A stretch of 64,000 bases of DNA. Source: Paludibacteraceae bacterium (lineage in GTDB: Bacteria; Bacteroidota; Bacteroidia; Bacteroidales; Paludibacteraceae). The notes below the pieces were generated by a model. The model was not told the origin of the DNA. It did no database searches and worked only from the letters and a program-made list of their open reading frames with translations. The stretch lies in assembly GCA_017962085.1 (NCBI GenBank), contig JAGCWA010000049.1, forward strand, positions 44,679 through 108,678, in the 5' to 3' direction. Of the stretch, positions 1-64,000 are shown piece after piece. Position 1 is the stretch's first letter. Each line of letters opens with the position of its first letter. The position numbers and the translations under genes were made by a program.

Positions 1-842
1 TGCTCCACACGGACACCCATGGCGAACCCTTTGCACTCCATGAGGATGCCCTCTTGGTGGAGTAGGGTATAGATGTCACGTGACGAATGGCCGGTGGCTA
101 GGATGATGTTATCTGCGAAGAAACGCTCTCCATCTGCTGTCTCCACACCTTCCACATGGTCGTCCTTCGTCAGGATTTTGGTCATTTTCTTTTCGAAATG
201 GATTTCTCCGCCATGGTGGAGGATGGTGTCCCGCATGTTCTTGATGACGACCGGCAGACGGTCCGTCCCGATGTGCGGATGCGCTTCGTAGAGTATCTCG
301 TCCTGCGCTCCATGCTGATGGAAGGTGAGCAGGATGCGGCTGCAATCCCCCTTCTTCTTGGAGCGAGTGAAGAGCTTGCCGTCGGAGAAGGTACCGGCAC
401 CGCCCTCCCCGAAACAGTAGTTGGATTCTAGGTTCAGTCCGTTGTTGCGGTTGAGCTGGGCAATGTCTTTCTTACGTTCGCTCACCTCCTTGCCTCGTTC
501 GATGATGATAGGCTTGAGACCCAATTCGATGAGCCGGAGGGCTGCGAAAAGGCCTGCTGGACCCGCACCGATGATGAGCACGGGCTCACCCTTCGATACG
601 TCCTGGTAATGGAACGGGTAGGTGATGGGCTCCGGTTGTGTCCCTTGAGTATATACATTCACGCAGAGGTTGATTTTCACTTGCGTGCGGGAACGTGCGT
701 CGATCGATTTACGGACAATCCGCACGGTTGTCACTTGGCTGGGAGCGACATGGATCTTCTGAGCGACCTGCTCCTTCAGCCGGGCCTCGTCTCCTGCCTG
801 TTCGGGCAGTACGGTGAGTTGTATGTTGGGTAAAAAAGCCAT
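1..842 (-). CDS. FAD-dependent dehydrogenase (COG2509-like), C-terminus cut off by window edge
   Basis: Reading the reverse strand from the ATG at 842 gives an open frame that runs off base 1, so about 280 N-terminal residues are visible. A short leading domain is followed by a classic Rossmann dinucleotide-binding motif (VLIIGAGPAGLFAALRL, near residue 90) and a following IIIERGKE segment that would hold the FAD ribose. Further on are GEGGAGTFSDGKL and ILATGHSSRD, which are typical of the large flavoprotein family called FAD-dependent dehydrogenase or NAD(P)/FAD-dependent oxidoreductase. The substrate is unknown. It lies 15 bp upstream of the response regulator gene on the same strand and is probably unrelated to the polysaccharide genes. 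Family assignment is firm; function is not. Confidence 0.85.
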   Translation of the reverse strand, partial: MAFLPNIQLTVLPEQAGDEARLKEQVAQKIHVAPSQVTTVRIVRKSIDARSRTQVKINLCVNVYTQGTQPEPITYPFHYQDVSKGEPVLIIGAGPAGLFAALRLIELGLKPIIIERGKEVSERKKDIAQLNRNNGLNLESNYCFGEGGAGTFSDGKLFTRSKKKGDCSRILLTFHQHGAQDEILYEAHPHIGTDRLPVVIKNMRDTILHHGGEIHFEKKMTKILTKDDHVEGVETADGERFFADNIILATGHSSRDIYTLLHQEGILMECKGFAMGVRVE

Positions 843-857
843 TGCGATTCTTCCTGT

Positions 858-1592
858 TTAGTTGGCTAACATCCTTTTGTCGATGAACTCCTGGAATACG
901 TTTTTGTAGGAATCGGAGACAGGGATGTAGGTCTTCCCGAAGATGATTCTGTTGCGCTCCACTTCCTTGATTTTGCTAGCGTTCACGATGTAGGAGCGAT
1001 GGACACGGAGGAACTGGCTGGCTGGAAGAGTGGACTCCAACGATTTCATGCTCATCAGCGAGAGGATAGGGTATTGCTGGTCTTCCAGGAATATCTTCAC
1101 GTAATCCTTCATGCCCTCAATGTAGAGAATCTTGTCGAACTGCACCTGCACGAGTTTGTAATCCGTCTTCACAAAGATGGACCTTTCTGTCTCAGGTTGT
1201 TCCGTGGCGGCTGGTTTATTCGCGTTAGCGGCCATTTCGAACCAACTCAACGCCTTGTTGGCGGCTTGCAGGAAGTCGTCGTAGCTGATGGGTTTCAACA
1301 GATAGTCCAAGGCATTCACCTTGAATCCGTCCAAGGCATATTGCTGGAAAGCGGTGGTGAAAATCACCTTTGTCTTGTCACCGATGAGCTTCGAGAACTC
1401 CAAACCGTTCATCTCCGGCATTTGGATGTCGAGGAACATCAGGTCAGGCGTTTTCTCCGCAAAGGCTTTCGCGGCTTCCACCGCGCTCGAGTAGCTCCCT
1501 ATCAGGTTCAGGAAAGGGGTTTTCTTCACGTAAGATTCGATGAGTCCCAAAGCCAATGGCTCGTCGTCTACTACGATACAATTGAGTGTCAT
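858..1592 (-). CDS. LytTR-family response regulator
   Basis: A 244-residue LytR/AlgR-type response regulator. The receiver domain covers about residues 1-120, with the acidic pair D9/D10, the phospho-acceptor D55 in FLDIQMP, a conserved Thr in FTTAF and the Lys of LLKP. The C-terminal part (about 140-240) is a LytTR DNA-binding domain with the typical FLRVHRSYIVN and IPVSDSY segments. The ATG overlaps the end of the upstream kinase gene by 4 bp (1589-1592), so the two are co-translated and form a two-component pair. Targets cannot be read from the sequence. Regulation of the neighbouring polysaccharide genes is possible, but nothing here shows it. Confidence 0.95.
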   Translation of the reverse strand: MTLNCIVVDDEPLALGLIESYVKKTPFLNLIGSYSSAVEAAKAFAEKTPDLMFLDIQMPEMNGLEFSKLIGDKTKVIFTTAFQQYALDGFKVNALDYLLKPISYDDFLQAANKALSWFEMAANANKPAATEQPETERSIFVKTDYKLVQVQFDKILYIEGMKDYVKIFLEDQQYPILSLMSMKSLESTLPASQFLRVHRSYIVNASKIKEVERNRIIFGKTYIPVSDSYKNVFQEFIDKRMLAN

Positions 1593-2788
1593 GCGTTCTC
1601 CTCCTTTTTCGTGTTAATGATTAATAATGAGTGATATACATCACCCTCCACACCATATTCGAAGACGTGCGAATTAGGGTAAATGAGTTCCAGTCTTCTT
1701 TTCGTGTTCTCCATGCCGATGCCCGAACCGCTCTTGTCATGCTCGGCGGATTTCGGGAAGTAGCTGTTCCGCAGCTCGCATCGTACGGTGTTCGCCTCGG
1801 TTTCCTTGATGGAGAATTCGATGAATGAGGACTGGTTGTTGGATATTCCATGCTTGAATGCGTTCTCTATCAATGAGATGAAGAGAAGCGGGGCAATCGG
1901 CATCGTCGGGTCGAGGGAGACATCCGTCGTGACATCCACCCGGACGGAACTGCTCAACCGGAGTCTCATCAGTTTGACGTAGTTATTGATGAAATCGATC
2001 TCCTTCTGGATCGGTACATATTGTTGTCCGTCATCGTAAAGGACGTAGCGCAACATCTTGCTGAGGTCCATGACCGCCTCCTGCGACTTCTCCGGACTGA
2101 TGGCGATCAGTGCGTAGATGTTATTCAGCGTGTTGAACAGAAAGTGTGGGTTGATTTGGCTCTTCAGGTTCTTCAGCTCCGCTTCCACCTTCTGTTTCTC
2201 CTCCTCCTGGCGTTTCTCCTCCGTCTGGAACCATCTTGATGTAGTCTTGATGGCGACCGCAATGCCAGCCATACAGATAAAAGAGAAGATATCAGTGATG
2301 ATGTGCCACCATCTGAACCGTTTACGATCCCTCTGAATGTTCTTGGATATGTCCGTTTGGGTGACAGGCACCTCCGCCTGCTCAATCACCGTGATGGTGG
2401 ATTCGCTCTGCTTTAAGACCTTGATTTCCTTCTCCAATTGCTCGATTTTCTCTTGTAGGCGGACGCTGCGAGGTTGTATGTCGGGCGTCAGATAATTTTG
2501 CCAACAGTAGTTTAATCCGCAGAGTAGGGCAATGAGCATTAGGTTGTGTGTGATATAACTCTTCAATCGGTTGACGAACAGGAATTTTTCTATCAGCCAA
2601 CAGTAGTTAACGTAAAAGATGATCATGAAGGAGAGCGGCGTGCAGACGTTCTTCCACCAATAGACGATCCACTGGGTATCGTCGCTCCTACTGAAAAAGA
2701 AGATAGGAATGATGAAAATTAGCAGCCATGCTACTACATGGATCGAAATGATGAATTCTTTTTTGTGTGGAAATATGGATTTACTCAT
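1589..2788 (-). CDS. LytS/YehU-type sensor histidine kinase
   Basis: A 399-residue membrane histidine kinase of the His_kinase/LytS class. Hydrophobic segments lie near residues 15-32, 48-67, 79-97 and 161-180. They are followed by a charged coiled coil and the signature QINPHFLFNTLNNIY, with the phospho-acceptor His at residue 215. The ATPase domain has the N-box LIENAFKHG (about 306-314) and a G-box GSGIGMEN. There is no large periplasmic sensor, so the signal is probably sensed in the membrane. It is the partner of the downstream LytTR regulator, overlapping it by 4 bp, and it overlaps the upstream hydrolase gene by 8 bp, which suggests one transcript. Confidence 0.95.
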   Translation of the reverse strand: MSKSIFPHKKEFIISIHVVAWLLIFIIPIFFFSRSDDTQWIVYWWKNVCTPLSFMIIFYVNYCWLIEKFLFVNRLKSYITHNLMLIALLCGLNYCWQNYLTPDIQPRSVRLQEKIEQLEKEIKVLKQSESTITVIEQAEVPVTQTDISKNIQRDRKRFRWWHIITDIFSFICMAGIAVAIKTTSRWFQTEEKRQEEEKQKVEAELKNLKSQINPHFLFNTLNNIYALIAISPEKSQEAVMDLSKMLRYVLYDDGQQYVPIQKEIDFINNYVKLMRLRLSSSVRVDVTTDVSLDPTMPIAPLLFISLIENAFKHGISNNQSSFIEFSIKETEANTVRCELRNSYFPKSAEHDKSGSGIGMENTKRRLELIYPNSHVFEYGVEGDVYHSLLIINTKKEENA

Positions 2789-3827
2789 GGTTGATAATAT
2801 CTAAGTCTAAAAAAATGGGTAAATGGTCGCTATATCCGTAGGCGTAGAAGGCACCCATGAAAGCCCGTTTGGGAGCCTTGCCTGTCTTGTCCTCCTTCAG
2901 CAGAAAATCCTCCTCGCAAATATGCACGTCGTAGGTGGATGTGTGGATGGTGTGCTTAGGGTCCAGCAGAGGACCTGAGACGATGAGTTGATCCAGCATG
3001 CCCCATTCTCCGCCGAATTTGTGGCTTCCGATGTCTCCTCTCTCCGCGAATTGTTCACAAAGGTTGTATAGTTTTGTGTCAGTGGGGGTGGCTGTTGGCT
3101 TTTCAGTTCCGAGAACCTCCTTGATGCTTGCGTTGTAGGGGTAGTCGTTGAAATCGCCCATGATGATGATATTGCATCTTGGTTGGGCGTTCTGTAGGCT
3201 GTCCGTCACTTTGCGGAGCGCTTTCGCGGCCGCGAAGCGTTTATGCTCCGACTCAAGTTCCCCGCCATATCGGGAAGGCCAATGGTTTACGAAAACGTGG
3301 AGCGTATCGCCATTGAACAGCACACCTGTGGCATGGAGAATGTCACGTGTCGGACGCTCCTCGATGGGTACAGGGATGAAATCCTCCCCGATGATGCGAA
3401 AACGGTCCGGCAAATAGGCGAGGGCGACATCCACGCCACGCTGGTCGGGAGAGTCCTTGTGGACGAACTGATAACCACACACCTTCAATTGCGTGCGTTG
3501 CGTCAAATCCGTCAGCACTTTTTTGTTCTCCACTTCGCAAAGTCCGATGATGACAGGCTTTGCCCATCCTCCCGCAGCGGTGATGGCTCTCGATATATTA
3601 TTCAGTTTGTTTTTATATTTCCCTTCCGTCCATTGGTATTCCCCTTCAGGCGTGAAGGCGTTGTCGTCCGTCATCGGGTCATCCTCACAGTCGAATAGGT
3701 TCTCGACGTTATAGCTGACGATGCGGATGGTTTCATGGTCTGCTTTCTCGGCGAGGCATGGGAGGACAACCACTATTTGAGAATAGAGGAAGAAGCGTAA
3801 AAACCTTGTCGACAACCATCCCTTCAT
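2781..3827 (-). CDS. Endonuclease/exonuclease/phosphatase-family protein
   Basis: A 348-residue member of the metal-dependent EEP fold (DNase I / inositol phosphatase superfamily). A hydrophobic N-terminus (about residues 9-26) suggests a signal peptide or membrane anchor. Catalytic signatures are in order: VSYNVENLFD (about 37-46), the metal-binding Glu in CEVEN, VNHWPSR, GDFND and the C-terminal SDHLPIFLDL. These are the usual Asn, Glu, His, Asp/Asn and Asp-His residues of the family. Bacteroidetes carry many such secreted EEP proteins with unknown substrates, and either a nuclease or a phosphodiesterase is possible. The 3' end overlaps the kinase start by 8 bp. Confidence 0.9.
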   Translation of the reverse strand: MKGWLSTRFLRFFLYSQIVVVLPCLAEKADHETIRIVSYNVENLFDCEDDPMTDDNAFTPEGEYQWTEGKYKNKLNNISRAITAAGGWAKPVIIGLCEVENKKVLTDLTQRTQLKVCGYQFVHKDSPDQRGVDVALAYLPDRFRIIGEDFIPVPIEERPTRDILHATGVLFNGDTLHVFVNHWPSRYGGELESEHKRFAAAKALRKVTDSLQNAQPRCNIIIMGDFNDYPYNASIKEVLGTEKPTATPTDTKLYNLCEQFAERGDIGSHKFGGEWGMLDQLIVSGPLLDPKHTIHTSTYDVHICEEDFLLKEDKTGKAPKRAFMGAFYAYGYSDHLPIFLDLDIINHE

Positions 3828-3838
3828 ATTGCTGTTGT

Positions 3839-5368
3839 TTATTGTTTTTCAGTATTTTGCTCCTCTTCTTCTGACTCCGTTTTCACGACAATCTGGTAGG
3901 CGCCCATGTCTGGGGCGGCGATCACATCCCTGACCACACCGTCCTTGTCTGTTTTGTAAGCTTCGTTGTGAAGTATCAATCCGAGGTCACCCTTTTCCTT
4001 GCATGGAGAATCCTCCCTCAGGTGGAAATCATACGTTTTGTTTTTATTGTCAATAAGTTGGAAGCACGGTTTCTCATTAAGAATCACGACATTGAAACGC
4101 ACCGTGTCCTTGGCGATTTCCTCTGGTTGGATATTCATGAAAATAAGGGAATGGTCAAATTTGTAATCCAGAGAATCGTCTTGGGAGTGAGGAATGAAAC
4201 GGATTTGATTTCTTGGCATGCCTACTAAAGATGTGTCACCAGCCACAATACAGTTGTTGAACACAGCCTTGAATGCTAATCCGATCTCCTGATTCTCTTC
4301 CGCATTGCTATCCCAATCAGATAGTGTGAGCGCGCAACTAGAGGAACCATGATTGGAGATGGTGCAATGGTCGAATTGGTGCTTTCCCCCCTGCAGGATG
4401 ACGCAACCTCTGTCTCCGTTCGTGAACACGGAATTATAGGCAAGCACGTTTGTGCAGTAGGCACCGAGGCAAGAGCCATACATGTTGTGTATTTGGCTAT
4501 TAGAGATAATCAGACTGTAATCGTCGCTATTAGCCATGGCGGAGTCGACCTCTATGCCGAAGGCGCTACCCTTGATGAAGGCATGATTGATTTTGTTGCC
4601 TGAACTTTTGGAGGATATATATATGCCTCCCCACAGGTTATTGGCATGGTCGTAAAGCAAATCCGCCTTTCTGTTGTAATAATCATTTTTGTTTCTGTCG
4701 GTGCGGAAGATGACCTCGTTGTCAGCGGATCCTTCGATGATGAGGGAGCCGTCCACATGTATGGTGCCCTTCTTCTTCATGTAGAGTGTCGTGCCCTCCA
4801 TGATGGTCAGTGTGACAGCGGAATCCACGACGATGGAGTCGTAAATGAGGAACGGTTTTTCGTTCGTCCAGGTGGTGTCGTGGCTGATGTGCAGACTCTC
4901 CTTGATGTGGCAAGCGTCCTGTCCATAGGCGGAGAGCACGATGTCTTGGCAGTTGCCGTTGTATAGGATTTTGATTTTATCCTCGATGAGGAGGGGAGCG
5001 TTGTCCCCGATTTCTTCCACGACGATCTGCACGAAGAAGTATAGGCTGTCACCTGATAGGATTTCAATGTTTGAGAAAGAGGTGCCTGATTTTCCGTTAA
5101 CGTTGATTTTAAAGTAGTTGTGTTGCGATTCCAGTATGATGGACTCTATTTTTATATCCTCCTTCGTCCTGTTATAGATTTTGAATTCGGCGGTCGGACT
5201 AATCGTTTGGGAAATCACTGTGTCAAACAGAAGGGAGTCCGGAATGGTGAGTTTGAAATCAGGGTCGTTTGTGAATTCGTCCTTGCAACCACTATTGGAG
5301 AAAAACGTGCAAAGTAGAAGCAACCCGATGAATACACTGTTTGAAAAATATAGAATTTTTTTTGCCAT
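3839..5368 (-). CDS. Putative surface lipoprotein with parallel beta-helix region
   Basis: A 509-residue protein with a lipoprotein signal: a hydrophobic stretch (residues 12-24) followed by SNSGC, making Cys28 the likely lipidated residue. Residues about 35-150 look like an all-beta, immunoglobulin-like stretch. From about 160 to 430 there are short repeated beta segments rich in Asn, Asp and Gly with phrases such as GTIHVDGSLIIEGSADNEVIF and HAFIKGSAFGIEVDSA, typical of right-handed parallel beta-helix proteins. The C-terminus is an acidic, Glu-rich tail. Likely an outer-membrane-attached protein; ligand or enzymatic activity is unknown. It is the first gene of the minus-strand group, diverging from the polysaccharide locus. 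Confidence 0.8.
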   Translation of the reverse strand: MAKKILYFSNSVFIGLLLLCTFFSNSGCKDEFTNDPDFKLTIPDSLLFDTVISQTISPTAEFKIYNRTKEDIKIESIILESQHNYFKINVNGKSGTSFSNIEILSGDSLYFFVQIVVEEIGDNAPLLIEDKIKILYNGNCQDIVLSAYGQDACHIKESLHISHDTTWTNEKPFLIYDSIVVDSAVTLTIMEGTTLYMKKKGTIHVDGSLIIEGSADNEVIFRTDRNKNDYYNRKADLLYDHANNLWGGIYISSKSSGNKINHAFIKGSAFGIEVDSAMANSDDYSLIISNSQIHNMYGSCLGAYCTNVLAYNSVFTNGDRGCVILQGGKHQFDHCTISNHGSSSCALTLSDWDSNAEENQEIGLAFKAVFNNCIVAGDTSLVGMPRNQIRFIPHSQDDSLDYKFDHSLIFMNIQPEEIAKDTVRFNVVILNEKPCFQLIDNKNKTYDFHLREDSPCKEKGDLGLILHNEAYKTDKDGVVRDVIAAPDMGAYQIVVKTESEEEEQNTEKQ

Positions 5369-5965
5369 CTGATGTAATATTCTTAGGCTTCAAAGGTAAT
5401 CATTAAAACGATATGAATGGATTGATTCTGTCAAAAAAGCGTTTTGAGGGTATTTATTTAGTCGGGTGAGGGGCAAAGTCGGTGGGGAAATGGGAAATTG
5501 TTGAAAATTTAATATTCTAAAAATCAATTTTTTATTTATTTGTCTATTGATATCTGATATTATTAAATTTATTTTTTCGATTATATTTGTTTTTATTGAA
5601 ATATTCACACTAAATTTGTAGTCGGTTATTAGATTGTGTATGTCTTTACAACAGTCTCAAGGTTACGGTTATTTTTAAGGGTGTGCGTTGTCGTGCACCG
5701 GCCGAGTTTCGGGATTTTTGCTTTCGGGTAAATATTAGCGAACAACCTTGGAATGCTCGCATTTCTATTTTTGCGAGGAGAGATTGGTATGTGCAATTTA
5801 TTTTGTTTATTGTAGTTTGAATCGGTTTGGACGGCGTAGTTCTTATGAATTTGATGTGGTCAATCCCCTTTTTGTTCGTATGAATTGTTGAATCCAAGCA
5901 GGATAAGGTTGTTTTAAAGTCGCTCGAACCAGGCGGCGAATGTATGATTATTTATTCTTTATCAA
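5369..5965. other. Divergent intergenic region with long untranslated leader
   Basis: This 597-bp gap separates the minus-strand lipoprotein gene from cluster 1. The half near the lipoprotein gene is very AT-rich. A promoter for cluster 1 lies at 5586-5618, leaving a leader of about 340 nt before the first gene. Inside the leader a six-pair inverted repeat (CTCGCA/TGCGAG, about 5756-5777) is visible without a T-run. I find no credible protein-coding gene and no remnant of an UpxY-type antiterminator gene. Confidence 0.6.
5586..5618 (+). promoter_or_regulatory. Predicted Bacteroidetes promoter for cluster 1
   Basis: TTTG at 5586-5589 and TAAATTTG at 5611-5618 are separated by 21 bp. This fits the Bacteroidetes primary sigma consensus (-33 TTTG, 19-21 bp spacer, -7 TAnnTTTG). 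Transcription would start near 5625, about 340 nt before the first cluster gene. Confidence 0.6.
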
Positions 5966-7123
5966 ATGTCTGATTTTTTTATAACAATGTCTGATACCGC
6001 TTTTTGGCGGTTCATGATGGTTTCGGCTCTAATTATTTCGAGTGTAGCTGCCGGTATTTTGATTCCGCAGATTCTTTTGATTGCCTTTAGGAAGAAACTT
6101 TTTGACGAGCCTGATGAGCGGAAAATCCATCACAGCACAGTGCCGAGGTTAGGGGGTATTGCGTTTGAGCCTGTCATTTTGTTCACCATGTTCATCCTAT
6201 TGGTTTTTGATGTCCATGCGCTTCGGTTCCAATTGATGACGGAGTTGGGTGAAAATGTCCTGTGTTTGTCCATTTGTGTTTGTTCGTTGATCCTCCTTTA
6301 TTTGGTGGGGATAGCGGACGATTTGATAGGTGTGAAATATAGTGCGAAATTTGTTGTGCAGATTGGGTGTGGTTTGTTGTTCCTTTTCGGAGGCTTGTAC
6401 ATCTCCGACATGCATGGACTCTTTTTCCTCAATGACAGATTGCCATGGTTCCTTTTTTGGCCACTGACGGTTCTTCTGGTGGTATTCATCATCAATGCGT
6501 TGAACCTGATCGATGGAATCGACGGATTGGCCTCCGGACTGAGTGGTGTGGCGCTGGGTTACTATGGTGTTGTCTTTTTCGAGATAGGGGAGTATGCTTT
6601 CGCTTTGATCGCCTTCTCCACGTTGGGAACAGTGATTCCGTTCTTTTACTACAACGTTTTCGGAAAAGCGGAAAAGCAGCAGAAGATATTCATGGGTGAT
6701 ACGGGTTCGTTGACCATCGGCCTTATCCTTTCTTTCCTGAGTTTTAGGATGGCGAATGTCTACATCGAGCCTTCCCACACTTGCTTGTCGAGGGTTCATC
6801 CGTTCTTTTTGGCGTTCGGACCGTTATTGGTGCCATGCATGGATGTGGTGAGGGTATTCATCCATCGTATCAGAATGGGTAACAGCCCGTTCTTGCCGGA
6901 CAAGAGCCATATCCACCATAAACTGCTGAGCCTAGGCATGTCGCAGCATAAGACCATGGTGGTGATTTTGTTGTTCTCTGCCTTTTTCATCGTTTCATGT
7001 CTGATCCTATCCAAAAGAATGGAACCTACGTTGTTGCTTTTGTGCTGCATAGCGCTCTACACGTTCTTGAATATTTGGTTGTCCAAAAGGATCGCGAAAA
7101 AAGAATCTTCGGAAAAGAAATGA
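5966..7123 (+). CDS. Undecaprenyl-phosphate sugar-1-phosphate transferase (WecA/MraY family), copy 1
   Basis: A 385-residue polytopic membrane enzyme of the MraY/WecA/TagO family, which transfers a sugar-1-phosphate (usually GlcNAc-1-P or similar) from a UDP-sugar to undecaprenyl phosphate to begin a repeat unit. About ten hydrophobic segments are visible. Family motifs are the Asp-rich GIADDLIGVKYSAKF, the NALNLIDGIDGLASG loop, MGDTGSLTIG, and the cytoplasmic HIHHKLLSLG motif near the C-terminus. The start at 5966 aligns with the start of the paralogue at 20188. First gene of cluster 1; wza and wzc follow in the same order as in cluster 2. The exact sugar cannot be deduced. Confidence 0.93.
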   Translation: MSDFFITMSDTAFWRFMMVSALIISSVAAGILIPQILLIAFRKKLFDEPDERKIHHSTVPRLGGIAFEPVILFTMFILLVFDVHALRFQLMTELGENVLCLSICVCSLILLYLVGIADDLIGVKYSAKFVVQIGCGLLFLFGGLYISDMHGLFFLNDRLPWFLFWPLTVLLVVFIINALNLIDGIDGLASGLSGVALGYYGVVFFEIGEYAFALIAFSTLGTVIPFFYYNVFGKAEKQQKIFMGDTGSLTIGLILSFLSFRMANVYIEPSHTCLSRVHPFFLAFGPLLVPCMDVVRVFIHRIRMGNSPFLPDKSHIHHKLLSLGMSQHKTMVVILLFSAFFIVSCLILSKRMEPTLLLLCCIALYTFLNIWLSKRIAKKESSEKK

Positions 7124-7219
7124 CGGTGTCTCTGCCTTTCTGTTTGGAATAGATTGTCATGCCCGTTGTTTTTGTGTTATAATACATTTATTGAACTTAC
7201 ATAAACTCTATCGATAAAG

Positions 7220-8053
7220 ATGAAAATCAAGTCTATTTTAATGACAGCCTTCGTTGGCGTGTTGTTGTGTTCATGTTCGTCTTACGAGAAAATTCCGTAT
7301 TTCCAAGATGCGGACCGTGTCAAAGGTATCAATATCTCAGCGGTACAGGAGATTACGCTTCGCCCGAAGGATAGGATTTCCATCGTGGTGAACTGTAAGG
7401 ATCCGCAGCTCTCCGCTTTGTTCAACCTCCCATATGTTACGCAGCGTGTGGTTGCCACAGGTGCCCGTAACACATTGTTTGGCGAGGAGACGGGGGCTGT
7501 TTCTGGATATACCGTGGATAGCGAGGGTAACATCGACTTCCCTACCATTGGTAAACTGAATGTGGCGGGCTTGACCCGTAGCGAATTGAGCACCCTGATT
7601 AAGGATGAAATCGAGTCGAGGAACCAGGCGAAAGATCCGGTTGTCACGGTAGACTTCCTCAATTTGAGTTTTACGGTTATGGGGGAGGTGGCCAACCCGG
7701 GCATTTATAGAATCTACAAGGATAACATTACTTTGATTGAGGCCATCAGTAGTGCAGGAGACTTGACCATACAAGGAAAACGAGACAATGTGCTTGTCAT
7801 GCGTATGGAAGAGGGTAAGCAGAAGTCTTACCGTGTCAATCTAACCTCTTTGCAGAATGTGGTTCAATCTCCTATCTTCTACTTGCAGCAAGACGACATC
7901 GTCTATGTGGAGCCAAATAAGATGAAGGTTAAACAATCCACCGTTAATGGAAACAACGTCAGATCCACCTCATTCTGGATCTCATTGTCTTCATTGGCCA
8001 CCACAGTTGTCGCCATTGTGTTGAACAACAATAAGAAGAAAAATAATGATTAA
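7220..8053 (+). CDS. Polysaccharide export lipoprotein (Wza family), copy 1
   Basis: A 277-residue outer-membrane export protein of the Wza/BexD type. The signal peptide ends in LLCSCSS, with Cys19 the likely lipidated residue. The Poly_export domain covers about residues 40-140 (LRPKDRISIVVNCKDPQ, GYTVDSEGNIDFPTIGKLNVAGLT), followed by an SLBB domain (about 150-230; GEVANPGIYRIYKDNITLIEAI). The last hydrophobic stretch (about 250-270) would be the outer-membrane segment. It is much closer to the copy at 21455 than to that at 40717. It probably acts with the Wzc encoded 44 bp downstream to form the export channel. Confidence 0.94.
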   Translation: MKIKSILMTAFVGVLLCSCSSYEKIPYFQDADRVKGINISAVQEITLRPKDRISIVVNCKDPQLSALFNLPYVTQRVVATGARNTLFGEETGAVSGYTVDSEGNIDFPTIGKLNVAGLTRSELSTLIKDEIESRNQAKDPVVTVDFLNLSFTVMGEVANPGIYRIYKDNITLIEAISSAGDLTIQGKRDNVLVMRMEEGKQKSYRVNLTSLQNVVQSPIFYLQQDDIVYVEPNKMKVKQSTVNGNNVRSTSFWISLSSLATTVVAIVLNNNKKKNND

Positions 8054-8097
8054 TAGTGTTTCGAATATAAATAGTAACAAAGAATAATAAAAATTTT

Positions 8098-10494
8098 ATG
8101 GAAGAAAACAAGAAAAACGGAGGTCAAACGGAGGATTTCATCGAACTCGGTGAGTTGATCCTGATGTGTGTCCGGAAGTGGCATTGGTTTGCCGTATCCT
8201 TTGCCATTGTATTGGCTTTGGCCATTCTTTACATTTTGAAGACCCCGGAGTCCTACACACGGACGGCGGAGGTGCAGATCAAGTCGGAAGCGAAGAACGG
8301 ACCAAGTATGAACATTCAAAATGCGTTCAACGACATGGGGGGTATGTTTGCCATGAACACGAATGTCAACAACGAGTTGCGCGCATTGCTCTCCTCTGAC
8401 GTTATGTTCGAGGTGGTTAGACGTTTGAATTTGGACGTGAACTACACGATTGACGGAAATTTCCACGATGTGGTGTTGTATGGATCGAATCTGCCTGTCA
8501 CCGTCTCTTTCGTTGATTTGACGGATTACGATAATGTGTTATGTGATGTTTCCTTGGGCGATTCCGTCGCATCAAAGGACTACGTGAAGATCGACAACAT
8601 CGCATACACGTTGAATGGCGAGGTCATAGAAGTGCATGAGCCTGCGATGGCTTCTTTAGGCGATACGATCAATACTGCCATCGGACGTTTGGTCGTTCAA
8701 CGTAACTTGCGATACACGGGCAATGAAATCAACAGTTTGCATGTTACCCGCACCAACATGTTCTCTTCTCAGGAAAACTGGTCAGGTGCCTTGAACGTGA
8801 CGCAGGATGACGATAAGGCGGACATCATCACCTTGGAGGTGAAGGATGTTTCCATTCAGCGTGCCGACGATATCTTGGATATGTTGATCAAGGTCTACAA
8901 CGAGAACTGGATCAAGGATAAGAACCAGATTGCTGACGGTACGTCCATGTTCATCAACGAACGTCTGAACATCATCGAGAATGAGCTTTCTTCCGTGGAT
9001 AATGATATTTCTTCCTACAAGAGTAAGAACCTCTTGCCTGACGTGAAGGCTGTGGCTGAAATGTATATGCAGGAGAATGCCAACATCTCCAACCAATTGC
9101 GTGATTTGAATGCGCAATTGTATATGACCAACTACATCAGGGATTACCTCTCTGTGCAGAAGAATCAGACGAAGGTGTTGCCTGTGAGCTCCGGTTTGCA
9201 GAACGCCAACATCGAGTCGCAGATCTCCGAATATAACGACAAATTGCTGCAAAGGAACCGTTTGGAGTCGAACAGTAGTTCCGAAAACGACCTTGTGAAG
9301 CAGATGGATATCGATTTGGGGTCTATGCGTAGTGCTATCTTGGTCTCCATTGACAACCAAATCGCAGCCATCGACAACCAAATCCGCAACTTGAAGCATA
9401 GTGAGAGACAAGCATTGTCCCGCATTTCATCCAACCCTAAGCAGGCTGAGATGTTGTTGTCCGCTGAGCGTCAGCAAGCGGTCAAGGAGGCCCTCTACCT
9501 CTTCTTGCTCCAGAAACGTGAGGAAAATGAGTTGTCGCAGTCGTTTACTGCCTATAACACCCGTGTGATCAAACGTCCTGGTGGTAGTATGCGTCCTGAT
9601 GCGCCTAAGAAACGTAACATTCTTTTGGTGGCTTTCGCCATCGGTTTGATTGTGCCTCTTTCTCTCATTTACATCAAGGAGACGTTGAACACGACCCTCC
9701 GCGGGAAGAAGGATTTGGAACATGTTCCTGTACCGTTGTTGGGCGAGATTCCTTTGTCCAAGCAGCCTAAGAAATGGTGGCAGTTCTGGCGTAAGGAACA
9801 GAAAGTGCAGGATGCCGTGGTTGAACACGGTAATAGAAACGCTATCAACGAGGCTTTCCGTATCTTGCGTACCAACTTGGAGTTCATGGTGAAGAAAGAC
9901 AGCAATGTGTTGCTCTTCACTTCCTATAACGCTGGTAGCGGTAAGAGTTTCCTCTGTGTGAATACGGCTTTGAGTTTGGCGATTAAGGAGAAGAAAGTGC
10001 TCGTGATCGACGGTGATATGCGCCACGCCTCTCTCTCCAAATGGGCGAACAGTCCGAACATCGGTCTGAGCACTTACCTCAGCGGTAAGGTGAATACCAT
10101 CGAAGAGGTGATGGTGAAGAATGTGGACGGTAATGTTGGCTTGGATATGGTTCCGGTCGGCACTATTCCACCGAATCCGTCAGAGTTGATCGGTAATGGT
10201 TTGTTGGGTGAGTCAATCAACAGATTGAAAACGCAATATGACTATGTCTTCATCGATTGTCCTCCAATTGATATCGTGGCGGATGCCCAGATCGTTGAGA
10301 ACTATGCCGACAGAACGTTGTTCGTCGTACGTACAGGTTTGTTGGAGCGTTCAATGCTTGAAGACCTCACCGCATTGTACAACGAGAACAGATTCAAGAA
10401 TATGACTCTGATCCTGAACGGTACTCCAATGGAGAAAGGCAAGTACAGCTATCGTCACGGATATTACAACAGTGATTATTATTCCTATAGTTGA
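8098..10494 (+). CDS. Wzc-type chain-length regulator / tyrosine autokinase, copy 1
   Basis: A 798-residue inner-membrane bacterial tyrosine kinase. An N-terminal Wzz domain has a membrane helix around residues 30-50, then a long periplasmic coiled-coil part, then a second helix near 510-530 after the Pro-rich segment RPGGSMRPDAPKKRN. The cytoplasmic kinase has Walker A (SYNAGSGKS, about 607-615), Walker A' (VLVIDGDMRHAS, about 632) and Walker B (VFIDCPP, about 716). The C-terminus is a tyrosine cluster (KYSYRHGYYNSDYYSYS) that would be autophosphorylated. It controls polymer length and export with Wza; the PHP-type phosphatase encoded downstream is the expected partner that removes phosphate. 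Confidence 0.95.
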   Translation: MEENKKNGGQTEDFIELGELILMCVRKWHWFAVSFAIVLALAILYILKTPESYTRTAEVQIKSEAKNGPSMNIQNAFNDMGGMFAMNTNVNNELRALLSSDVMFEVVRRLNLDVNYTIDGNFHDVVLYGSNLPVTVSFVDLTDYDNVLCDVSLGDSVASKDYVKIDNIAYTLNGEVIEVHEPAMASLGDTINTAIGRLVVQRNLRYTGNEINSLHVTRTNMFSSQENWSGALNVTQDDDKADIITLEVKDVSIQRADDILDMLIKVYNENWIKDKNQIADGTSMFINERLNIIENELSSVDNDISSYKSKNLLPDVKAVAEMYMQENANISNQLRDLNAQLYMTNYIRDYLSVQKNQTKVLPVSSGLQNANIESQISEYNDKLLQRNRLESNSSSENDLVKQMDIDLGSMRSAILVSIDNQIAAIDNQIRNLKHSERQALSRISSNPKQAEMLLSAERQQAVKEALYLFLLQKREENELSQSFTAYNTRVIKRPGGSMRPDAPKKRNILLVAFAIGLIVPLSLIYIKETLNTTLRGKKDLEHVPVPLLGEIPLSKQPKKWWQFWRKEQKVQDAVVEHGNRNAINEAFRILRTNLEFMVKKDSNVLLFTSYNAGSGKSFLCVNTALSLAIKEKKVLVIDGDMRHASLSKWANSPNIGLSTYLSGKVNTIEEVMVKNVDGNVGLDMVPVGTIPPNPSELIGNGLLGESINRLKTQYDYVFIDCPPIDIVADAQIVENYADRTLFVVRTGLLERSMLEDLTALYNENRFKNMTLILNGTPMEKGKYSYRHGYYNSDYYSYS

Positions 10495-10512
10495 TAGGGT
10501 AGGATAAGGGAC

Positions 10513-10546
10513 AGGCGCATCTTCTATGACCATAGAGGATGTGCCT
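10513..10546 (+). terminator. Long hairpin between wzc and the phosphatase gene
   Basis: A 16-bp stem (10513-10528 pairing with 10531-10546, two G-U wobbles, tiny AC loop) starts 18 bp after the wzc stop codon and is followed by only TTTAAA. It could be an attenuator or a 3' mRNA stabiliser inside the operon. The weak T-run argues against a strong terminator. Confidence 0.55.
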
Positions 10547-10550
10547 TTAA

Positions 10551-11273
10551 ATGAATAATGTCAAAATGTCTTTGTTCGGATTTTTATCTAAAAGTGTTAC
10601 GCTGTCGGAGTCTTGTGTATGCAAGGGTATGGTCGACTGCCATTCACACTTGATTCCTGGCGTGGACGACGGAATCCAAAAGATTGAGGATTCTCTCGCC
10701 GTGCTCGATTTGTACGAGAAGCTGGGTATGAGAGAGTTATATTGCACCCCCCACATCATGGAGGATTTCCCGAATTCGTCGGAGAAGTTGAAAGATCGTT
10801 TCGCTCAGTTGTGCGACGCATACAAGGGTAGTATCAAACTGCATCTTTCAGCGGAGTATATGATAGACAATCTTTTGCTCCAACGTTTGACGGAAAAGGA
10901 TCTGTTGCCTCATGGTGTGAATGGAGACCATCTGTTGATCGAGACCTCCTATTATTCTTCTCCTGGCTATTTTGACGAGGTGGTGGAGAAAGTGAGGTCG
11001 ATAGGCCTTTGGCCCATGTTGGCTCATCCGGAACGTTATAACTATATGGAAAAGGATCGATACGAGGAGTTGAAATCCCAGGGGGTAAAATTCCAACTGA
11101 ATCTTCCAGCATTATTGGGACGTTACGGTGACGATGTGAAGAAAAAGGCTAGTATGCTCCTAAGTAAGGGCATGTATGACTTCATCGGCACGGACGTCCA
11201 TCGTTTCGAGCCGGACTTGGGGCAACGGAAAATAAGGAAGAGCGATGTGGAACATCTGATGAGGATGAAATGA
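10551..11273 (+). CDS. CpsB/YwqE-type tyrosine-protein phosphatase (PHP domain)
   Basis: A 240-residue PHP-domain protein like the manganese-dependent phosphatases CpsB and YwqE, which dephosphorylate bacterial tyrosine kinases of capsule systems. Metal-binding motifs: CHSHLIPGVDDG with H31 and H33, CTPHIM with H68, an acidic SAEYM, LAHPERY and the C-terminal GTDVHRFE. The length is normal for the family. It sits directly after wzc copy 1 and is the only tyrosine phosphatase in the window, so it may serve all three Wzc kinases. The start chosen (10551) lies just behind the hairpin at 10513-10546; an internal Met at 10566 is also possible. Confidence 0.92.
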   Translation: MNNVKMSLFGFLSKSVTLSESCVCKGMVDCHSHLIPGVDDGIQKIEDSLAVLDLYEKLGMRELYCTPHIMEDFPNSSEKLKDRFAQLCDAYKGSIKLHLSAEYMIDNLLLQRLTEKDLLPHGVNGDHLLIETSYYSSPGYFDEVVEKVRSIGLWPMLAHPERYNYMEKDRYEELKSQGVKFQLNLPALLGRYGDDVKKKASMLLSKGMYDFIGTDVHRFEPDLGQRKIRKSDVEHLMRMK

Positions 11274-11320
11274 CATGTCATTGTGGTTGTCCACGTTATA
11301 GAATTCATTTGAAATAGAGT

Positions 11321-12430
11321 ATGGATAATAGTATGATTACCGTCACGTCGCCGTTGCTCCCTGACTTGGACGAGTTCTACGGGATGTTGAAGGAAATATG
11401 GAATTCAAAGTATATCACCAATAACGGTTCTTTCCATAAACAATTGGAAAAAGAGTTGGCCTCCTACCTGAAGGTGCCTTACGTAAGTTTGTTCACGAAT
11501 GGAACATTGCCGCTCATCACCGCATTGCAGGCTCTTCGAGTGACTGGTGAGGTGATCACGACTCCCTATAGTTTCGTCGCGACTACACACGCATTATGGT
11601 GGAACGGTATAAAGCCGGTTTTTGTGGATGTGGACCTTAAAACGGGTAATTTGGACCCAGATAAGATTGAAGCCGCCATTACACCGAAAACTACAGCCAT
11701 TATGCCGGTTCATGTATACGGTAAACCGTGCGACACGAAAAAAATTCAGGAAATCGCAGACCGCTACGGATTGAAAGTCATCTATGATGCCGCACACGCA
11801 TTTGGTGTCGAGGTGAACGGAGAGAGTGTGCTCAATGCCGGAGACATGTCCACGCTTTCGTTCCATGCCACGAAGGTATACAACACCATTGAGGGCGGTG
11901 CGATGGTAATGCATGATGAAAAGACAAAGCAGCGCATCGACTATTTGAAGAACTTCGGTTTCGCCGGCGAGACGACCGTCGTAGGTCCGGGCATCAATTC
12001 CAAGATGGATGAGGTGCGAGCCGCCTATGGTATCCTAAACCTCCGTCAGGTGGACGAGTCGATTGCGGCGAGAAGGGAAGTGGCGGTCGCATACCGTAAT
12101 GCTTTGCGTTCTGTCGATGGCGTTTCATTCTTCGATGATATGCCGGGAGTCAAGCATAACTACTCCTATTTCCCTATCTTTATTGATGAAAGGAAATACG
12201 GAATGAGTCGAGATGACTTGTACATGAAGATGCGGGAAGCGAAGGTTTTGGGCAGGCGCTACTTCTATCCGTTGATTTCAGAATTCTCCACTTACCGTGG
12301 ATTAGAGTCAGCCGACCCAAATAACCTGCCGAATGCGCATAAAATGGCCAATACGGTCATCTGTCTGCCGATGCACCACACGCTTTCGAAGGAAGATATA
12401 AATCGAGTCTTAGATCAAATCGTTAAGTGA
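11321..12430 (+). CDS. DegT/DnrJ/EryC1/StrS-family sugar aminotransferase
   Basis: A 369-residue PLP-dependent aminotransferase of the class that makes amino sugars from nucleotide keto-sugars. The PLP-lysine is K185 in SFHATKVYNTIEGG; D156 and H159 in YDAAHAFG and the TPYSFVATTHAL segment (about 82-92) form the cofactor pocket. The length fits the family. It implies that cluster 1 builds an amino sugar, although no matching 4,6-dehydratase is in the window, so the keto-sugar must come from elsewhere in the genome. It could also be one of the family members acting on a 3-keto sugar. Specificity cannot be assigned from sequence alone. Confidence 0.92.
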   Translation: MDNSMITVTSPLLPDLDEFYGMLKEIWNSKYITNNGSFHKQLEKELASYLKVPYVSLFTNGTLPLITALQALRVTGEVITTPYSFVATTHALWWNGIKPVFVDVDLKTGNLDPDKIEAAITPKTTAIMPVHVYGKPCDTKKIQEIADRYGLKVIYDAAHAFGVEVNGESVLNAGDMSTLSFHATKVYNTIEGGAMVMHDEKTKQRIDYLKNFGFAGETTVVGPGINSKMDEVRAAYGILNLRQVDESIAARREVAVAYRNALRSVDGVSFFDDMPGVKHNYSYFPIFIDERKYGMSRDDLYMKMREAKVLGRRYFYPLISEFSTYRGLESADPNNLPNAHKMANTVICLPMHHTLSKEDINRVLDQIVK

Positions 12431-12481
12431 GAACCTTGGAACATTACAATGTTCTAATGAAATAAATATTTAAAACAAGAC

Positions 12482-13207
12482 ATGATACTAGCATGCAATC
12501 AACCGTATTTTATTCCTTACATCGGATACTGGCAATTGATTAATTGCGCTGATGTGTTTGTGATAGGGGATGATTACGCTTACATCAATCGGGGATGGGT
12601 GAACAGAAATCGCATCTTGAACCAGAATGAACCTATGTATTTTGGATTGTCGTTGGTTAAGGCCAGCCAAAACAAATACATAAATGAAATTACTCTTGCG
12701 GATATGAATTTCGACAAGTTGTTGAAGACCATATCCTACAATTACTGCAAAAGTCCTAATTTTCAGGAGGGGTTTGACCTGCTGAAGAGAATCTTTGAAT
12801 GTAAGGATTCTAACTTGGCATATTTCCTTGGCAATTCCATGGAGGTGGTTTGTGATTATCTGAATATAAAGACTCGTTTGTGCTATTCCTCATCGTTCCC
12901 AGAGAACAATCTGTTGAAGAGGGAGTTCCGCATCTACGATTTCTGCGAGAAGACAGGGGCGGACACTTACATCAATTCGATTGGTGGCACCGCCTTGTAT
13001 GATTTCGACGAGTTCAGGAAACGGAACTTGACGCTGAAGTTCATCAAATCCAACGAGGTAACATATAAGCAATTCAACAACGAATTTGTGCCTTGGCTTT
13101 CTATTCTTGATGTCATCATGTTTAACTCGAAGGATGAGGTGATCCGTATGTTGAATGAATATAAATTGATTGATAATAAAAACGATATACCAGTCGCTCA
13201 CGTGTGA
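12482..13207 (+). CDS. WbqC-like family protein
   Basis: A 241-residue WbqC-like protein, recognised from the N-terminus (ACNQPYFIPYIGYWQLI) and the following DDYAYINRGWVNRNRIL and ILDVIMFN segments. Members of this family occur in O-antigen and capsule loci, often beside DegT-type aminotransferases as here, and their biochemical role is still poorly defined. The N-terminal motif and context suggest a part in attaching an acyl or amino-acid group to an amino sugar, but that is an inference. No signal peptide or membrane segment is seen, so it should act in the cytoplasm before flipping. Confidence 0.85.
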   Translation: MILACNQPYFIPYIGYWQLINCADVFVIGDDYAYINRGWVNRNRILNQNEPMYFGLSLVKASQNKYINEITLADMNFDKLLKTISYNYCKSPNFQEGFDLLKRIFECKDSNLAYFLGNSMEVVCDYLNIKTRLCYSSSFPENNLLKREFRIYDFCEKTGADTYINSIGGTALYDFDEFRKRNLTLKFIKSNEVTYKQFNNEFVPWLSILDVIMFNSKDEVIRMLNEYKLIDNKNDIPVAHV

Positions 13208-13266
13208 AACGGACAATGGCACATCACCTTGTTGCCTGGCTGAAATTGGTTCTTTTATAAGGATTT

Positions 13267-14331
13267 ATGGAGAATAATAAAGACATCTACTTCGCACCCG
13301 TGTTGATTCCGACGTTGTGTCGGTCGAAACACTTCATCAGATTGATGGAGAGTCTGAAGCGTAATACATGGGCTAAATATACGGATGTGTATGTCGGTTT
13401 GGACTATCCTCCGTCAGAGAAATATCGACAGGGCTGGCAAGAGATATGCGACTATGTGGACAATGGTGATTTCTCTTGTTTCGCCAAGTTCGTAGTGTTC
13501 AAACGTACAGAGAACTATGGTAGCGCGAGGAACTCCTCCCATTTGATAGAATATGCCTACGAGCACTATCCATGTTGGATTCGTACGGATGATGACGTGG
13601 AGTTTTCTCCGAACTTTCTGGAGTTTGAGGACAGGTGTCTTTGGGAGTATCGGAATGATCCGGACGTGATGTTTGTGTCGGGTTACTCCTATCCAGTCAA
13701 ATGGAAGTCCAACGAGGGTGCCACCTGCTTCAAACAAAACTTCACGCTATCCGCATGGGGACTAGGCTTTTGGGCTTCCAAGAAGGAGATATATTCTTCT
13801 TATATCAAGTCCGGGGAGATGTTGAGGGATGCGGGAACCATTGTGAAGAAGGGATATTATCAGCGGATGATTGACTCATGTTTCCGTGATTATTTTTCAT
13901 CTGTCCTTTCCTATGGTAGCCAGACTTCATTGTTTTTGATTTGTTCCGATGTGGCGCTTAGGGCATATCTGGCGTGCCAAAACAAATATTGTATTACGCC
14001 AGTCATCTCTAAAGCCAGGAACTACGGCTTTGACGGGTCAGGTGAATATTGCACTGCGATAGAGGGGAATGGAGAGCATGCGCTCGACTACAATTATTCC
14101 TCTCAAGAGATTGACACTTCCACGGAATTCAGGTTCGAACCAGACGATTCGCTCCGTTATATGGAGGAAAATAAGCAAGCCTTGAATGCGTTCGATTATC
14201 GTTCGCCAGAGGAAATGAAGCTTGCGAACCATAATTTTCGGTTGATCAATCGTTATGGGTTGACGTTGGCCAAAGCTATTCATGGCGTGGAGACTTTCTT
14301 GGAAAACAAACTACACCTATGTAAGTCATGA
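13267..14331 (+). CDS. Glycosyltransferase, GT-A fold
   Basis: A 354-residue GT-A type transferase. It begins with a beta-strand and nucleotide-binding region (FAPVLIPTLCRSKHFIRLMESL), has a clear acidic metal motif in RTDDDVEFSPNFLEF (about residue 115) and an acceptor-side region GLGFWASKKEIY. The pattern is like GT2-related or GNT-I-like enzymes rather than the commonest GT2 type. It is followed by the GT32 gene with a 4-bp overlap, so the two probably act in sequence on the cluster 1 repeat unit. Donor and linkage are unknown. Confidence 0.8.
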   Translation: MENNKDIYFAPVLIPTLCRSKHFIRLMESLKRNTWAKYTDVYVGLDYPPSEKYRQGWQEICDYVDNGDFSCFAKFVVFKRTENYGSARNSSHLIEYAYEHYPCWIRTDDDVEFSPNFLEFEDRCLWEYRNDPDVMFVSGYSYPVKWKSNEGATCFKQNFTLSAWGLGFWASKKEIYSSYIKSGEMLRDAGTIVKKGYYQRMIDSCFRDYFSSVLSYGSQTSLFLICSDVALRAYLACQNKYCITPVISKARNYGFDGSGEYCTAIEGNGEHALDYNYSSQEIDTSTEFRFEPDDSLRYMEENKQALNAFDYRSPEEMKLANHNFRLINRYGLTLAKAIHGVETFLENKLHLCKS

Positions 14332-15128
14332 TTCCTAAGGTCATACATTATTGTTGGTTTGGTCATAACCCGATGCCGGAGCTGGCGGTTCGTTGCATCG
14401 AGTCGTGGCGGAAGTTTCTCCCAGACTATGAAATCAAGGCTTGGAACGAGGAGAATTTCGACGTGAATATGGTTCCTTATACGAAGGAAGCCTATGCGCA
14501 GAAAAAATATGCCTTCGTGAGCGATTACGCACGATTTTGGATTTTGTATAATTTCGGTGGATTGTATTTCGACACGGATGTCGAGATGATCAAGTCCTTG
14601 GATGAAGTTGTCGGCAAAGGCCCCTTTATGGGGTGCGAGCAGGATTATAAGCTTACACCTAATGGCACTATTGCGCAGGGGAACGGCGTCGCTGTCAATC
14701 CAGGATTAGGCATTGGGGCGGAAGCCGGATTGCCGCTTTACAAGGAGATCTTGGACAATTATGCCACATTCCAATTCCTGCATGCGGATGGTAGCCTGAA
14801 TCTGAAGACTGTGGTGGCATACACTACGGAGCTTTTGACCACCAAAGGATTGGAAGTAAAAAACGAGACACAATGTGTGGAAGGGATATACATCTATCCG
14901 AAAGAGTATTTCGGGCCGAAGGACTATCTGACCAACGAGGTGAATGTCACGGTAAACACATTGACGATACACCATTACAACGCAAGTTGGAGGGATAGAT
15001 CGATATGGAGCCGTATGTATGAGGGCTTCAAAAATGGATTTCTTCTGCGTTGCATGCCTGCCGGATTAGTGAACAAAATCCTGCAACTGAAGGAACGCAA
15101 AAGAGAAACGGGTTCGTATTTTAATTGA
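14328..15128 (+). CDS. GT32-type capsular glycosyltransferase
   Basis: A 266-residue member of the glycosyltransferase sugar-binding (DXD) family, GT32/OCH1-like. It opens with the typical IPKVIHYCWFG and has the conserved block SDYARFWILYNFGGLYFDTDVEMIKSL, where DTD is the metal-binding DXD motif (about residues 85-87). Related bacterial enzymes add galactose, mannose or similar residues to capsule repeat units. Overlap with the preceding gene is 4 bp (ATGA type), and the polymerase gene follows after 10 bp. Confidence 0.9.
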   Translation: MIPKVIHYCWFGHNPMPELAVRCIESWRKFLPDYEIKAWNEENFDVNMVPYTKEAYAQKKYAFVSDYARFWILYNFGGLYFDTDVEMIKSLDEVVGKGPFMGCEQDYKLTPNGTIAQGNGVAVNPGLGIGAEAGLPLYKEILDNYATFQFLHADGSLNLKTVVAYTTELLTTKGLEVKNETQCVEGIYIYPKEYFGPKDYLTNEVNVTVNTLTIHHYNASWRDRSIWSRMYEGFKNGFLLRCMPAGLVNKILQLKERKRETGSYFN

Positions 15129-15138
15129 TAAGCAACAT

Positions 15139-16254
15139 ATGTTTCTTGCCTATTACGTCTATAATGTATTGCTGGTGGTCCTGATGTTTCTGGCCTATCA
15201 GTATGCGATGACAAGCAAAAGAGGATATGCCTACATGATCATCGTCATCTTCACGCTGGTGATAGGTCTGCGATACCATGTGGGCGACGACTACCTCTCC
15301 TACAAGGCATTTTTCTCCAATCCGAAACTCTTCCCGAAGATGGAGTACGGGTTCACCAATATCTGTAAGTTCTTCCATCACATGGAGTTCCATTACAGTA
15401 CGATATTCTTGTTGGTGGCATGTCTGGAGATCTATTTCTTTGTCAGGACATTCCAAAAATTCAAGTTCACTTTGCCGTGGGCTTTCTTCTTCTTGTTCAC
15501 CACGCTTGAACTCTTCATTTGGAACAATGCCTTAAGGCAAAGTGTGGCCTTCTGTATATTCATGTACTCGATACGGTATATCCATGAACGGCGGCTCATA
15601 CCATTCGCGATACTCATTGTTTTAGCTGGCTCCGTCCATAAAACCGCCTATCCGTTAGGCGTATTCTATTTCTTACTGAATCTGAAAGTGAAGGATGGCA
15701 AGGTGCTGCAATATTCGCTCTTTTTCGCCACTTTCGTCATGGGTGCGCTCCTGAAAGACTTCATATTCGCCAACTTGGGCACCTTCGCTGGCGTCATAGG
15801 TTTTGGCGAGACGACGAACAACATGGATTATCTGAAAACATTGGACTGGTCCAATAGCAAGAATTCCATGGGTATTGCCACTTTGATTTGGCTCACGCTC
15901 GACGTCATGGTTATATGGATGTACGACAAACTAAAGAATATGTATAGCCATGTGGGGTTTGAACTCTATTATAAACTCTATTTCATAGGCATTCTCTTGC
16001 AGAATTGTATCGGTGGAACATATCTGGACCGTGTGAACATGTACTTTCTGCCGTTCCGTATCGTCATCTATTCGTTCTTCATGTATGAGTTGGCGAAGAA
16101 CAAGGATGTGTTGTTCAGAGTCCCAATCATCGTGTTCTGCACTTTGACCTATGCGCTTTGCATGTGGGCGGTCTTCAATCACGCGGCGACATGTTCCCCG
16201 TATGAGTTCGTTGATTTGAACATCGTTCCGTCACAGCAGACATTCTTTGACTAA
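15139..16254 (+). CDS. EpsG-like polysaccharide polymerase (Wzy role)
   Basis: A 371-residue integral membrane protein with roughly ten hydrophobic segments, starting with YYVYNVLLVVLMFLAYQYAM. Features of the EpsG family are RYHVGDDYLSYKAFF near residue 45, the EYGF segment, and WNNALRQSVAFCIFMYSIRYI near 130, which resembles the conserved R(Q)xxA region. Members are thought to polymerise lipid-linked repeat units in the periplasm, the Wzy role. It is the only polymerase candidate in cluster 1. Confidence 0.85.
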   Translation: MFLAYYVYNVLLVVLMFLAYQYAMTSKRGYAYMIIVIFTLVIGLRYHVGDDYLSYKAFFSNPKLFPKMEYGFTNICKFFHHMEFHYSTIFLLVACLEIYFFVRTFQKFKFTLPWAFFFLFTTLELFIWNNALRQSVAFCIFMYSIRYIHERRLIPFAILIVLAGSVHKTAYPLGVFYFLLNLKVKDGKVLQYSLFFATFVMGALLKDFIFANLGTFAGVIGFGETTNNMDYLKTLDWSNSKNSMGIATLIWLTLDVMVIWMYDKLKNMYSHVGFELYYKLYFIGILLQNCIGGTYLDRVNMYFLPFRIVIYSFFMYELAKNKDVLFRVPIIVFCTLTYALCMWAVFNHAATCSPYEFVDLNIVPSQQTFFD

Positions 16255-16266
16255 CACCTATTTGCT

Positions 16267-17208
16267 ATGTTTCTCTCAATCATAATGCCTTCATATAATG
16301 TCGAACAATACATCGAGGATTGTTTGACAAGTTGTCTTCAACAAGAAATCGACAAGGCAGATTATGAGGTGATTGTAATCAATGATGGATCCAAGGATTC
16401 GACGTTGGATGTGGTGAACGCTTTCATCGAGAAACATCCGACGGCTCCCATACGTGTGGTCAGCCAAGAAAACAGTGGCTTGAGCGCCACTCGCAACAGA
16501 GGCGTCACTCTTGCCCAAGGAGACTATGTGTGGTTTGTGGACAGTGACGATTGGATCGCAGAGAATTGTCTCAAGGAACTTTACGACAATGTCACTAAGC
16601 ACAACCAACCTGATGTTGTGGTCTTGAACACAATCCTGAGAAAGGGGGGGGAGGATACGGTGATTGATAGGAATTTACCTTCTGATAAGGGGGATGGCAA
16701 GTATATTTACGACAATTCCTATATCTTCCCTTATAGCGGAGCCCCCTTTTACTTGTTCAAACGTAGTTTCTTGAATGATAACGATTTGTCGTTCAAAGAG
16801 GGGATATACTTTGAGGATTGCCTATTCACACCGTCGGCATTGAGCATGGCGAAACATTGTAGCTACTATTCGAAGCCAGTCTATATCTATAGATTGAGGG
16901 AGAATTCCATTACGACATCCTCCATCTCCGAGAAGAAACTCTATGACTCCATCACTGTGGCGGAAGAATTGATCAATAGGCTAGGGGATGGTCGTGTTTT
17001 ATACAAGGATGTGATCAAAGATGCGGCATGCAGGACCTACGAGGTTTTGTTCCGTTACTATATATTGAAGTCAGACAAGCCCACACAGAAGAAATTCCTT
17101 AAGCTTGTCAACTCCAACGATAATTGGAAGTCATTGCTGGGTGATGTGCGTTTGAAGCATAAAATCTACTATCTCATCGCAAAAGTTTATTCAGCTTTCA
17201 TGGGTTAA
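16267..17208 (+). CDS. GT2 glycosyltransferase
   Basis: A 313-residue family 2 glycosyltransferase. The GT-A domain covers about residues 1-220: SIIMPSYNVEQYIEDCLTSC, INDGSKDSTLDVV, SGLSATRNRGVTLAQGDYVWFVDSDDW (the metal-binding DSD), and the later YFEDCLF that would hold the catalytic base. The C-terminal 90 residues are helical and basic. It lies 12 bp after the polymerase gene and probably extends the cluster 1 repeat. The sugar is unknown. The paralogue at 55022 is built the same way. Confidence 0.93.
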   Translation: MFLSIIMPSYNVEQYIEDCLTSCLQQEIDKADYEVIVINDGSKDSTLDVVNAFIEKHPTAPIRVVSQENSGLSATRNRGVTLAQGDYVWFVDSDDWIAENCLKELYDNVTKHNQPDVVVLNTILRKGGEDTVIDRNLPSDKGDGKYIYDNSYIFPYSGAPFYLFKRSFLNDNDLSFKEGIYFEDCLFTPSALSMAKHCSYYSKPVYIYRLRENSITTSSISEKKLYDSITVAEELINRLGDGRVLYKDVIKDAACRTYEVLFRYYILKSDKPTQKKFLKLVNSNDNWKSLLGDVRLKHKIYYLIAKVYSAFMG

Positions 17209-17225
17209 AAAAGTGATTTTATCGA

Positions 17226-18311
17226 ATGAAGATCGCCGCGTTTCATTTGTTCAACGATTATTCGGGTAGTCCGAAAGTGCTGAGACTGGTTTTGTCCGGG
17301 CTTATGCGTAAGGGGTGTTCGATAGATCTGCTCACCTCGAGGGGTGGGGTTTTGGACGAACTGCAGGGCGATCAGTTGCGCCAATATCGGTATAGTTACC
17401 ATTTCTCCACGAATCCTATGGTCACCACCCTGCGATACACGTATGCGCAGATCTATATGTTCTTCTTCTCGTTGCGCTACCTTTTCAAGAAGGATGTTGT
17501 TTTTTACATCAATACCATACTTCCTGTAGGAGCCGCGTTGGCGGGGCGTATGATGGGGAAACGGGTCATATACCATTACCATGAGAACTCGTTCGCCAAG
17601 AGCGGATTTTACCGCAGGTTGGCATGGGCGATGGCTCGACTCGCTTCCGACATAATATGTGTTTCGGAGTTTCAAAAGTCCCATTTGAGCCGGAAAGAGA
17701 ATGTCCATGTGGTTCCCAACGCATTGCCGGACACGTTTGTGGCGCAATTCACGTTCGACTCCGAGAAGGCGTTCTCCAAGCAATGCGTGTTGATGGTCAC
17801 CTCATTGAAGAAATACAAAGGTGTTCTCCAATTCTGTGAGTTGGCCAACCGCCTTCCTCAGTTTAACTTTTCGATGGTGTTGAACGACTCTCAGGAAACG
17901 ATAGATCTTTTCGTGAAAGAAAATAACATCACAGTTGGGTCGAACCTCAAACTCTTTCCAAGGCAAGATGATGTGGCTCCGTTTTATGCGGACGCATCCA
18001 TGGTCTTGAATCTGACGGATGCGAACATGGCGGTGGAGACGTTTGGCCTGACCGCATTGGAGGCGATGTCCGCCGGACTTCCGGTTATCGTGCCAACCCG
18101 TGGGGGTGTCGCAGAGTTGGTGGAGGATGGAGTCAATGGCTACAAGATAGATGTAAGAGAATTAGATGTAATAGAAAAAAAGATAGCAGAGATATTGACA
18201 GATTACACGATGTACGAATCTCTGTCGAAATCTGCGTTTGCTAAATCGAAAAATTACTCGGAAGAAACAATCAATGAGATGATTTCTGCGATTGTTTGGA
18301 TTGAAAAATAA
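17226..18311 (+). CDS. GT4 glycosyltransferase
   Basis: A 361-residue GT-B fold enzyme of family GT4. The N-terminal domain starts KIAAFHLFNDYSGSPKVLRL, where the Gly-Ser loop binds the donor. The C-terminal domain has the family signature AVETFGLTALEAMSAGLPVIVPTRGGVAELVEDGVNGYKID (about 285-325), with the E-x7-E motif of retaining enzymes. No membrane segment is obvious. Part of the cluster 1 transferase series; specificity unknown. Confidence 0.92.
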   Translation: MKIAAFHLFNDYSGSPKVLRLVLSGLMRKGCSIDLLTSRGGVLDELQGDQLRQYRYSYHFSTNPMVTTLRYTYAQIYMFFFSLRYLFKKDVVFYINTILPVGAALAGRMMGKRVIYHYHENSFAKSGFYRRLAWAMARLASDIICVSEFQKSHLSRKENVHVVPNALPDTFVAQFTFDSEKAFSKQCVLMVTSLKKYKGVLQFCELANRLPQFNFSMVLNDSQETIDLFVKENNITVGSNLKLFPRQDDVAPFYADASMVLNLTDANMAVETFGLTALEAMSAGLPVIVPTRGGVAELVEDGVNGYKIDVRELDVIEKKIAEILTDYTMYESLSKSAFAKSKNYSEETINEMISAIVWIEK

Positions 18312-18322
18312 TAGTTTACACA

Positions 18323-19387
18323 ATGAAACAAGTTGCGATAGTGGGATGTCAGGGAATTCCTGCCAATTACGGCGGATTCGAATCTATGGTGGAGAACATT
18401 GTGGGAGAGAATGCGTCGGCGGATGTCCATTATACCGTATTCTGCAGCGGGGTTGACATGCCAGGAAGGTTGCATGAGTACAAAGGGTGCACATTGAAGT
18501 ACATAAATGTGAAGGCCAATGGTATGTTGAGTGTGGTGTATGATATTTTCTGTATGATGCATACATTCAGGGGATATGACACAATTCTGGTATTGGGTGT
18601 TTCCGGTTGTATGTTCCTCCCTGTTCTTAAGTTGTTCAGCAAGAACCGTTTGGTTGTGAACATCGACGGACTGGAGCATAAAAGGGCCAAATGGGGCTGG
18701 TTTGCCCGTTGGATTCTACGCTCTTCCGAAAGATTGGCGGTGAAGTGCGCAGATGTGATTATCGCTGACAACAAAGGCATCCAAGACTATGTGAGTGAAG
18801 TGTATGCCAAACCATCCTCGCTGATCGCCTATGGTGGTGACCATGTGATTCGGGAAATCGAGGAGGAGAAAAAAGAAAGGATACTGTCCGACTATGGACT
18901 GAAGGAACAGGATTATGCGGTGTGTGTATGCAGAATCGAACCAGAGAACAATTGCCACATTTCATTGGAAGCCTTCTCTAAGAGCGACAAGAAGATTGTG
19001 TTCATCGGCAACTGGAATCACAGCGAATACGCCAAGAAACTGAAGAAACAATACGCTTCGTACCCTAATATCCATTTATTGGATGCGATTTATGATTTGG
19101 ATATCCTCTATGTCATCCGTTCCAATGCCTCCATCTATGTGCATGGGCATAGCGCAGGGGGCACGAATCCATCCTTGGTGGAAGCGATGTTCTTCGGGAT
19201 GCCTATCGTGGCTTACGATTGTGTCTACAACCGCGCCACAACACATGACAAGGCATATTACTTCAAAGACACGGCGGATTTGATGGAATTGTTAAGCAAA
19301 GATTTGGATGGATCTTCTATGCGTTCCATTGCGGAAAAGAACTATATGTGGAAGGATATCGCCATGCAATATGAACAGACATATTGA
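18323..19387 (+). CDS. DUF1972/rhamnosyltransferase-type GT4 glycosyltransferase
   Basis: A 354-residue GT-B enzyme whose N-terminus (VAIVGCQGIPANYGGFESMVENIV) is the DUF1972 domain found in bacterial rhamnosyltransferases and related enzymes. The C-terminal GT4 part has HGHSAGGTNPSLVEAMFFGMPIVAYD, holding the donor-binding Glu. DUF1972 enzymes often add rhamnose or a related deoxyhexose early in repeat-unit assembly; this is family knowledge, not proof of sugar. It is the last gene of cluster 1; about 235 bp without a gene follow before cluster 2. Confidence 0.9.
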   Translation: MKQVAIVGCQGIPANYGGFESMVENIVGENASADVHYTVFCSGVDMPGRLHEYKGCTLKYINVKANGMLSVVYDIFCMMHTFRGYDTILVLGVSGCMFLPVLKLFSKNRLVVNIDGLEHKRAKWGWFARWILRSSERLAVKCADVIIADNKGIQDYVSEVYAKPSSLIAYGGDHVIREIEEEKKERILSDYGLKEQDYAVCVCRIEPENNCHISLEAFSKSDKKIVFIGNWNHSEYAKKLKKQYASYPNIHLLDAIYDLDILYVIRSNASIYVHGHSAGGTNPSLVEAMFFGMPIVAYDCVYNRATTHDKAYYFKDTADLMELLSKDLDGSSMRSIAEKNYMWKDIAMQYEQTY

Positions 19388-19489
19388 TCATGTAAAGACT
19401 ACGGCGCTTCCTTTTTAAATGGACTTATTTTTAGAATATCACATATAATTTGATTAATATTTATTATTCTTTTTTTATCCCTGACTCAT

Positions 19490-19517
19490 TTTGAATGAAG
19501 TTTTTTGCTTAATTTTG
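19490..19517 (+). promoter_or_regulatory. Possible promoter of cluster 2
   Basis: TAATTTTG at 19510-19517 matches the -7 consensus TAnnTTTG. The nearest TTTG (19490-19493) leaves only 16 bp, shorter than the usual 19-21, so the -33 element is doubtful. The untranslated leader to the antiterminator gene would be about 100 nt. Confidence 0.35.
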
Positions 19518-19623
19518 TGGAATAATGGCTGTATGAGCAGAAAATGATATCGTTATTCTCTTATATAGAAAGCCATTGCGCAAATTGTAAGTAGAGAATG
19601 AAAGGATAAATGAGCAGAGAGGA

Positions 19624-20157
19624 ATGAGTAATACTAGAGAGTTCGGATGGTTTGCTGTGAACGTTTTTTTTAACCGAGTCACGAGGATGTCGGCAGTGTT
19701 GGATGAGGACGAAATCCAATATTACGTGCCGATGAGGACGGTTGAATTGTTCAGGGACGGCCAAAAGATATATCAACAGAAGCAGTTAGTCACCTCCCTC
19801 TTGTTCCTGAAATGCAATAAAATGTACCTCACCCAATTGAAGGAGAGGTTTGGGGATGCGTTTTATGTATATTCTGATGTGGAGACAAAACAACCAAGGG
19901 TCATTCCGGACAAAGAGATGGATTCTTTCATTTTGGTGACCTCTGTCGGGGACATGGGGCTTGAGCTTCTCCCGAAAGGTGATGTGGAATGTAAGATCGG
20001 GGACCATGTGAGGGTCATCGATGGGGTCTTCAAAGGTGCGGAAGGTTACGTGAAAAGGATTCAGGGAAGGAAACGCTTGATAGTTTCCATAGAAGGAATC
20101 GCGGTGGTTGCCACCTCCTATATTCCTCGGTCTTTTTTGGAAAAATTGGATGAATGA
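19624..20157 (+). CDS. UpxY/NusG-like transcription antiterminator
   Basis: A 177-residue NusG paralogue. An N-terminal NGN domain (about residues 8-110; FGWFAVNVFFNRVTRMSAVLDEDEIQYYVPM) is followed by a C-terminal KOW-type domain (KIGDHVRVIDGVFKGAEGYVKRIQG). As the first gene of a polysaccharide operon it matches the UpxY antiterminators of Bacteroides capsule loci, which keep RNA polymerase from stopping in the long operon leader. No UpxZ-type partner follows; the next gene is wecA copy 2, 30 bp away. It most likely acts on cluster 2, but it could in principle act on cluster 1, which has no such gene. Confidence 0.88.
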   Translation: MSNTREFGWFAVNVFFNRVTRMSAVLDEDEIQYYVPMRTVELFRDGQKIYQQKQLVTSLLFLKCNKMYLTQLKERFGDAFYVYSDVETKQPRVIPDKEMDSFILVTSVGDMGLELLPKGDVECKIGDHVRVIDGVFKGAEGYVKRIQGRKRLIVSIEGIAVVATSYIPRSFLEKLDE

Positions 20158-20187
20158 ATTAGAACATAGATTATAAAACATATTTGC

Positions 20188-21342
20188 ATGACGGATTTTT
20201 TTGTCACATTGTCGGATGACGCCTTTTGGATATTCGTGATGGCTTCCGCCCTCGTGATGTCAATTGTTGCGGCAGGTGTTTTGATACCTCAAATATTGTT
20301 GATTGCCTTTCGAAAAAAACTTTTCGATGAGTTGGATGAAAGGAAGATTCATCACAGCACAGTGCCGAGATTGGGAGGATTGGCTTTCGAACCAGTCATT
20401 CTCTTCACTATATTTTTCTTGTTGATGTTCGATGTCCATGCGGGTAGGTTGCAGCTGATGGAGGAATTGGGCGATAATATCCTAAGTATGTCCATTTGCG
20501 CATGTTCCCTGATCCTTCTTTATTTGGTCGGTATCGCAGACGATTTAATCGGTGTGAAATACAGTGCCAAGTTTGTTGTCCAAGTGGGTTGCGGCTTGTT
20601 GTTCCTCTTCGGGGGCATGTATATTTCCAACTTGCATGGTTTGTTTTTCTTCAACATGAGGTTGCCTTGGTTCCTCTTTTGGCCGATGACGGTCTTTCTG
20701 GTGGTCTTCATCATCAATGCGATGAACTTAATCGACGGCATTGACGGATTGGCTTCCGGACTGAGCGGTGTCGCCTTAGGTTACTATGGAGTCGTATTCT
20801 TTGAGATAGGGGAGTATGCCTTCTCGTTGATTGCTTTCGCCACACTGGGTACGGTGATACCATTCTTCATCTACAACGTGTTCGGCAAGGCTGAGAAACA
20901 GAAGAAGATATTCATGGGCGATACTGGGTCGCTCACCATTGGTTTGATACTCTGTTTCCTGAGTTTCCGCATGGCCAATGTTGAGATCGCGCCGACGCAC
21001 ACATGTCTGTCGAAAGTTCATCCGATGTTCCTCGCATTCAGTCCGTTGATGGTGCCATGTATGGATGTGGTACGCGTCTTTATCTTTAGGTTGAAATGCC
21101 GGAAAAATCCGTTCATGCCCGATAAGAGTCATATCCACCATAAACTCTTGAGTTTGGGAATGTCGCAGCATGTGGCGATGATCAGCATTCTGTTCTTCTC
21201 AGCATTTATCATTGTTGTGAGTCTGATTCTCTCCAAGGAGATGGACCCGACACTGCTTTTCATGGGAATCGTCGCGTTCTTCGCCATCATAAACATATGG
21301 ATGCACGCTAAAATAGAAAAGATGTCAAACAATAAAAGTTAA
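20188..21342 (+). CDS. Undecaprenyl-phosphate sugar-1-phosphate transferase (WecA/MraY family), copy 2
   Basis: A 384-residue paralogue of the gene at 5966, alignable without large gaps along its whole length. The same motifs are present: GIADDLIGVKYSAKF, NAMNLIDGIDGLASG, MGDTGSLTIG and SHIHHKLLSLG. Differences are concentrated in the hydrophobic N- and C-terminal segments. It probably primes the cluster 2 repeat unit. With WecB, WecC and a WecG-like enzyme in the same cluster, GlcNAc-1-phosphate is an attractive substrate, but this is inferred from context. Confidence 0.93.
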   Translation: MTDFFVTLSDDAFWIFVMASALVMSIVAAGVLIPQILLIAFRKKLFDELDERKIHHSTVPRLGGLAFEPVILFTIFFLLMFDVHAGRLQLMEELGDNILSMSICACSLILLYLVGIADDLIGVKYSAKFVVQVGCGLLFLFGGMYISNLHGLFFFNMRLPWFLFWPMTVFLVVFIINAMNLIDGIDGLASGLSGVALGYYGVVFFEIGEYAFSLIAFATLGTVIPFFIYNVFGKAEKQKKIFMGDTGSLTIGLILCFLSFRMANVEIAPTHTCLSKVHPMFLAFSPLMVPCMDVVRVFIFRLKCRKNPFMPDKSHIHHKLLSLGMSQHVAMISILFFSAFIIVVSLILSKEMDPTLLFMGIVAFFAIINIWMHAKIEKMSNNKS

Positions 21343-21454
21343 CCCATATTACGATTACGGAGGGTATGCGGTAGCATAATCTTCCTGAAAAGTCTGTTTG
21401 GGGAAATTTTGTTAGAACTTACAAATTGTAAAAACATAATAAAAAATATTATCA

Positions 21455-22270
21455 ATGAAAGCTAATCGATTGATTTTTTATGTACTTGCTGTGCTGATTT
21501 TGAGTTCTTGCTCATCTCACAACAAAATACCCTATTTCCAAGATGCGGACCGTGTCAAAGGTATCACTACCTCAGCGGTGCAGGAGATAACGCTTCGTCC
21601 GAAAGATAGGATTTCCATTGTGGTGAACTGTAAGGATCCTCAACTCTCCGCCTTGTTCAACCTGCCGTATGTGACACAACGTGTGGTCAGTACGGGAGCC
21701 CGTAGCACTTTGTACGGAGAGGAGACAGGTGCTGTCTCCGGATACACAGTGGATAGTGATGGTAACATAGATTTCCCTACGATCGGTAAAATCAATGTGG
21801 CAGGTTTGACAAGAAATGAATTGTCCACGTTGATCAAGGACGAGATTGAATCGAGGAATCAAGCTAAGGATCCGGTCATTACGGTCGACTTCCTTAACCT
21901 AAGCATATCCGTTCTTGGTGAGGTCACACGTCCTGGTATTTACAGAATATACAAGGACAACATGACGATTTTGGAGGCGTTGAGTGGAGCGGGCGACGTG
22001 ACCATTCAAGGAAAGAGGGAGGACGTGCTCGTGTTAAGAATGGAGGAGGGGAAACAGAAGACATTCCGTGTTAATCTGAACTCCTTGCAAAACGTTGTGC
22101 AGTCGCCTGTCTTTTATCTGCAGCAGGATGACGTCATCTATGTGACGCCGAACAAGATGAAGGTTAAACAATCTACGGTCAATGGAAACAACGTACGTTC
22201 CACGTCATTCTGGATTTCCATTTCATCATTGGCGGCGACTGTTGTCGCACTTGTGTTAAACAACAAATAA
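21455..22270 (+). CDS. Polysaccharide export lipoprotein (Wza family), copy 2
   Basis: A 271-residue Wza-type lipoprotein, Cys19 of LSSCSS being the likely lipid site. From KIPYFQDADRVKGI onward it is nearly identical to copy 1 in the Poly_export domain and only slightly more divergent in the SLBB part (GEVTRPGIYRIYKDNMTILEAL). Only the signal peptide and the extreme C-terminus clearly differ. Such conservation points to a recent duplication or gene conversion. It should pair with the Wzc encoded downstream. Confidence 0.94.
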   Translation: MKANRLIFYVLAVLILSSCSSHNKIPYFQDADRVKGITTSAVQEITLRPKDRISIVVNCKDPQLSALFNLPYVTQRVVSTGARSTLYGEETGAVSGYTVDSDGNIDFPTIGKINVAGLTRNELSTLIKDEIESRNQAKDPVITVDFLNLSISVLGEVTRPGIYRIYKDNMTILEALSGAGDVTIQGKREDVLVLRMEEGKQKTFRVNLNSLQNVVQSPVFYLQQDDVIYVTPNKMKVKQSTVNGNNVRSTSFWISISSLAATVVALVLNNK

Positions 22271-22354
22271 AGACGAGAAAAACATTTCGAAAGATTCTAA
22301 AACGAGGTCCTGAATTTGATTATAGAGGGATAAAGTTGATCTGATAATAGGAAC

Positions 22355-24745
22355 ATGGATCAGAACTGGAACCTAGATGAAAATATTATAGTAGAGGACT
22401 CTTTGGATTTCCAGGAGTTGTACTCTCAAGTTAAGATGCACTGGCATTGGTTCGCCATATCCATGCTTGTGCTTTTGGCTATGGCTGTTCTATATATTTT
22501 CATGACACCATGTTCCTACACGAGGAGTACCGAGGTTCAAATCAAGACAGGGAATTCCGGAGGTCCGGGACTGAAGTTGCAAAATTCGTTCAATGACATG
22601 GGGTTCGCCTCTTCCAGTGCGAAGGTGAACAATGAATTACGGGCACTGATTTCCCCAGATTTGATGTGTGAGGTCATCCAACGATACCATTTGGATGTTC
22701 AATACGAAGATGTAGGAGGATTGAGAGGGCAAGTTCTCTACGGGTCCAAACTTCCGGTCATGGTCGATTTTCTGGATATAACGGACTATGTGGATGTGTC
22801 GTGTGTGATGAATTTGGACCGCAATGATTTTGTCGTGCTATCAGACTTCACGTTCCATGATTTAGAGGAGGGTGATGAATTGGAGAGCGGTGACAAATGT
22901 AGGATACATATTGGTGACACGACGAATACTCCAATAGGAAGAGTGTTGGTGACCCGTGTGCCGGATTTCCATAGCCGCAAACCTATTACCACCATTAATA
23001 TCAAGCGTACTAACTTGTTTAAGTCACAGGAGAATTGGACGGCGAAGTTATCTGTCACGCAGGAAGATATCAATGCGCAGATCATTACCTTGATGGTGAA
23101 GGATGTCTCCCCTCAACGAGGTGATGCGTTTTTGGAAGGAATCATCTCGATATACAATGAGAATTGGGTGAAGGATAAGAACCAGATCGCGGAAGGTACT
23201 TCCAGGTTCATCAACGAGCGTTTGAAGATTATCGAGGAGGAGTTGTCCAATGTCGATAATAACATCTCCTCTTATAAGAGCCGGAACTTGTTGCCGGACG
23301 TGAAGGCGGTGGCGGAAATGTACATGCAGGAGAACGCCAACATATCCAATCAGTTGCGTGAATTGAACTCTCAGCTATACATGACGCAATATATTCGGGA
23401 TTACTTGGCGAGTGAGTCGAATCAGACGAAGGTCTTGCCTGTAAGTTCGGGAATCCAGAACGCCAATATTGAGAGACAAATCTCCGAATACAACGAAAAA
23501 TTACTGAAGAGGAACCGATTGGAGGCGAACAGTAGTTCAGAAAACGATTTGGTGAAGGGTATGGATGCGGATTTGGCATCCATGCGAAGTGCCATTTTAG
23601 TCTCCATTGATAATCAGGTTGCCGCCATCAACAATCGAATCAGTGCATTAAAGCATAGCGAACGGAACGCATTATCTCGGATATCCTCCAACCCTAAGCA
23701 GGCGGAGATGTTGCTCTCCGCAGAGCGTCAGCAGGCGGTAAAGGAGGCCTTGTATCTATTCTTGTTGCAAAAACGAGAGGAGAACGAGCTTTCCCAGGCC
23801 TACACAGCTTATAACACGAGGATCATCAAGCGACCTGGCGGCAGTATATTCCCAAGTGCGCCGAAGAAACGCAATATATTGTTCGTCGCCTTTATGTTTG
23901 GAATCCTCATCCCATTGGGAATCTTGTACGCAAGGTTGACGACAGATAACACATTGCGAGGAAAGAAGGATTTGGAACAAGTGCCTATTCCTCTATTAGG
24001 AGAAATTCCATTGGTGCAGCGGCAAAGAAAGTGGTGGTGTTTCTGGAAGAAGCCACGACGTATCCACACTGCCGTTGTGCAACCTGGCAACAGGAATGCG
24101 GTCAACGAGGCATTCCGTGTCATGCGTACGAACTTGGAATTCATGTCGAACAAGGGAACTCAGGTTGTTATGCTCACCTCCTTCAATGCTGGTAGTGGAA
24201 AGAGCTTTATATGCGTGAATATTGCCTTGAGTCTGGCGGTTAAAAATAAGAAAGTGTTGATGATCGATTGCGACATGAGGCACGCATCCTTATCGAAGTG
24301 GGCAAAAAATCCGACGACAGGTCTCAGTGCGTATCTAAACGGCAGAGTGAAGGATGTGGAAGAGGTATTAGTGAAGTCAGCCAGTGGATACGTGGGGTTG
24401 GATGTGTTGCCGGTAGGCAGTATTCCACCTAATCCTACGGAGCTTATAGGAAACGGGTTGTTGCCTCAAATCGTTGAAAAAATGCGGGACAAGTATGATT
24501 ATATCTTGTTGGACTGTCCTCCAATAGATATCGTTGCGGATGCGCAGATTATCGAGATGTTCGCAGACCGTACGCTATTTGTTGTACGTGCTGGATTGCT
24601 GGAACGTACCATGTTGGATGAACTGACGAGTATGTACAATGAAAAGAGATTCAAAAATATGTCATTGATTCTAAATGGAACCTCAATGGAGAAGGGCAAG
24701 TTCTCTTATCGATATGGATACCATTCAGATTATTACGTCAAATAA
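22355..24745 (+). CDS. Wzc-type chain-length regulator / tyrosine autokinase, copy 2
   Basis: A 796-residue tyrosine autokinase with the same build as copy 1: Wzz domain and first membrane helix near residue 35-50, periplasmic coiled coil, second helix near 510-530, then kinase with Walker A (SFNAGSGKS, about 609-617), A' (VLMIDCDMRHAS) and Walker B (LLDCPP). The stretch from about residue 275 to 525 is very close to copy 1, while the periplasmic N-terminal part (about 90-260) is clearly more divergent. The tyrosine tail is shorter (FSYRYGYHSDYYVK). Different periplasmic domains would fit a different polymer length or partner. Confidence 0.95.
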   Translation: MDQNWNLDENIIVEDSLDFQELYSQVKMHWHWFAISMLVLLAMAVLYIFMTPCSYTRSTEVQIKTGNSGGPGLKLQNSFNDMGFASSSAKVNNELRALISPDLMCEVIQRYHLDVQYEDVGGLRGQVLYGSKLPVMVDFLDITDYVDVSCVMNLDRNDFVVLSDFTFHDLEEGDELESGDKCRIHIGDTTNTPIGRVLVTRVPDFHSRKPITTINIKRTNLFKSQENWTAKLSVTQEDINAQIITLMVKDVSPQRGDAFLEGIISIYNENWVKDKNQIAEGTSRFINERLKIIEEELSNVDNNISSYKSRNLLPDVKAVAEMYMQENANISNQLRELNSQLYMTQYIRDYLASESNQTKVLPVSSGIQNANIERQISEYNEKLLKRNRLEANSSSENDLVKGMDADLASMRSAILVSIDNQVAAINNRISALKHSERNALSRISSNPKQAEMLLSAERQQAVKEALYLFLLQKREENELSQAYTAYNTRIIKRPGGSIFPSAPKKRNILFVAFMFGILIPLGILYARLTTDNTLRGKKDLEQVPIPLLGEIPLVQRQRKWWCFWKKPRRIHTAVVQPGNRNAVNEAFRVMRTNLEFMSNKGTQVVMLTSFNAGSGKSFICVNIALSLAVKNKKVLMIDCDMRHASLSKWAKNPTTGLSAYLNGRVKDVEEVLVKSASGYVGLDVLPVGSIPPNPTELIGNGLLPQIVEKMRDKYDYILLDCPPIDIVADAQIIEMFADRTLFVVRAGLLERTMLDELTSMYNEKRFKNMSLILNGTSMEKGKFSYRYGYHSDYYVK

Positions 24746-24792
24746 ATCCACATTGGATAATCCTATATGTATATGTTGAATGATAAACCGGA

Positions 24793-25434
24793 ATGTTAAT
24801 GAAGCAGATCGTAATTATAGGCGCAAGGGGTTTTGGAAGAGAGTGCTATGACCTTTTCAAGAATAAAAAAGGTTATAAATGGCACTATAAGATAAAAGGC
24901 TTCCTTGATGATAAAGCGGATGCGTTGGACGGAATGACGGGGTATCCTCCGATTTTAGGACCGGTCGAGACGTATCAGATACAGAAAGATGATGTATTTT
25001 TTTGTGCATTGGGAGATCCTCTCCAACGGAAAAAATATATAGATTGTATTTTGAAAAGTGGAGGGATTTTCATATCTTGCATTAGCGACTATGCCTTGAT
25101 TAATTCCACGGCTAAATTAGGCAACGGGATATTCGTCGGCGCATACACGATTATCTCGTCAGATGTGACTATAGGTGATTTCACCGTGATTCATCCGTTC
25201 TGCAATTTGGGACATGATGCCAAGGTCGGCAGATTCGGAGAGATCGAGCCATACGCTGCATTGGGTGGGTATTCTGTAATTGGGGAATGCGTGACAATCC
25301 ATCCACACACGACGATATTGCCTCGGATTTGTGTGGGTGACTATGCGTCGATTGGTTCAGGTAGCGTCGTATTGAAGGACGTGAAGGAGCGAACGACTGT
25401 ATTTGGTGTACCTGCAAAGGTATTAGATATTTAA
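24793..25434 (+). CDS. NeuD/PglD-like sugar O/N-acyltransferase
   Basis: A 213-residue acyltransferase of the NeuD/PglD type. A Rossmann-like N-terminal domain binding the nucleotide sugar (IVIIGARGFGRECYDLF, about residues 5-22) is followed by a left-handed beta-helix of hexapeptide repeats (about 95-205). The LGHDAKVG segment contains the His expected to be the catalytic base. It immediately precedes an acyl carrier protein, two KAS III genes and an SDR gene, so an acyl group other than acetyl is a reasonable donor; that is an inference. ATG at 24799 is an alternative start. Confidence 0.85.
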   Translation: MLMKQIVIIGARGFGRECYDLFKNKKGYKWHYKIKGFLDDKADALDGMTGYPPILGPVETYQIQKDDVFFCALGDPLQRKKYIDCILKSGGIFISCISDYALINSTAKLGNGIFVGAYTIISSDVTIGDFTVIHPFCNLGHDAKVGRFGEIEPYAALGGYSVIGECVTIHPHTTILPRICVGDYASIGSGSVVLKDVKERTTVFGVPAKVLDI

Positions 25435-25466
25435 TTTTTTATTTACTTTAATTAAACGATTACGAA

Positions 25467-25700
25467 ATGAAAACTTTGGATGAATTTGTTGTTTTATTCG
25501 CGGAACAATTGGACGAGACAGACCCATCAAATGTGACTGCTCAGACAAAATTCCGTGAATTAGAAGAATGGTCTTCTCTTTTGGCGCTCTCATTGATTTC
25601 CATGGTAGACGAGGAATTCGATGTGACGTTGAAGGGAGATGATGTGAAAAACTCCGAAACAATTGAGGATGTATATAATATAGTTGTTTCTAAGAAGTAA
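25467..25700 (+). CDS. Acyl carrier protein
   Basis: A 77-residue acidic acyl carrier protein. The helix-2 motif that normally reads D-S-L is W-S-S-L here, so S37 is the likely phosphopantetheine site and the usual Asp before it is replaced by Ser. The stop codon overlaps the ATG of the downstream KAS III gene (25700), so translation is probably coupled. It is too small and too diverged to be the housekeeping AcpP; a dedicated carrier for the polysaccharide acyl group is the best reading. Confidence 0.88.
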   Translation: MKTLDEFVVLFAEQLDETDPSNVTAQTKFRELEEWSSLLALSLISMVDEEFDVTLKGDDVKNSETIEDVYNIVVSKK

Positions 25701-26773
25701 TGGCATATTTCGAATTTAAAGACGTTGAGTTGGTCGGTATGGCGGCAGGTGTTCCAAGTTTCATTGCGAACAACCTGCATCCATTACCGGACGACGATGT
25801 GTCATCTGACTACGCCCCAGAGGACTTTGTGAAGAATATTGGAGTGTTGGAACGTCGCATAACATATACTCAGACCACATCTGATTTATGTTTCCATGCG
25901 ACAGAAAAACTTCTTGCCGACCTGAAATGGGGAAGGGAAGAAGTGGATGCGCTCATCCTCGTCTCGCAGACCAGAGACTACGCCACACCACCTACATCAT
26001 GCATATTGCAAGATCGTCTGGGCTTTAGCAAAGGAACTTACTGCATAGACCTGACGTTAGGTTGTTCAGGTTGGGTTTACGGACTGCATACGGTTGCCTC
26101 TCTGCTCTCCACGGGTTGCATCAAGAAAGCCCTTTTAATGGCAGGGGACTCCAAAGCCGTACATCCGATGAAGCTTTCTCCTCTATTCGGTCATGCGGGT
26201 ACAGTGACCGCCCTGGAATACAAACCAGGAGCGAAAGGGTTTCAATTCCACTGCGGAACGGACGGTAGCGGATACGATGCGATCATCGTTCCGGATGGCG
26301 GCACGCGTCACCTAATGGCCCCAAGCTCTTTCGTATATGAAGAGTGCGAGGATGGTGTGAAAATGAGGATACAGCCCCGCATGAAAGGTATGGATGTTTT
26401 CTCGTTCGGCATCACGACTGCGCCTAAGTCCATCAAAAAGATAGCGGAACATTTTGGATTCGATTACCAATCATACGACTATTTGGTACTCCATCAAGCC
26501 AATATGGCAATGAATAATATGATTGCCAAGAAGTTGAAATTACCTGCGGAGAAAGTTCCATCCTGCATGTACCACTTCGGAAACACATCCTCCGCCTCCA
26601 TTCCACTGACGATTGTGACGGAACTGAAAGAAAAGACGTCAGGGAAAGTGAATTTCTTATGTTGCGGATTCGGAGTTGGCCTTTCGTGGGCCACAGTCGC
26701 ATTCACAACGGAGAACATGTTCATCTCCGACCTTGTGGAAATAGACGAAGAAGGCAACGTCATTAACAAGTAA
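25700..26773 (+). CDS. 3-oxoacyl-ACP synthase III (FabH-like), first of two
   Basis: A 357-residue thiolase-fold condensing enzyme of the KAS III group. The nucleophile is C122 in TLGCSGWVYGL. The His of YLVLHQANMAMNNMI and the Asn of HFGNTSSASIP complete the Cys-His-Asn triad. The glycine-rich CCGFGVGLSW near the C-terminus is typical. KAS III enzymes condense an acyl-CoA with malonyl-ACP. Located between the dedicated ACP gene and a second KAS III gene, it probably builds a short acyl chain for sugar decoration rather than membrane lipid. Confidence 0.93.
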   Translation: MAYFEFKDVELVGMAAGVPSFIANNLHPLPDDDVSSDYAPEDFVKNIGVLERRITYTQTTSDLCFHATEKLLADLKWGREEVDALILVSQTRDYATPPTSCILQDRLGFSKGTYCIDLTLGCSGWVYGLHTVASLLSTGCIKKALLMAGDSKAVHPMKLSPLFGHAGTVTALEYKPGAKGFQFHCGTDGSGYDAIIVPDGGTRHLMAPSSFVYEECEDGVKMRIQPRMKGMDVFSFGITTAPKSIKKIAEHFGFDYQSYDYLVLHQANMAMNNMIAKKLKLPAEKVPSCMYHFGNTSSASIPLTIVTELKEKTSGKVNFLCCGFGVGLSWATVAFTTENMFISDLVEIDEEGNVINK

Positions 26774-26783
26774 CTCAAGAGAC

Positions 26784-27854
26784 ATGGCATTTCTAGAAAT
26801 AAAAAACGTACGTATTACTGGTTTGGCCACCGCTGTTCCGAAGAATGTGATCAGCATTGCCAATAAAGGATTCGACGAGGAATATATCGAAAGATTCATT
26901 GACCAAACAGGTATTGCGGAAAGACGAGGAAGCAACGAGCTCACATCCTCGGATCTTCTCGTAATGGCAGCTGAGCGTCTAATGGAAGACCTCCATTGGG
27001 AAAAAGACTCGGTGGACGCTATTTTGTGCGTCACGAACACGCCAGACTACACCTTGCCGATCAATGCTTGCATATTACAGGACCGTCTGGGATTAAGCAG
27101 GGAATGTTACGCCCAAGACATCAGCCTCGGCTGTTCGGGCTGGGTTTATGGATTAAACGTGCTATCCTCTCTTCTGCGTGACGGGAAAAACAAAAGGGGA
27201 TTATTGTTGACTGGCGACTCGAAAAACACTTGGGGACCAGGCAATAATGCTTTATTGTTCGGATCAGCGGGATGCGCCACCGCATTGGAGTATGACCCGA
27301 ACAGTGATGGATTCAAGTTCGAATTCGGCACAGACGGAAGTGGTTTCGATGCGATCATCATGCCTAAAAGCGGTATGCGTAATATGAAACTCGACGAGGA
27401 ATCATACAAGCAATTCATGGAGTCGATTAAGGAACAAAACACCGTGCCTGATTTGAAGCCTATCGACATCTTTTCATTCAGCATATCACAGGCTCCGAAA
27501 TCCATCAACGCATTGTGCGAACATTTCGGACTCGATTACAAAGCCTATGATTATCTGGTGCTCCATCAGGCGAATAAAAAGATCAATCAACACATCCAAA
27601 AGAAGATGAAAATGGAGCCGGAAAAGACGCCTTCTTCATTAAGACATTTTGGAAACACGATGGCCGCCAGTATTCCTATCACCATTACGACACAGCTCAA
27701 GGGTAAAGTGGAAAACAAGAAAACGAACTTCATCTGTTGTGGCTTTGGCGTAGGTCTTTCTTGGGGTAGTGTCGCTTTCTCCACGGAAAACCTTGTGATT
27801 TCGGATATGATAGAAGTGGATGACAATCAATTTGAAAATTTAACATGGGTATAA
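26784..27854 (+). CDS. 3-oxoacyl-ACP synthase III (FabH-like), second of two
   Basis: A 356-residue paralogue of the preceding gene. The nucleophile is C117 in ISLGCSGWVYGL, with LVLHQANKKIN (His) and RHFGNTMAASIP (Asn). All triad residues are present, so both copies look active. The two differ most at the N-terminus and in the loops around the substrate tunnel, compatible with different acyl primers or successive condensation steps. It could alternatively form a heterodimer with the first copy. The 3' end overlaps the SDR gene by 10 bp. Confidence 0.93.
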   Translation: MAFLEIKNVRITGLATAVPKNVISIANKGFDEEYIERFIDQTGIAERRGSNELTSSDLLVMAAERLMEDLHWEKDSVDAILCVTNTPDYTLPINACILQDRLGLSRECYAQDISLGCSGWVYGLNVLSSLLRDGKNKRGLLLTGDSKNTWGPGNNALLFGSAGCATALEYDPNSDGFKFEFGTDGSGFDAIIMPKSGMRNMKLDEESYKQFMESIKEQNTVPDLKPIDIFSFSISQAPKSINALCEHFGLDYKAYDYLVLHQANKKINQHIQKKMKMEPEKTPSSLRHFGNTMAASIPITITTQLKGKVENKKTNFICCGFGVGLSWGSVAFSTENLVISDMIEVDDNQFENLTWV

Positions 27855-28606
27855 CGAATAATCCATTTTCCTTAGAGGGAAAAACAATATTGATGACGGG
27901 TGCCTCTTCCGGTATCGGTCAAGGATGTGCATTGATGGCTGCTCAAATGGGTGCCAAAGTCATCGTGTGCGGTAGAAACGAAGATCGACTGAAGGAGACC
28001 ATCGGCCAGATGCAAGGAGAGGGTCATTCATCCTTCGCCGGCGAATTGACAGACCAGTCGGTCATTGAGAAACTCGTTGCGGAAATACCTTCGTTGGACG
28101 GTGTGGTCTTTTCTGCAGGCATCTCCATGACAGCTCCTTTCGCCTTCTCCACAAGAGAGAAATTCGACAAAGTGTTCGACGTGAACTTCTTTTCTCCGAT
28201 TGAAATACTTCGTCTTCTGGTGAAGAAGAAAAAGTTGGTCAACGGTGCGTCTGTAGTGTTCATATCGTCTGTTGGAGGCAATTTTGGGTTCTCCGTTGGT
28301 AATGGAATCTATGGCGCGTCGAAAGCTGCGCTAAACTCCATGTCCCGCTTGTGTAGCCTGGAATTGGCCCCGAAGAAGATACGCGTCAACTCGGTATGTC
28401 CAGGTATGGTGGTGACCCCTTTGGTGGAGGGCTTTTCCGAGAACATCACCCAGGAGGCGATCCAAAAAGATATGGATTTTTATCCGTTGAAACGTTACGG
28501 CAGACCGGAAGACATAGCCGGCGGCGTCGTTTATCTATTGTCCGAGGCGTCGTCTTGGGTGACGGGACAGTCTATCTGCATTGATGGTGGTATCACCGCA
28601 TACTAA
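27845..28606 (+). CDS. Short-chain dehydrogenase/reductase, FabG-like
   Basis: A 253-residue classical SDR. NAD(P) motif TGASSGIGQG (residues 18-27), NxG-type AGISM near 91, catalytic Ser in FISSVGG (about 141-142), Y156 and K160 in YGASK, and a C-terminal CIDGGITAY. The gene overlaps the second KAS III gene and so belongs to the same translational unit. Reduction of a 3-oxoacyl-ACP to 3-hydroxyacyl-ACP is the most likely step; direct action on a nucleotide sugar is an alternative. Confidence 0.92.
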   Translation: MGITNNPFSLEGKTILMTGASSGIGQGCALMAAQMGAKVIVCGRNEDRLKETIGQMQGEGHSSFAGELTDQSVIEKLVAEIPSLDGVVFSAGISMTAPFAFSTREKFDKVFDVNFFSPIEILRLLVKKKKLVNGASVVFISSVGGNFGFSVGNGIYGASKAALNSMSRLCSLELAPKKIRVNSVCPGMVVTPLVEGFSENITQEAIQKDMDFYPLKRYGRPEDIAGGVVYLLSEASSWVTGQSICIDGGITAY

Positions 28607-28648
28607 GAGATTAGACGTTAGATGATTTGAGCGGTTGTTAAGTAAATC

Positions 28649-30139
28649 ATGGCTGAAGGAGAATCACTGAGAAACAAGACAAAGAAGGGACTTTTCTGGA
28701 GTGCGTTGGAGCGTTTCGGAACGCAGGGTATATCCGCCTTGTTCGCCATTTTCTTGGCCAGGTTGCTTTCTCCTGAAGACTATGGGTTGGTGGCGATGCC
28801 GATGGTGTTTCTATCCTTGGCGTTATGCTTCATCGACAGCGGATTCGGTTCCGCATTGATCAGGAAACCCGACCTGAAGGATGAAGATATCACGACGACC
28901 TTCTATTTCAACATCATCGCAGGTATTGTCTGTTATGGCATCCTCTTCTGCACCTCTCCCTTAATCGCAGACTTCTACAATGCTCCGATATTGACTGACC
29001 TGCTGAAGGTTTCGGCTTTGGGCATGCTCATCGGTTCATTCTGCACGGTGCAGCAAGCGTTGTTGACCAAACAGATTGATTTCAAACGTCAGGCAAAGAT
29101 TTCCCTGTGCGCATCCATAGTAGGCGGACTCATTGGCGTCGGGTTAGCGCTCTCTGGCTTTGGAGTCTGGGCATTGGTGTTCCAAGCCATCTTCGCTCAA
29201 ACGGTTCGCGCATTTTTGTTATGGAGAACAAGTACATGGAGACCGCATGGAAGGTGGTCGAACGAGTCCTTCCATTACTTGTGGAACTACGGAAGCAAAA
29301 TGTTGGCTTCCTCCATTCTTGACACGCTCTATGTCAACATATACCCAATCGTAATCGGTAAATTGTTCAAACCGGCGGACTTGGGTAATTATACGACAGC
29401 GAATCACTTTGCCTCGTTGCCTTCAAGTAACCTTACGGGTGTCTTGCAACGTGTCACCTTTCCTGTGTTGAGCACGATACAGAACGACGATGAGCGTTTG
29501 GCGCGCAATTACAGGAAGATACTCCGGCTTTCAGCCTTTATTGTGTTCCCTTTGATGATGGGATTGTCCTCCGCAGGTGATCCGTTCGTGCATGTTTTCT
29601 TGGGAGACAAATGGCAGGGATGTATCATCCTGTTGCAATTAGCTTGCTTCTACATGATGTTTTACCCTATACATGCCATCAACCTGGATCTACTGCAGGT
29701 GAAGGGTCGTTCAGACCTTTTCCTTAAGTTGGAGATTATCAAGAAATTGATGGGGGTGGCCATCATGGTCATCGCGATACCGCATGGAATCGTTGTCATG
29801 GTGGCGAGCGGCATCGTGACCTCCATATTGGCATTGGCCATCAACACGTACTATACGGGTAAGTTGATCAATGTGGGCTTCTTCAAGCAGATGAGGGACA
29901 TTGCCCCTATATTTCTGATCGGCATGGTCATGTGGAGCGTCATCATGATATTCAACCATTATATGCAGAATGTCTACCTCGCTTTGCCATGCGATATCAT
30001 CATCGGAGTGTTTATTTATGTATGCTGTGCGAAGTTATTCTTGAAGGATGATCTTCGTGAAATCATCTCCATGTTGCCCGCATCTATAAGGGGAAAGTTG
30101 TCAGGATTTGTCGACACAGATGAATTAGAGAAGGAGTAA
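28649..30139 (+). CDS. Lipopolysaccharide/oligosaccharide flippase (Wzx, MOP superfamily)
   Basis: A 496-residue membrane protein with about 12-14 hydrophobic segments. The N-terminus (KKGLFWSALERFGTQGISALFAIFLARLLSPEDYGLVAMPMVF) is the standard polysaccharide-biosynthesis flippase signature, closest in style to the WzxC/TuaB branch. It moves lipid-linked repeat units across the inner membrane. It is followed 4 bp later by a second, different flippase gene. Confidence 0.93.
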   Translation: MAEGESLRNKTKKGLFWSALERFGTQGISALFAIFLARLLSPEDYGLVAMPMVFLSLALCFIDSGFGSALIRKPDLKDEDITTTFYFNIIAGIVCYGILFCTSPLIADFYNAPILTDLLKVSALGMLIGSFCTVQQALLTKQIDFKRQAKISLCASIVGGLIGVGLALSGFGVWALVFQAIFAQTVRAFLLWRTSTWRPHGRWSNESFHYLWNYGSKMLASSILDTLYVNIYPIVIGKLFKPADLGNYTTANHFASLPSSNLTGVLQRVTFPVLSTIQNDDERLARNYRKILRLSAFIVFPLMMGLSSAGDPFVHVFLGDKWQGCIILLQLACFYMMFYPIHAINLDLLQVKGRSDLFLKLEIIKKLMGVAIMVIAIPHGIVVMVASGIVTSILALAINTYYTGKLINVGFFKQMRDIAPIFLIGMVMWSVIMIFNHYMQNVYLALPCDIIIGVFIYVCCAKLFLKDDLREIISMLPASIRGKLSGFVDTDELEKE

Positions 30140-30143
30140 GAGA

Positions 30144-31667
30144 ATGTCGAATTCAACCCGCATAGCCAAGAATACACTGATCCTTTACGTGAGGATGTTC
30201 TTCATCATGTTTGTCACTCTTTTCACGAGTAGGGTGATTTTGGAGGTCTTAGGCGAACAAGATTACGGTATCTACAATGTGGTGGGTGGCATCTCGCTCT
30301 CGTTCGTTTTCTTTTCGAACGCATTGTCCAACTCTACCCAACGTTTCTTGAATTTCAAGATGGGCGAGAACGACATGGCAGGTGCGAAGGCTGTATTCAA
30401 CAATAGCTTCCTTATCTATTCGGCGATTGCGGCTATAGTCCTGCTGGTAGGCATACCGATTGGGTATTGGTTCGTCACACATAAGCTGGTAATTCCTGAG
30501 GATCGGATGAATGCGGCGGTAGGGGTCTTTTTCGTGACGGTATTCATGTTCGTCGCGACGATGCTGCTCTCAGTCTACAATTCAGTTCTGATAGCGAGGG
30601 AAAACATGAAGTGTTATGCATTCGTGGGGGTATTCGACGCAGTGTCGAAACTGTTGATTGTTTATGCGCTGATGCTATCGGATTGCGATCGCTTGTTGCT
30701 TTACTCCATACTGCTTTGTATAGCGCATCTCCTGTCGAAGATGATTCCGGTGATTGTGTGCATACGCAACTATGAGGAGTGTAAGTTCGATTTGCGTTAT
30801 GATCGTGCATTAGTCAGACAATTGTTCAGCTTCATCGGATGGAATGGTTTCGGATGTGCTGTCTGGATGATTAATTCCCAAGGTATCAATGTGTTGATCA
30901 ATACATTCTTCGGGACAGTGGTCAATGCCGCCAATGGAATTGCGGCACAGGTCATGCAGGCGGTGAACAACTTCAGTGTTAACTTCTTCACGGCGGTGAG
31001 ACCACAGATTGTCAAATCGTTTGCGGCCAAGGATTACACCTATTTCAATAAATTGGTCTATGCAAGCTGTCGCCTCTCATTTTATATGACATGGATGATT
31101 TGTTTGCCTATCATAGCCAAATCTGATTATATACTTCATCTGTGGTTGAAAAATCCACCTAAGTATGCCTTCGAGTTCGTCTCGTGGACGTTATTGTTCA
31201 GTGCGATCAATGTGTTGACGAACCCGGTGTGGTGTGCGGCGCAGGCCTCGGGAAAAATCGCCAAGTTCATCATGATGGGAAGTTCGGTCTTCCTGATGGT
31301 CTTCCCAATCAGTTGGGTGATGCTTTCGCTCGGGCATGAGCCGACCATTGTCTTTCAAGTGATGTGTTTGATGCGCTTGGCTTATCTGATCACGATCACG
31401 AAGGTGTTGGGCGGCTACATTGACTTCCCGTTGAAGCGCTTCTTGAAGAATGTGCTTTTGCCCGTACTGAAGGTGGGCGGATGTGGTGCGCTGTTGGTGT
31501 TTTATATTGCCAGGTATTTCCCTGACACAATCTATGGGCTATTCGCTTTTGTCCTGATATCGCTCACCATCACGGGCCTTTTCTCTTACTTCATAGGAAT
31601 GAACGGCAAAGAACGACAGATGATAAAGGACAAAGCGAGGGGAATCATGCGGAAACTGAAACGATAA
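30144..31667 (+). CDS. Second flippase (Wzx-like, MOP superfamily)
   Basis: A 507-residue polytopic membrane protein starting NSTRIAKNTLILYVRMFFIMFVTLFTSRVILEVLGEQDYGIYNVVGG. It belongs to another flippase subfamily than the gene just upstream and is clearly related to the one at 50630, which shares the IAKNTLxLY and DYGIYNVVGG blocks. Two different flippases back to back is unusual for one repeat unit; one of them may serve cluster 1, which has none. Confidence 0.92.
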   Translation: MSNSTRIAKNTLILYVRMFFIMFVTLFTSRVILEVLGEQDYGIYNVVGGISLSFVFFSNALSNSTQRFLNFKMGENDMAGAKAVFNNSFLIYSAIAAIVLLVGIPIGYWFVTHKLVIPEDRMNAAVGVFFVTVFMFVATMLLSVYNSVLIARENMKCYAFVGVFDAVSKLLIVYALMLSDCDRLLLYSILLCIAHLLSKMIPVIVCIRNYEECKFDLRYDRALVRQLFSFIGWNGFGCAVWMINSQGINVLINTFFGTVVNAANGIAAQVMQAVNNFSVNFFTAVRPQIVKSFAAKDYTYFNKLVYASCRLSFYMTWMICLPIIAKSDYILHLWLKNPPKYAFEFVSWTLLFSAINVLTNPVWCAAQASGKIAKFIMMGSSVFLMVFPISWVMLSLGHEPTIVFQVMCLMRLAYLITITKVLGGYIDFPLKRFLKNVLLPVLKVGGCGALLVFYIARYFPDTIYGLFAFVLISLTITGLFSYFIGMNGKERQMIKDKARGIMRKLKR

Positions 31668-31767
31668 CCGTATGCTTCTGAAGTACAGCAATATGCAAAC
31701 AGTGTAGAGGGAATATAAATAGTCAATTGTAAATAAAAAATAGTAAATATAATTACTTTGTATATCG

Positions 31768-32916
31768 ATGAAAAAGGTGATGTTGGTCTTCGGAACACGT
31801 CCGGAGGCAATTAAGATGTGTCCGTTGGTTAAAGAGTTTCAAAAATATCCGAATGATTTTGAAACCATAGTCTGTGTGACGGGACAGCACAGGGAAATGT
31901 TAGACCAAGTATTGAAAATCTTCGAGGTGAAGCCCGATTATGATTTGAACATCATGAAGCAGGGACAAGACCTTTATGATGTGACGGCCCGTGTCCTGAC
32001 GGGCATGCGGGATGTATTCAAACAGTGTAAACCAGACGTCGTGTTGGTACACGGAGACACGACCACTTCCACAGCGGCTGCTTTGGCCGCATTCTATCAG
32101 CAGATTCCGGTAGGCCATGTAGAGGCGGGGCTCCGCACACATAACATCTATAGTCCATGGCCGGAGGAAATGAACCGTCAGATTACGGGACGTATCTCAA
32201 CTTACAACTTCTCGCCGACACAGCTCTCTGAGAAGAACCTCAAGGACGAGAAGGCCCACGGACAAATCTTCGTGACGGGCAACACGGTGATTGACGCCCT
32301 CCACATGGTGGTCGATAAGCTGAAGGGAGACCAGAAACTCGCCGACGAGCAGATCCAAGTGTTGAAAGACGCTGGTTACGATGTGTCTCGTCTAGATAAC
32401 GGCAAGAAACTCGTGCTCATTACAGGTCACAGACGTGAGAACTTCGGTGATGGTTTCATCAGCATGGTGACCGCCATGAAAGATCTCTCGGAGAAGTATC
32501 CTGAGGTTGATTTCGTCTATCCGATGCACCTCAACCCTAACGTCCGCAAACCGATTCACCAAGTGTTTGGCGAAGACCTCACTGCATACGAGAACTTCTT
32601 TTTCATCGAACCGCTCCAATATTTGGAGTTTGTCTATCTGATGGAGAAATCCACCTTGGTACTCACGGATTCGGGAGGTATCCAAGAGGAGGCGCCGGGA
32701 CTTGGCAAGCCTGTGCTCGTCATGCGTGACACGACCGAACGTCCGGAGGCGCTCTCCGCAGGTACGGTGAAGCTGGTCGGAACGGACTACAACGCCATCT
32801 TCGGCAATGTCTCTGAATTGCTGGATTCCCCAGCGGCCTACGAAAAAATGTCCAAGGCAGTGAACCCTTACGGCGACGGACTAGCTTGCGGTAGGATTGT
32901 GAAGGCTTTAAAGTAG
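31768..32916 (+). CDS. wecB: UDP-N-acetylglucosamine 2-epimerase (non-hydrolysing)
   Basis: A 382-residue GT-B-like epimerase interconverting UDP-GlcNAc and UDP-ManNAc. It starts KKVMLVFGTRPEAIKMCPLVKEF, then has HGDTTTSTAAALAAFYQ, VGHVEAGLRTHNIYSPWPEE, ITGHRRENFG and LTDSGGIQEEAPGLGKP, all standard for WecB. Length is normal. The next gene oxidises UDP-ManNAc, and a WecG-type transferase ends the cluster, so UDP-ManNAcA is the expected product line. Confidence 0.96.
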   Translation: MKKVMLVFGTRPEAIKMCPLVKEFQKYPNDFETIVCVTGQHREMLDQVLKIFEVKPDYDLNIMKQGQDLYDVTARVLTGMRDVFKQCKPDVVLVHGDTTTSTAAALAAFYQQIPVGHVEAGLRTHNIYSPWPEEMNRQITGRISTYNFSPTQLSEKNLKDEKAHGQIFVTGNTVIDALHMVVDKLKGDQKLADEQIQVLKDAGYDVSRLDNGKKLVLITGHRRENFGDGFISMVTAMKDLSEKYPEVDFVYPMHLNPNVRKPIHQVFGEDLTAYENFFFIEPLQYLEFVYLMEKSTLVLTDSGGIQEEAPGLGKPVLVMRDTTERPEALSAGTVKLVGTDYNAIFGNVSELLDSPAAYEKMSKAVNPYGDGLACGRIVKALK

Positions 32917-32998
32917 AATTTTGTAAAAAATAATATAATTAATAACACATACGAAAACAATTGGTTAACAACCGATTCGCTCGTTTTTAAGATTCTTT

Positions 32999-34225
32999 AT
33001 GTCTATGATTAACGTAATTGGATTGGGTTACATCGGACTCCCCACCGCTCTCATGATGGCGTCTCATGGTGTGGAAGTGATTGGTACAGACTACAACAAG
33101 GAACTTGTAGCTACTTTGAACGAAGGCAAAACGACCTTTAAGGAAGACGGTCTTGACGAACTTTTCAACGCTGCTGTCAAGGCGGGCATCAAGTTCACCA
33201 CCGAATACCAGAAGACAGACATGTACATCGTATCCGTGCCAACCCCTTACAACAAGTTCTCCAAGAAGGTGGACGCTTGCTATGTGGTGGCAGCGGTCAA
33301 AGAGGTGATGAAGGTTTGTCCGAAGGGCGCTACCGTCGTGGTGGAGTCCACCGTCAGCCCAGGAACAATGGATAAGTTCGTGCGCCCTGTTGTCGAGGCG
33401 AACGGATTTGTCATCGGCAAGGACATCAACCTCGTGCATGCGCCTGAGCGTATCATCCCTGGCAACATGGTCTATGAGTTGCTCCACAACAACCGCACGA
33501 TCGGTGCCGACGACAAGGCGATAGGAGAGAAAGTGAAGAAATACTATGCTTCCTTCTGCCAAGGAGAGATCGTCGTGACGGATATCCGCACGGCCGAGAT
33601 GACCAAAGTGGTGGAGAACACCTTCCGCGCAGTCAATATCGCTTTCGCGAATGAGCTCGCCAGAATCTGCCGCCACGACAATATGGATGTCTATGAGATC
33701 ATCAAGATCTGTAACATGCACCCTCGCGTGAACATCCTTCAGCCTGGTCCTGGTGTTGGTGGACACTGCATCTCCGTGGACCCTTGGTTCCTTGTGGGCG
33801 ATTATCCGCAATTGGCGAAGGTGATCGACGAGTCCATGAAGACGAACGATAGCCAGCCTACTTTCGTTCTCAATCGTATCTATGAGATCATGCAGGAGAA
33901 TAACATCACAGATAATCGTAAGGTCGGTTTGTATGGTATCACCTACAAGGAGAATGTGGACGACTTCCGTGAGTCACCGACCTTGCAAATGCTCGAAGCT
34001 CAGGAGCGCCACTTGGCCCGTCCGCTGAAGTGCTACGACCCATTCTTGAAGCAGGATATCGTGAAGAATCAATTCCACGACTTCGACGAGTTCCTCAACG
34101 ACGTGGACATGGTGGTCATCATGGTGAAACACGATCAAATCAAGCAGAATTGGGACAAGCTGAAAGGCAAGGTCATCTTGGATTGCCATAACATCTGTCC
34201 GTTGGAGGGTGTATATCATATCTAA
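32999..34225 (+). CDS. wecC: UDP-N-acetyl-D-mannosamine dehydrogenase
   Basis: A 408-residue UDP-sugar dehydrogenase. The N-terminal NAD domain has VIGLGYIGLPTALMMASHG. The catalytic Cys lies in GPGVGGHCISVDPWFL (about residue 257). The central helix and C-terminal UDP-binding domain (GITYKENVDDFRESP) are complete. GGHCIxVDPWF is characteristic of the UDP-ManNAc dehydrogenase branch rather than UDP-glucose dehydrogenase. A second in-frame ATG at 33005 is possible. It follows wecB by 82 bp. Confidence 0.95.
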   Translation: MSMINVIGLGYIGLPTALMMASHGVEVIGTDYNKELVATLNEGKTTFKEDGLDELFNAAVKAGIKFTTEYQKTDMYIVSVPTPYNKFSKKVDACYVVAAVKEVMKVCPKGATVVVESTVSPGTMDKFVRPVVEANGFVIGKDINLVHAPERIIPGNMVYELLHNNRTIGADDKAIGEKVKKYYASFCQGEIVVTDIRTAEMTKVVENTFRAVNIAFANELARICRHDNMDVYEIIKICNMHPRVNILQPGPGVGGHCISVDPWFLVGDYPQLAKVIDESMKTNDSQPTFVLNRIYEIMQENNITDNRKVGLYGITYKENVDDFRESPTLQMLEAQERHLARPLKCYDPFLKQDIVKNQFHDFDEFLNDVDMVVIMVKHDQIKQNWDKLKGKVILDCHNICPLEGVYHI

Positions 34226-34247
34226 AACTGGACATTGGACAAAGGGA

Positions 34248-34298
34248 AGCAGCCACACAGGTGGAACGCAGGTTCGTGGTTCGATACCACTGGCTGCT
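34248..34298 (+). other. tRNA-like structured element between wecC and the polymerase gene
   Basis: Outer arms AGCAGCCA (34248-34255) and TGGCTGCT (34291-34298) pair perfectly over 8 bp. Inside, GTGG-TTCGATA-CCAC (34276-34290) forms a stem and 7-base loop like a tRNA T-arm. The whole is only 51 nt and has no room for an anticodon arm, so it is not a functional tRNA. It could be a tRNA remnant or an unrelated structured RNA. Confidence 0.35.
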
Positions 34299-34330
34299 AC
34301 GATAAATAGAACCAGATAGCAGAGTGTGTC

Positions 34331-35752
34331 ATGATGGAGAGAATGGTCTATAACACAGTATGGGACAAGATAAACGCTTATCTTGTATTCCTCATACCCG
34401 TACTGATAATTGGGGTGCTTCTAAACATAATCAAGTTCCCTATCATCGCCATACTGATATTCCTCTCTTTCATCTTTCTCTGCAACAACCACGAGAAGAG
34501 TGTGGTCTGCGCATTGGTCTTCTGTAAGATGATCGGAACGTTCGGACCTGCATTGGGTATTCCTTTGTCTGGTACGGTGGTTGCCTTCCTCATGATCATA
34601 GCCTTCATGCGGAAGGATCTCTTAAAACTGTTTTGCAAGAAAACGACGAAGCCGATAGTCTTCATCCTTTCCATCTTTTTCATTTTCATGGTCTATTTCC
34701 TATTGACCGGAGAAACACGGTATTCGGGGACGAAGTTCAATACCATGATTATCTCGCTTTTCGTGTACACCGTCGCTTATCTCATTCTCGTGACGTTCGA
34801 CGACATTCGGATGGAGCGGATGACGGTACCTTTCCTACTTTTTGCCCTAATGCAGCTAGGCTATGTGGAGTCACTATCCGGACATGGCCCGTCGGGACTT
34901 TTGGACTTCTCCTTTTTCCGAAATGCTTGTATGGACTTGATGAGGAAGAACATGACGGTGCTATCTTACCACAACATGGGTATCGCCGCCTTTATAGGGG
35001 TTGCTTTCATGATGAGCCAGCGCAAGAAGATTAACAACTATTTCGACATTGTGTTCCTCTTCAGCGCATTCTGGCTGATTGTCTTGTCGGGAGCCCGTCA
35101 AACTATCTTCGGATTTGTATTCCTGATATTTGTCTGGCTGGTTTTCCGTACGGAAAGATTCAAACTGACCACTGTCATTCTGGCGTCGATTGTCATTGTC
35201 GGCATCTACCTATGCCTGCAAATGCTGGAGGTGCCAATCCTACAAGAAACCTCCGTGCGTGGCGCACACTTGGGTAGCGACTTGAACCGTAACTACGATT
35301 ATCCTTTGATGATCATTTCGTATCATTTCTTGGATGGTATTGGTTTCGGCAACTACCACAACCCATATACACATGAGATCTATCCTCACAATATCATCCT
35401 CGAAATCCTATGCGAGATGGGCTTTGTCGGTATGATATTCATCGGCATGGTGGTCTTCGCCTTCGTACGGTCACACCACTTCCTTTTGCGTAATAAGTTG
35501 CCGAACGGGGGCATCTGCCTACTCCTATGGATACCGTACCTCATACGTTCCATGATTAGTGGAGACCTCGGTGAGAATATATCGCTGTTCATCTCCATGT
35601 TCCTGTTGTTCCACTATAGAGGCATTGTGGTAAGTAGAAAACGATTGGAGCAGTTGATGAAATTGAGACGGGCCCCTAAGTCCGTATACTGGAAGAAAAC
35701 AAATGAGGAGGTGCCTGCCTCCAACAATGAAATAATAGAAGTTAATAAATGA
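34331..35752 (+). CDS. O-antigen/polysaccharide polymerase (Wzy-like)
   Basis: A 473-residue integral membrane protein with about 11-12 hydrophobic segments and a larger periplasmic loop around residues 300-350 (ending DGIGFGNYHNPYTHEIYPHNIILEILCEMGFVG), which is the Wzy/WaaL-type loop with the conserved H-N segment. It would polymerise lipid-linked units in the periplasm; O-antigen ligase is an alternative reading of the same fold. The last four bases overlap the next glycosyltransferase gene. Confidence 0.85.
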   Translation: MMERMVYNTVWDKINAYLVFLIPVLIIGVLLNIIKFPIIAILIFLSFIFLCNNHEKSVVCALVFCKMIGTFGPALGIPLSGTVVAFLMIIAFMRKDLLKLFCKKTTKPIVFILSIFFIFMVYFLLTGETRYSGTKFNTMIISLFVYTVAYLILVTFDDIRMERMTVPFLLFALMQLGYVESLSGHGPSGLLDFSFFRNACMDLMRKNMTVLSYHNMGIAAFIGVAFMMSQRKKINNYFDIVFLFSAFWLIVLSGARQTIFGFVFLIFVWLVFRTERFKLTTVILASIVIVGIYLCLQMLEVPILQETSVRGAHLGSDLNRNYDYPLMIISYHFLDGIGFGNYHNPYTHEIYPHNIILEILCEMGFVGMIFIGMVVFAFVRSHHFLLRNKLPNGGICLLLWIPYLIRSMISGDLGENISLFISMFLLFHYRGIVVSRKRLEQLMKLRRAPKSVYWKKTNEEVPASNNEIIEVNK

Positions 35753-36903
35753 AGCATGTAATCTATGTCAGCGCCGGTGACGTTTCCGTATATGAATCAC
35801 AAGTTTTAGAGCTATTGGACTACCTCCAAAGCAAGGAGATAAAAGTCACCTTATTACAGGGATATAAATCTGACGAAGAGAAAAAAAAACTTGAAAAGAA
35901 ATTGTCTAATCACCCTCCTGTTCCGACGGTTTGGGTGAAAAGTTTCTCTGTCTATCCTTTCTATAAAAAGAAGATGGTCGATTCCTTTTACAAAGGGATC
36001 ACCTCCATCGAAGGATACCACGAGGCCATTTTCCATGTGCGCAGCGAATATGTCGGATACTGCATGAAGTGCGTATTCCAGAAGTACAGACTGAACCTAC
36101 CCATGCTGATTGACATCCGTGGAATTATCTGCGAGGAACTGAAATACAAGCAGAAACAATTGAAAGGGAAACGTAAGCTGCTCTCTTCCGTTCAGTGCGT
36201 CTATCTGAAGTCCTGCTATAAGAGACTCTTCTCGCCTGATAACATGAGAATCGCCATCTCGTCCGTATCTTCCGCAATCAACAACTATATCAGCACGAAT
36301 TACCCTACATGCAAATACCCGAAGCTTGTCCACTCTAACATAGCGGGCAGGCAGTTCGTCTTCGATGAGGGAAAAAGGAGGGAGATACGTCAACGCTACG
36401 GCATAGCGGACAATGAGGTGCTTGCGGTCTGCTCGACGGGCGGAAACGCGGTGTGGCAAAAAGACCATCTTGTGGTGAAACGTTTGGTGGAAATGGGTGT
36501 ACGTGTGATAAATCTTTCCAAGATCAACATTGGCATAGAAGGGTGCATCACGACGACGGTTCCTTTCACAGAGATGCCGGCCATGCTCTCCGCAGCGGAT
36601 GTGGCGGTCCTTTGGCGTGACGACACCTTTATAAACAACTCAGCTTCCCCTTCCAAGTTCAGCGAATTCGCCGCAATGGGTCTCTACGTGATCCATAACA
36701 AGACCGTACAGGTGGCGGTGGAACATATCCAGTCCACAGGTGCGGGATGCCTTGTGAACAATGAGGAGGAGATCAATGCACTACCGTCCTACGAAGAGCT
36801 GCAAAGTCAACGCCAACGTTGGTGTGAAGCGGGTCTCTCCATTTTCGGCGTCGATAGCCTAGGTGATTCGTACATCCGCAAATACGACCAATTAATGAAT
36901 TAG
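35749..36903 (+). CDS. Glycosyltransferase, GT-B fold (GT4-like)
   Basis: A 384-residue protein beginning HVIYVSAGDVSVYESQVLELLDYLQS, with a GT4-like C-terminal half: a central strand EVLAVCSTGG, MLSAADVAVLWRDD and SPSKFSEFAAMGLYVIH (about residues 300-320) holding a donor-binding Glu. The family signature is weaker than in the other GT4 genes here, so the call rests on fold and position. It overlaps the polymerase gene by 4 bp. Confidence 0.78.
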   Translation: MKHVIYVSAGDVSVYESQVLELLDYLQSKEIKVTLLQGYKSDEEKKKLEKKLSNHPPVPTVWVKSFSVYPFYKKKMVDSFYKGITSIEGYHEAIFHVRSEYVGYCMKCVFQKYRLNLPMLIDIRGIICEELKYKQKQLKGKRKLLSSVQCVYLKSCYKRLFSPDNMRIAISSVSSAINNYISTNYPTCKYPKLVHSNIAGRQFVFDEGKRREIRQRYGIADNEVLAVCSTGGNAVWQKDHLVVKRLVEMGVRVINLSKINIGIEGCITTTVPFTEMPAMLSAADVAVLWRDDTFINNSASPSKFSEFAAMGLYVIHNKTVQVAVEHIQSTGAGCLVNNEEEINALPSYEELQSQRQRWCEAGLSIFGVDSLGDSYIRKYDQLMN

Positions 36904-36949
36904 AATTAAACAAATAACGCATAAAAACTACCTTCTGTTTTCATAAAAT

Positions 36950-37993
36950 ATGAAAATACTCATCAATACACCTAGTCTCAGGTTCTGCGGCGGAGTCGCA
37001 AACCACTTCATGGGATTGAGAAGTTTCTGGACGGAGCGTGTGAAATATAATTGCGTAGGCAAGCGCATCCGTAATACTCCATGGCTAACCTATCTTATCC
37101 TACCTTTTGACATCCTGAAGTTCATCATCCGTTTGTTGCTTTTCCGTCCGGACATCGTGATGGTAAATCCATCCATGGCCCCGAAGGCGATCAAGCGGGA
37201 TTTCACATACCTGAAGATCGCTCGCTTCTTCGGATTCAAGGTCTCTATCATGTTCCATGGATTCCACACGGAGTCGGTGATGGACATGAAACCATATATC
37301 GTCGAGCAACTCAATAAGACGTGCCTGATCTTCGTCTTGGCGAAGGAGTTCAAGACCATCCTGGAGGAGTGGGGGGTCACCGTTCCGATCGAGTTGACGA
37401 CGACGAAGGTGGACGACCGCATGCTGGATGGCTTTTCGATAGACCAACGGCAAGGCAAGGTGGAGAATATACTCTTTCTGGCAAGGGTCACGAAAGCTAA
37501 GGGAATCATGCTCGCATTAGAGGTGTTCAAGGAGCTTTCCCATAAATATCCTTCCCTGAAATATACCGTCGTGGGAGATGGCGCCGACCTTGACGAGGCG
37601 AAGGCGTATGTAAAGGATAAAGCTATCCCAAACGTCACATTCACAGGTGCATTGTCCGGGAAAAAACTGGTGGCGGAGTTCAAACGGGCAGACCTCTATC
37701 TTTTCACCTCCTACCATGAGGGAATGCCCACCTCCGTACTCGAGGCGATGGCTTTCGGATTGCCGGTTGTGACGCATCCTGTGGGCGGTATGGTAGATTT
37801 CTTCGACGAAAACATGGGCTCCACGGTCAATACCTTCGAGGCCGCCGACTTCGTCCCTCCAATAGCGGATTTGATCAAGAACCAAGAGAAGACCAAACGA
37901 ATCTCCGTATACAACCACCAATATGCGCATGACCATTTCTTGGCATCCATGGTGGCACAGCGTATGGAAAAGATTTTTTATCGATATATATAA
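36950..37993 (+). CDS. GT4 glycosyltransferase
   Basis: A 347-residue GT-B enzyme. N-terminal INTPSLRFCGGVANHFMGL resembles the donor-side Gly-rich loop, and the C-terminal signature FTSYHEGMPTSVLEAMAFGLPVVTHPVGGMVDFF (about residues 247-280) contains the E-x7-E motif of family GT4. Length and signatures are typical. Part of cluster 2; sugar unknown. Confidence 0.92.
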   Translation: MKILINTPSLRFCGGVANHFMGLRSFWTERVKYNCVGKRIRNTPWLTYLILPFDILKFIIRLLLFRPDIVMVNPSMAPKAIKRDFTYLKIARFFGFKVSIMFHGFHTESVMDMKPYIVEQLNKTCLIFVLAKEFKTILEEWGVTVPIELTTTKVDDRMLDGFSIDQRQGKVENILFLARVTKAKGIMLALEVFKELSHKYPSLKYTVVGDGADLDEAKAYVKDKAIPNVTFTGALSGKKLVAEFKRADLYLFTSYHEGMPTSVLEAMAFGLPVVTHPVGGMVDFFDENMGSTVNTFEAADFVPPIADLIKNQEKTKRISVYNHQYAHDHFLASMVAQRMEKIFYRYI

Positions 37994-38002
37994 TCTTATG
38001 AT

Positions 38003-38440
38003 ATGAAACTGAGCCGAATACGTAAACGGATCTTCCTTCATCTCCAGCATTTGCCGATGAAGTCTAGGGGTTGGCGCGCCACATGCTGTAAGTGGGGCGG
38101 CGTCAATGTACTGTGCCCGCAACGTACCTTCGTGGGCGAGAACGTCACTTTCGACACCAACTACCCGGAAGATATCACCTTGGAAGAGGGCGAACGTCTC
38201 ACCACGGGCGTCTGCATCGTGACCCATTTCATGAACCCGAAGACCGGCAAGTACGACCGAGGAAAGGTGCTCATCAAAAAGAAGGCTTATCTAGGCATGC
38301 ACACATTGGTCGTCAAACCAGTCACCATTGGCGAAGGCGCCATCGTGGGGGCGGGGAGTGTCGTGACCAAGGACATACCTGATTACGAGGGTTGGGCTGG
38401 CAACCCCGCACGTTTCATTAAGAAGAGTGAATTGGAATGA
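38003..38440 (+). CDS. Hexapeptide-repeat acyltransferase
   Basis: A 145-residue left-handed beta-helix acetyltransferase of the maltose/galactoside O-acetyltransferase type. Repeats run from about residue 30 to 135 (FVGENVTFDTNYPEDITLEEGERL, LGMHTLVVKPVTIGEGAIVGAGSVVTKDIPDYEGWAGNPARFIKK), and the active His lies in CIVTHFMNPKTG. It probably O-acetylates a sugar of the cluster 2 repeat using acetyl-CoA. Overlaps the next gene by 4 bp. Confidence 0.9.
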   Translation: MKLSRIRKRIFLHLQHLPMKSRGWRATCCKWGGVNVLCPQRTFVGENVTFDTNYPEDITLEEGERLTTGVCIVTHFMNPKTGKYDRGKVLIKKKAYLGMHTLVVKPVTIGEGAIVGAGSVVTKDIPDYEGWAGNPARFIKKSELE

Positions 38441-39684
38441 GTGCGGCATTAGACGCTTTCAAAAAGCTTAAGACATATTGCGAAAAGGAGCAGTTCAAGG
38501 GCTGGGATCCGTATGACGGACTGAACTCCAAGCTCTTCAATGCGGTATTGCCGCTGAAGCACTCCGCCCTGCTGCGACTATCCATCATACAGGGATTCAA
38601 ACGTTGTCCGTTCAACCTGAGGAGGATCGCCCTCGTTCCGAAACAGCATAACGCGAAGGGCATCGGTCTCTTCCTGCAAGGTTACTGCAACCTGGTGAAG
38701 GCGGTGGAACGGAACCCTGAGTTGGAACCTGAATTAGGCACCAAGGCCGCCTTGACGGAGCAGGTGCACGAGCTGGCGAAGCTCTTGCTCTCCATGCGCT
38801 CCCAAGGGAATTACCACGGCGCATGCTGGGGATATAACTTCGATTGGCAGGCCCGTCGCCTCTTTTTGTTCCCCGCCTACACGCCTACGGTGGTCGCCAC
38901 GAACTTCTGCGCCTCCGCATTGTTCGACGCCTACGAGGTGACTGGCGTGGAAGAATACAAGCAGGTGGCGCTTTCCTCTGCGGAATTCGTCATAAAAGAC
39001 CTGCACCGACATATAATCACAGAGGGGAAAGAGGGTCAGGAAGAATCCTTCCTCTTCTCCTACAGTCCGTTGCAAGGAAACGACACGGTCTACAACGCCT
39101 CCTTATTGGGCAGCAAGTTGCTGAGCCAATGCTATAAGCACACGGGCAACGAGGAGTACAAACGCCTGGCCGCCGCTTCGGTGCGCGCCGCCTTGAACGG
39201 ACAAAGGGAGGATGGTTCTTGGGTCTACGGCCTGCTTCCCGTACAACAGTGGGTGGACTCTTTCCATACGGGTTATAACCTAGACGGACTCATCGCTTTC
39301 TATGAGAACTGCGTGAAGGGGACCGATTCGGACGAGGTGGCCAAACCGATCCTAGACGGTATCGAGAAGGGCTTCGATTTCTACGTCAAGAACCTGTTCG
39401 ACGAGAATTGCACCCCTAAATACTACTCCAACAGGATGTACCCGATCGACATCCATTGTCCCGGACAGCTCTTCGTGACACTGCACCGCCTGCACAAGAC
39501 GCAGGGATTCCATGACATGGAGGATAAGGTGTTGGCCTGGACCATCCAAAACATGCAGGATCCTGAAGGTTATTTCTATTATCAGTTGAAACAGGGCATC
39601 AGCAGCAAAATCAGCTACATGAGGTGGAGCAACGCATTCATGTTCAATGCCTTGTCCTATTTCATCCTTGACAGACTGGCCTGA
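38437..39684 (+). CDS. Alpha/alpha-toroid protein of unknown function (possible uronosyl epimerase or lyase-like)
   Basis: A 415-residue mainly alpha-helical protein. Paired helices with aromatic-rich turns (GACWGYNFDWQARRLFLFPAYTP, PLQGNDTVYNASLLGSKLL, GSWVYGLLPVQQWVDSFHTGYNLDGLIAFYE) give the pattern of an alpha6/alpha6 toroid, as in polysaccharide lyases and the C-terminal domain of glucuronyl C5-epimerases. There is no signal peptide, so it appears cytoplasmic. In a cluster that makes the uronic acid ManNAcA, modification of an uronic residue is an attractive idea, but I see no diagnostic catalytic motif and leave the function open. Confidence 0.6.
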   Translation: MSAALDAFKKLKTYCEKEQFKGWDPYDGLNSKLFNAVLPLKHSALLRLSIIQGFKRCPFNLRRIALVPKQHNAKGIGLFLQGYCNLVKAVERNPELEPELGTKAALTEQVHELAKLLLSMRSQGNYHGACWGYNFDWQARRLFLFPAYTPTVVATNFCASALFDAYEVTGVEEYKQVALSSAEFVIKDLHRHIITEGKEGQEESFLFSYSPLQGNDTVYNASLLGSKLLSQCYKHTGNEEYKRLAAASVRAALNGQREDGSWVYGLLPVQQWVDSFHTGYNLDGLIAFYENCVKGTDSDEVAKPILDGIEKGFDFYVKNLFDENCTPKYYSNRMYPIDIHCPGQLFVTLHRLHKTQGFHDMEDKVLAWTIQNMQDPEGYFYYQLKQGISSKISYMRWSNAFMFNALSYFILDRLA

Positions 39685-39803
39685 GAACTACCGGTCGACC
39701 TGATTCAAGTGGTTATTAGACCATATTTCGGTGAATCGTATGGCTCACCACACTATAAACACAATACAAATTGATTTCAGTTCAATATTTATCAGATACA
39801 AAG

Positions 39804-40511
39804 ATGCAAAAAGAAGCATGTGTTGAGGTGAACGGCCTTAATATCTACCCGTTCACCACTTTCGAGCAATTGTTGAATCATGTGGACGAAAACAAGGGTA
39901 TCCTCGTCGCCATCAATGCCGAGAAGATCCTTCACGCCACTGATCAGACGAGGAATATCATCAACCAAAATATCGGCTACTGTGATGGGGCTGGTGCTGT
40001 GATGGTTCTCCACAAGAAGGGTTACTATGATGTGACCAAGATACCTGGATGTGTGCTTTGGTTACGTATCATCGCCAACACTTACAAGGACAAAACCTTC
40101 TACTTCGTAGGTGGCAAACAGGAGGTCATCGACGAGACCATCGACAAGCTAAAGAAGGATTACCCGGGTATCAACATCGTCGGTTACCGCAACGGTTACA
40201 TCAAAACCGACGAGGAGCGTAATGCGCTCATTGACGATGTGGCGGAGAAGAAGCCGGACGTCGTCTTCGTCGCCATGGGTTCCCCGAAACAAGAGTTGCT
40301 GATGATGGACATGGCCAAGCGCCATCCTGCCATCTACCAAGGCTTGGGAGGCTCGTACGATGTCTATACCGGCCATGTGAAACGCGCACCGGCTTGGTGG
40401 CAAAACCATAACCTGGAATGGCTCTACCGCCTGATCAACCAGCCTTCCAGAATCAAAAGGCAAATCTATCTCTTGGAGTTCGTGTGGAATGTGAAGACGG
40501 GAAGATACTAG
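39804..40511 (+). CDS. WecG/TagA/CpsF-family glycosyltransferase (GT26)
   Basis: A protein of about 235 residues. I chose ATG 39804; a TTG at 39771 would extend it by 11 residues. Family blocks: LVAINAEKILHA, GYCDGAGAVMVLHKKGY, TFYFVGGKQEVIDETIDKL, VVFVAMGSPKQELLM and GGSYDVYTGHVKRAPAWWQNHNLEWLYRLINQPSRIKRQ. WecG adds ManNAcA and TagA adds ManNAc to lipid-linked GlcNAc. With wecB and wecC upstream, ManNAcA transfer to the WecA product is the most economical reading. No other gene follows before the repeat at 40513. Confidence 0.93.
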   Translation: MQKEACVEVNGLNIYPFTTFEQLLNHVDENKGILVAINAEKILHATDQTRNIINQNIGYCDGAGAVMVLHKKGYYDVTKIPGCVLWLRIIANTYKDKTFYFVGGKQEVIDETIDKLKKDYPGINIVGYRNGYIKTDEERNALIDDVAEKKPDVVFVAMGSPKQELLMMDMAKRHPAIYQGLGGSYDVYTGHVKRAPAWWQNHNLEWLYRLINQPSRIKRQIYLLEFVWNVKTGRY

Positions 40512-40512
40512 G

Positions 40513-40580
40513 GAATTAAGAATTAAGAATTAAGAAACGTTAGTTCGACGTAGTCAATTTTGAAACGTTGGTTCGACGTT
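40513..40580 (+). repeat. Intergenic repeat, copy A (direct orientation)
   Basis: Begins right after the stop codon at 40511. It consists of AATTAAGA units and then two imperfect copies of a GAAACGTnnGTTCGACGT motif. A reverse-oriented relative lies at 43996-44047 and another direct copy at 61505-61597. The remaining sequence up to the wza gene at 40717 is AT-rich with no clear gene. Confidence 0.8.
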
Positions 40581-40716
40581 GATATTTCATAATTATAAAT
40601 AATAACAAAAAATTTTGTAATTTCGCGCCGTGAGCGGATGTGGATGGTGCGTTTTTCAGAAAAGGGGCGCCCGTTGATTGAAGAAATGCAATTAGATTAT
40701 TAATTTTTAGGATTTT

Positions 40717-41565
40717 ATGAATAGATTGTTTAAGGCTTTACCGATTCTCCTGTTGGGTGTCACACTCTTTTCCTCGTGTAACCCGCAAAAGAAAGTGACC
40801 TACCTTCAAGACACGGAAAACATGATGAAATTGCGCGCGTCGTATGACCAGAACATCGTGTTGAAGCCCGAAGACCAAGTATTCATCATCGTAAGTTGCA
40901 GGGATCCTCAGATCTCCGCCATGTTCAACCTCCCTTACTACACGAACCGTATCGGTGGGGTGGAGTCTTTCAGCTCCTCCAACTTCACGATCAACAGCTA
41001 CTCTTCCGCTAACAGCGTCGTCGGCTACACCGTTGACACGGAGGGAAACATCGACTTCCCGATCCTCGGCAAAATCCCTGTGGCCGGTCTCAAACGTCAG
41101 GAGGTGGCTGATTTGGTGAAGCAGAAATTGATCGAAAGCAATCAAATCAAGGACCCTGTGGTGACGGTCGAATACATGAACCTTGGCGTTGCCGTTTTGG
41201 GCGAGGTGGTTCGTCCGGGACGTTTCCGCATCGACCGCGACCACTTCTCGATCTTCGACGCGTTGAGCATGGCGGGCGACCTGAACATCAATGGTAAACG
41301 TCAGAATATCACGGTCATCCGCCACACTTTGGACGGAGACCAAGTCTATAAAGTTGACCTGACGAACGGAAAGGAAATCTACAAATCCCCAGCGTTCTAT
41401 ATCCAACAGGGAGACGTCGTCTATGTGGCGCCGACCTCGAAACGGGCGAGAGAATCTTCCGTCAACGGTAACACGATACGGTCGGCCTCTTTCTGGGTGT
41501 CCATCGCATCCTTGGCCACGTCCGTGACATCCGTCGTGGTGTTAGTTCAATCCAAAAACAAATAA
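40717..41565 (+). CDS. Polysaccharide export lipoprotein (Wza family), copy 3
   Basis: A 282-residue Wza-type protein with a lipobox FSSC (Cys21). It has the same domain order as copies 1 and 2: Poly_export (LKPEDQVFIIVSCRDPQISAMFNLPYY, GYTVDTEGNIDFPILGKIPVAGL) and SLBB (GEVVRPGRFRIDRDHFSIFDAL), then a C-terminal hydrophobic stretch. It is clearly more distant from copies 1 and 2 than these are from each other, and its codon use is more GC-rich, so it is not part of the recent duplication. Pairs with the wzc 47 bp downstream. Confidence 0.94.
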   Translation: MNRLFKALPILLLGVTLFSSCNPQKKVTYLQDTENMMKLRASYDQNIVLKPEDQVFIIVSCRDPQISAMFNLPYYTNRIGGVESFSSSNFTINSYSSANSVVGYTVDTEGNIDFPILGKIPVAGLKRQEVADLVKQKLIESNQIKDPVVTVEYMNLGVAVLGEVVRPGRFRIDRDHFSIFDALSMAGDLNINGKRQNITVIRHTLDGDQVYKVDLTNGKEIYKSPAFYIQQGDVVYVAPTSKRARESSVNGNTIRSASFWVSIASLATSVTSVVVLVQSKNK

Positions 41566-41612
41566 ACAGCGAGACCACTTGGTTCTTAAATAGATTAATT
41601 ATCTAAACTTTT

Positions 41613-43997
41613 ATGGCTAATAACGTTCCACCGAAAACTCCCGTCAAAAGAGACGAAGTCCTTTTGCAAGATATTTTCAGCATCTACATCTCCAATTGGA
41701 AGTGGATTTTGCTCTCGCTCTTCATTTGCTTGGCGATCGGCACTTACCACATCCTGACCACCCCTCCGACATATAAATGCACCTCCTCCCTCCTGATCAA
41801 GCAGGACAAGGACGGACAATCGCTTTTGGGCGACGTGGCGATGTCCATGACGGATATTGGTCTCTCCCAATTCAAGATTAACACCTCCAACGTCATCATG
41901 ACGTTCCAGACGCCGGACATCATCCATACGGTGATCCAACGTCTCCACCTGAACGATAGCTACTCGGTGAAGGGTACGTTCCGCGACGAGATACTCTACG
42001 GTTCCAACCTCCCTTTCAACATTGTCTTCGTGGATATGCCAAGCCATGGCGAGGGGAATCTGATCGCTCAAATGAGGGAGGATAGCACCATCAGCCTTGC
42101 CTCCTTCACGGTAGGCGAGGAGATATTCCCTGACGAATTCATCGTGAACTATGGGGATACGGTCAACTCACCGATAGGAAGAATCTTTGTCCAGCAGAAC
42201 AAGTATTACACGGGGGAACCGTTCTATAAACCGATTCAGGTGTCCCACATCAGCGCATACGCCGCCATCGACCAATTCAAGGAGAAGCTTTCGGTCTCCC
42301 TGCGTGACAAGATGGGTACGGTATTCGACCTCTCCTTCACCGACCAGAGCCGTGAGCGCGCGATCGACGTGCTGAAGATGGTGACGAACGTCTACGACGA
42401 GTTCTGGATGCAGGACAAGAACAAGGTGACGCTGAGCACCGTGAACTTCATCACGCAAAGGTTGCGCATCCTGGAGGACGACCTGAACTCCGTGGACGGG
42501 GAGATCGCCACCTACAAGAGTAGCCAGCGCATCCCGGACATCCACGCCACCGCCAACTACGATCTGACCTTGGCGGGCGAGAACGAACGCAACCTGCAGC
42601 AACACGCCAACGAACTCACCGTGGCGCAATACCTGCTGAACTTCCTCAAGAACAACAAGGACCAGCTCATGCCGGCCAACGTGGGCGTCACGGAGCAGAG
42701 CATCCAGGCGCAGATAGCCGAATACAATAAACTGACCCTCCAACGGAGCCGCTTCGTGGAGAGCAGTAGCGAGGAGAACCTCCTCGTCAAGGACATCGAC
42801 AACCAACTCGTCGCGTTGCGCGGGGCGATTATCTCCTCCGTGGAGAACTACATCACCGCCCTGCAACTGCAATTGGACTCTTACGAGTCTAACCGCCACG
42901 AAATCAACTCCAGAATCAGTTCCAACCCGAAACAAGCGGGCCACCTGCTTTCCGCTGAACGTCAGCAGAAGGTGAAGGAGGGACTCTACCTCTTCCTCCT
43001 GCAGAAGAAGGAGGAGTTCGAGATCTCCCAGGCTTTCACCGCCTACGACACGCGCGTCATCATGGAGCCTGAGTATGGCGGGGGTGACAGACCATTCTCC
43101 CCGAACAAGAGGAACGTGGTCGCCTTGGCCTTCCTGCTGGGATTGTCCATTCCGTTCGTCTTCCTCTACGTGAGGGAGTTGCTGAACACCAGGGTGCGCG
43201 GCCGCAAGGACTTGGAGTCGCTCACGATTCCATACGTCGGCGAGATACCGCTCTGCTCACAGAAGAACCACATCAGCGCCTTCTCTTTCCTGCGCAAGGA
43301 GGAAACGGATGAGGAGGTGGAACTGGTGGTCAAACCGCAGAGCCGTGACATCATCAACGAGGCCTTCCGTGTCATCCGTACCAATACGGAGTTCATGTGC
43401 AAGGAGGATGGTGCCGCGACCATCATGATCACATCCGCCAATATCAACAGTGGAAAAACATTCATATCCAGCAACTTGGCCCTCTCCTTCGCCATCAACG
43501 GCAAGCGTGTGATCGCCCTCGACCTGGACCTCCGCAAGGCGACGCTCTCCAAGACGTTCGACTGTCCGAAACACCATGGCGTGGTGGACTACCTCAGCGG
43601 CAACGAGAAGGATTATCACGGACTCATCGTGCATCAGACCCTGGACATCCTGCCTGCGGGCAAACTGCCGCCGAACCCTGCCGAATTGCTCACCTCCAGC
43701 CACTTGGGTGACCTGATCACCGAGCTGCGCAAGGAGTATGACTATATCTTCATCGATTGTCCTCCTGTGGAGATCGTCACCGATGCCGATATCATCAAGC
43801 AATGGGCGGATATGACCCTCTTCGTCGTCCGCGCCAACCTCCTCGAAAAGGCGATCCTGCCTGACATCGAGAAGTATTACACGGACAAGCGTTTCAACAA
43901 GCTGGCCATCGTCCTCAATGGTACCGAATCCATCGGCCACTATGGCTATAAATACGGGTACTACAAAGGCAAATACGGCTACTACGGCCACGAGTAA
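41613..43997 (+). CDS. Wzc-type chain-length regulator / tyrosine autokinase, copy 3
   Basis: A 794-residue tyrosine autokinase: Wzz domain with first helix near residues 35-50, coiled coil, Pro-rich segment and second helix near 510-530, kinase with Walker A (SANINSGKT, about 608-616), Walker A' (VIALDLDLRKAT) and Walker B (IFIDCPP). The tail is a regular Gly-Tyr series (HYGYKYGYYKGKYGYYGHE), different from both other copies. Complete and apparently active. It and its wza are enclosed by oppositely oriented intergenic repeats. Confidence 0.95.
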   Translation: MANNVPPKTPVKRDEVLLQDIFSIYISNWKWILLSLFICLAIGTYHILTTPPTYKCTSSLLIKQDKDGQSLLGDVAMSMTDIGLSQFKINTSNVIMTFQTPDIIHTVIQRLHLNDSYSVKGTFRDEILYGSNLPFNIVFVDMPSHGEGNLIAQMREDSTISLASFTVGEEIFPDEFIVNYGDTVNSPIGRIFVQQNKYYTGEPFYKPIQVSHISAYAAIDQFKEKLSVSLRDKMGTVFDLSFTDQSRERAIDVLKMVTNVYDEFWMQDKNKVTLSTVNFITQRLRILEDDLNSVDGEIATYKSSQRIPDIHATANYDLTLAGENERNLQQHANELTVAQYLLNFLKNNKDQLMPANVGVTEQSIQAQIAEYNKLTLQRSRFVESSSEENLLVKDIDNQLVALRGAIISSVENYITALQLQLDSYESNRHEINSRISSNPKQAGHLLSAERQQKVKEGLYLFLLQKKEEFEISQAFTAYDTRVIMEPEYGGGDRPFSPNKRNVVALAFLLGLSIPFVFLYVRELLNTRVRGRKDLESLTIPYVGEIPLCSQKNHISAFSFLRKEETDEEVELVVKPQSRDIINEAFRVIRTNTEFMCKEDGAATIMITSANINSGKTFISSNLALSFAINGKRVIALDLDLRKATLSKTFDCPKHHGVVDYLSGNEKDYHGLIVHQTLDILPAGKLPPNPAELLTSSHLGDLITELRKEYDYIFIDCPPVEIVTDADIIKQWADMTLFVVRANLLEKAILPDIEKYYTDKRFNKLAIVLNGTESIGHYGYKYGYYKGKYGYYGHE

Positions 43998-44047
43998 TTC
44001 TTAATTGACTACGTCGAACTACGTTTCAAAATTCTTAATTCTTAATT
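43996..44047 (-). repeat. Intergenic repeat, copy B (inverted relative to copy A)
   Basis: Overlaps the last bases of the wzc copy 3 stop codon and fills the gap to the next gene. Its reverse complement reads AATTAAGAATTAAGAATTTT, then GAAACGTAGTTCGACGTAG, then TCAATTAAG, matching copies at 40513 and 61505. Confidence 0.8.
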
Positions 44048-44050
44048 CCC

Positions 44051-45025
44051 ATGCCCTCCATCTCCATCATCTGCCCAGTCTACCAAGCCGAAGCATACTT
44101 GGACAGATGCGTGCAATCCATTCTGGCGCAGACCTTCACCGACTTCGAGCTGGTGCTGGTCGACGATGGCAGCCGTGACCGTAGCGGGGAGATGTGCGAC
44201 GAGTATGCCCGCAAGGACAGCCGCGTGCATGCCTACCATAAGCCCAACGGCGGACTCTGCAGCGCGCGGAACATGGGACTTGACCATATCTCGGGAGAAT
44301 ACTCCGTCCATGTGGACCCCGACGATTGGATGGAGCCCACCATGCTGGAGGAACTCTATGCGAAAGCGAAGGAGGAGGACGCGGACATGGTGATCTGCGA
44401 CATCTTCATCAACCGTAACGGCAAGCAATACTACTCCAAGCAGGAGCCAGAGGCGCTGGATCACGAAACGGTCATGAAGGGTTTCTTCCATGACCTCCAT
44501 TCCGCATGCTGGAACAAGCTGGTGCGCCGTTCCTGCTACACGAGCCGAGGCCTCCGCTTCCCCGACAAACTCTACATCTGGGAAGACATGTACTTCAACG
44601 CCTCCCTCTGCATGGAGAATATCAAAATCGTCTATTTGAACAAAGCATTCTATCACTACGACTGCTCTTCGAACCCTAATTCCTTGGTGCGGACCTGCCG
44701 CCCGGAAACCGTCGAATCGCAGAAGTGGGTGATCAGTCATTTCGAGCATATATTGCCGGATCCTTCGTGGCTGGACAACCTCAAGATGGGCACGAAAGAG
44801 CGCCTCTTCTATTCCAGGTTGGGCAACGGAAAGGATCTGTATGACCTCTATCCGGAGGTGAATGAAACATTCCTATCGGGAAGCCGCTCCGCATCCATTG
44901 TGGGACGGTGGACGACCCATGCGCTCAGACATCCGTCGCTTAGTGGCGCATACCGCCTGATGCTCTCCGCGGAAGAGTCCGCGAGAACGCTGGCCGGGAA
45001 AATGAAAAGGTTCTTTATAGGTTGA
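44051..45025 (+). CDS. GT2 glycosyltransferase
   Basis: A 324-residue family 2 enzyme: SIICPVYQAEAYLDRCVQSILAQTFTDFELVLVDDGSRD, GLCSARNMGLDHISGEYSVHVDPDDW with the DPD metal motif near residue 95, and WEDMYFN with the likely catalytic acid. C-terminal part helical. GC-rich like its neighbours. Its polymer assignment is unclear because it lies after the third wza-wzc pair and no priming enzyme or flippase is close by. Confidence 0.92.
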   Translation: MPSISIICPVYQAEAYLDRCVQSILAQTFTDFELVLVDDGSRDRSGEMCDEYARKDSRVHAYHKPNGGLCSARNMGLDHISGEYSVHVDPDDWMEPTMLEELYAKAKEEDADMVICDIFINRNGKQYYSKQEPEALDHETVMKGFFHDLHSACWNKLVRRSCYTSRGLRFPDKLYIWEDMYFNASLCMENIKIVYLNKAFYHYDCSSNPNSLVRTCRPETVESQKWVISHFEHILPDPSWLDNLKMGTKERLFYSRLGNGKDLYDLYPEVNETFLSGSRSASIVGRWTTHALRHPSLSGAYRLMLSAEESARTLAGKMKRFFIG

Positions 45026-45066
45026 CGGAGGAGGGGGAACCCTCTTCGTCGCAAACGCTATTTTGA

Positions 45067-46023
45067 ATGGACAAACGAATTGAAATGGACGGTAAAACTG
45101 TTCCCACACCGAAAGTGTCGGTCATCGTGCCGGTCTATGGTGTGGAGCACTACATCGAACGTTGCGCGCGCTCTCTGTTCTCGCAGACTTTCAAGAGCGT
45201 GGAGTTCATCTTCGTCAACGACTGCACGAAGGATGCTTCCATGAATGTGCTCTCCGACGTGAGGAAGGAGTATCCGGAGGCGGACGTCAAGGTCATCAAC
45301 CTAGAGCGCAACATGGGTCTGCCACAGGCTCGTCGGGCTGGGGTGGAGCAGGCTACAGGGGATTACATCCTGCATGTGGACTCCGACGACTGGATCGAGC
45401 CCGATATGTTGGAGATTCTCTATGAACGGGCGGTGGATACGGGTGCGGACATGGTATGCTGCGACTGGTCGGAGGAATATGAGGACCATGACGAGGTCCT
45501 CAGCCACTACGAAGCCTCCCGCGACACCTACTACGAGACGATCCTCTCCTTGGAGACGGACGCCTATGTTTGGAGCCGCTTGACGAAACGTGAGGCCTAC
45601 AACGGACTGGAGTTCCCGACCTGCAATATGTTCGAGGACTTCGTGATCACTTCGCAATTGGTGGCCAACTGCCACACCATCGAGTTCGTCCACACCCCGC
45701 TGTACCACTATCGGCGGAGCAACGCCTCCTCGATCCGCTCCTCGGCGGACACGAGGAAAATCCTCTCCCAGGAGGTTCGGAACATCTTCAACGTCTACCA
45801 ACGGGTGACGGAAAAGGAACCCGGGCAACATAAACGGGCGGTCGGACGAATGCTCTTCGCCATGGGGTACCACATCATGCGGCATAACCTGCATGATAGC
45901 CTCACGAAGGAGCAACGGTGCGCCATCTCCCATGGCATCGATTCCCTCCTGCCGAACAAGGACCTCGGATTCTCCATGACCAAGCAAATCGTGCTCTGGA
46001 TCAAGGAGAAGATCAAATACTGA
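45067..46023 (+). CDS. GT2 glycosyltransferase
   Basis: A 318-residue family 2 enzyme: VSVIVPVYGVEHYIERCARSLFSQTFKSVEFIFVNDCTKDAS, GLPQARRAGVEQATGDYILHVDSDDW (DSD near residue 105) and FEDFVITS. It has ten to fifteen extra residues before the first strand; a later start is not obvious. It is the last GC-rich glycosyltransferase before the Rpn-type gene. Confidence 0.92.
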   Translation: MDKRIEMDGKTVPTPKVSVIVPVYGVEHYIERCARSLFSQTFKSVEFIFVNDCTKDASMNVLSDVRKEYPEADVKVINLERNMGLPQARRAGVEQATGDYILHVDSDDWIEPDMLEILYERAVDTGADMVCCDWSEEYEDHDEVLSHYEASRDTYYETILSLETDAYVWSRLTKREAYNGLEFPTCNMFEDFVITSQLVANCHTIEFVHTPLYHYRRSNASSIRSSADTRKILSQEVRNIFNVYQRVTEKEPGQHKRAVGRMLFAMGYHIMRHNLHDSLTKEQRCAISHGIDSLLPNKDLGFSMTKQIVLWIKEKIKY

Positions 46024-46118
46024 ATCGGGCGACGGTGCGTCCCAATGGATTACGCCTTGGGATGGCATCACCCCTGAATCATTCTGACGTAAAATGTAAA
46101 TCCATAAAAAGAATTTAT

Positions 46119-46126
46119 TATCTTTG
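46119..46126 (+). promoter_or_regulatory. -7 promoter element before the Rpn-type gene
   Basis: TATCTTTG matches TAnnTTTG exactly. The expected -33 region (about 46093-46098) is only weakly similar to TTTG. The leader to the start codon at 46159 would be about 25 nt. Confidence 0.55.
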
Positions 46127-46158
46127 CGTCACATTCAAACAAAAAAAGCGAGACGACT

Positions 46159-47064
46159 ATGTCAAAATATCTGAGCCCCAAGGCGGACATAACCTTCAAG
46201 AAGGTGTTCGGTGAGCACAAGAACCTGACCATCAGTTTCTTGAATGCCCTGCTGGACTTCGAGGACAAGGCGAAGATCGTCTCCATCGAGTACCAGACAC
46301 CGGAGATGTTCCCCGAGACGCCCACGAGGAAGTACTCCATCGTGGACGTGCGCTGCAAGGATGACCGCGGGCGCTCCTTCATCGTGGAGATGCAGATGGT
46401 CTGGAACTCGGACTTCAAGCAACGCATCCTCCACAACACGACACGGGCCTACAGCAACCAGCTCGGGCAGGGCAAACCCTTCGCGGACGCCATGCCCGTC
46501 TATGCGCTCTGTCTTATCGACGACACCTTCGAACCGACGCTCAAGAGCAGGCCGGACGACATGTTGGTCAGGGAGTGCAGCCCCTACTACGGGCAGGACT
46601 TCTACCACCACTACATGCTGACGGAGGACGGACACCCCGACCGCATCATCGAAGGACTCAACATCATACTGGTGGAACTGCCGAAGTTCACACCCATGTC
46701 GGGTTCCGACAAACGGATGATGGCGCTCTGGTTGCGTTTCTTGACCGAGATAGACGAGCAGACGACCGTCGTGCCGAAAGAGATGCTCAATTCCGAGGAG
46801 ATCAAGGAGGCACTCGGCATCGTGGAACGTTCCGTCTACACGGACGCCCAGATCCTCGCCTACGACAAGTTCTGGCAAGATGTCGACTACTCCAACCACT
46901 TCGACCCAGACTACCACTTCGGGCTGGGAAAAAGGGAAGGAGTAGCGGAAGGCGAACAAAAAGAGAAGATCCGCACCGCAAAGAAAATGCGACAAAAGGG
47001 CATGTCATCAGAAGACATCGCCGATATAACCGGACTTCCCAAAGAGGAGATCGAAAGGCTGTAG
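46159..47064 (+). CDS. Rpn-family recombination nuclease / PD-(D/E)XK nuclease-family transposase-like protein
   Basis: A 301-residue protein starting KYLSPKADITFKKVFGEHKN, the hallmark of the Rpn/PDDEXK transposase-like family. The nuclease core is YSIVDVRCKDDRGRSFIVEMQ with D63, E77 and Q79. The C-terminus has a charged helix and a helix-turn-helix-like tail (GMSSEDIADITGLPKEEIERL). Such proteins promote RecA-independent recombination or act as mobile genes in Bacteroidetes. It is intact and stands at the left edge of the repeat-flanked KAP gene, so it may be connected with the rearrangement there; that is only a suggestion. Confidence 0.9.
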   Translation: MSKYLSPKADITFKKVFGEHKNLTISFLNALLDFEDKAKIVSIEYQTPEMFPETPTRKYSIVDVRCKDDRGRSFIVEMQMVWNSDFKQRILHNTTRAYSNQLGQGKPFADAMPVYALCLIDDTFEPTLKSRPDDMLVRECSPYYGQDFYHHYMLTEDGHPDRIIEGLNIILVELPKFTPMSGSDKRMMALWLRFLTEIDEQTTVVPKEMLNSEEIKEALGIVERSVYTDAQILAYDKFWQDVDYSNHFDPDYHFGLGKREGVAEGEQKEKIRTAKKMRQKGMSSEDIADITGLPKEEIERL

Positions 47065-47151
47065 ATAACTCCTCATGGAACTGTAGCTCCAACAAATATA
47101 GCCCAAGGCAATGCCCTGTGTTTCCTAATGTGTTGATGTGTATATACCAAT

Positions 47152-47274
47152 CAATGGGATGTGATCCATTTCGCGTCTCATCGTTTCCAATCGATAAATA
47201 ACAATGTTTCCTCAGTCCAATCAACTGAAAGCGGGTGCCGTTCTGAACTATGTCGTCATAGTGCTGAATGTGTT
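47152..47274 (+). repeat. 123-bp direct repeat, left copy
   Basis: Matches 50353-50475 with five mismatches by eye and a constant offset of 3201 bp. Weaker similarity with small indels extends about 20 bp further left. It includes the leader and the first 24 codons of a flippase gene. The pair exactly brackets the KAP NTPase gene. Confidence 0.9.
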
Positions 47275-47296
47275 AAAAGGAATCATCCAGAGATAA
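47204..47296 (+). pseudogene. Flippase (Wzx) gene fragment, left copy
   Basis: ATG at 47204 opens a 30-codon frame. The first 24 residues (starting MFPQSNQLKAGAVLNYVV) are typical of the N-terminus of an oligosaccharide flippase; after codon 24 the sequence changes to unrelated residues and stops at 47296. The rest of the gene is missing. The preceding 47065-47151 hold only a motif like AAGGCAATGCCCTG that is common in Bacteroidales intergenic sequence. Confidence 0.75.
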
Positions 47297-47339
47297 TCAG
47301 CATTATGCTATATTAAGAAGATTTATTAGGATAAATTAA

Positions 47340-50267
47340 ATGAAAGCTTTTATACTAGACCAAGAGCGAGAACTTGACTCTTCGAACGATTTATTAAAAA
47401 CTAGCGTTTACGCCAATAATCTTGTTAGTTTAATAGAGAAAGCACCACAAGACAAGGCTTTCACTATAGGTGTGTTTGGCGGTTGGGGTACGGGAAAGTC
47501 TTCTATTATTAAAACGGCACAGAAAAAGATAGGAAAAGAAGGTGTAAAGTTCATTACATATGATGCATGGAAATATGCTAATGATTCATTTCGCAGGATG
47601 TTTCTTTTGAAAGTCCAACAAGAGCTGGAAATCCAACAGACTGACGAAATGATGCGTTTTTATCAGTCAGAAACGATAGAAGCGAAACCTAAAAGTAAGT
47701 TAAGTGCCAAAGGATTATTTCTTGCCGGAGTTGTTTTACTCATTTTGAGTATTGTTGTTATATTTATCTTGCCCAAAGTAAAAATAGAATGGAAAATAGC
47801 TATACCAACTCTTGGAACTTTTCTAATAGCTCTTTTTAATGGTTGTTTTTATGACTTGAGGCTAACTGTAAATAAACCCACATTGTTTGCTCCAGAGCAG
47901 TTTGAAGCCTGCTTCAAAAAAATGATGAGTAAATGCCTAAAACAAAAAAAAGATGACGGCAAAAGTGATGGTGACAAAAATAAAATAGAAAAACTAATCA
48001 TTGTAATTGACAATATCGACCGATGTCCAAGCGATATAGCATATCAGTTGCTGACAGATATTAAGACTTTTTTAAGTGATGAGGAATACAATTTGGTTTT
48101 TATAGTTCCAGTAGATGATGAGGCCTTAAAAAAACATTTATTCCGTCGTTCGAATAAGGGCATAGGAGATGAAACGAACATAGATAAAGAGAAAGATGAG
48201 TTCTTAAGAAAAATCTTTAATGTGACACTACGTATTAAGCCCCATCAAGAAACTGATCTGCATCATTTTGCCCATGAGATTAATACAAAAAATAACCTTG
48301 GCTATAATAATGATACTTTGGCAATAGTAGCCAAAGTGTTTGCTGATAATCCTCGAAGAATAATTCAATTGCTTAATAATCTAAATGGAGAGTTGGCTTT
48401 GTATGAAAAAAATTTTGCCGAAGAAAACGAAACAGCTATCTGTGTCGCTTTGATTCTGCGAGAAGAATACCCTGATTTTTACAAAGAAACGACGAAAGAT
48501 TTAAATATTATTTATAATAGTGATAAGGAGGACTATAATGAATCCTTAAACGCTTTTATGAGAGTGAGTTGTAGTATTATAAAGAGGACATCGCCAGATG
48601 CATTGTATCGTATATTTACTAATACATCCTCTATTTTCAATGACTTGCCTGACGATATACAGAAATCTGTACGCACATTCGATGTCGACAAGGTAAATGA
48701 ATTCGCAAATACAAATAGTGAAAAGAAAGCAATTCTAGTTGATTATGCTATTGAATCAATGAAGATGGATGTCCAATACGGAGCAACATCACAAACGACA
48801 CAATGGATTGACTTTTATTGTCAACTATATAAAGCGAATGTTTTTGATGAATCAACATTGCATAAAATAAATGAATTATTTGTATTTTCCTATTCTGATG
48901 CCATACCTCACACCAGTTGTCCAAATGAATTATGTTATATGGCCTACAAAATGGAATTTTTGGGTATGATAGAACTTCTTGACTGTATTACAGAATATTT
49001 AGAATCAAACAAGGATCAAGATGATAATGCTAATTATGTTGGTATATTTAGAGGTTATTTAAGCAACCTGAATTCAGAATTAGATTGTAAAGGAATAGCC
49101 AATTTAGTTGGGAATTATTATGTGAAACATCCTATAGATTTTGATATAGCATATACAGACACTCAAAAGAAACTCTTGTTTAATGATTCTTTTGTAACTA
49201 AACAAATAGAAAATATGACCGCCACGGATAATCGTGTACATGTTAAAAATATTATTTGGTGCATCAAGAATAATAAAGGGCTTTCAGGTGACACTTATTT
49301 ATCACTATTTGACAAGTACATAGAATTGTTTGGGAATAGGGCAAAAAACATAGGAGAGTATACAAAACTAATTAACCAGTTATTACCTATTTTTGAGACT
49401 ATAGAAACTTCTTCACTCACAGATCAACCACAATCACTTTATGATATAGTTATAAATACACCTTTAAGTAATCCATATAGAGGTTTAATCATTGATGCGA
49501 TTGACGAAGAACAAGCTAAGATTGTAGTTCCATTCTGCTATGAAATAATGCGTATTTCTGGGGGGGAGATTAACATAAATAACGCTATAAATAGATTATT
49601 CTTAAAATGTCAAGATGCGGTTTTAGAAGGAGCCCTAAAGATACATTCATTAAATATTTCCATACAACCTTTGGCCACTACACTTATAAATGTTGATGAC
49701 TACAACAATCATAATGTGTTGTCTATACTGGAGATAATATTATCTCGACAAAGTGATGGTAGTCTGATGTTAGACAAGGGAACAATTAGGAATAAAATAA
49801 ACAATTTGATTGATAATGTTACCAATAATAACGTTGAAAAGCTTATTCTAAAGTTGGTTGAGGATGATCAACTATTAGATATAGTGACAAAATATGTTTC
49901 TCAATTGGATAGCGAAACAATTAATAAGTTGCCAACATCTGTAGCAAAATATGCAGTAACCACTTTTAATAAAGATACAGCCGGTGCATACAAGGACAAT
50001 GTAGAATTTTTGATTCTTGTTTTAAAGCATGGAGACGCTTCTCAAAAGAAAGAAGTTGTTCGACTAATGAAAGATAAGATTATCAATGAGGATGATTTAG
50101 ACACGGTAGTAAAAGTTCTTGATCATCTTGTTACAGACAACAAAAAAATGCTTGAAAATTTAGTAGGAGAACTTGAAGAAGTTAAAAACAGTGAGAAAGT
50201 AGAAGAAGTAACTAAAGAACGTATATCTGAATTAATTAAGAAGTTATCGTCGTTACAAAAGAAATAA
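47340..50267 (+). CDS. KAP-family P-loop NTPase
   Basis: A 975-residue KAP NTPase. Walker A is GGWGTGKS (residues 47-54). Two transmembrane helices (about 125-145 and 152-171) interrupt the NTPase domain, as is usual in the KAP family. Walker B is IIVIDNIDRCP (about 220-230), and FIVPVDDEAL with a following Arg-rich helix completes the core. The last 550 residues are helical with no recognised domain and end in a Glu/Lys coiled coil. KAP proteins are membrane-associated; some, such as PifA, exclude phages. This copy is strongly AT-rich and lies alone between two direct repeats, like a cargo gene. A defence role is inferred. Confidence 0.9.
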   Translation: MKAFILDQERELDSSNDLLKTSVYANNLVSLIEKAPQDKAFTIGVFGGWGTGKSSIIKTAQKKIGKEGVKFITYDAWKYANDSFRRMFLLKVQQELEIQQTDEMMRFYQSETIEAKPKSKLSAKGLFLAGVVLLILSIVVIFILPKVKIEWKIAIPTLGTFLIALFNGCFYDLRLTVNKPTLFAPEQFEACFKKMMSKCLKQKKDDGKSDGDKNKIEKLIIVIDNIDRCPSDIAYQLLTDIKTFLSDEEYNLVFIVPVDDEALKKHLFRRSNKGIGDETNIDKEKDEFLRKIFNVTLRIKPHQETDLHHFAHEINTKNNLGYNNDTLAIVAKVFADNPRRIIQLLNNLNGELALYEKNFAEENETAICVALILREEYPDFYKETTKDLNIIYNSDKEDYNESLNAFMRVSCSIIKRTSPDALYRIFTNTSSIFNDLPDDIQKSVRTFDVDKVNEFANTNSEKKAILVDYAIESMKMDVQYGATSQTTQWIDFYCQLYKANVFDESTLHKINELFVFSYSDAIPHTSCPNELCYMAYKMEFLGMIELLDCITEYLESNKDQDDNANYVGIFRGYLSNLNSELDCKGIANLVGNYYVKHPIDFDIAYTDTQKKLLFNDSFVTKQIENMTATDNRVHVKNIIWCIKNNKGLSGDTYLSLFDKYIELFGNRAKNIGEYTKLINQLLPIFETIETSSLTDQPQSLYDIVINTPLSNPYRGLIIDAIDEEQAKIVVPFCYEIMRISGGEININNAINRLFLKCQDAVLEGALKIHSLNISIQPLATTLINVDDYNNHNVLSILEIILSRQSDGSLMLDKGTIRNKINNLIDNVTNNNVEKLILKLVEDDQLLDIVTKYVSQLDSETINKLPTSVAKYAVTTFNKDTAGAYKDNVEFLILVLKHGDASQKKEVVRLMKDKIINEDDLDTVVKVLDHLVTDNKKMLENLVGELEEVKNSEKVEEVTKERISELIKKLSSLQKK

Positions 50268-50352
50268 AATATCATACTTCCTCTCGAGTCATACAACCCT
50301 ATCGGTCGACGCACTGAAAAATAGAATGTTGATATATATATAAACCGACAAA

Positions 50353-50475
50353 CAATGGGATGTGATCCATTTCGCGTCTCATCGTTTCCAATCAATAAAT
50401 AACAATGTTTCCTCAGTCCAATCAACTGAAAGCTGGAGCCGTTCTGAACTATGTCGTCATAGTTTTGAATGTGTT
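50353..50475 (+). repeat. 123-bp direct repeat, right copy
   Basis: Partner of 47152-47274 (five mismatches). In this copy the flippase frame continues past the repeat end for another 19 codons, so the right copy is the longer remnant. The bases from 50537 to 50629 hold no gene or clear promoter. Confidence 0.9.
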
Positions 50476-50536
50476 GGTGGAATTGCTGTATACCCCTTAT
50501 ATGCTTCGTATGATTGGGCAAACAAAAGAACAATAA
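50405..50536 (+). pseudogene. Flippase (Wzx) gene fragment, right copy
   Basis: A 43-codon frame from ATG 50405 to a stop at 50536. It reads as a normal flippase N-terminus through LLYTPYMLRMIGQ, where intact members of the family continue with a Gly-Leu-Tyr segment. Here it ends after TKEQ. It is therefore a truncated flippase gene. An intact but unrelated-subfamily flippase gene begins 94 bp downstream. Confidence 0.75.
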
Positions 50537-50629
50537 TATTGAAATAGGAGATTGATGCGTATATGTCTAAGTCGAAAAACGTTCTTGCATTTTTCTTAAA
50601 TATCTAACTATCAACTTAAAATTTTATCG

Positions 50630-52165
50630 ATGCAAGATAATCAATCGAACAATACTAGATTGGCAAAAAACACTCTTCTTTTATATGGAAGGATGTTTAT
50701 TACCATGCTTATCAGTCTATATACGTCTAGGGTTGTATTAAAAGCTCTTGGGGTAGAAGATTATGGTATATATAATGTTGTTGGAGGCGTTGTCAGTATG
50801 TTTAGTATGTTAAGCTCTTCAATGATTGTTTCTACACAAAGATTTATATCGTACGAGCTAGGAAGATCAGAAGAAAATAAACTAAACAAAATATTTTGTA
50901 CAAGTATAAACATTCACGCTTTAATTTCTGTAATTATTGTTTTATTGTTAGAAACAATAGGGTTATGGTTTTTATATTATAAACTAGTCATTCCAACAGA
51001 AAGAATATCATGTGCATTTTGGGTATTTCAAATATCCATTCTAACAACAATAATTTCATTTACAAGTTTCCCATACAATGCAATAATTATTGCACATGAA
51101 AGAATGTCCATTTTTGCTCTAATGTCAATATTGGAGACTGTTTTAAAATTAGGGATTGCGATATCATTGTCATACATAAATAATTACGACATCTTACTTG
51201 TATATTCGATAATGATAGCTTCCGTTCAATTATTGATGAGGTTTTTATATTCTCAGTATTGTAATAAAAACTTTAAAGAAGCATCATACCACCTTATTTT
51301 TGACAAGGCTCTATTTAAAGACATGTTAGGTTTTGCAGGATGGAATATGTTTGCAAGTTCGGCAACTGTTTTAAGTAATCAAGGTACAAATATCCTTTTA
51401 AACATGTTTTTTGGACCTGTTGTAAATGCGGCCAGAGGCATAGCTGTACAAGTTCAAAATACATTAACTCAGTTTTCATCGAGTTTTCAAACTGCACTAA
51501 ATCCTCAAATTGTAAAACTATATGCAGCAAACGAAGAGGATAAAATGAAAACACTTGTGCTTAAAAGCTGTAAATTTACATATATTTTACTGCTCATAAT
51601 ATCAATTCCTATACTAATAGAAACAGATTTTATATTACACATTTGGTTAGGTGAAGTTCCTGAATATACAATAGTCTTTGTGAGGATAATGATTGTGACA
51701 ATTATTATAGAAATGATAGCTAGACCTTTAACAATGGCTGTGGAAGCGACTAAAAAAATAAGAAAATATAAAATAATTACAAGTTGTGTAATGCTTATGG
51801 TCTTGCCGACTTCATATCTGTTGCTAAAAAATGGATCGGATGCCTACATGGTTTTATTAATTCAACTAATTCTATCCATAATTACATACATAGTTAGACT
51901 TGATCAAACAAAAAAATTAATTAACATTTCATTCCGTATGTTTATTAATAACGTTCTAATACCATGTATTAAAGTATCTATTCCTTCAATAACAATACCT
52001 ATTGTTCTTCGATTGAATTTGCATTGCACGACAAATACAACAATCATTATTATTATATCGACTTTCATTATATCAATTATATCTTCATATTATGCCGGAT
52101 TGAGTCATAATGAGCGCTATTTTGTCTTATGTAAAGTGAAATACTATGCTCAAAAATTATTTTAA
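50630..52165 (+). CDS. Oligosaccharide flippase (Wzx-like, MOP superfamily)
   Basis: A 511-residue polytopic membrane protein starting NTRLAKNTLLLYGRMFITMLISLYTSRVVLKALGVEDYGIYNVVGG, about 12-14 hydrophobic segments. It is of the same subfamily as the gene at 30144 but far more AT-rich, so it came from another source. It is the only complete flippase of the low-GC cluster and would export its repeat unit. It is not derived from the truncated flippase at 50405, whose N-terminus is of a different type. Confidence 0.93.
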   Translation: MQDNQSNNTRLAKNTLLLYGRMFITMLISLYTSRVVLKALGVEDYGIYNVVGGVVSMFSMLSSSMIVSTQRFISYELGRSEENKLNKIFCTSINIHALISVIIVLLLETIGLWFLYYKLVIPTERISCAFWVFQISILTTIISFTSFPYNAIIIAHERMSIFALMSILETVLKLGIAISLSYINNYDILLVYSIMIASVQLLMRFLYSQYCNKNFKEASYHLIFDKALFKDMLGFAGWNMFASSATVLSNQGTNILLNMFFGPVVNAARGIAVQVQNTLTQFSSSFQTALNPQIVKLYAANEEDKMKTLVLKSCKFTYILLLIISIPILIETDFILHIWLGEVPEYTIVFVRIMIVTIIIEMIARPLTMAVEATKKIRKYKIITSCVMLMVLPTSYLLLKNGSDAYMVLLIQLILSIITYIVRLDQTKKLINISFRMFINNVLIPCIKVSIPSITIPIVLRLNLHCTTNTTIIIIISTFIISIISSYYAGLSHNERYFVLCKVKYYAQKLF

Positions 52166-52218
52166 TTTGTATTATAAATTATATTCATCATTTGTCATTT
52201 ATAAATAATAAAACAAAA

Positions 52219-52632
52219 ATGGTAATAGGATATACAACTGGTGTTTTTGATATGTTTCACATTGGTCATTTAAACATCCTACGTAAAGCGAAAGAACAAT
52301 GTGACTACTTGATTGTTGGAGTAAGTACGGACGAATTAGTTCAACGTGAAAAAAATAAAACACCAATTATTCCATATAAAGACAGATTTTCAATTGTAGA
52401 ATCCATTAAATATGTTGACTCTGTAGTACCTCAGATAGATAAAAATAAAATGGCAGCATGGGAAAGACTTCATTTTAATAAAATGTTTGTTGGGTCTGAT
52501 TGGAAAGGGACCGAAACTTGGAATAAATTTGAGGAACAATTTAAACCATTAAACGTAGAAATCATATATTTAGATCATACTGATGGAATTAGTTCAACTG
52601 TACTAAGAAACAAATTGAATAGCATAGAATAG
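52219..52632 (+). CDS. Glycerol-3-phosphate cytidylyltransferase-like protein (TagD family)
   Basis: A 137-residue nucleotidyltransferase. I chose ATG 52219, since the upstream TTG at 52192 adds nine residues unlike the family. The catalytic GVFDMFHIGHLNILRKAK (HIGH motif) is near residues 8-25, and DGISSTVLRNKL near the C-terminus matches the ISTTxI region. TagD makes CDP-glycerol from CTP and glycerol-3-phosphate. The next gene is a CDP-glycerol glycerophosphotransferase, so a glycerol-phosphate substituent is the likely product; other polyol or amino-alcohol phosphates cannot be excluded. Confidence 0.9.
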   Translation: MVIGYTTGVFDMFHIGHLNILRKAKEQCDYLIVGVSTDELVQREKNKTPIIPYKDRFSIVESIKYVDSVVPQIDKNKMAAWERLHFNKMFVGSDWKGTETWNKFEEQFKPLNVEIIYLDHTDGISSTVLRNKLNSIE

Positions 52633-52639
52633 TTTAGTT

Positions 52640-53818
52640 ATGAAATTATTTTTAGATCGGATAAAAAATATATTTTGGATAATAATATCATTATTATTTC
52701 GAATGATACTTCCTATAAAAAAAGGAAGAATAATAATGTGGTCATACTTTGGTAAAAACTATTCTTGTAATCCCAAAGCGGTCTCAGACTATATACTATT
52801 GAATCACAAAGATGAATATGATATAATTTGGGCATTTTTAAAAGGAAGAACTCCTACAAAAATGCCAGCAGGCATAAAAACTGTAACATTTAAGACGCTA
52901 AAATATCTATATTATTTAAACAGTTCAGAGTATATTATAACTAATACAAGAACATTTATTTCAGCTTCTTCATGGATAAAAAGGAAGAAACAAAAATATA
53001 TAATGACATGGCATTCTAGTATGGGATTAAAATGTATCGAAGGTGATGCTGATATTAAATCCCTTGGAATTCCATATGTACGAGCAGCTAAACTTGATTC
53101 AAAAAGATGTGATTTAATTATCTCTGGTAGCAAGGCAAGAACCGATGTTATAAAAAGAGCATTTTGGTATGATGGAGAAATTCTTGAAAGTGGGACTCCA
53201 AGGAATGATATATTATTTGACAATAAAAGAATTACAGAGATTAGAGAATCTGTTTTTCGTCACTTTAATATTCCTGAAGATGATTTCGTTATACTATATG
53301 CTCCAACATTTAGAGGATCCTATTCAACTGAGATGTATAGATTAAATTGGAATAGTATTCTTGAAAGTTTTGAAAATAAATTCAAGAAGAATTGTCATAT
53401 AATCGTCAGATTGCATCCAAATTATATTAATAAAGGAATAGACACTTCAGATTTAATAAATTATAGGCACACATATGATGGTACATACTATAATGACATG
53501 CAGGAATTATTAGTTTCAAGCAATGTACTAATAACAGATTACTCTTCGTCAATGTTTGATTATGCGTATATGAAAAAAACAGTTTTTCTATATGCAACAG
53601 ACTATAAAAATTATGATAGAAACACCTACTTCAAATTAGATAGTCTACCATTCCCATTTTCAGACAAAGAATCTGAGTTGATAAAAAACATAGAAAATTA
53701 TAATCAGAATGATTATCTGTTAAATCTCAATACATTTTTAAATGAAGAAATTGGAAGTTATGAATCTGGTATTGCGAATGAAACTCTACTTGCATGGATG
53801 AGACAACATCACATATAA
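52640..53818 (+). CDS. CDP-glycerol glycerophosphotransferase (TagB/TagF family)
   Basis: A 392-residue GT-B-like enzyme of the Glyphos_transf family. An N-terminal membrane-associating stretch (residues 10-25) precedes the catalytic part with TWHSSMGLKCIEGD (about 133), ESGTPRNDILF, LYAPTFRGSYS, IVRLHPNY and ITDYSSSMFDYAYMKKTVFLY, the last being the classic TagB/TagF signature. It would move glycerol phosphate from CDP-glycerol to a sugar. No chain-extending second copy is present, so single substitution is more likely than a long poly(glycerol phosphate). Confidence 0.92.
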   Translation: MKLFLDRIKNIFWIIISLLFRMILPIKKGRIIMWSYFGKNYSCNPKAVSDYILLNHKDEYDIIWAFLKGRTPTKMPAGIKTVTFKTLKYLYYLNSSEYIITNTRTFISASSWIKRKKQKYIMTWHSSMGLKCIEGDADIKSLGIPYVRAAKLDSKRCDLIISGSKARTDVIKRAFWYDGEILESGTPRNDILFDNKRITEIRESVFRHFNIPEDDFVILYAPTFRGSYSTEMYRLNWNSILESFENKFKKNCHIIVRLHPNYINKGIDTSDLINYRHTYDGTYYNDMQELLVSSNVLITDYSSSMFDYAYMKKTVFLYATDYKNYDRNTYFKLDSLPFPFSDKESELIKNIENYNQNDYLLNLNTFLNEEIGSYESGIANETLLAWMRQHHI

Positions 53819-53877
53819 AAACAATATAGATTATACCAAAGGTTTTTTAGTGTATAAATTATAAATAAATGTGATTT

Positions 53878-55032
53878 ATGTTTGATTTCCCTTTCACTGA
53901 ACCAAATACAGTATCATCTCTGCTATTACTAATAATGTATTTTACCATTATCGTAATGAATAAAACCTCTTTAATTTATTACGATGAGGATAACGACGAT
54001 GATACGTATTTATCTTCAAAAGAAAAAATCAATATAGCAATAATAGGGTTGTTTTTGTGTTGTTTTTGTATTGACGGCGATTTCTTCCGGTTTATGGAGG
54101 TAATACACGATTATGATTTTACACTAAATGCATACAACTATGGAGAAGCGATCTATGGATATATAGCACAAATAACAGAGCGTAATTATTTCTTGTTCAG
54201 AATCATTGTTTGGGGAAGTGCTTTCGTATTATTTTGCATATCTTCAAAAAGATTTGGTATAAATATATATTTATCCACATTATATTTATTTGCCACATAT
54301 CCTGTAATATTTAGTTATGCACGCGTAACGCTATGTATGTCAATTTGTTTCTTGGCATTCTCTTATATATGTTGCCCTATTCGTAACAGAATAATAAGTT
54401 TTTTTATCGCATTACTATTATTTTTCATATCGACATTCTTCCATACATCAAGTTATATAATGCTAGCAATGTCTTTGATGGTAATAATTCCACTAAACAA
54501 AAAAAGTTTTATCATACTTCTTCTTTGCTTACCAATATTAATCGTTTTATTCCAAGATATATTTTTGTACACTGCACAACAAGATATATTTTTTTCAGAC
54601 GAACAACTAAATGAACGATTAATTAGAAACGCCGATAGCTATAACGTAATAAAAGGCTTCGATATTAACACTCCTGGGGTTTTCCTTCAAACAATTTTGC
54701 AATACATATCTTTTTATATCCCGATTTTTTATATTATCAAGGTATCGTTGTTTTCCACATCTCAAGAATTAATTGACAATGGGATATTTAAACTAATAAA
54801 GATAATGACAGGTTTTTTGTTGTTGTCAACAATTTTTTTCTTTTTTAAATCAGGAAGTTTTGTTATGTTTTACCGCGTGTTGTTTATGACAATGATACCA
54901 ATTGTATTTGTCGTCTGCTATATGCGACAACAAAACATCATGTCAGAATCTGAATATAGAAAATGTTTATTTAGTGGCATTATTTATTCTTCTATAAGGA
55001 TTTTTTATTGTTTTTACGGATATGGAATGTAA
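53878..55032 (+). CDS. EpsG-like polysaccharide polymerase
   Basis: A 384-residue membrane protein with about ten hydrophobic segments. Like other EpsG proteins it has a short acidic loop after the first helices (DGDFFRFMEVIHDY), then YARVTLCMSICFLAFSY with the conserved Arg, and an FFHTSSYIMLAMSL segment. It is the only polymerase candidate of the low-GC cluster. The 3' end overlaps the following GT2 gene by 11 bp. Confidence 0.82.
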   Translation: MFDFPFTEPNTVSSLLLLIMYFTIIVMNKTSLIYYDEDNDDDTYLSSKEKINIAIIGLFLCCFCIDGDFFRFMEVIHDYDFTLNAYNYGEAIYGYIAQITERNYFLFRIIVWGSAFVLFCISSKRFGINIYLSTLYLFATYPVIFSYARVTLCMSICFLAFSYICCPIRNRIISFFIALLLFFISTFFHTSSYIMLAMSLMVIIPLNKKSFIILLLCLPILIVLFQDIFLYTAQQDIFFSDEQLNERLIRNADSYNVIKGFDINTPGVFLQTILQYISFYIPIFYIIKVSLFSTSQELIDNGIFKLIKIMTGFLLLSTIFFFFKSGSFVMFYRVLFMTMIPIVFVVCYMRQQNIMSESEYRKCLFSGIIYSSIRIFYCFYGYGM

Positions 55033-55987
55033 ATTATCGATTATTGTACCAGTATACAATGTAGAAAAATACATTGAATCATGTATATTTTGTTTTGTAA
55101 ACCAAAAAGGTGTTTCTACCTCAGATTTTGAAGTAATCATAGTAATTGATGGATCTCTAGATAAAAGTGAAGACATAATTACTAATTACGATTGGAAGGA
55201 TTGCAACCATATAATTTATAAACAAAAGAATAGAGGATTAAGTGGAGCTCGAAATTCAGGTTTAGATCTTGCAAAAGGGGAATATATATGGTTTGTGGAT
55301 TCTGATGATACTATCTCTTGTGATTCTGTAGTAACTATATTCAGACATATCACTAATGAAACTGTTGATGTCTTGAATATTGGTTATTCTGAAGTCCATA
55401 ATGGAATAGAAACTATTTCAGCAGAGCCCCAAAACATTGTTGATAGTCGTGAATTATTGATTAATGGATGTTGTGTTCCTGCGCCCTTTCATATATTCCG
55501 ACGTGAATTTTTAATTCACAATAAATTAAAATTTATGGAGGGGATATACCACGAAGATATGGAGTTTACTCCTAAATGCATATATTTAGCTAAAAAAATA
55601 TCCATCGTAAAACAAATATTATACCATTATCAAATACGAGATGGTTCAATTACAACAACAATTTGCTCTAAGCGGGCTTTCGATTATTTAACCGTTGCTT
55701 CTTCATTGATTGATTTCGGATTATTGCAAGGAGAAACAATGCAATCAACTCCATTTTCAAGATTAATTTGTTTATCTATAAACAATGCTTTATACATAAT
55801 ATCTCAAACAGATAAAGCAACACAAACAGAATGGATTTTTAAATTCAATGCCAATCCTATATACACAGATTATTTGTTTAATTCAAGCATCTTTAAATAC
55901 AAACTAGAGGGATTTTTATTCAAATACTTAAAAATCAACGAGATACTTATATATAAAACACTAACAAAATTTAAGCAGATTAGATGA
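55022..55987 (+). CDS. GT2 glycosyltransferase
   Basis: A 321-residue family 2 enzyme: LSIIVPVYNVEKYIESCIFCFVNQKG, VIDGSLDKSEDII, GLSGARNSGLDLAKGEYIWFVDSDDT (DSD near residue 96) and YHEDMEFTPK. It is built like the gene at 16267, including the helical C-terminus, but in an AT-rich setting. Overlaps the polymerase gene by 11 bp and the next gene by 4 bp. Confidence 0.93.
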   Translation: MECKLSIIVPVYNVEKYIESCIFCFVNQKGVSTSDFEVIIVIDGSLDKSEDIITNYDWKDCNHIIYKQKNRGLSGARNSGLDLAKGEYIWFVDSDDTISCDSVVTIFRHITNETVDVLNIGYSEVHNGIETISAEPQNIVDSRELLINGCCVPAPFHIFRREFLIHNKLKFMEGIYHEDMEFTPKCIYLAKKISIVKQILYHYQIRDGSITTTICSKRAFDYLTVASSLIDFGLLQGETMQSTPFSRLICLSINNALYIISQTDKATQTEWIFKFNANPIYTDYLFNSSIFKYKLEGFLFKYLKINEILIYKTLTKFKQIR

Positions 55988-57105
55988 AAGTACTTTTTGT
56001 TTCTCGAGATATTACACATCATCTTGTTCCATTCTTTAAGTGTCTGTTGAATCATTATGGAAATGATAATTGTATATTTGCAGTTACAGAACATTTTGAA
56101 ATGAGGGACAAAATGGGATTCCCTCAATATGATGGAAAATGGATATTCCGTGTCAGTAAACATTCACAAGAAGAATATCGTAGTTTGTGGGACAAATCAG
56201 ATATAATTATAACAAGATTATGGAATGAATATAGTTTAGTAAAAACATCTCTTGAGAAAGGTAAAATTGTATTTTATGCATCTGAAAGATGGTTTAAACC
56301 CCCTGTGGGAATTAAAAGATTATTTCTTCCTTCATACTTGAAAATATTATTTGATTTTAAAAGATTATCCAAACACTCAAATTTCTTTTATCTAGCTATG
56401 GGTTATTATGCAGGCTGTGATTTCAGTAGAGTTGGCTTGTGTAAGGGTAAAACATTTAATTTTGGATATTTTACTCCGGAATATGAGTTTACACATCCGA
56501 TTGAGCCATCTAACATGAAAAAATTAATTTGGGTTGGCAATATGCTTGACTGGAAACGAACAATTGATATTCTCGTGGCATATAAAGATTTGTCAGAAAG
56601 GTATAATATCTCATTAAAAATAATAGGGGAAGGTGATGAAAGAAAAACATTGGAAGAATACGTAAAAAAAAATAATTTGTCGAATGTTTCTTTTGAAAAT
56701 TTTCTTCCCAATGAAAATGTTAAAAAAGAATTAGAAAATGCAGATATATATATAATGCCAAGTAATGGCTACGAAGGATGGGGAGCTGTAGTGAATGAAG
56801 CAATGCAAACTAAGTGTGCTGTTGTTTCATCAAAGGAAATTGGTTCTGCTCGAAGCATGATTATTGATGGAGAAAACGGATTATTATATCATTCTGGCAA
56901 CATAAATGAGTTAAAGCAATCCATTTCCAAATTATTGAATGATAATGAGTTATTGAATTCTATTCAAGAGGCTGGGTATAGAACCATAACACAAGTATGG
57001 TCTGCCCAAGAAGCTGCCAGAAGATTTGACATCGTAGTAAATTGTATTCTCGAGCAGAAATCAATTATACATTTTAAAGATGGTCCATTAAAATTAATTT
57101 TCTGA
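55984..57105 (+). CDS. GT4 glycosyltransferase
   Basis: A 373-residue GT-B enzyme. N-terminus KVLFVSRDITHHLVPFFKCLL; C-terminal signature MPSNGYEGWGAVVNEAMQTKCAVVSSKEIGSARSMI (about residues 258-295) with the E-x7-E type donor-binding motif. Related proteins often transfer fucose, galactose or similar residues, but the sugar is not predictable here. Confidence 0.9.
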   Translation: MKVLFVSRDITHHLVPFFKCLLNHYGNDNCIFAVTEHFEMRDKMGFPQYDGKWIFRVSKHSQEEYRSLWDKSDIIITRLWNEYSLVKTSLEKGKIVFYASERWFKPPVGIKRLFLPSYLKILFDFKRLSKHSNFFYLAMGYYAGCDFSRVGLCKGKTFNFGYFTPEYEFTHPIEPSNMKKLIWVGNMLDWKRTIDILVAYKDLSERYNISLKIIGEGDERKTLEEYVKKNNLSNVSFENFLPNENVKKELENADIYIMPSNGYEGWGAVVNEAMQTKCAVVSSKEIGSARSMIIDGENGLLYHSGNINELKQSISKLLNDNELLNSIQEAGYRTITQVWSAQEAARRFDIVVNCILEQKSIIHFKDGPLKLIF

Positions 57106-57162
57106 AATCACATAAAGACTCCTTGAATTATAAATAACTCCACATCAAAAACATCTTCTAAA

Positions 57163-57942
57163 ATGGCAAATAAACCTATTATATCAATTGTAACCATTGT
57201 ATTCAACGGAAAGGATGGAATAGAGAAAACTATCAAATCTGTATTGTCTCAGACATACAAAAACATAGAATATATCATTATTGATGGAGCATCTACAGAT
57301 GGAACACTTGATATTATTCAGAGATATAAGCCAAATTTAACAAAATTGATAAGCGAAAGAGATTCTGGCATATATAATGCAATGAACAAAGGATTAGCAC
57401 TAGCAAAAGGAGATTATATATATTTTGCAAATTCTGGAGATTTAATTGCAGACGATGATGTGATTAGGAAGGTGGCGGAGGCAATTGTTGCAAATGACAA
57501 GTGGCCAGATTTAGTATATGGATGTTATCAGGAATTGAATAATAATGTCGTTGGACCTATTATTCCATGTAGAAATCACAAGTGGTCATGGTATGGAATG
57601 TTTGCATCCCATCAAAGTGTTTTTTGCAAAAAAGAAGTCATTGATGAACATAATATAATCTTCGATGAATCCTATAAAATTGCTGCTGATTATAAATTCC
57701 TATTAACGATAGTTAAGCATAGTCATTCTTTTTTACAACTTCCTTTTTCAATATCTCTTTTTGATGTTAGTGGTGTTAGTTCAACAAATCAAGACAAAGG
57801 TCTTTATGAAGCTGATCGTGCCAGAAAAGAAGTACTTGAATTAAACTGGTTCAAAAGAAAGTTTATTATTTTCGTCTCTTTATTGGCAAGATACTCTAAA
57901 AAACATTTAGGTGTAATATACAGGAGCATTAGAAACAGATGA
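57163..57942 (+). CDS. GT2 glycosyltransferase (WcaA/WcaE-like)
   Basis: A 259-residue compact GT2 enzyme: ISIVTIVFNGKDGIEKTIKSVLSQTYKNIEYIIIDGASTDGTLDII, SERDSGIYNAMNKGLALAKGDYIYFANSGD. The acidic metal motif is the NSGD variant, as in WcaE-type colanic-acid transferases. A paralogue is at 60734. The gene overlaps the acetyltransferase gene by 4 bp, matching the WcaE-WcaF order known from colanic acid clusters. Confidence 0.9.
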   Translation: MANKPIISIVTIVFNGKDGIEKTIKSVLSQTYKNIEYIIIDGASTDGTLDIIQRYKPNLTKLISERDSGIYNAMNKGLALAKGDYIYFANSGDLIADDDVIRKVAEAIVANDKWPDLVYGCYQELNNNVVGPIIPCRNHKWSWYGMFASHQSVFCKKEVIDEHNIIFDESYKIAADYKFLLTIVKHSHSFLQLPFSISLFDVSGVSSTNQDKGLYEADRARKEVLELNWFKRKFIIFVSLLARYSKKHLGVIYRSIRNR

Positions 57943-58475
57943 ATCTTTCAAATTACAAAGAAGAAAAACCACATAACTTAAAACGACTTGTGTGGTATGC
58001 GATTAATGCAACATTATTTCGCATATTAATTGGCAGATCTTTTACTTGGGCAAGGCATGGCTTATTGCGTGCCTTTGGTGCAACAATAAATAAAGATGCA
58101 TACATATATCCATCTGCCACGATTTTTGCTCCATGGAATTTAAATGTTGGACGTGCATGCATTGGGCCAAACACCATAGTGTATAATAAGGCACCTATCC
58201 ACATAGGGAACGATACAGTTGTGTCTCAAGGGGCCTTTCTATGTACAGCAAGCCATGATATCAAAGATTTAATGTTGCCCCTAATAACTGCATCAATTAC
58301 ACTAAAAGACAATGTGTGGGTTGCAGCTGATGCTTTTATAGGTATGGGAGTAACAATTGGAGATGGTGCAGTAGTAGGCGCTCGTGCTGTCGTATTCAAT
58401 GATGTAGAACCATGGACTGTTGTTGGAGGAAATCCAGCTAAATTTATAAAAAATAGAAACTTAAAAAACAAATGA
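57939..58475 (+). CDS. WcaF-like hexapeptide-repeat acetyltransferase
   Basis: A 178-residue left-handed beta-helix acetyltransferase. N-terminal basic helix (LVWYAINATLFRILIGRSFTWARHGLLRAFGATI) is typical of WcaF-type enzymes, followed by hexapeptide repeats and CTASHDIKDLMLPLITASITLKDNVWVAADAFIGMGVTIGDGAVVGARAVV, with the catalytic His in ASHD. It probably O-acetylates a lipid-linked sugar in the cytoplasm. Confidence 0.92.
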   Translation: MNLSNYKEEKPHNLKRLVWYAINATLFRILIGRSFTWARHGLLRAFGATINKDAYIYPSATIFAPWNLNVGRACIGPNTIVYNKAPIHIGNDTVVSQGAFLCTASHDIKDLMLPLITASITLKDNVWVAADAFIGMGVTIGDGAVVGARAVVFNDVEPWTVVGGNPAKFIKNRNLKNK

Positions 58476-59512
58476 AAGATATTGACATAAAAAAATCCCT
58501 TCGTGAAATAGTGTATAGGGAAGAAAATGATAATCATATTGATTATATTGATCTTGCAAAAGGCATATGTATACTAATGGTTGTAAGCTACCATTGCGAT
58601 TATGGGGATTTTCTTTACTCGAATGATATTGTTAATTCATTTTTCTTCTCATTTAGAATGCCATTATACTTTTTCTTGTCTGGAATTTTCATTTCATTTA
58701 AATATGGTTATAGAAATTTTTTCAAGAAAAAAATTAACAGATTAATTATTCCGTTCATATTCTTTTATTTCACATCATCTGTTGTTAATGAATTTATAAC
58801 ACCAAGGGAAGTCCCTTCTATGTTTGAATTCCTTTTGACTGAAACGAAAAACAATTTTTGGAATACACCTATTTGGTTCTTAATATCATTGTTTACAACA
58901 TATTGTATGTACATGACAATCCATAAATTTATTTCTAAAAACATATATCTGATTCTAATCTTATCCATAATCATTGGAATTGGTGGATTTAGTCTTTCAT
59001 ATAAATCCATTAATATTCCATTTTTTCTAGACACATCTATGACTTGTTTCCCTTTTGTTGTCTTTGGGGGAATAATGAGAAATAAATATCATTTGCTCGA
59101 TAATATATCTAAAATCAGATGTGTTGTTTTCTCATCAATCTCATTTTTTTTCGTATTTCTATTTTGTAATGGGAATCAATTATTTTATGAAAACAAATAC
59201 GATTGTAATTTAATAGAATTATATCTATGTGGCTTCTTTGGAAGTGTAGGTTTGGTATATTTTTCAAAAATATTAAATTACGTGCCAATAATAAATTACA
59301 TAGGAAGGTATAGCATAATTGTTCTCGGATTTCATAAAATATTCATTTTAAGACCAATACTTCTTAGAATCACAGACTTGCCTATTAGTATAGTTGTTCT
59401 ATTATCATTGCTTTTATCTGTAATTTGTTGTATAATAATGATATATATTTGTCGTAGATATTTACCTAGTATGGTGGCACAAAAAGATTTGCTATTTAAA
59501 TCAGATCTTTAA
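58472..59512 (+). CDS. Acyltransferase family 3 membrane protein
   Basis: A 346-residue protein with about ten hydrophobic segments. The N-terminal DLAKGICILMVVSYHCDYGDFLYSNDIVNSFFFSFRMPLYFFLSGIF is the acyltransferase-3 signature with the His of SYHC and the RMPLYFFLSG block. Such proteins bring acyl groups across the inner membrane for O-acylation of exported polysaccharide. It is the last gene of the AT-rich island. Confidence 0.92.
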   Translation: MKDIDIKKSLREIVYREENDNHIDYIDLAKGICILMVVSYHCDYGDFLYSNDIVNSFFFSFRMPLYFFLSGIFISFKYGYRNFFKKKINRLIIPFIFFYFTSSVVNEFITPREVPSMFEFLLTETKNNFWNTPIWFLISLFTTYCMYMTIHKFISKNIYLILILSIIIGIGGFSLSYKSINIPFFLDTSMTCFPFVVFGGIMRNKYHLLDNISKIRCVVFSSISFFFVFLFCNGNQLFYENKYDCNLIELYLCGFFGSVGLVYFSKILNYVPIINYIGRYSIIVLGFHKIFILRPILLRITDLPISIVVLLSLLLSVICCIIMIYICRRYLPSMVAQKDLLFKSDL

Positions 59513-59576
59513 TTCTGAAGAATAAAGCCTTCTATCGATTCATCATAATTTATACAATAGCATTTTATACCCCCAG

Positions 59577-60479
59577 ATGTTAGATTTATCCGTCATCATC
59601 CTCACCTACAACGAGGAGCTGCATATCCGTCGTTGCTTGGAGAACGTATGTCCCATCGCCAAAGAGGTCTATGTGATCGATTGTTTTTCCACAGACCAGA
59701 CCCAAGAGATATGCGCCGAGTTCAAGAACGTAAGGGTAGTGGAACATGAATGGCCAGGCAACCAAGCCACACAATTCAATTGGGCCTTGGACCATCTGGA
59801 AATCAACACGGATTGGATCTTGCGATTGGATGCGGACGAATATCTACTTCCCGAACTAGCGGAGGAGATGACCCAAACGGTTCCCTCATTGCCTCAAGAT
59901 GTAACCGGCATAGAGTTGAAACGCAGACATATCTTCATGGACAAATGGGTAAAACATGGCATCTACCCGGTTGTGATGATGCGCATGTTCCGAAATGGAG
60001 AGGGACGTTACGACAATAGGCTGATGGACGAACATATATCGCTTCAAAGCGGTCATTCCATCACCCTGAAAAACGACTTCTGCGACCATTCATTAATTTC
60101 TATATCAGACTATTGCAGGAAACATATCAACTATGCGCAACGAGAGGCGTGCGAGGTGTTGACGGAGACATACCAACTGAGGGAAGTTCCCGTCCAAGCA
60201 ACCCACCTTGGGAAACAAGCCACCGCAAAGCATCAAACAAAGAGCGGATACAACAAACTCCCTCTTTTCCTGCGCAGTTTCGCCTACTTCCTCTATCGCT
60301 ATATCATACGAGTCGGTTTCCTCGATGGAAAGGAAGGTTTTCTATTCGCCTTTATCCAAGGATGGTGGTACAGGACCTTAGTGGACGCAAATATACTAGC
60401 CTGCAAAAAGGCATGTGGAGGCGACAAAGAGAAAATCAAGGAATATATCGCAAAGGAGTGGGGAATAGAAGTTAATTAA
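59577..60479 (+). CDS. GT2 glycosyltransferase (WaaE/LgtF-like)
   Basis: A 300-residue family 2 transferase of the LgtF/KdtX type: LSVIILTYNEELHIRRCLENV, VIDCFSTDQTQEI, WPGNQATQFNWALDHLEINTDWILRLDADEYL (DAD near residue 88), and HLGKQATAKHQTKSGYNKLPLFLRSFAYFLYRYI. Base composition is back to the value of the flanking genome. Related enzymes act on lipid A core or capsule. The stop codon lies inside an AATTAAG repeat. Confidence 0.92.
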   Translation: MLDLSVIILTYNEELHIRRCLENVCPIAKEVYVIDCFSTDQTQEICAEFKNVRVVEHEWPGNQATQFNWALDHLEINTDWILRLDADEYLLPELAEEMTQTVPSLPQDVTGIELKRRHIFMDKWVKHGIYPVVMMRMFRNGEGRYDNRLMDEHISLQSGHSITLKNDFCDHSLISISDYCRKHINYAQREACEVLTETYQLREVPVQATHLGKQATAKHQTKSGYNKLPLFLRSFAYFLYRYIIRVGFLDGKEGFLFAFIQGWWYRTLVDANILACKKACGGDKEKIKEYIAKEWGIEVN

Positions 60480-60554
60480 GAATTAAGCAATTAGAAATTT
60501 TCAGACGCTGTTCAGACAGATAAAAATATTGTTCAAAAAAACACGCAAAGACCC

Positions 60555-60586
60555 ATTGCAACAAATATAAATAAATCGTATGTTTG
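60555..60586 (+). promoter_or_regulatory. Predicted promoter of the GT2 gene at 60734
   Basis: ATTG at 60555-60558 (one base off TTTG) and TATGTTTG at 60579-60586, 20 bp apart, fit the Bacteroidetes promoter. The leader would be about 140 nt. The remaining bases of the 60480-60733 gap hold no gene. Confidence 0.5.
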
Positions 60587-60733
60587 CACCGAAAAGTGTA
60601 TAATGTGTTACCAAAATATCAATTGAAGTAAAATCAGATTTCAAATGTGGGGAAAACCTACACAGGAAGAATAGAGATTGTCGATTTATTAACCGAAACA
60701 GTAGATAACAGCCGATAATATGTAAGTGTTCAT

Positions 60734-61525
60734 ATGGCAAAGCGAATATCAATCATCACCACTTCGTACAATAGTGGCAAGACCATACGAGACACGTTGG
60801 AGAGCGTGCTTCGGCAGACTTTCCACGACTATGAGCTGATCATCAAAGATGGCGGTTCGACAGATGACACCATCAACATCTGCCGTGAATACGAACCCCG
60901 CTTCAGCGGACGGATGGTCCTCGTCTCCGAACCTGACCAGGGAATCTACGACGCCATGAACGTCGGCCTCTCCCTAGCCACGGGCGACATCATCGGCATC
61001 CTCAATTCGGACGACTACTACACTACGGACGATATCCTCCAGAAAGTGGCGGAAGCTCTCCGCGACCCGATGCTGGACGCCGTCTACGGGGATGTCCACT
61101 ACGTCTCGCCCCACAACCTGCACCGCTGCATCCGCTACTACTCCTCCGAACGCTTCCGCCCTTCGCTGATGCGCTACGGATTCATGCCCGCACACCCCTC
61201 CTTCTACTGCCGCAAAAGCGTCTACGACCGCTACGGCATGTTCGACAAAAGCTACCGCATCGCGGCGGACTTCGACCTGCTCCTGCGTTTCATCTACTTC
61301 GGTAAGATCAAAACCAAATACCTGCCCCTGGACTTCGTCACCATGCGCACAGGCGGCATATCTACCTCCGGCCTCCGCAGCCACGTGAAGGTCTTGCAAG
61401 AACACCATACATCCCTCAAGCGCAATGGGGTGAAATCCAACTATTTCGTGTCGGCTTGCCGATTCTTGTACAAACTGAAGGAGTTTAGGATAGGGAAGAA
61501 GTTAAAATTAAGAATTATGAATTAA
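60734..61525 (+). CDS. GT2 glycosyltransferase (WcaA/WcaE-like)
   Basis: A 263-residue GT2 enzyme closely built like that at 57163 but GC-rich: RISIITTSYNSGKTIRDTLESVLRQTFHDYELIIKDGGSTDDT, SEPDQGIYDAMNVGLSLATGDIIGILNSDDYY (NSDD metal motif near residue 93), FMPAHPSFYCRKSVY. Its last codons and stop are supplied by the AATTAAG repeat that starts at 61505, hinting that the repeat replaced the original 3' end. Confidence 0.92.
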   Translation: MAKRISIITTSYNSGKTIRDTLESVLRQTFHDYELIIKDGGSTDDTINICREYEPRFSGRMVLVSEPDQGIYDAMNVGLSLATGDIIGILNSDDYYTTDDILQKVAEALRDPMLDAVYGDVHYVSPHNLHRCIRYYSSERFRPSLMRYGFMPAHPSFYCRKSVYDRYGMFDKSYRIAADFDLLLRFIYFGKIKTKYLPLDFVTMRTGGISTSGLRSHVKVLQEHHTSLKRNGVKSNYFVSACRFLYKLKEFRIGKKLKLRIMN

Positions 61526-61597
61526 GAGTTAAGAATTTTGAAACGTAGTTCAACGTAGTCAATTAAGAAACGTCAGTTCGACGAAGGCAATTAAGAA
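61505..61597 (+). repeat. Intergenic repeat, copy C
   Basis: AATTAAGA-type units followed by two copies of the GAAACGTnnGTTCnACG motif, in the same orientation as the copy at 40513. It overlaps the last seven codons of the GT2 gene. Shorter AATTAAGA tracts without the second motif are at 60474-60490 and 63116-63148. Confidence 0.75.
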
Positions 61598-61635
61598 AGC
61601 CTGGATAGGAGGCGATGAGCTAATTAACCAAACGG

Positions 61636-61671
61636 AAAAAGCAGCGAACGATCACATTTCGCTGCTTTTTT
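61636..61671 (+). terminator. Rho-independent-type bidirectional terminator
   Basis: A 13-bp perfect stem (61636-61648 with 61658-61670) around a 9-base loop, with A-tract on the left and T-tract on the right. It ends the GT2 transcript. The right arm and loop were also copied to 62062, where the left arm is missing. Confidence 0.85.
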
Positions 61672-61729
61672 CTTATCCCGTTGGAGGATCACCAAGAAAA
61701 TCATTATCTTTGCGAGAAAGGTAGCAAAA
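61649..61729 (+). repeat. 81-bp direct repeat with promoter, left copy
   Basis: Matches 62062-62142 with two mismatches and an offset of 413 bp. It includes the loop and right arm of the terminator and the promoter before the nucleotidyltransferase gene. Confidence 0.9.
61680..61712 (+). promoter_or_regulatory. Predicted promoter of the MNT nucleotidyltransferase gene
   Basis: TATCTTTG at 61705-61712 is a perfect -7 element. GTTG at 61680-61683, 21 bp upstream, is a one-mismatch -33 element. Leader of about 23 nt to the ATG at 61742. Confidence 0.65.
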
Positions 61730-61741
61730 TTAGTGTCAGCT

Positions 61742-62056
61742 ATGAGAAGGCCAGAAATTGTGGAACGGATAAGGAAAGAAGCGGTAAAGTTACTGCCGAA
61801 GGTGCAAACGATCCTGTACGGGTCGGAAGCGAGGGGTGACGCGCGCCAGGATTCCGACATCGATCTGTTACTGCTGGTCGATGCCGACAAATTGTCATAC
61901 GACGACAAAGACCACATCATCGCACCATTTTATGACATTGAGTTGGAAACAGGTGTCAACATAAGCGCATTGGTCCTTCTACGCAAGGATTGGGAAAACC
62001 GACCTTTCATGACACCATTCCAATGCAATGTGAACAGGGAGGGGATAGTACTATGA
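61742..62056 (+). CDS. MNT-type minimal nucleotidyltransferase
   Basis: A 104-residue minimal nucleotidyltransferase with the core GSEARGDARQDSDIDLL (about residues 27-43; G27-S28 and the D39/D41 pair). I chose ATG 61742, which suits the promoter; GTG 61733 is an alternative. MntA antitoxins of this type usually sit next to a HEPN toxin gene and inactivate it by adenylylation. No HEPN gene is adjacent here; instead a repeated promoter and the DUF3791/DUF3990 genes follow. It may be an orphan, or it may work with an unrecognised partner. Confidence 0.9.
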   Translation: MRRPEIVERIRKEAVKLLPKVQTILYGSEARGDARQDSDIDLLLLVDADKLSYDDKDHIIAPFYDIELETGVNISALVLLRKDWENRPFMTPFQCNVNREGIVL

Positions 62057-62061
62057 TAGAG

Positions 62062-62142
62062 CGATCACATTTCGCTGCTTTTTTCTTATCCCGTTGGAGG
62101 ATCACCAAGAAATTCATTATCTTTGCGAGAAAGGTATCAAAA
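62062..62142 (+). repeat. 81-bp direct repeat with promoter, right copy
   Basis: Second copy of 61649-61729, beginning 6 bp after the nucleotidyltransferase gene. The terminator left arm is not included, so it cannot act as the same terminator. Confidence 0.9.
62093..62125 (+). promoter_or_regulatory. Duplicated promoter before the DUF3791-DUF3990 genes
   Basis: TATCTTTG at 62118-62125 with GTTG at 62093-62096, identical to the promoter at 61680-61712. The leader to the ATG at 62165 is about 33 nt. Confidence 0.65.
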
Positions 62143-62164
62143 ACCCCAAATATCAGCATACGCA

Positions 62165-62428
62165 ATGAACCCGAAAGACAAATATGAGTATTGCCCCTCA
62201 GAAGACGAACGAATCGCCATTTTTGTCGCCTCATGTGTCGAGTCTGTGGCAAAAGCCTTAGATGTCGCCCCGGGGACCATGTATCAACGTATGAAAAAAA
62301 TTGGATTGATCAAGGATTATATCATTCCGTGCTACAATGTATTGCACACCGAAAGTCGCCAACATGTGACGGAAGACCTGATTAAGACCATCGAGATTTG
62401 GGAAAAGAAACAAGGAGTAGCCATATGA
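62165..62428 (+). CDS. DUF3791-family small protein
   Basis: An 87-residue protein of the DUF3791 type: YCPSEDERIAIFVASCVESVAKALDVAPGTMYQRMKKIGLIKDYIIPCYNVLHTESRQHVTEDLIKTIE. The DYIIPCYxVLHT core is characteristic. I chose ATG 62165, because upstream codons in the frame overlap the promoter. It overlaps the DUF3990 gene by 4 bp (ATGA). Proteins of this family regularly accompany DUF3990 and are thought to be antitoxin-like; no direct evidence is in the sequence. Confidence 0.85.
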   Translation: MNPKDKYEYCPSEDERIAIFVASCVESVAKALDVAPGTMYQRMKKIGLIKDYIIPCYNVLHTESRQHVTEDLIKTIEIWEKKQGVAI

Positions 62429-62904
62429 TAGAAGTTTACCATGGAGGTGTGGAAAAAATAGAAAAGCCTTTGGCTAAAGTCGGACGTGACAATCTGGACT
62501 TCGGGAAAGGTTTTTATGTGACCCGAGACTTACAACAAGCGAAGGATTGGGCAGAACGGACCGCCCGCCAAAGAAGGGAATCTCCAATCGTAAACACGTA
62601 TGGATTGGACGTCGAAAGCGTCATGAAAAATTTCCGATTTCGAAAATTTGAACATTATGATTCCGAATGGCTGCAATTTATCGTCTCCTGCAGAAAAGGG
62701 TACGACTCATCAAAAGATTTCGATTGTGTGGAAGGTGGTATCGCCAACGACCGCGTAATCGATATGGTTGAAGGATTCATTAATGGAACGGTCGACGAAA
62801 CACATGCGATAAAGGAACTGTCCAAACACTCACCGAATAATCAAATATGCATCCTGAACCAAGAGGTGATAGACCAATGTCTGACATTTAAAAACATTTT
62901 ATGA
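62425..62904 (+). CDS. DUF3990-family, ADP-ribosyltransferase-like protein
   Basis: A 159-residue protein starting IEVYHGGVEKIEKPLAKVGRDNLDFGKGFYVTRDLQQAKDWAERTA, which is the DUF3990 signature. The YHGG, the G-x-GFYVT strand and the QAKDWA helix resemble the NAD-binding elements of the ADP-ribosyltransferase fold, where DUF3990 is placed. It may be a toxin that modifies a host or phage target, with the flanking DUF3791 proteins as candidate neutralisers. Start chosen at ATG 62425, overlapping the upstream stop. Target unknown. Confidence 0.85.
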   Translation: MIEVYHGGVEKIEKPLAKVGRDNLDFGKGFYVTRDLQQAKDWAERTARQRRESPIVNTYGLDVESVMKNFRFRKFEHYDSEWLQFIVSCRKGYDSSKDFDCVEGGIANDRVIDMVEGFINGTVDETHAIKELSKHSPNNQICILNQEVIDQCLTFKNIL

Positions 62905-62905
62905 T

Positions 62906-63118
62906 ATGCTGAGCGACTTGAACATGTGGAATAAGATCGGACGTGTCGTGATGCGCCTCTCCGAACGTCTGGACATAAATATGGAAAAGGCCTTTGAACT
63001 TTTCTATACTTCCAAAACATGCGAGAACCTCCATGATCCACAAATGGGACTATATCTGTTAGGAGATAACTGCATCGTGGACGAATTGATCGAGGAAATC
63101 CGGTCGAGACACAGTTAA
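62906..63118 (+). CDS. DUF3791-like small protein, second
   Basis: A 70-residue, mostly helical protein: KIGRVVMRLSERLDINMEKAFELFYTSKTCENLHDPQMGLYLLGDNCIVDELIEEI. It resembles the other group of small proteins that accompany DUF3990, with a conserved DPQxGLYLxxDxxIVDEL block. The start lies one base after the DUF3990 stop codon, so the three genes form one unit. Stop codon falls in an AATTAAG repeat tract. Confidence 0.75.
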   Translation: MLSDLNMWNKIGRVVMRLSERLDINMEKAFELFYTSKTCENLHDPQMGLYLLGDNCIVDELIEEIRSRHS

Positions 63119-63193
63119 TTAAGAGTTAAGAATTAAGAGTTAAGAGTTAGGGTGAATTAACTTTCTATCCCTGAAAGGGCGTAACAGCACAGG

Positions 63194-63211
63194 CAGGGGT
63201 GTGAACCCCTG
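63194..63211 (+). other. Short GC-rich hairpin in the gap before the epimerase gene
   Basis: CAGGGGT-GTGA-ACCCCTG is a perfect 7-bp stem with a tetraloop, inside a sequence (about 63165-63260) like CCCTGAAAGGGCGTAACAGC that is common between Bacteroidales genes. No T-run follows. Apart from this, an AATTAAG tract at 63116-63148 and the promoter, the 63119-63401 gap shows nothing. Confidence 0.5.
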
Positions 63212-63329
63212 TGAAGCACGAACGTCTGTTAGGTATCCCCCTGTTGACAACCCGCCCCCTGCATATTGAAAAAATCCGCCGATAAATTGACATATTAAAA
63301 AACATTTCCTATATTTGTATCGAGTGATG

Positions 63330-63360
63330 TTTGGCGTTTACCCCAAACAATCTATCTTTG
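63330..63360 (+). promoter_or_regulatory. Strong predicted promoter of the epimerase gene
   Basis: TTTG at 63330-63333 and TATCTTTG at 63353-63360, 19 bp apart, match the Bacteroidetes consensus exactly. A second candidate -7, TATATTTG, is at 63310-63317. Leader about 35 nt. Confidence 0.7.
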
Positions 63361-63401
63361 TTTTAACCTGAATTATTAACTTTTAAACCAATTTTTTGTA
63401 T

Positions 63402-64000
63402 ATGAAAATCTTAGTGACAGGTTCGGCGGGATTCATAGGGTACCACCTGACGAAACGTTTGCTCGAGGAAGGAAATGAGGTGGTCGGGCTCGACAACCTG
63501 AACGAATACTACTCCGTCTCCCTGAAAAGGGCCCGTTTGGCCGAATTAGGCGTGGTAGACCCCATGTTGCCGTACAGTGTCCATATCTGCAGCGAAACCA
63601 AACCCAACTATAAGTTCATCCGCCTGGACCTCCAGGACCGGCAGGAGATGCCGAAACTCTTCGTCCAGCACCACTTCGACTGCGTGGTGAACCTCGCGGC
63701 GCAATGCGGCGTGCGTTACTCCACCGAGAACCCGTTCGCCTACATCGAGAGCAACCTGATCGGCTTCGCCAACCTGCTCGAATGCTGCCGCCACAACAAC
63801 GTCAGACACCTCGTCTACGCCTCCTCCTCCAGCGTCTACGGCGGCAACGCAAAGACCCCTTTCACGGAAGAGGATAGGGTGGACACCCCGGTGAGCCTCT
63901 ATGCCGCCACCAAAAAGGCGGACGAGCTCATGGCCAGCTGCTACAGCAAACTCTACGACCTCGCCTGCACCGGTCTGCGCTTCTTCACCGTCTACGGTCC
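63402..64000 (+). CDS. NAD-dependent UDP-glucuronate 4-epimerase-like protein, 3' end outside window
   Basis: About 199 residues of an extended SDR sugar epimerase are visible. The NAD motif is VTGSAGFIGYHLTKRLL (residues 5-21), followed by DNLNEYYSVSLKRARL, NLAAQCGVRYSTENP, YASSSSVYGG and the catalytic YAATK; the Ala and Lys of that YxxxK motif fit the UDP-glucuronate 4-epimerase (GAE/CapI) branch, as does DNLNEYY. It would provide UDP-galacturonate for capsule or lipopolysaccharide. It has its own consensus promoter, so it is probably independent of the upstream genes. Confidence 0.9.
   Translation, partial: MKILVTGSAGFIGYHLTKRLLEEGNEVVGLDNLNEYYSVSLKRARLAELGVVDPMLPYSVHICSETKPNYKFIRLDLQDRQEMPKLFVQHHFDCVVNLAAQCGVRYSTENPFAYIESNLIGFANLLECCRHNNVRHLVYASSSSVYGGNAKTPFTEEDRVDTPVSLYAATKKADELMASCYSKLYDLACTGLRFFTVYG

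Follow-up and report, generated by a model that had tools for sequence, protein, structure and literature searches.

The window analysed here, the whole 64,000-nucleotide stretch of Paludibacteraceae DNA, contains a capsule locus in which a gene for a KAP family P-loop NTPase lies between two direct repeats, each carrying a leader and the start of a flippase (wzx) gene (Table 1). The repeat search found this 127-nt repeat in two copies with a spacing of 3201 nt and 95% identity, the longest direct repeat in the 40-60 kb interval; the second-longest, 108 nt at 71%, lies inside two adjacent glycosyltransferase genes. In the whole genome from which the window derives, the only strong matches to the repeat were the two copies themselves (E 2.5e-61 and 3.3e-53; next match, E 1.3). 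The copies differ at six of 127 positions (47151, 47193, 47233, 47236, 47263 and 47264). An earlier note, made from the sequence, had described 123 bp from 47152 with five mismatches, which holds for that interval because the sixth mismatch sits at 47151. The reading frames likewise bear out its statement that the left copy stops after 24 flippase codons and the right copy after 43: the left ORF (30 aa) consists of 24 flippase codons and six foreign codons before a stop, and the right ORF is 43 aa long. That the repeats are flippase starts is evident from the genus genomes G001 and G005, in which this start leads into proteins of 507 and 506 aa, respectively.

Table 1 Features of the capsule locus and the interval around the KAP gene (window coordinates).
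Feature	Position	Strand	Basis or detail
Glycosyltransferase, 318 aa; conserved left wall of cargo slot	45067..46023	+	Pfam Glycos_transf_2
PDDEXK_2 (Rpn-type) gene; slot cargo	46159..47064	+	Pfam E 1.9e-36; TIGR01784
Type A leader, upstream part; retained beside left copy only	47085..47147	+	G001 match
Left repeat: leader and first 24 flippase codons	47148..47274	+	ATG at 47204
Unique stretch, left remnant to KAP start	47275..47339	+	Genus genome search
KAP family P-loop NTPase, 975 aa	47340..50267	+	Pfam KAP_NTPase E 1.2e-28
KAP 3' flank; common to G006, differs from left copy	50268..50348	+	Alignment
Right repeat: leader and flippase start	50349..50475	+	ATG at 50405; 43-aa remnant ORF runs to 50536
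Flippase of present capsule cassette, full-length, 511 aa	50630..52165	+	Pfam Polysacc_synt, MatE
Capsule cassette genes, AT-rich	52192..59512	+	
Glycosyltransferase right of cassette, conserved in G005	59577..60479	+	Pfam

The KAP gene and its neighbours

KAP NTPases have one or more hydrophobic membrane segments inserted between Walker A and Walker B. The Pfam KAP_NTPase profile matched residues 22-347 of the predicted protein (100.6 bits against a cut-off of 20; profile positions 2-285 of 293), and we found a Walker A motif (GGWGTGKS) at residue 47, a Walker B-like motif (IIVIDNID) at residue 220 and, between them, strongly hydrophobic windows starting at 119-135 together with a marginal one at 153, membrane segments being judged here by hydropathy windows. 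The predicted architecture, with a hydrophobic insert between Walker A and Walker B, is that of a KAP NTPase. Its likeness to the KAP-domain defence proteins QatA and PifA is confined to the P-loop region: the PADLOC QatA match (E 2.2e-17) was best over residues 14-79 and the PADLOC PifA match (E 3.7e-8) over residues 22-111 of 975 against 22-108 of 720. Assignment as the Qat system ATPase QatA was rejected, the match being partial with 64.6 bits against an NCBIfam equivalog cut-off of 600, and so was assignment as PifA, to which the similarity is short and N-terminal and not full-length. An anti-phage role is plausible, a reading that rests on these partial family matches and on gene context. 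Seven plasmid records matched the KAP gene, with identities below 60% throughout and no match over 80% of the query; of 6 and 58 pattern stretches in viral contigs none was confirmed as a relative; and the search for a related solved structure gave no convincing match (best E 0.43).

The earlier note had described the KAP gene as standing without a partner, and this agrees with the Pfam assignments, in which neither the PDDEXK_2 gene upstream nor the flippase downstream is an obvious partner; no recombinase gene was recognised beside it among the window ORFs. Among the 16 genus genomes that formed our comparison set, close copies of KAP were present in two, the window genome and G006, supporting that it is an accessory gene, and in both it lies directly upstream of one flippase-start copy (an observation on two genomes only). 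Close copies of the PDDEXK_2 gene were found only in G000, G006 and G009, always in the cargo slot, as a single copy in G000 and G009 and as one gene split across two contigs in G006. The 318-aa glycosyltransferase that forms the left wall of this slot was present in 9/16 genomes (E<=1e-60), and the glycosyltransferase right of the cassette was 84.6% identical to that of G005 over 997 columns. The window contains no tRNA, and a tRNA landing site was rejected on that ground.

Flippase starts in related genomes

The flippase start was present in seven of the 16 genomes, with an intact flippase behind it in G001, G005 and G002. In G003, G006 and G013 the start breaks off near codon 26 and other capsule genes follow. 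Intact and truncated versions of the seam gene thus occur among related genomes, with two truncated ones in the window, as is typical of cps-type island capture, in which a truncated resident gene is left behind. Two unrelated leaders precede the same flippase coding start. G001 and G005 have different leaders and are 92.0% identical from codon 5-6 of wzx onward, against 80-83% in the core; G003 and G013 are 94.4% identical over the 5.4 kb behind the remnant, against 84.8% in the core; and beyond codon 24-26 G006 follows G003, a genome with a different leader and with AbiL upstream. In these alignments the flippase start behaves as a recombination seam, with the cargo before it and the capsule cassette behind it varying independently of each other, and the comparison shows that the two have been re-paired at the first wzx codons between species of the genus.

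The two copies in the window have different nearest relatives. G006 carries KAP and the right-hand copy at 97-99% identity and lacks the left copy; its KAP region is 97.1-98.9% identical to that of the window (98.9% over 747 columns for the region of the KAP 3' flank), compared with 89% for a core gene, and its flippase start agrees with the right copy at 57/57 coding bases. For the left copy the nearest relative is G013 (96%), and window positions 47085-47268, which include the upstream leader part, match G001 at 84% over 200 columns; in an alignment of both copies this upstream part is not found beside the right copy. The 65 bp before KAP had no good match besides itself in the 16 genus genomes (short matches, best E 0.0012).

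One might suppose that such remnants have been retained because they serve the genes behind them, acting as leader peptides or regulatory leaders. Four of the five remnants are indeed ORFs of 30-31 aa with a hydrophobic core, and the 96% identity of the left copy to G013 exceeds the approximately 88% of conserved upstream genes. However, the junctions in G003, G006 and G013 are related and their remnant ORFs are therefore not independent, the same coding start follows two unrelated leaders, recombination accounts for conservation of the start equally well, and a known RNA element was rejected, the window having no Rfam match at gathering score. We consider a retained function highly improbable.

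Origin of the repeat around the KAP gene

In our preferred explanation, which we regard as probable, the locus took up a block of KAP, leader, wzx' and capsule genes through a junction within the resident flippase gene, and each repeat is what remains of the 5' end of a former wzx, the resident one in one case and the incoming one in the other. Specifically, a donor segment with the order KAP-leader-wzx'-capsule cassette would have entered a resident PDDEXK-leader-wzx locus, its left end joining illegitimately inside the resident wzx at codon 24 and its right end perhaps recombining homologously with the glycosyltransferase at 59577. Because the donor would have joined inside the resident wzx, KAP would come to lie between two wzx starts. 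Retention of the ancestral upstream leader at the left copy, and not at the right, was counted for this capture; the occurrence of close KAP copies in two genomes only and the absence from the window of a palindromic repeat found in the slot of relatives were counted against it. The donor block KAP-leader-wzx' with the cassette of the window was found in 0/16 genus genomes, and an empty resident strain with the exact flanks of the window was found in none of the genomes compared. The earlier note had also suggested two successive arrivals at one site, which comes close to the block capture preferred here.

The first suggestion of the earlier note, insertion of a cargo gene with duplication of its target, fared worse. 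Here KAP, alone or on a small element, would have entered the wzx start, with duplication of about 127 bp of the target; a direct repeat that brackets KAP exactly once and a left copy that ends where foreign DNA begins speak for it. Against it, the copies differ at 6/127 positions and have unlike upstream flanks and nearest relatives, with the upstream leader shared with G001 at the left copy only, and KAP is accompanied by no recombinase, its neighbours being the PDDEXK_2 gene and the flippase. We know of no transposon with target duplications as long as 127 bp. Length, divergence and unlike flanks together disfavour a transposon target duplication, and we judge insertion of this kind very unlikely.

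Somewhat less improbable, although still unlikely, is integration through a single crossover between the resident leader-wzx and a circle that bore KAP together with part of leader-wzx. This predicts two copies flanking the cargo and a left copy ending at the circle junction, as seen, and has a precedent in the displacement model proposed for Rhs tips in the available text of PMC2935791. The copies should, however, be mosaics of resident and donor sequence, whereas at the sites tested agreement with G006 extends through codon 24 in the right copy and is lacking in the left, in a comparison that is blind to a crossover near either repeat end. Few sites bear on the order of events assumed for block capture: at 47233 and 47263, the right copy and G006 share bases absent from all other aligned sequences. 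This signal could also be obtained from an older duplication followed by divergence, and a model in which leader-wzx was duplicated locally in tandem, KAP moved in between the copies and a new cassette came in later behind them, is compatible with a left copy that looks ancestral and a right copy that looks derived. Yet two copies occur in the window only among the seven genomes with a flippase start, and we give tandem duplication very little credence.

A model published for the cps island of meningococci (PMC5349592) is analogous to block capture; in the part of that source available, illegitimate recombination of the island into galE, leaving a truncated galE2, is proposed. As described there, the arrangement with Regions D and D' is like that of the window in that imported DNA at a capsule locus is flanked by an intact and a truncated copy of the same gene. 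The repeats differ in orientation, being inverted in the meningococcus and direct in the window, in the part of the gene retained, the 3' part there and the 5' end here, and in what lies between them, the synthesis block there and a single KAP gene here. In Rhs C-terminal displacement, as far as the available text of PMC2935791 goes, a conserved start is likewise kept, the variable rest is displaced by incoming DNA and orphan fragments remain as a record; at Rhs loci, displaced tips are kept in tandem and toxins are involved, whereas at the window a capsule cassette and upstream cargo would be exchanged. If block capture is right, the odd repeat becomes a readable record of capsule-cassette replacement. 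The 127-bp repeats could, moreover, allow RecA-type recombination to delete KAP again.

The cargo slot upstream of the seam

The earlier note had further proposed that the capsule locus acts as a landing site. The accessory nature of KAP and the reuse of the flippase start as a junction agree with this; the repeat itself is not a general landing site, the variable part being the interval upstream of the flippase start, where relatives carry other cargo. Two flippase fragments without KAP, an arrangement at odds with KAP as cargo, were not seen among the 16 genomes. Defence-type genes occupy the slot in five of the nine genomes with the left wall, namely KAP in two, an AbiL pair in two and a Panacea pair with DUF3990 in one; these are at least three unrelated kinds, and with KAP left out the count is 3/9 (G001, G003 and G009). 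Its flanks are the same while its defence genes differ between genomes, as in a defence hotspot, and the comparison suggests that defence-type genes have settled again and again in the interval directly before the seam, where several unrelated kinds came and went; KAP is probably one such gene. In six of the 16 genomes the slot contains the palindromic repeat, which matches nowhere else in them and flanks three defence-type cargoes, not KAP. As candidate empty sites, G005 and G013 have the palindrome and no defence-type gene, yet one other gene each.

A possible reading, which we hold tentatively, is that the edge of the capsule locus is a recombinase-free exchange slot for anti-phage genes (KAP, AbiL, Panacea pair). 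These would lie between locus-specific copies, either the palindrome or the flippase start, and their movement would rely on homologous recombination, which would sometimes bring a new capsule type along and so change the surface receptor and the intracellular defence in a single event. If so, a switch of capsule and the gain of an intracellular phage defence would be physically coupled in these rumen-type Bacteroidales, and flippase start and slot palindrome would serve as markers for undescribed defence genes in uncultured relatives. In a partial survey of the open-access literature, we found no report of such a defence-gene slot at a Bacteroidales capsule, O-antigen or polysaccharide locus.

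Constant flanks with changing defence genes are also described, in the available parts of these sources, for E. coli defence hotspots (PMC10121019) and for Pseudomonas cDHS (PMC10250203), and for the latter transfer by homologous recombination of conserved flanks is suggested. Unlike those hotspots, the slot in the window has a variable capsule cassette as one wall, and its borders in relatives are marked by palindrome and flippase start; the terms polysaccharide, capsul and O-antigen do not occur in the main text of PMC10121019. The lactococcal eps islands, as presented in the available part of PMC12599335, span about 45-55 kb and include phage, plasmid and transposase genes, and no shared seam is described in that part. 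The same source reports AbiV alongside the eps clusters, which were acquired by transfer, and the neighbourhood of defence gene and polysaccharide cluster as such therefore has a precedent.

Locus layout and re-pairing at the flippase start

The window belongs to contig C25 in a draft genome of 3.37 Mb (G000), and the direct repeat that the earlier note had described around the KAP NTPase gene is real in the assembly, with both copies found. The GC content is 0.54–0.56 over 42–47 kb and 0.27–0.36 over 47–60 kb. 3' of the right copy lie a different flippase gene and AT-rich capsule genes, followed by a glycosyltransferase gene at 59577 with 84.6% identity to G005 (G001–G015 are the other genus genomes compared).

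Features of the capsule locus and contents of the slot between the 318-aa glycosyltransferase and the flippase start (seam) or first cassette genes
Feature	Location	Description
wzc-type gene	41613–43997	left half of locus, start of capsule cluster
Glycosyltransferase	44051–45025	start of capsule cluster
Glycosyltransferase	45067–46023	start of capsule cluster
Left copy of repeat	47148–47274	leader and first 24 flippase codons
KAP NTPase	47340–50267	975 aa, between the repeats
Right copy of repeat	50349–50475	leader and first 24 flippase codons
DUF3990-like gene	62398–62901	right of capsule genes
Gene starting MTQLYWQVYL, G006	L024:4918–5826	behind flippase remnant
Gene starting MTQLYWQVYL, G003	L027:10107–10916	behind flippase remnant
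Gene starting MTQLYWQVYL, G013	L029:8212–9021	behind flippase remnant
Slot, window		PDDEXK_2, KAP
Slot, G006	L024:44–2845	PDDEXK gene reading into KAP in one frame; PDDEXK 3' end and left repeat missing
Insertion element, G006	L024:2811–4112	splits KAP; 5-bp target duplication
Slot, G009		PDDEXK_2, AbiLi, AbiLii, 758-aa Mrr-nSTAND3 protein
Slot, G003		two capsule-type genes, then AbiLi and AbiLii
Slot, G001		ornithine-cyclodeaminase-like gene, SocA/Panacea protein with small neighbour, DUF3791, DUF3990
Slot, G005		sole gene, close copy of the cyclodeaminase-like gene
Slot, G013		sole gene, epimerase-like (named by eye from translation)
Palindromic stretch, G013	L029:9380–9535	156 bp

The flippase start is present in 7 of the 16 genus genomes, and a search of 358 family genomes found none in other genera. 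The leader and start seen in the window open an intact 507-aa flippase in G001, the same start behind a different leader opens a 506-aa flippase in G005, and G002 has an intact relative; the gene is truncated in G003, G006, G013, and both window copies, leaving ORFs of 30 (left copy), 43 (right copy), 31 (G006), 30 (G003), and 30 aa (G013). A hydrophobic core is found in four of these five remnants, namely the 30–31-aa ORFs (window 47204–47296 and loci L024, L027, and L029), three of which have related junctions. The gene behind the remnant in G003, G006, and G013 has no good Pfam match. Two further 29-bp matches to the flippase start elsewhere in G000 and G006 were discounted as weak.

The coding start of the right copy equals that of G006 at 57 of 57 bases. 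KAP together with this copy aligns to G006 at 97.1% identity over 2408 columns and 98.9% over 747; for the wzc-type gene the value is 89%. Past codon 24–26, G006 resembles G003, with 86.5% identity in an 800-column alignment that begins where the seam starts; upstream of the seam G003 has a different leader and AbiL genes. Because G006 and G003 are only 86% identical inside the 57-base coding start, the changeover is placed at the end of this stretch. G001 and G005 are 92.0% identical from codon 5–6 of wzx onward, with differing leaders and upstream genes at 80–83%, and in G003 and G013 the 5.4 kb 3' of the remnant are 94.4% identical versus 84.8% upstream. These alignments show that upstream and downstream parts have changed partners on more than one occasion, with junctions in or next to the flippase start; the number and direction of these events we infer.

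Cargo in the slot and a slot-specific repeat

The left wall of the slot, the 318-aa glycosyltransferase, is present in 9 of the 16 genus genomes at E<=1e-60. Defence-type genes occupy the slot in five of these nine (three if KAP is not counted); the slots of G011 and G012 hold other genes, among which no defence-type gene was recognised by eye. In relatives, where the earlier note had proposed looking for other cargo between the same repeats, other cargo does occur in the same slot, while among the seven genomes with a flippase start only the window has two copies bracketing its cargo. Two slot contigs of G006 overlap by 141 identical bases within the PDDEXK gene. KAP is probably dead in G006 because it is split by an insertion element, which we take to be of IS3 type. 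AbiLi is found in 3 of 16 genomes (G003, G009 at 98%, and G004 at 67%), and between G003 and G009 the AbiL block has 93.5% identity (2620 columns), compared with 79.4% for the flanking gene.

Seven of 11 slot proteins scanned (those of G006, G011, and G012 were left out) have PADLOC matches at E<=1e-10, namely KAP, two AbiLi, two AbiLii, DUF3990 of G001 (PDC-M13B, 1.2e-44), and the Mrr-nSTAND3 protein of G009 (PDC-S73, 2.5e-131). PDDEXK_2, Panacea, its neighbour, and the cyclodeaminase-like protein have no match at this threshold. A control set of 87 further proteins, drawn from the window and from five relatives and including two capsule-type genes from within the G003 interval, has one match (PDC-M13 and PDC-M10), probably the DUF3990-like protein of the window. 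The Fisher p value is 1.8e-7, 1.1e-4 after dropping KAP and the second AbiL pair, and 4.2e-6 with five unscanned slot proteins scored as misses (G001 DUF3791 and 87-aa ORF, the single genes of G005 and G013, and G009 PDDEXK); slot proteins were picked after their translations had been seen, and all three values are descriptive.

The most interesting part of the locus, absent from the earlier note, is this slot together with its private repeat. The 156-bp G013 stretch carries a GACGCAAAATTTTGCGTC-type palindrome, an intergenic repeat with units near 85 or 120 bp. At E<=1e-10 it has 16 matches in 6 of the 16 genus genomes (G001, G003, G005, G006, G009, and G013), all 16 inside the slot by its coordinates; all first-look candidates were scored in these six genomes, and only 40 out of 48, 82, and 64 candidates, respectively, in G004, G014, and G015. 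The window has no match at this threshold. G003 carries ~5.3 units of 120 bp, G006 has the repeat upstream of the PDDEXK gene only, and the slots of G005 and G013 have a tract and no defence-type gene. Copies of the repeat flank AbiL on either side in G003 and G009, and likewise the Panacea pair in G001, so cargo enclosed by locus-specific sequence recurs at the slot; KAP, enclosed by flippase starts, varies this theme and is not an identical case.

Origin of the window arrangement

The left copy retains 63 bp of upstream leader common to G001, and its coding part is nearest to G013 (96%). In the right copy the KAP 3' flank stands in place of this upstream part, and the copy is G006-like; at 47233 and 47263 it shares with G006 bases absent from the other six aligned sequences. 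The window repeat is most plausibly a cargo-bearing scar of recombination. We favour a scenario in which a KAP-leader-wzx'-cassette block was captured into a resident locus, the left join being illegitimate, at codon 24; no donor of such a block was found. In G006 the left copy may have been lost or may never have been present; the missing 3' end of its PDDEXK gene favours a deletion. The favoured capture would be the same kind of event as that proposed in a published account (PMC5349592) for the meningococcal cps island, namely recombination into galE leaving a truncated galE2 behind. Capsule-cassette exchange and defence hotspots are kinds already known, and the window arrangement varies on both.

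The KAP protein and its distant relatives

The window protein was found to belong to the KAP family; for its C-terminal ~600 residues, neither a Pfam match at 0.01 nor a solved relative was found. By analogy with PifA, KAP would likely sense infection and then trigger a membrane-linked abortive response, and the gene surroundings of its distant relatives fit, without proving, an anti-phage role. At E<=1e-40 it has matches in 6 of 358 family genomes: G000 and G006, plus four in which the relative is more distant (33–45% identity), one of these matches spanning the N-terminal 395 residues; G008 and G012 have weak matches. By eye, no neighbours of the following types lie near the relative at locus L047. 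At L049, the relative lies among N6-methylase and helicase-like genes, at L050 near methylase, ORC-CDC6-like ATPase, and sugar-transferase genes, and at L048 near DegT aminotransferase and glycosyltransferase genes; with L048 and L050, distant KAP relatives have polysaccharide genes nearby in two further genera of the family as well.
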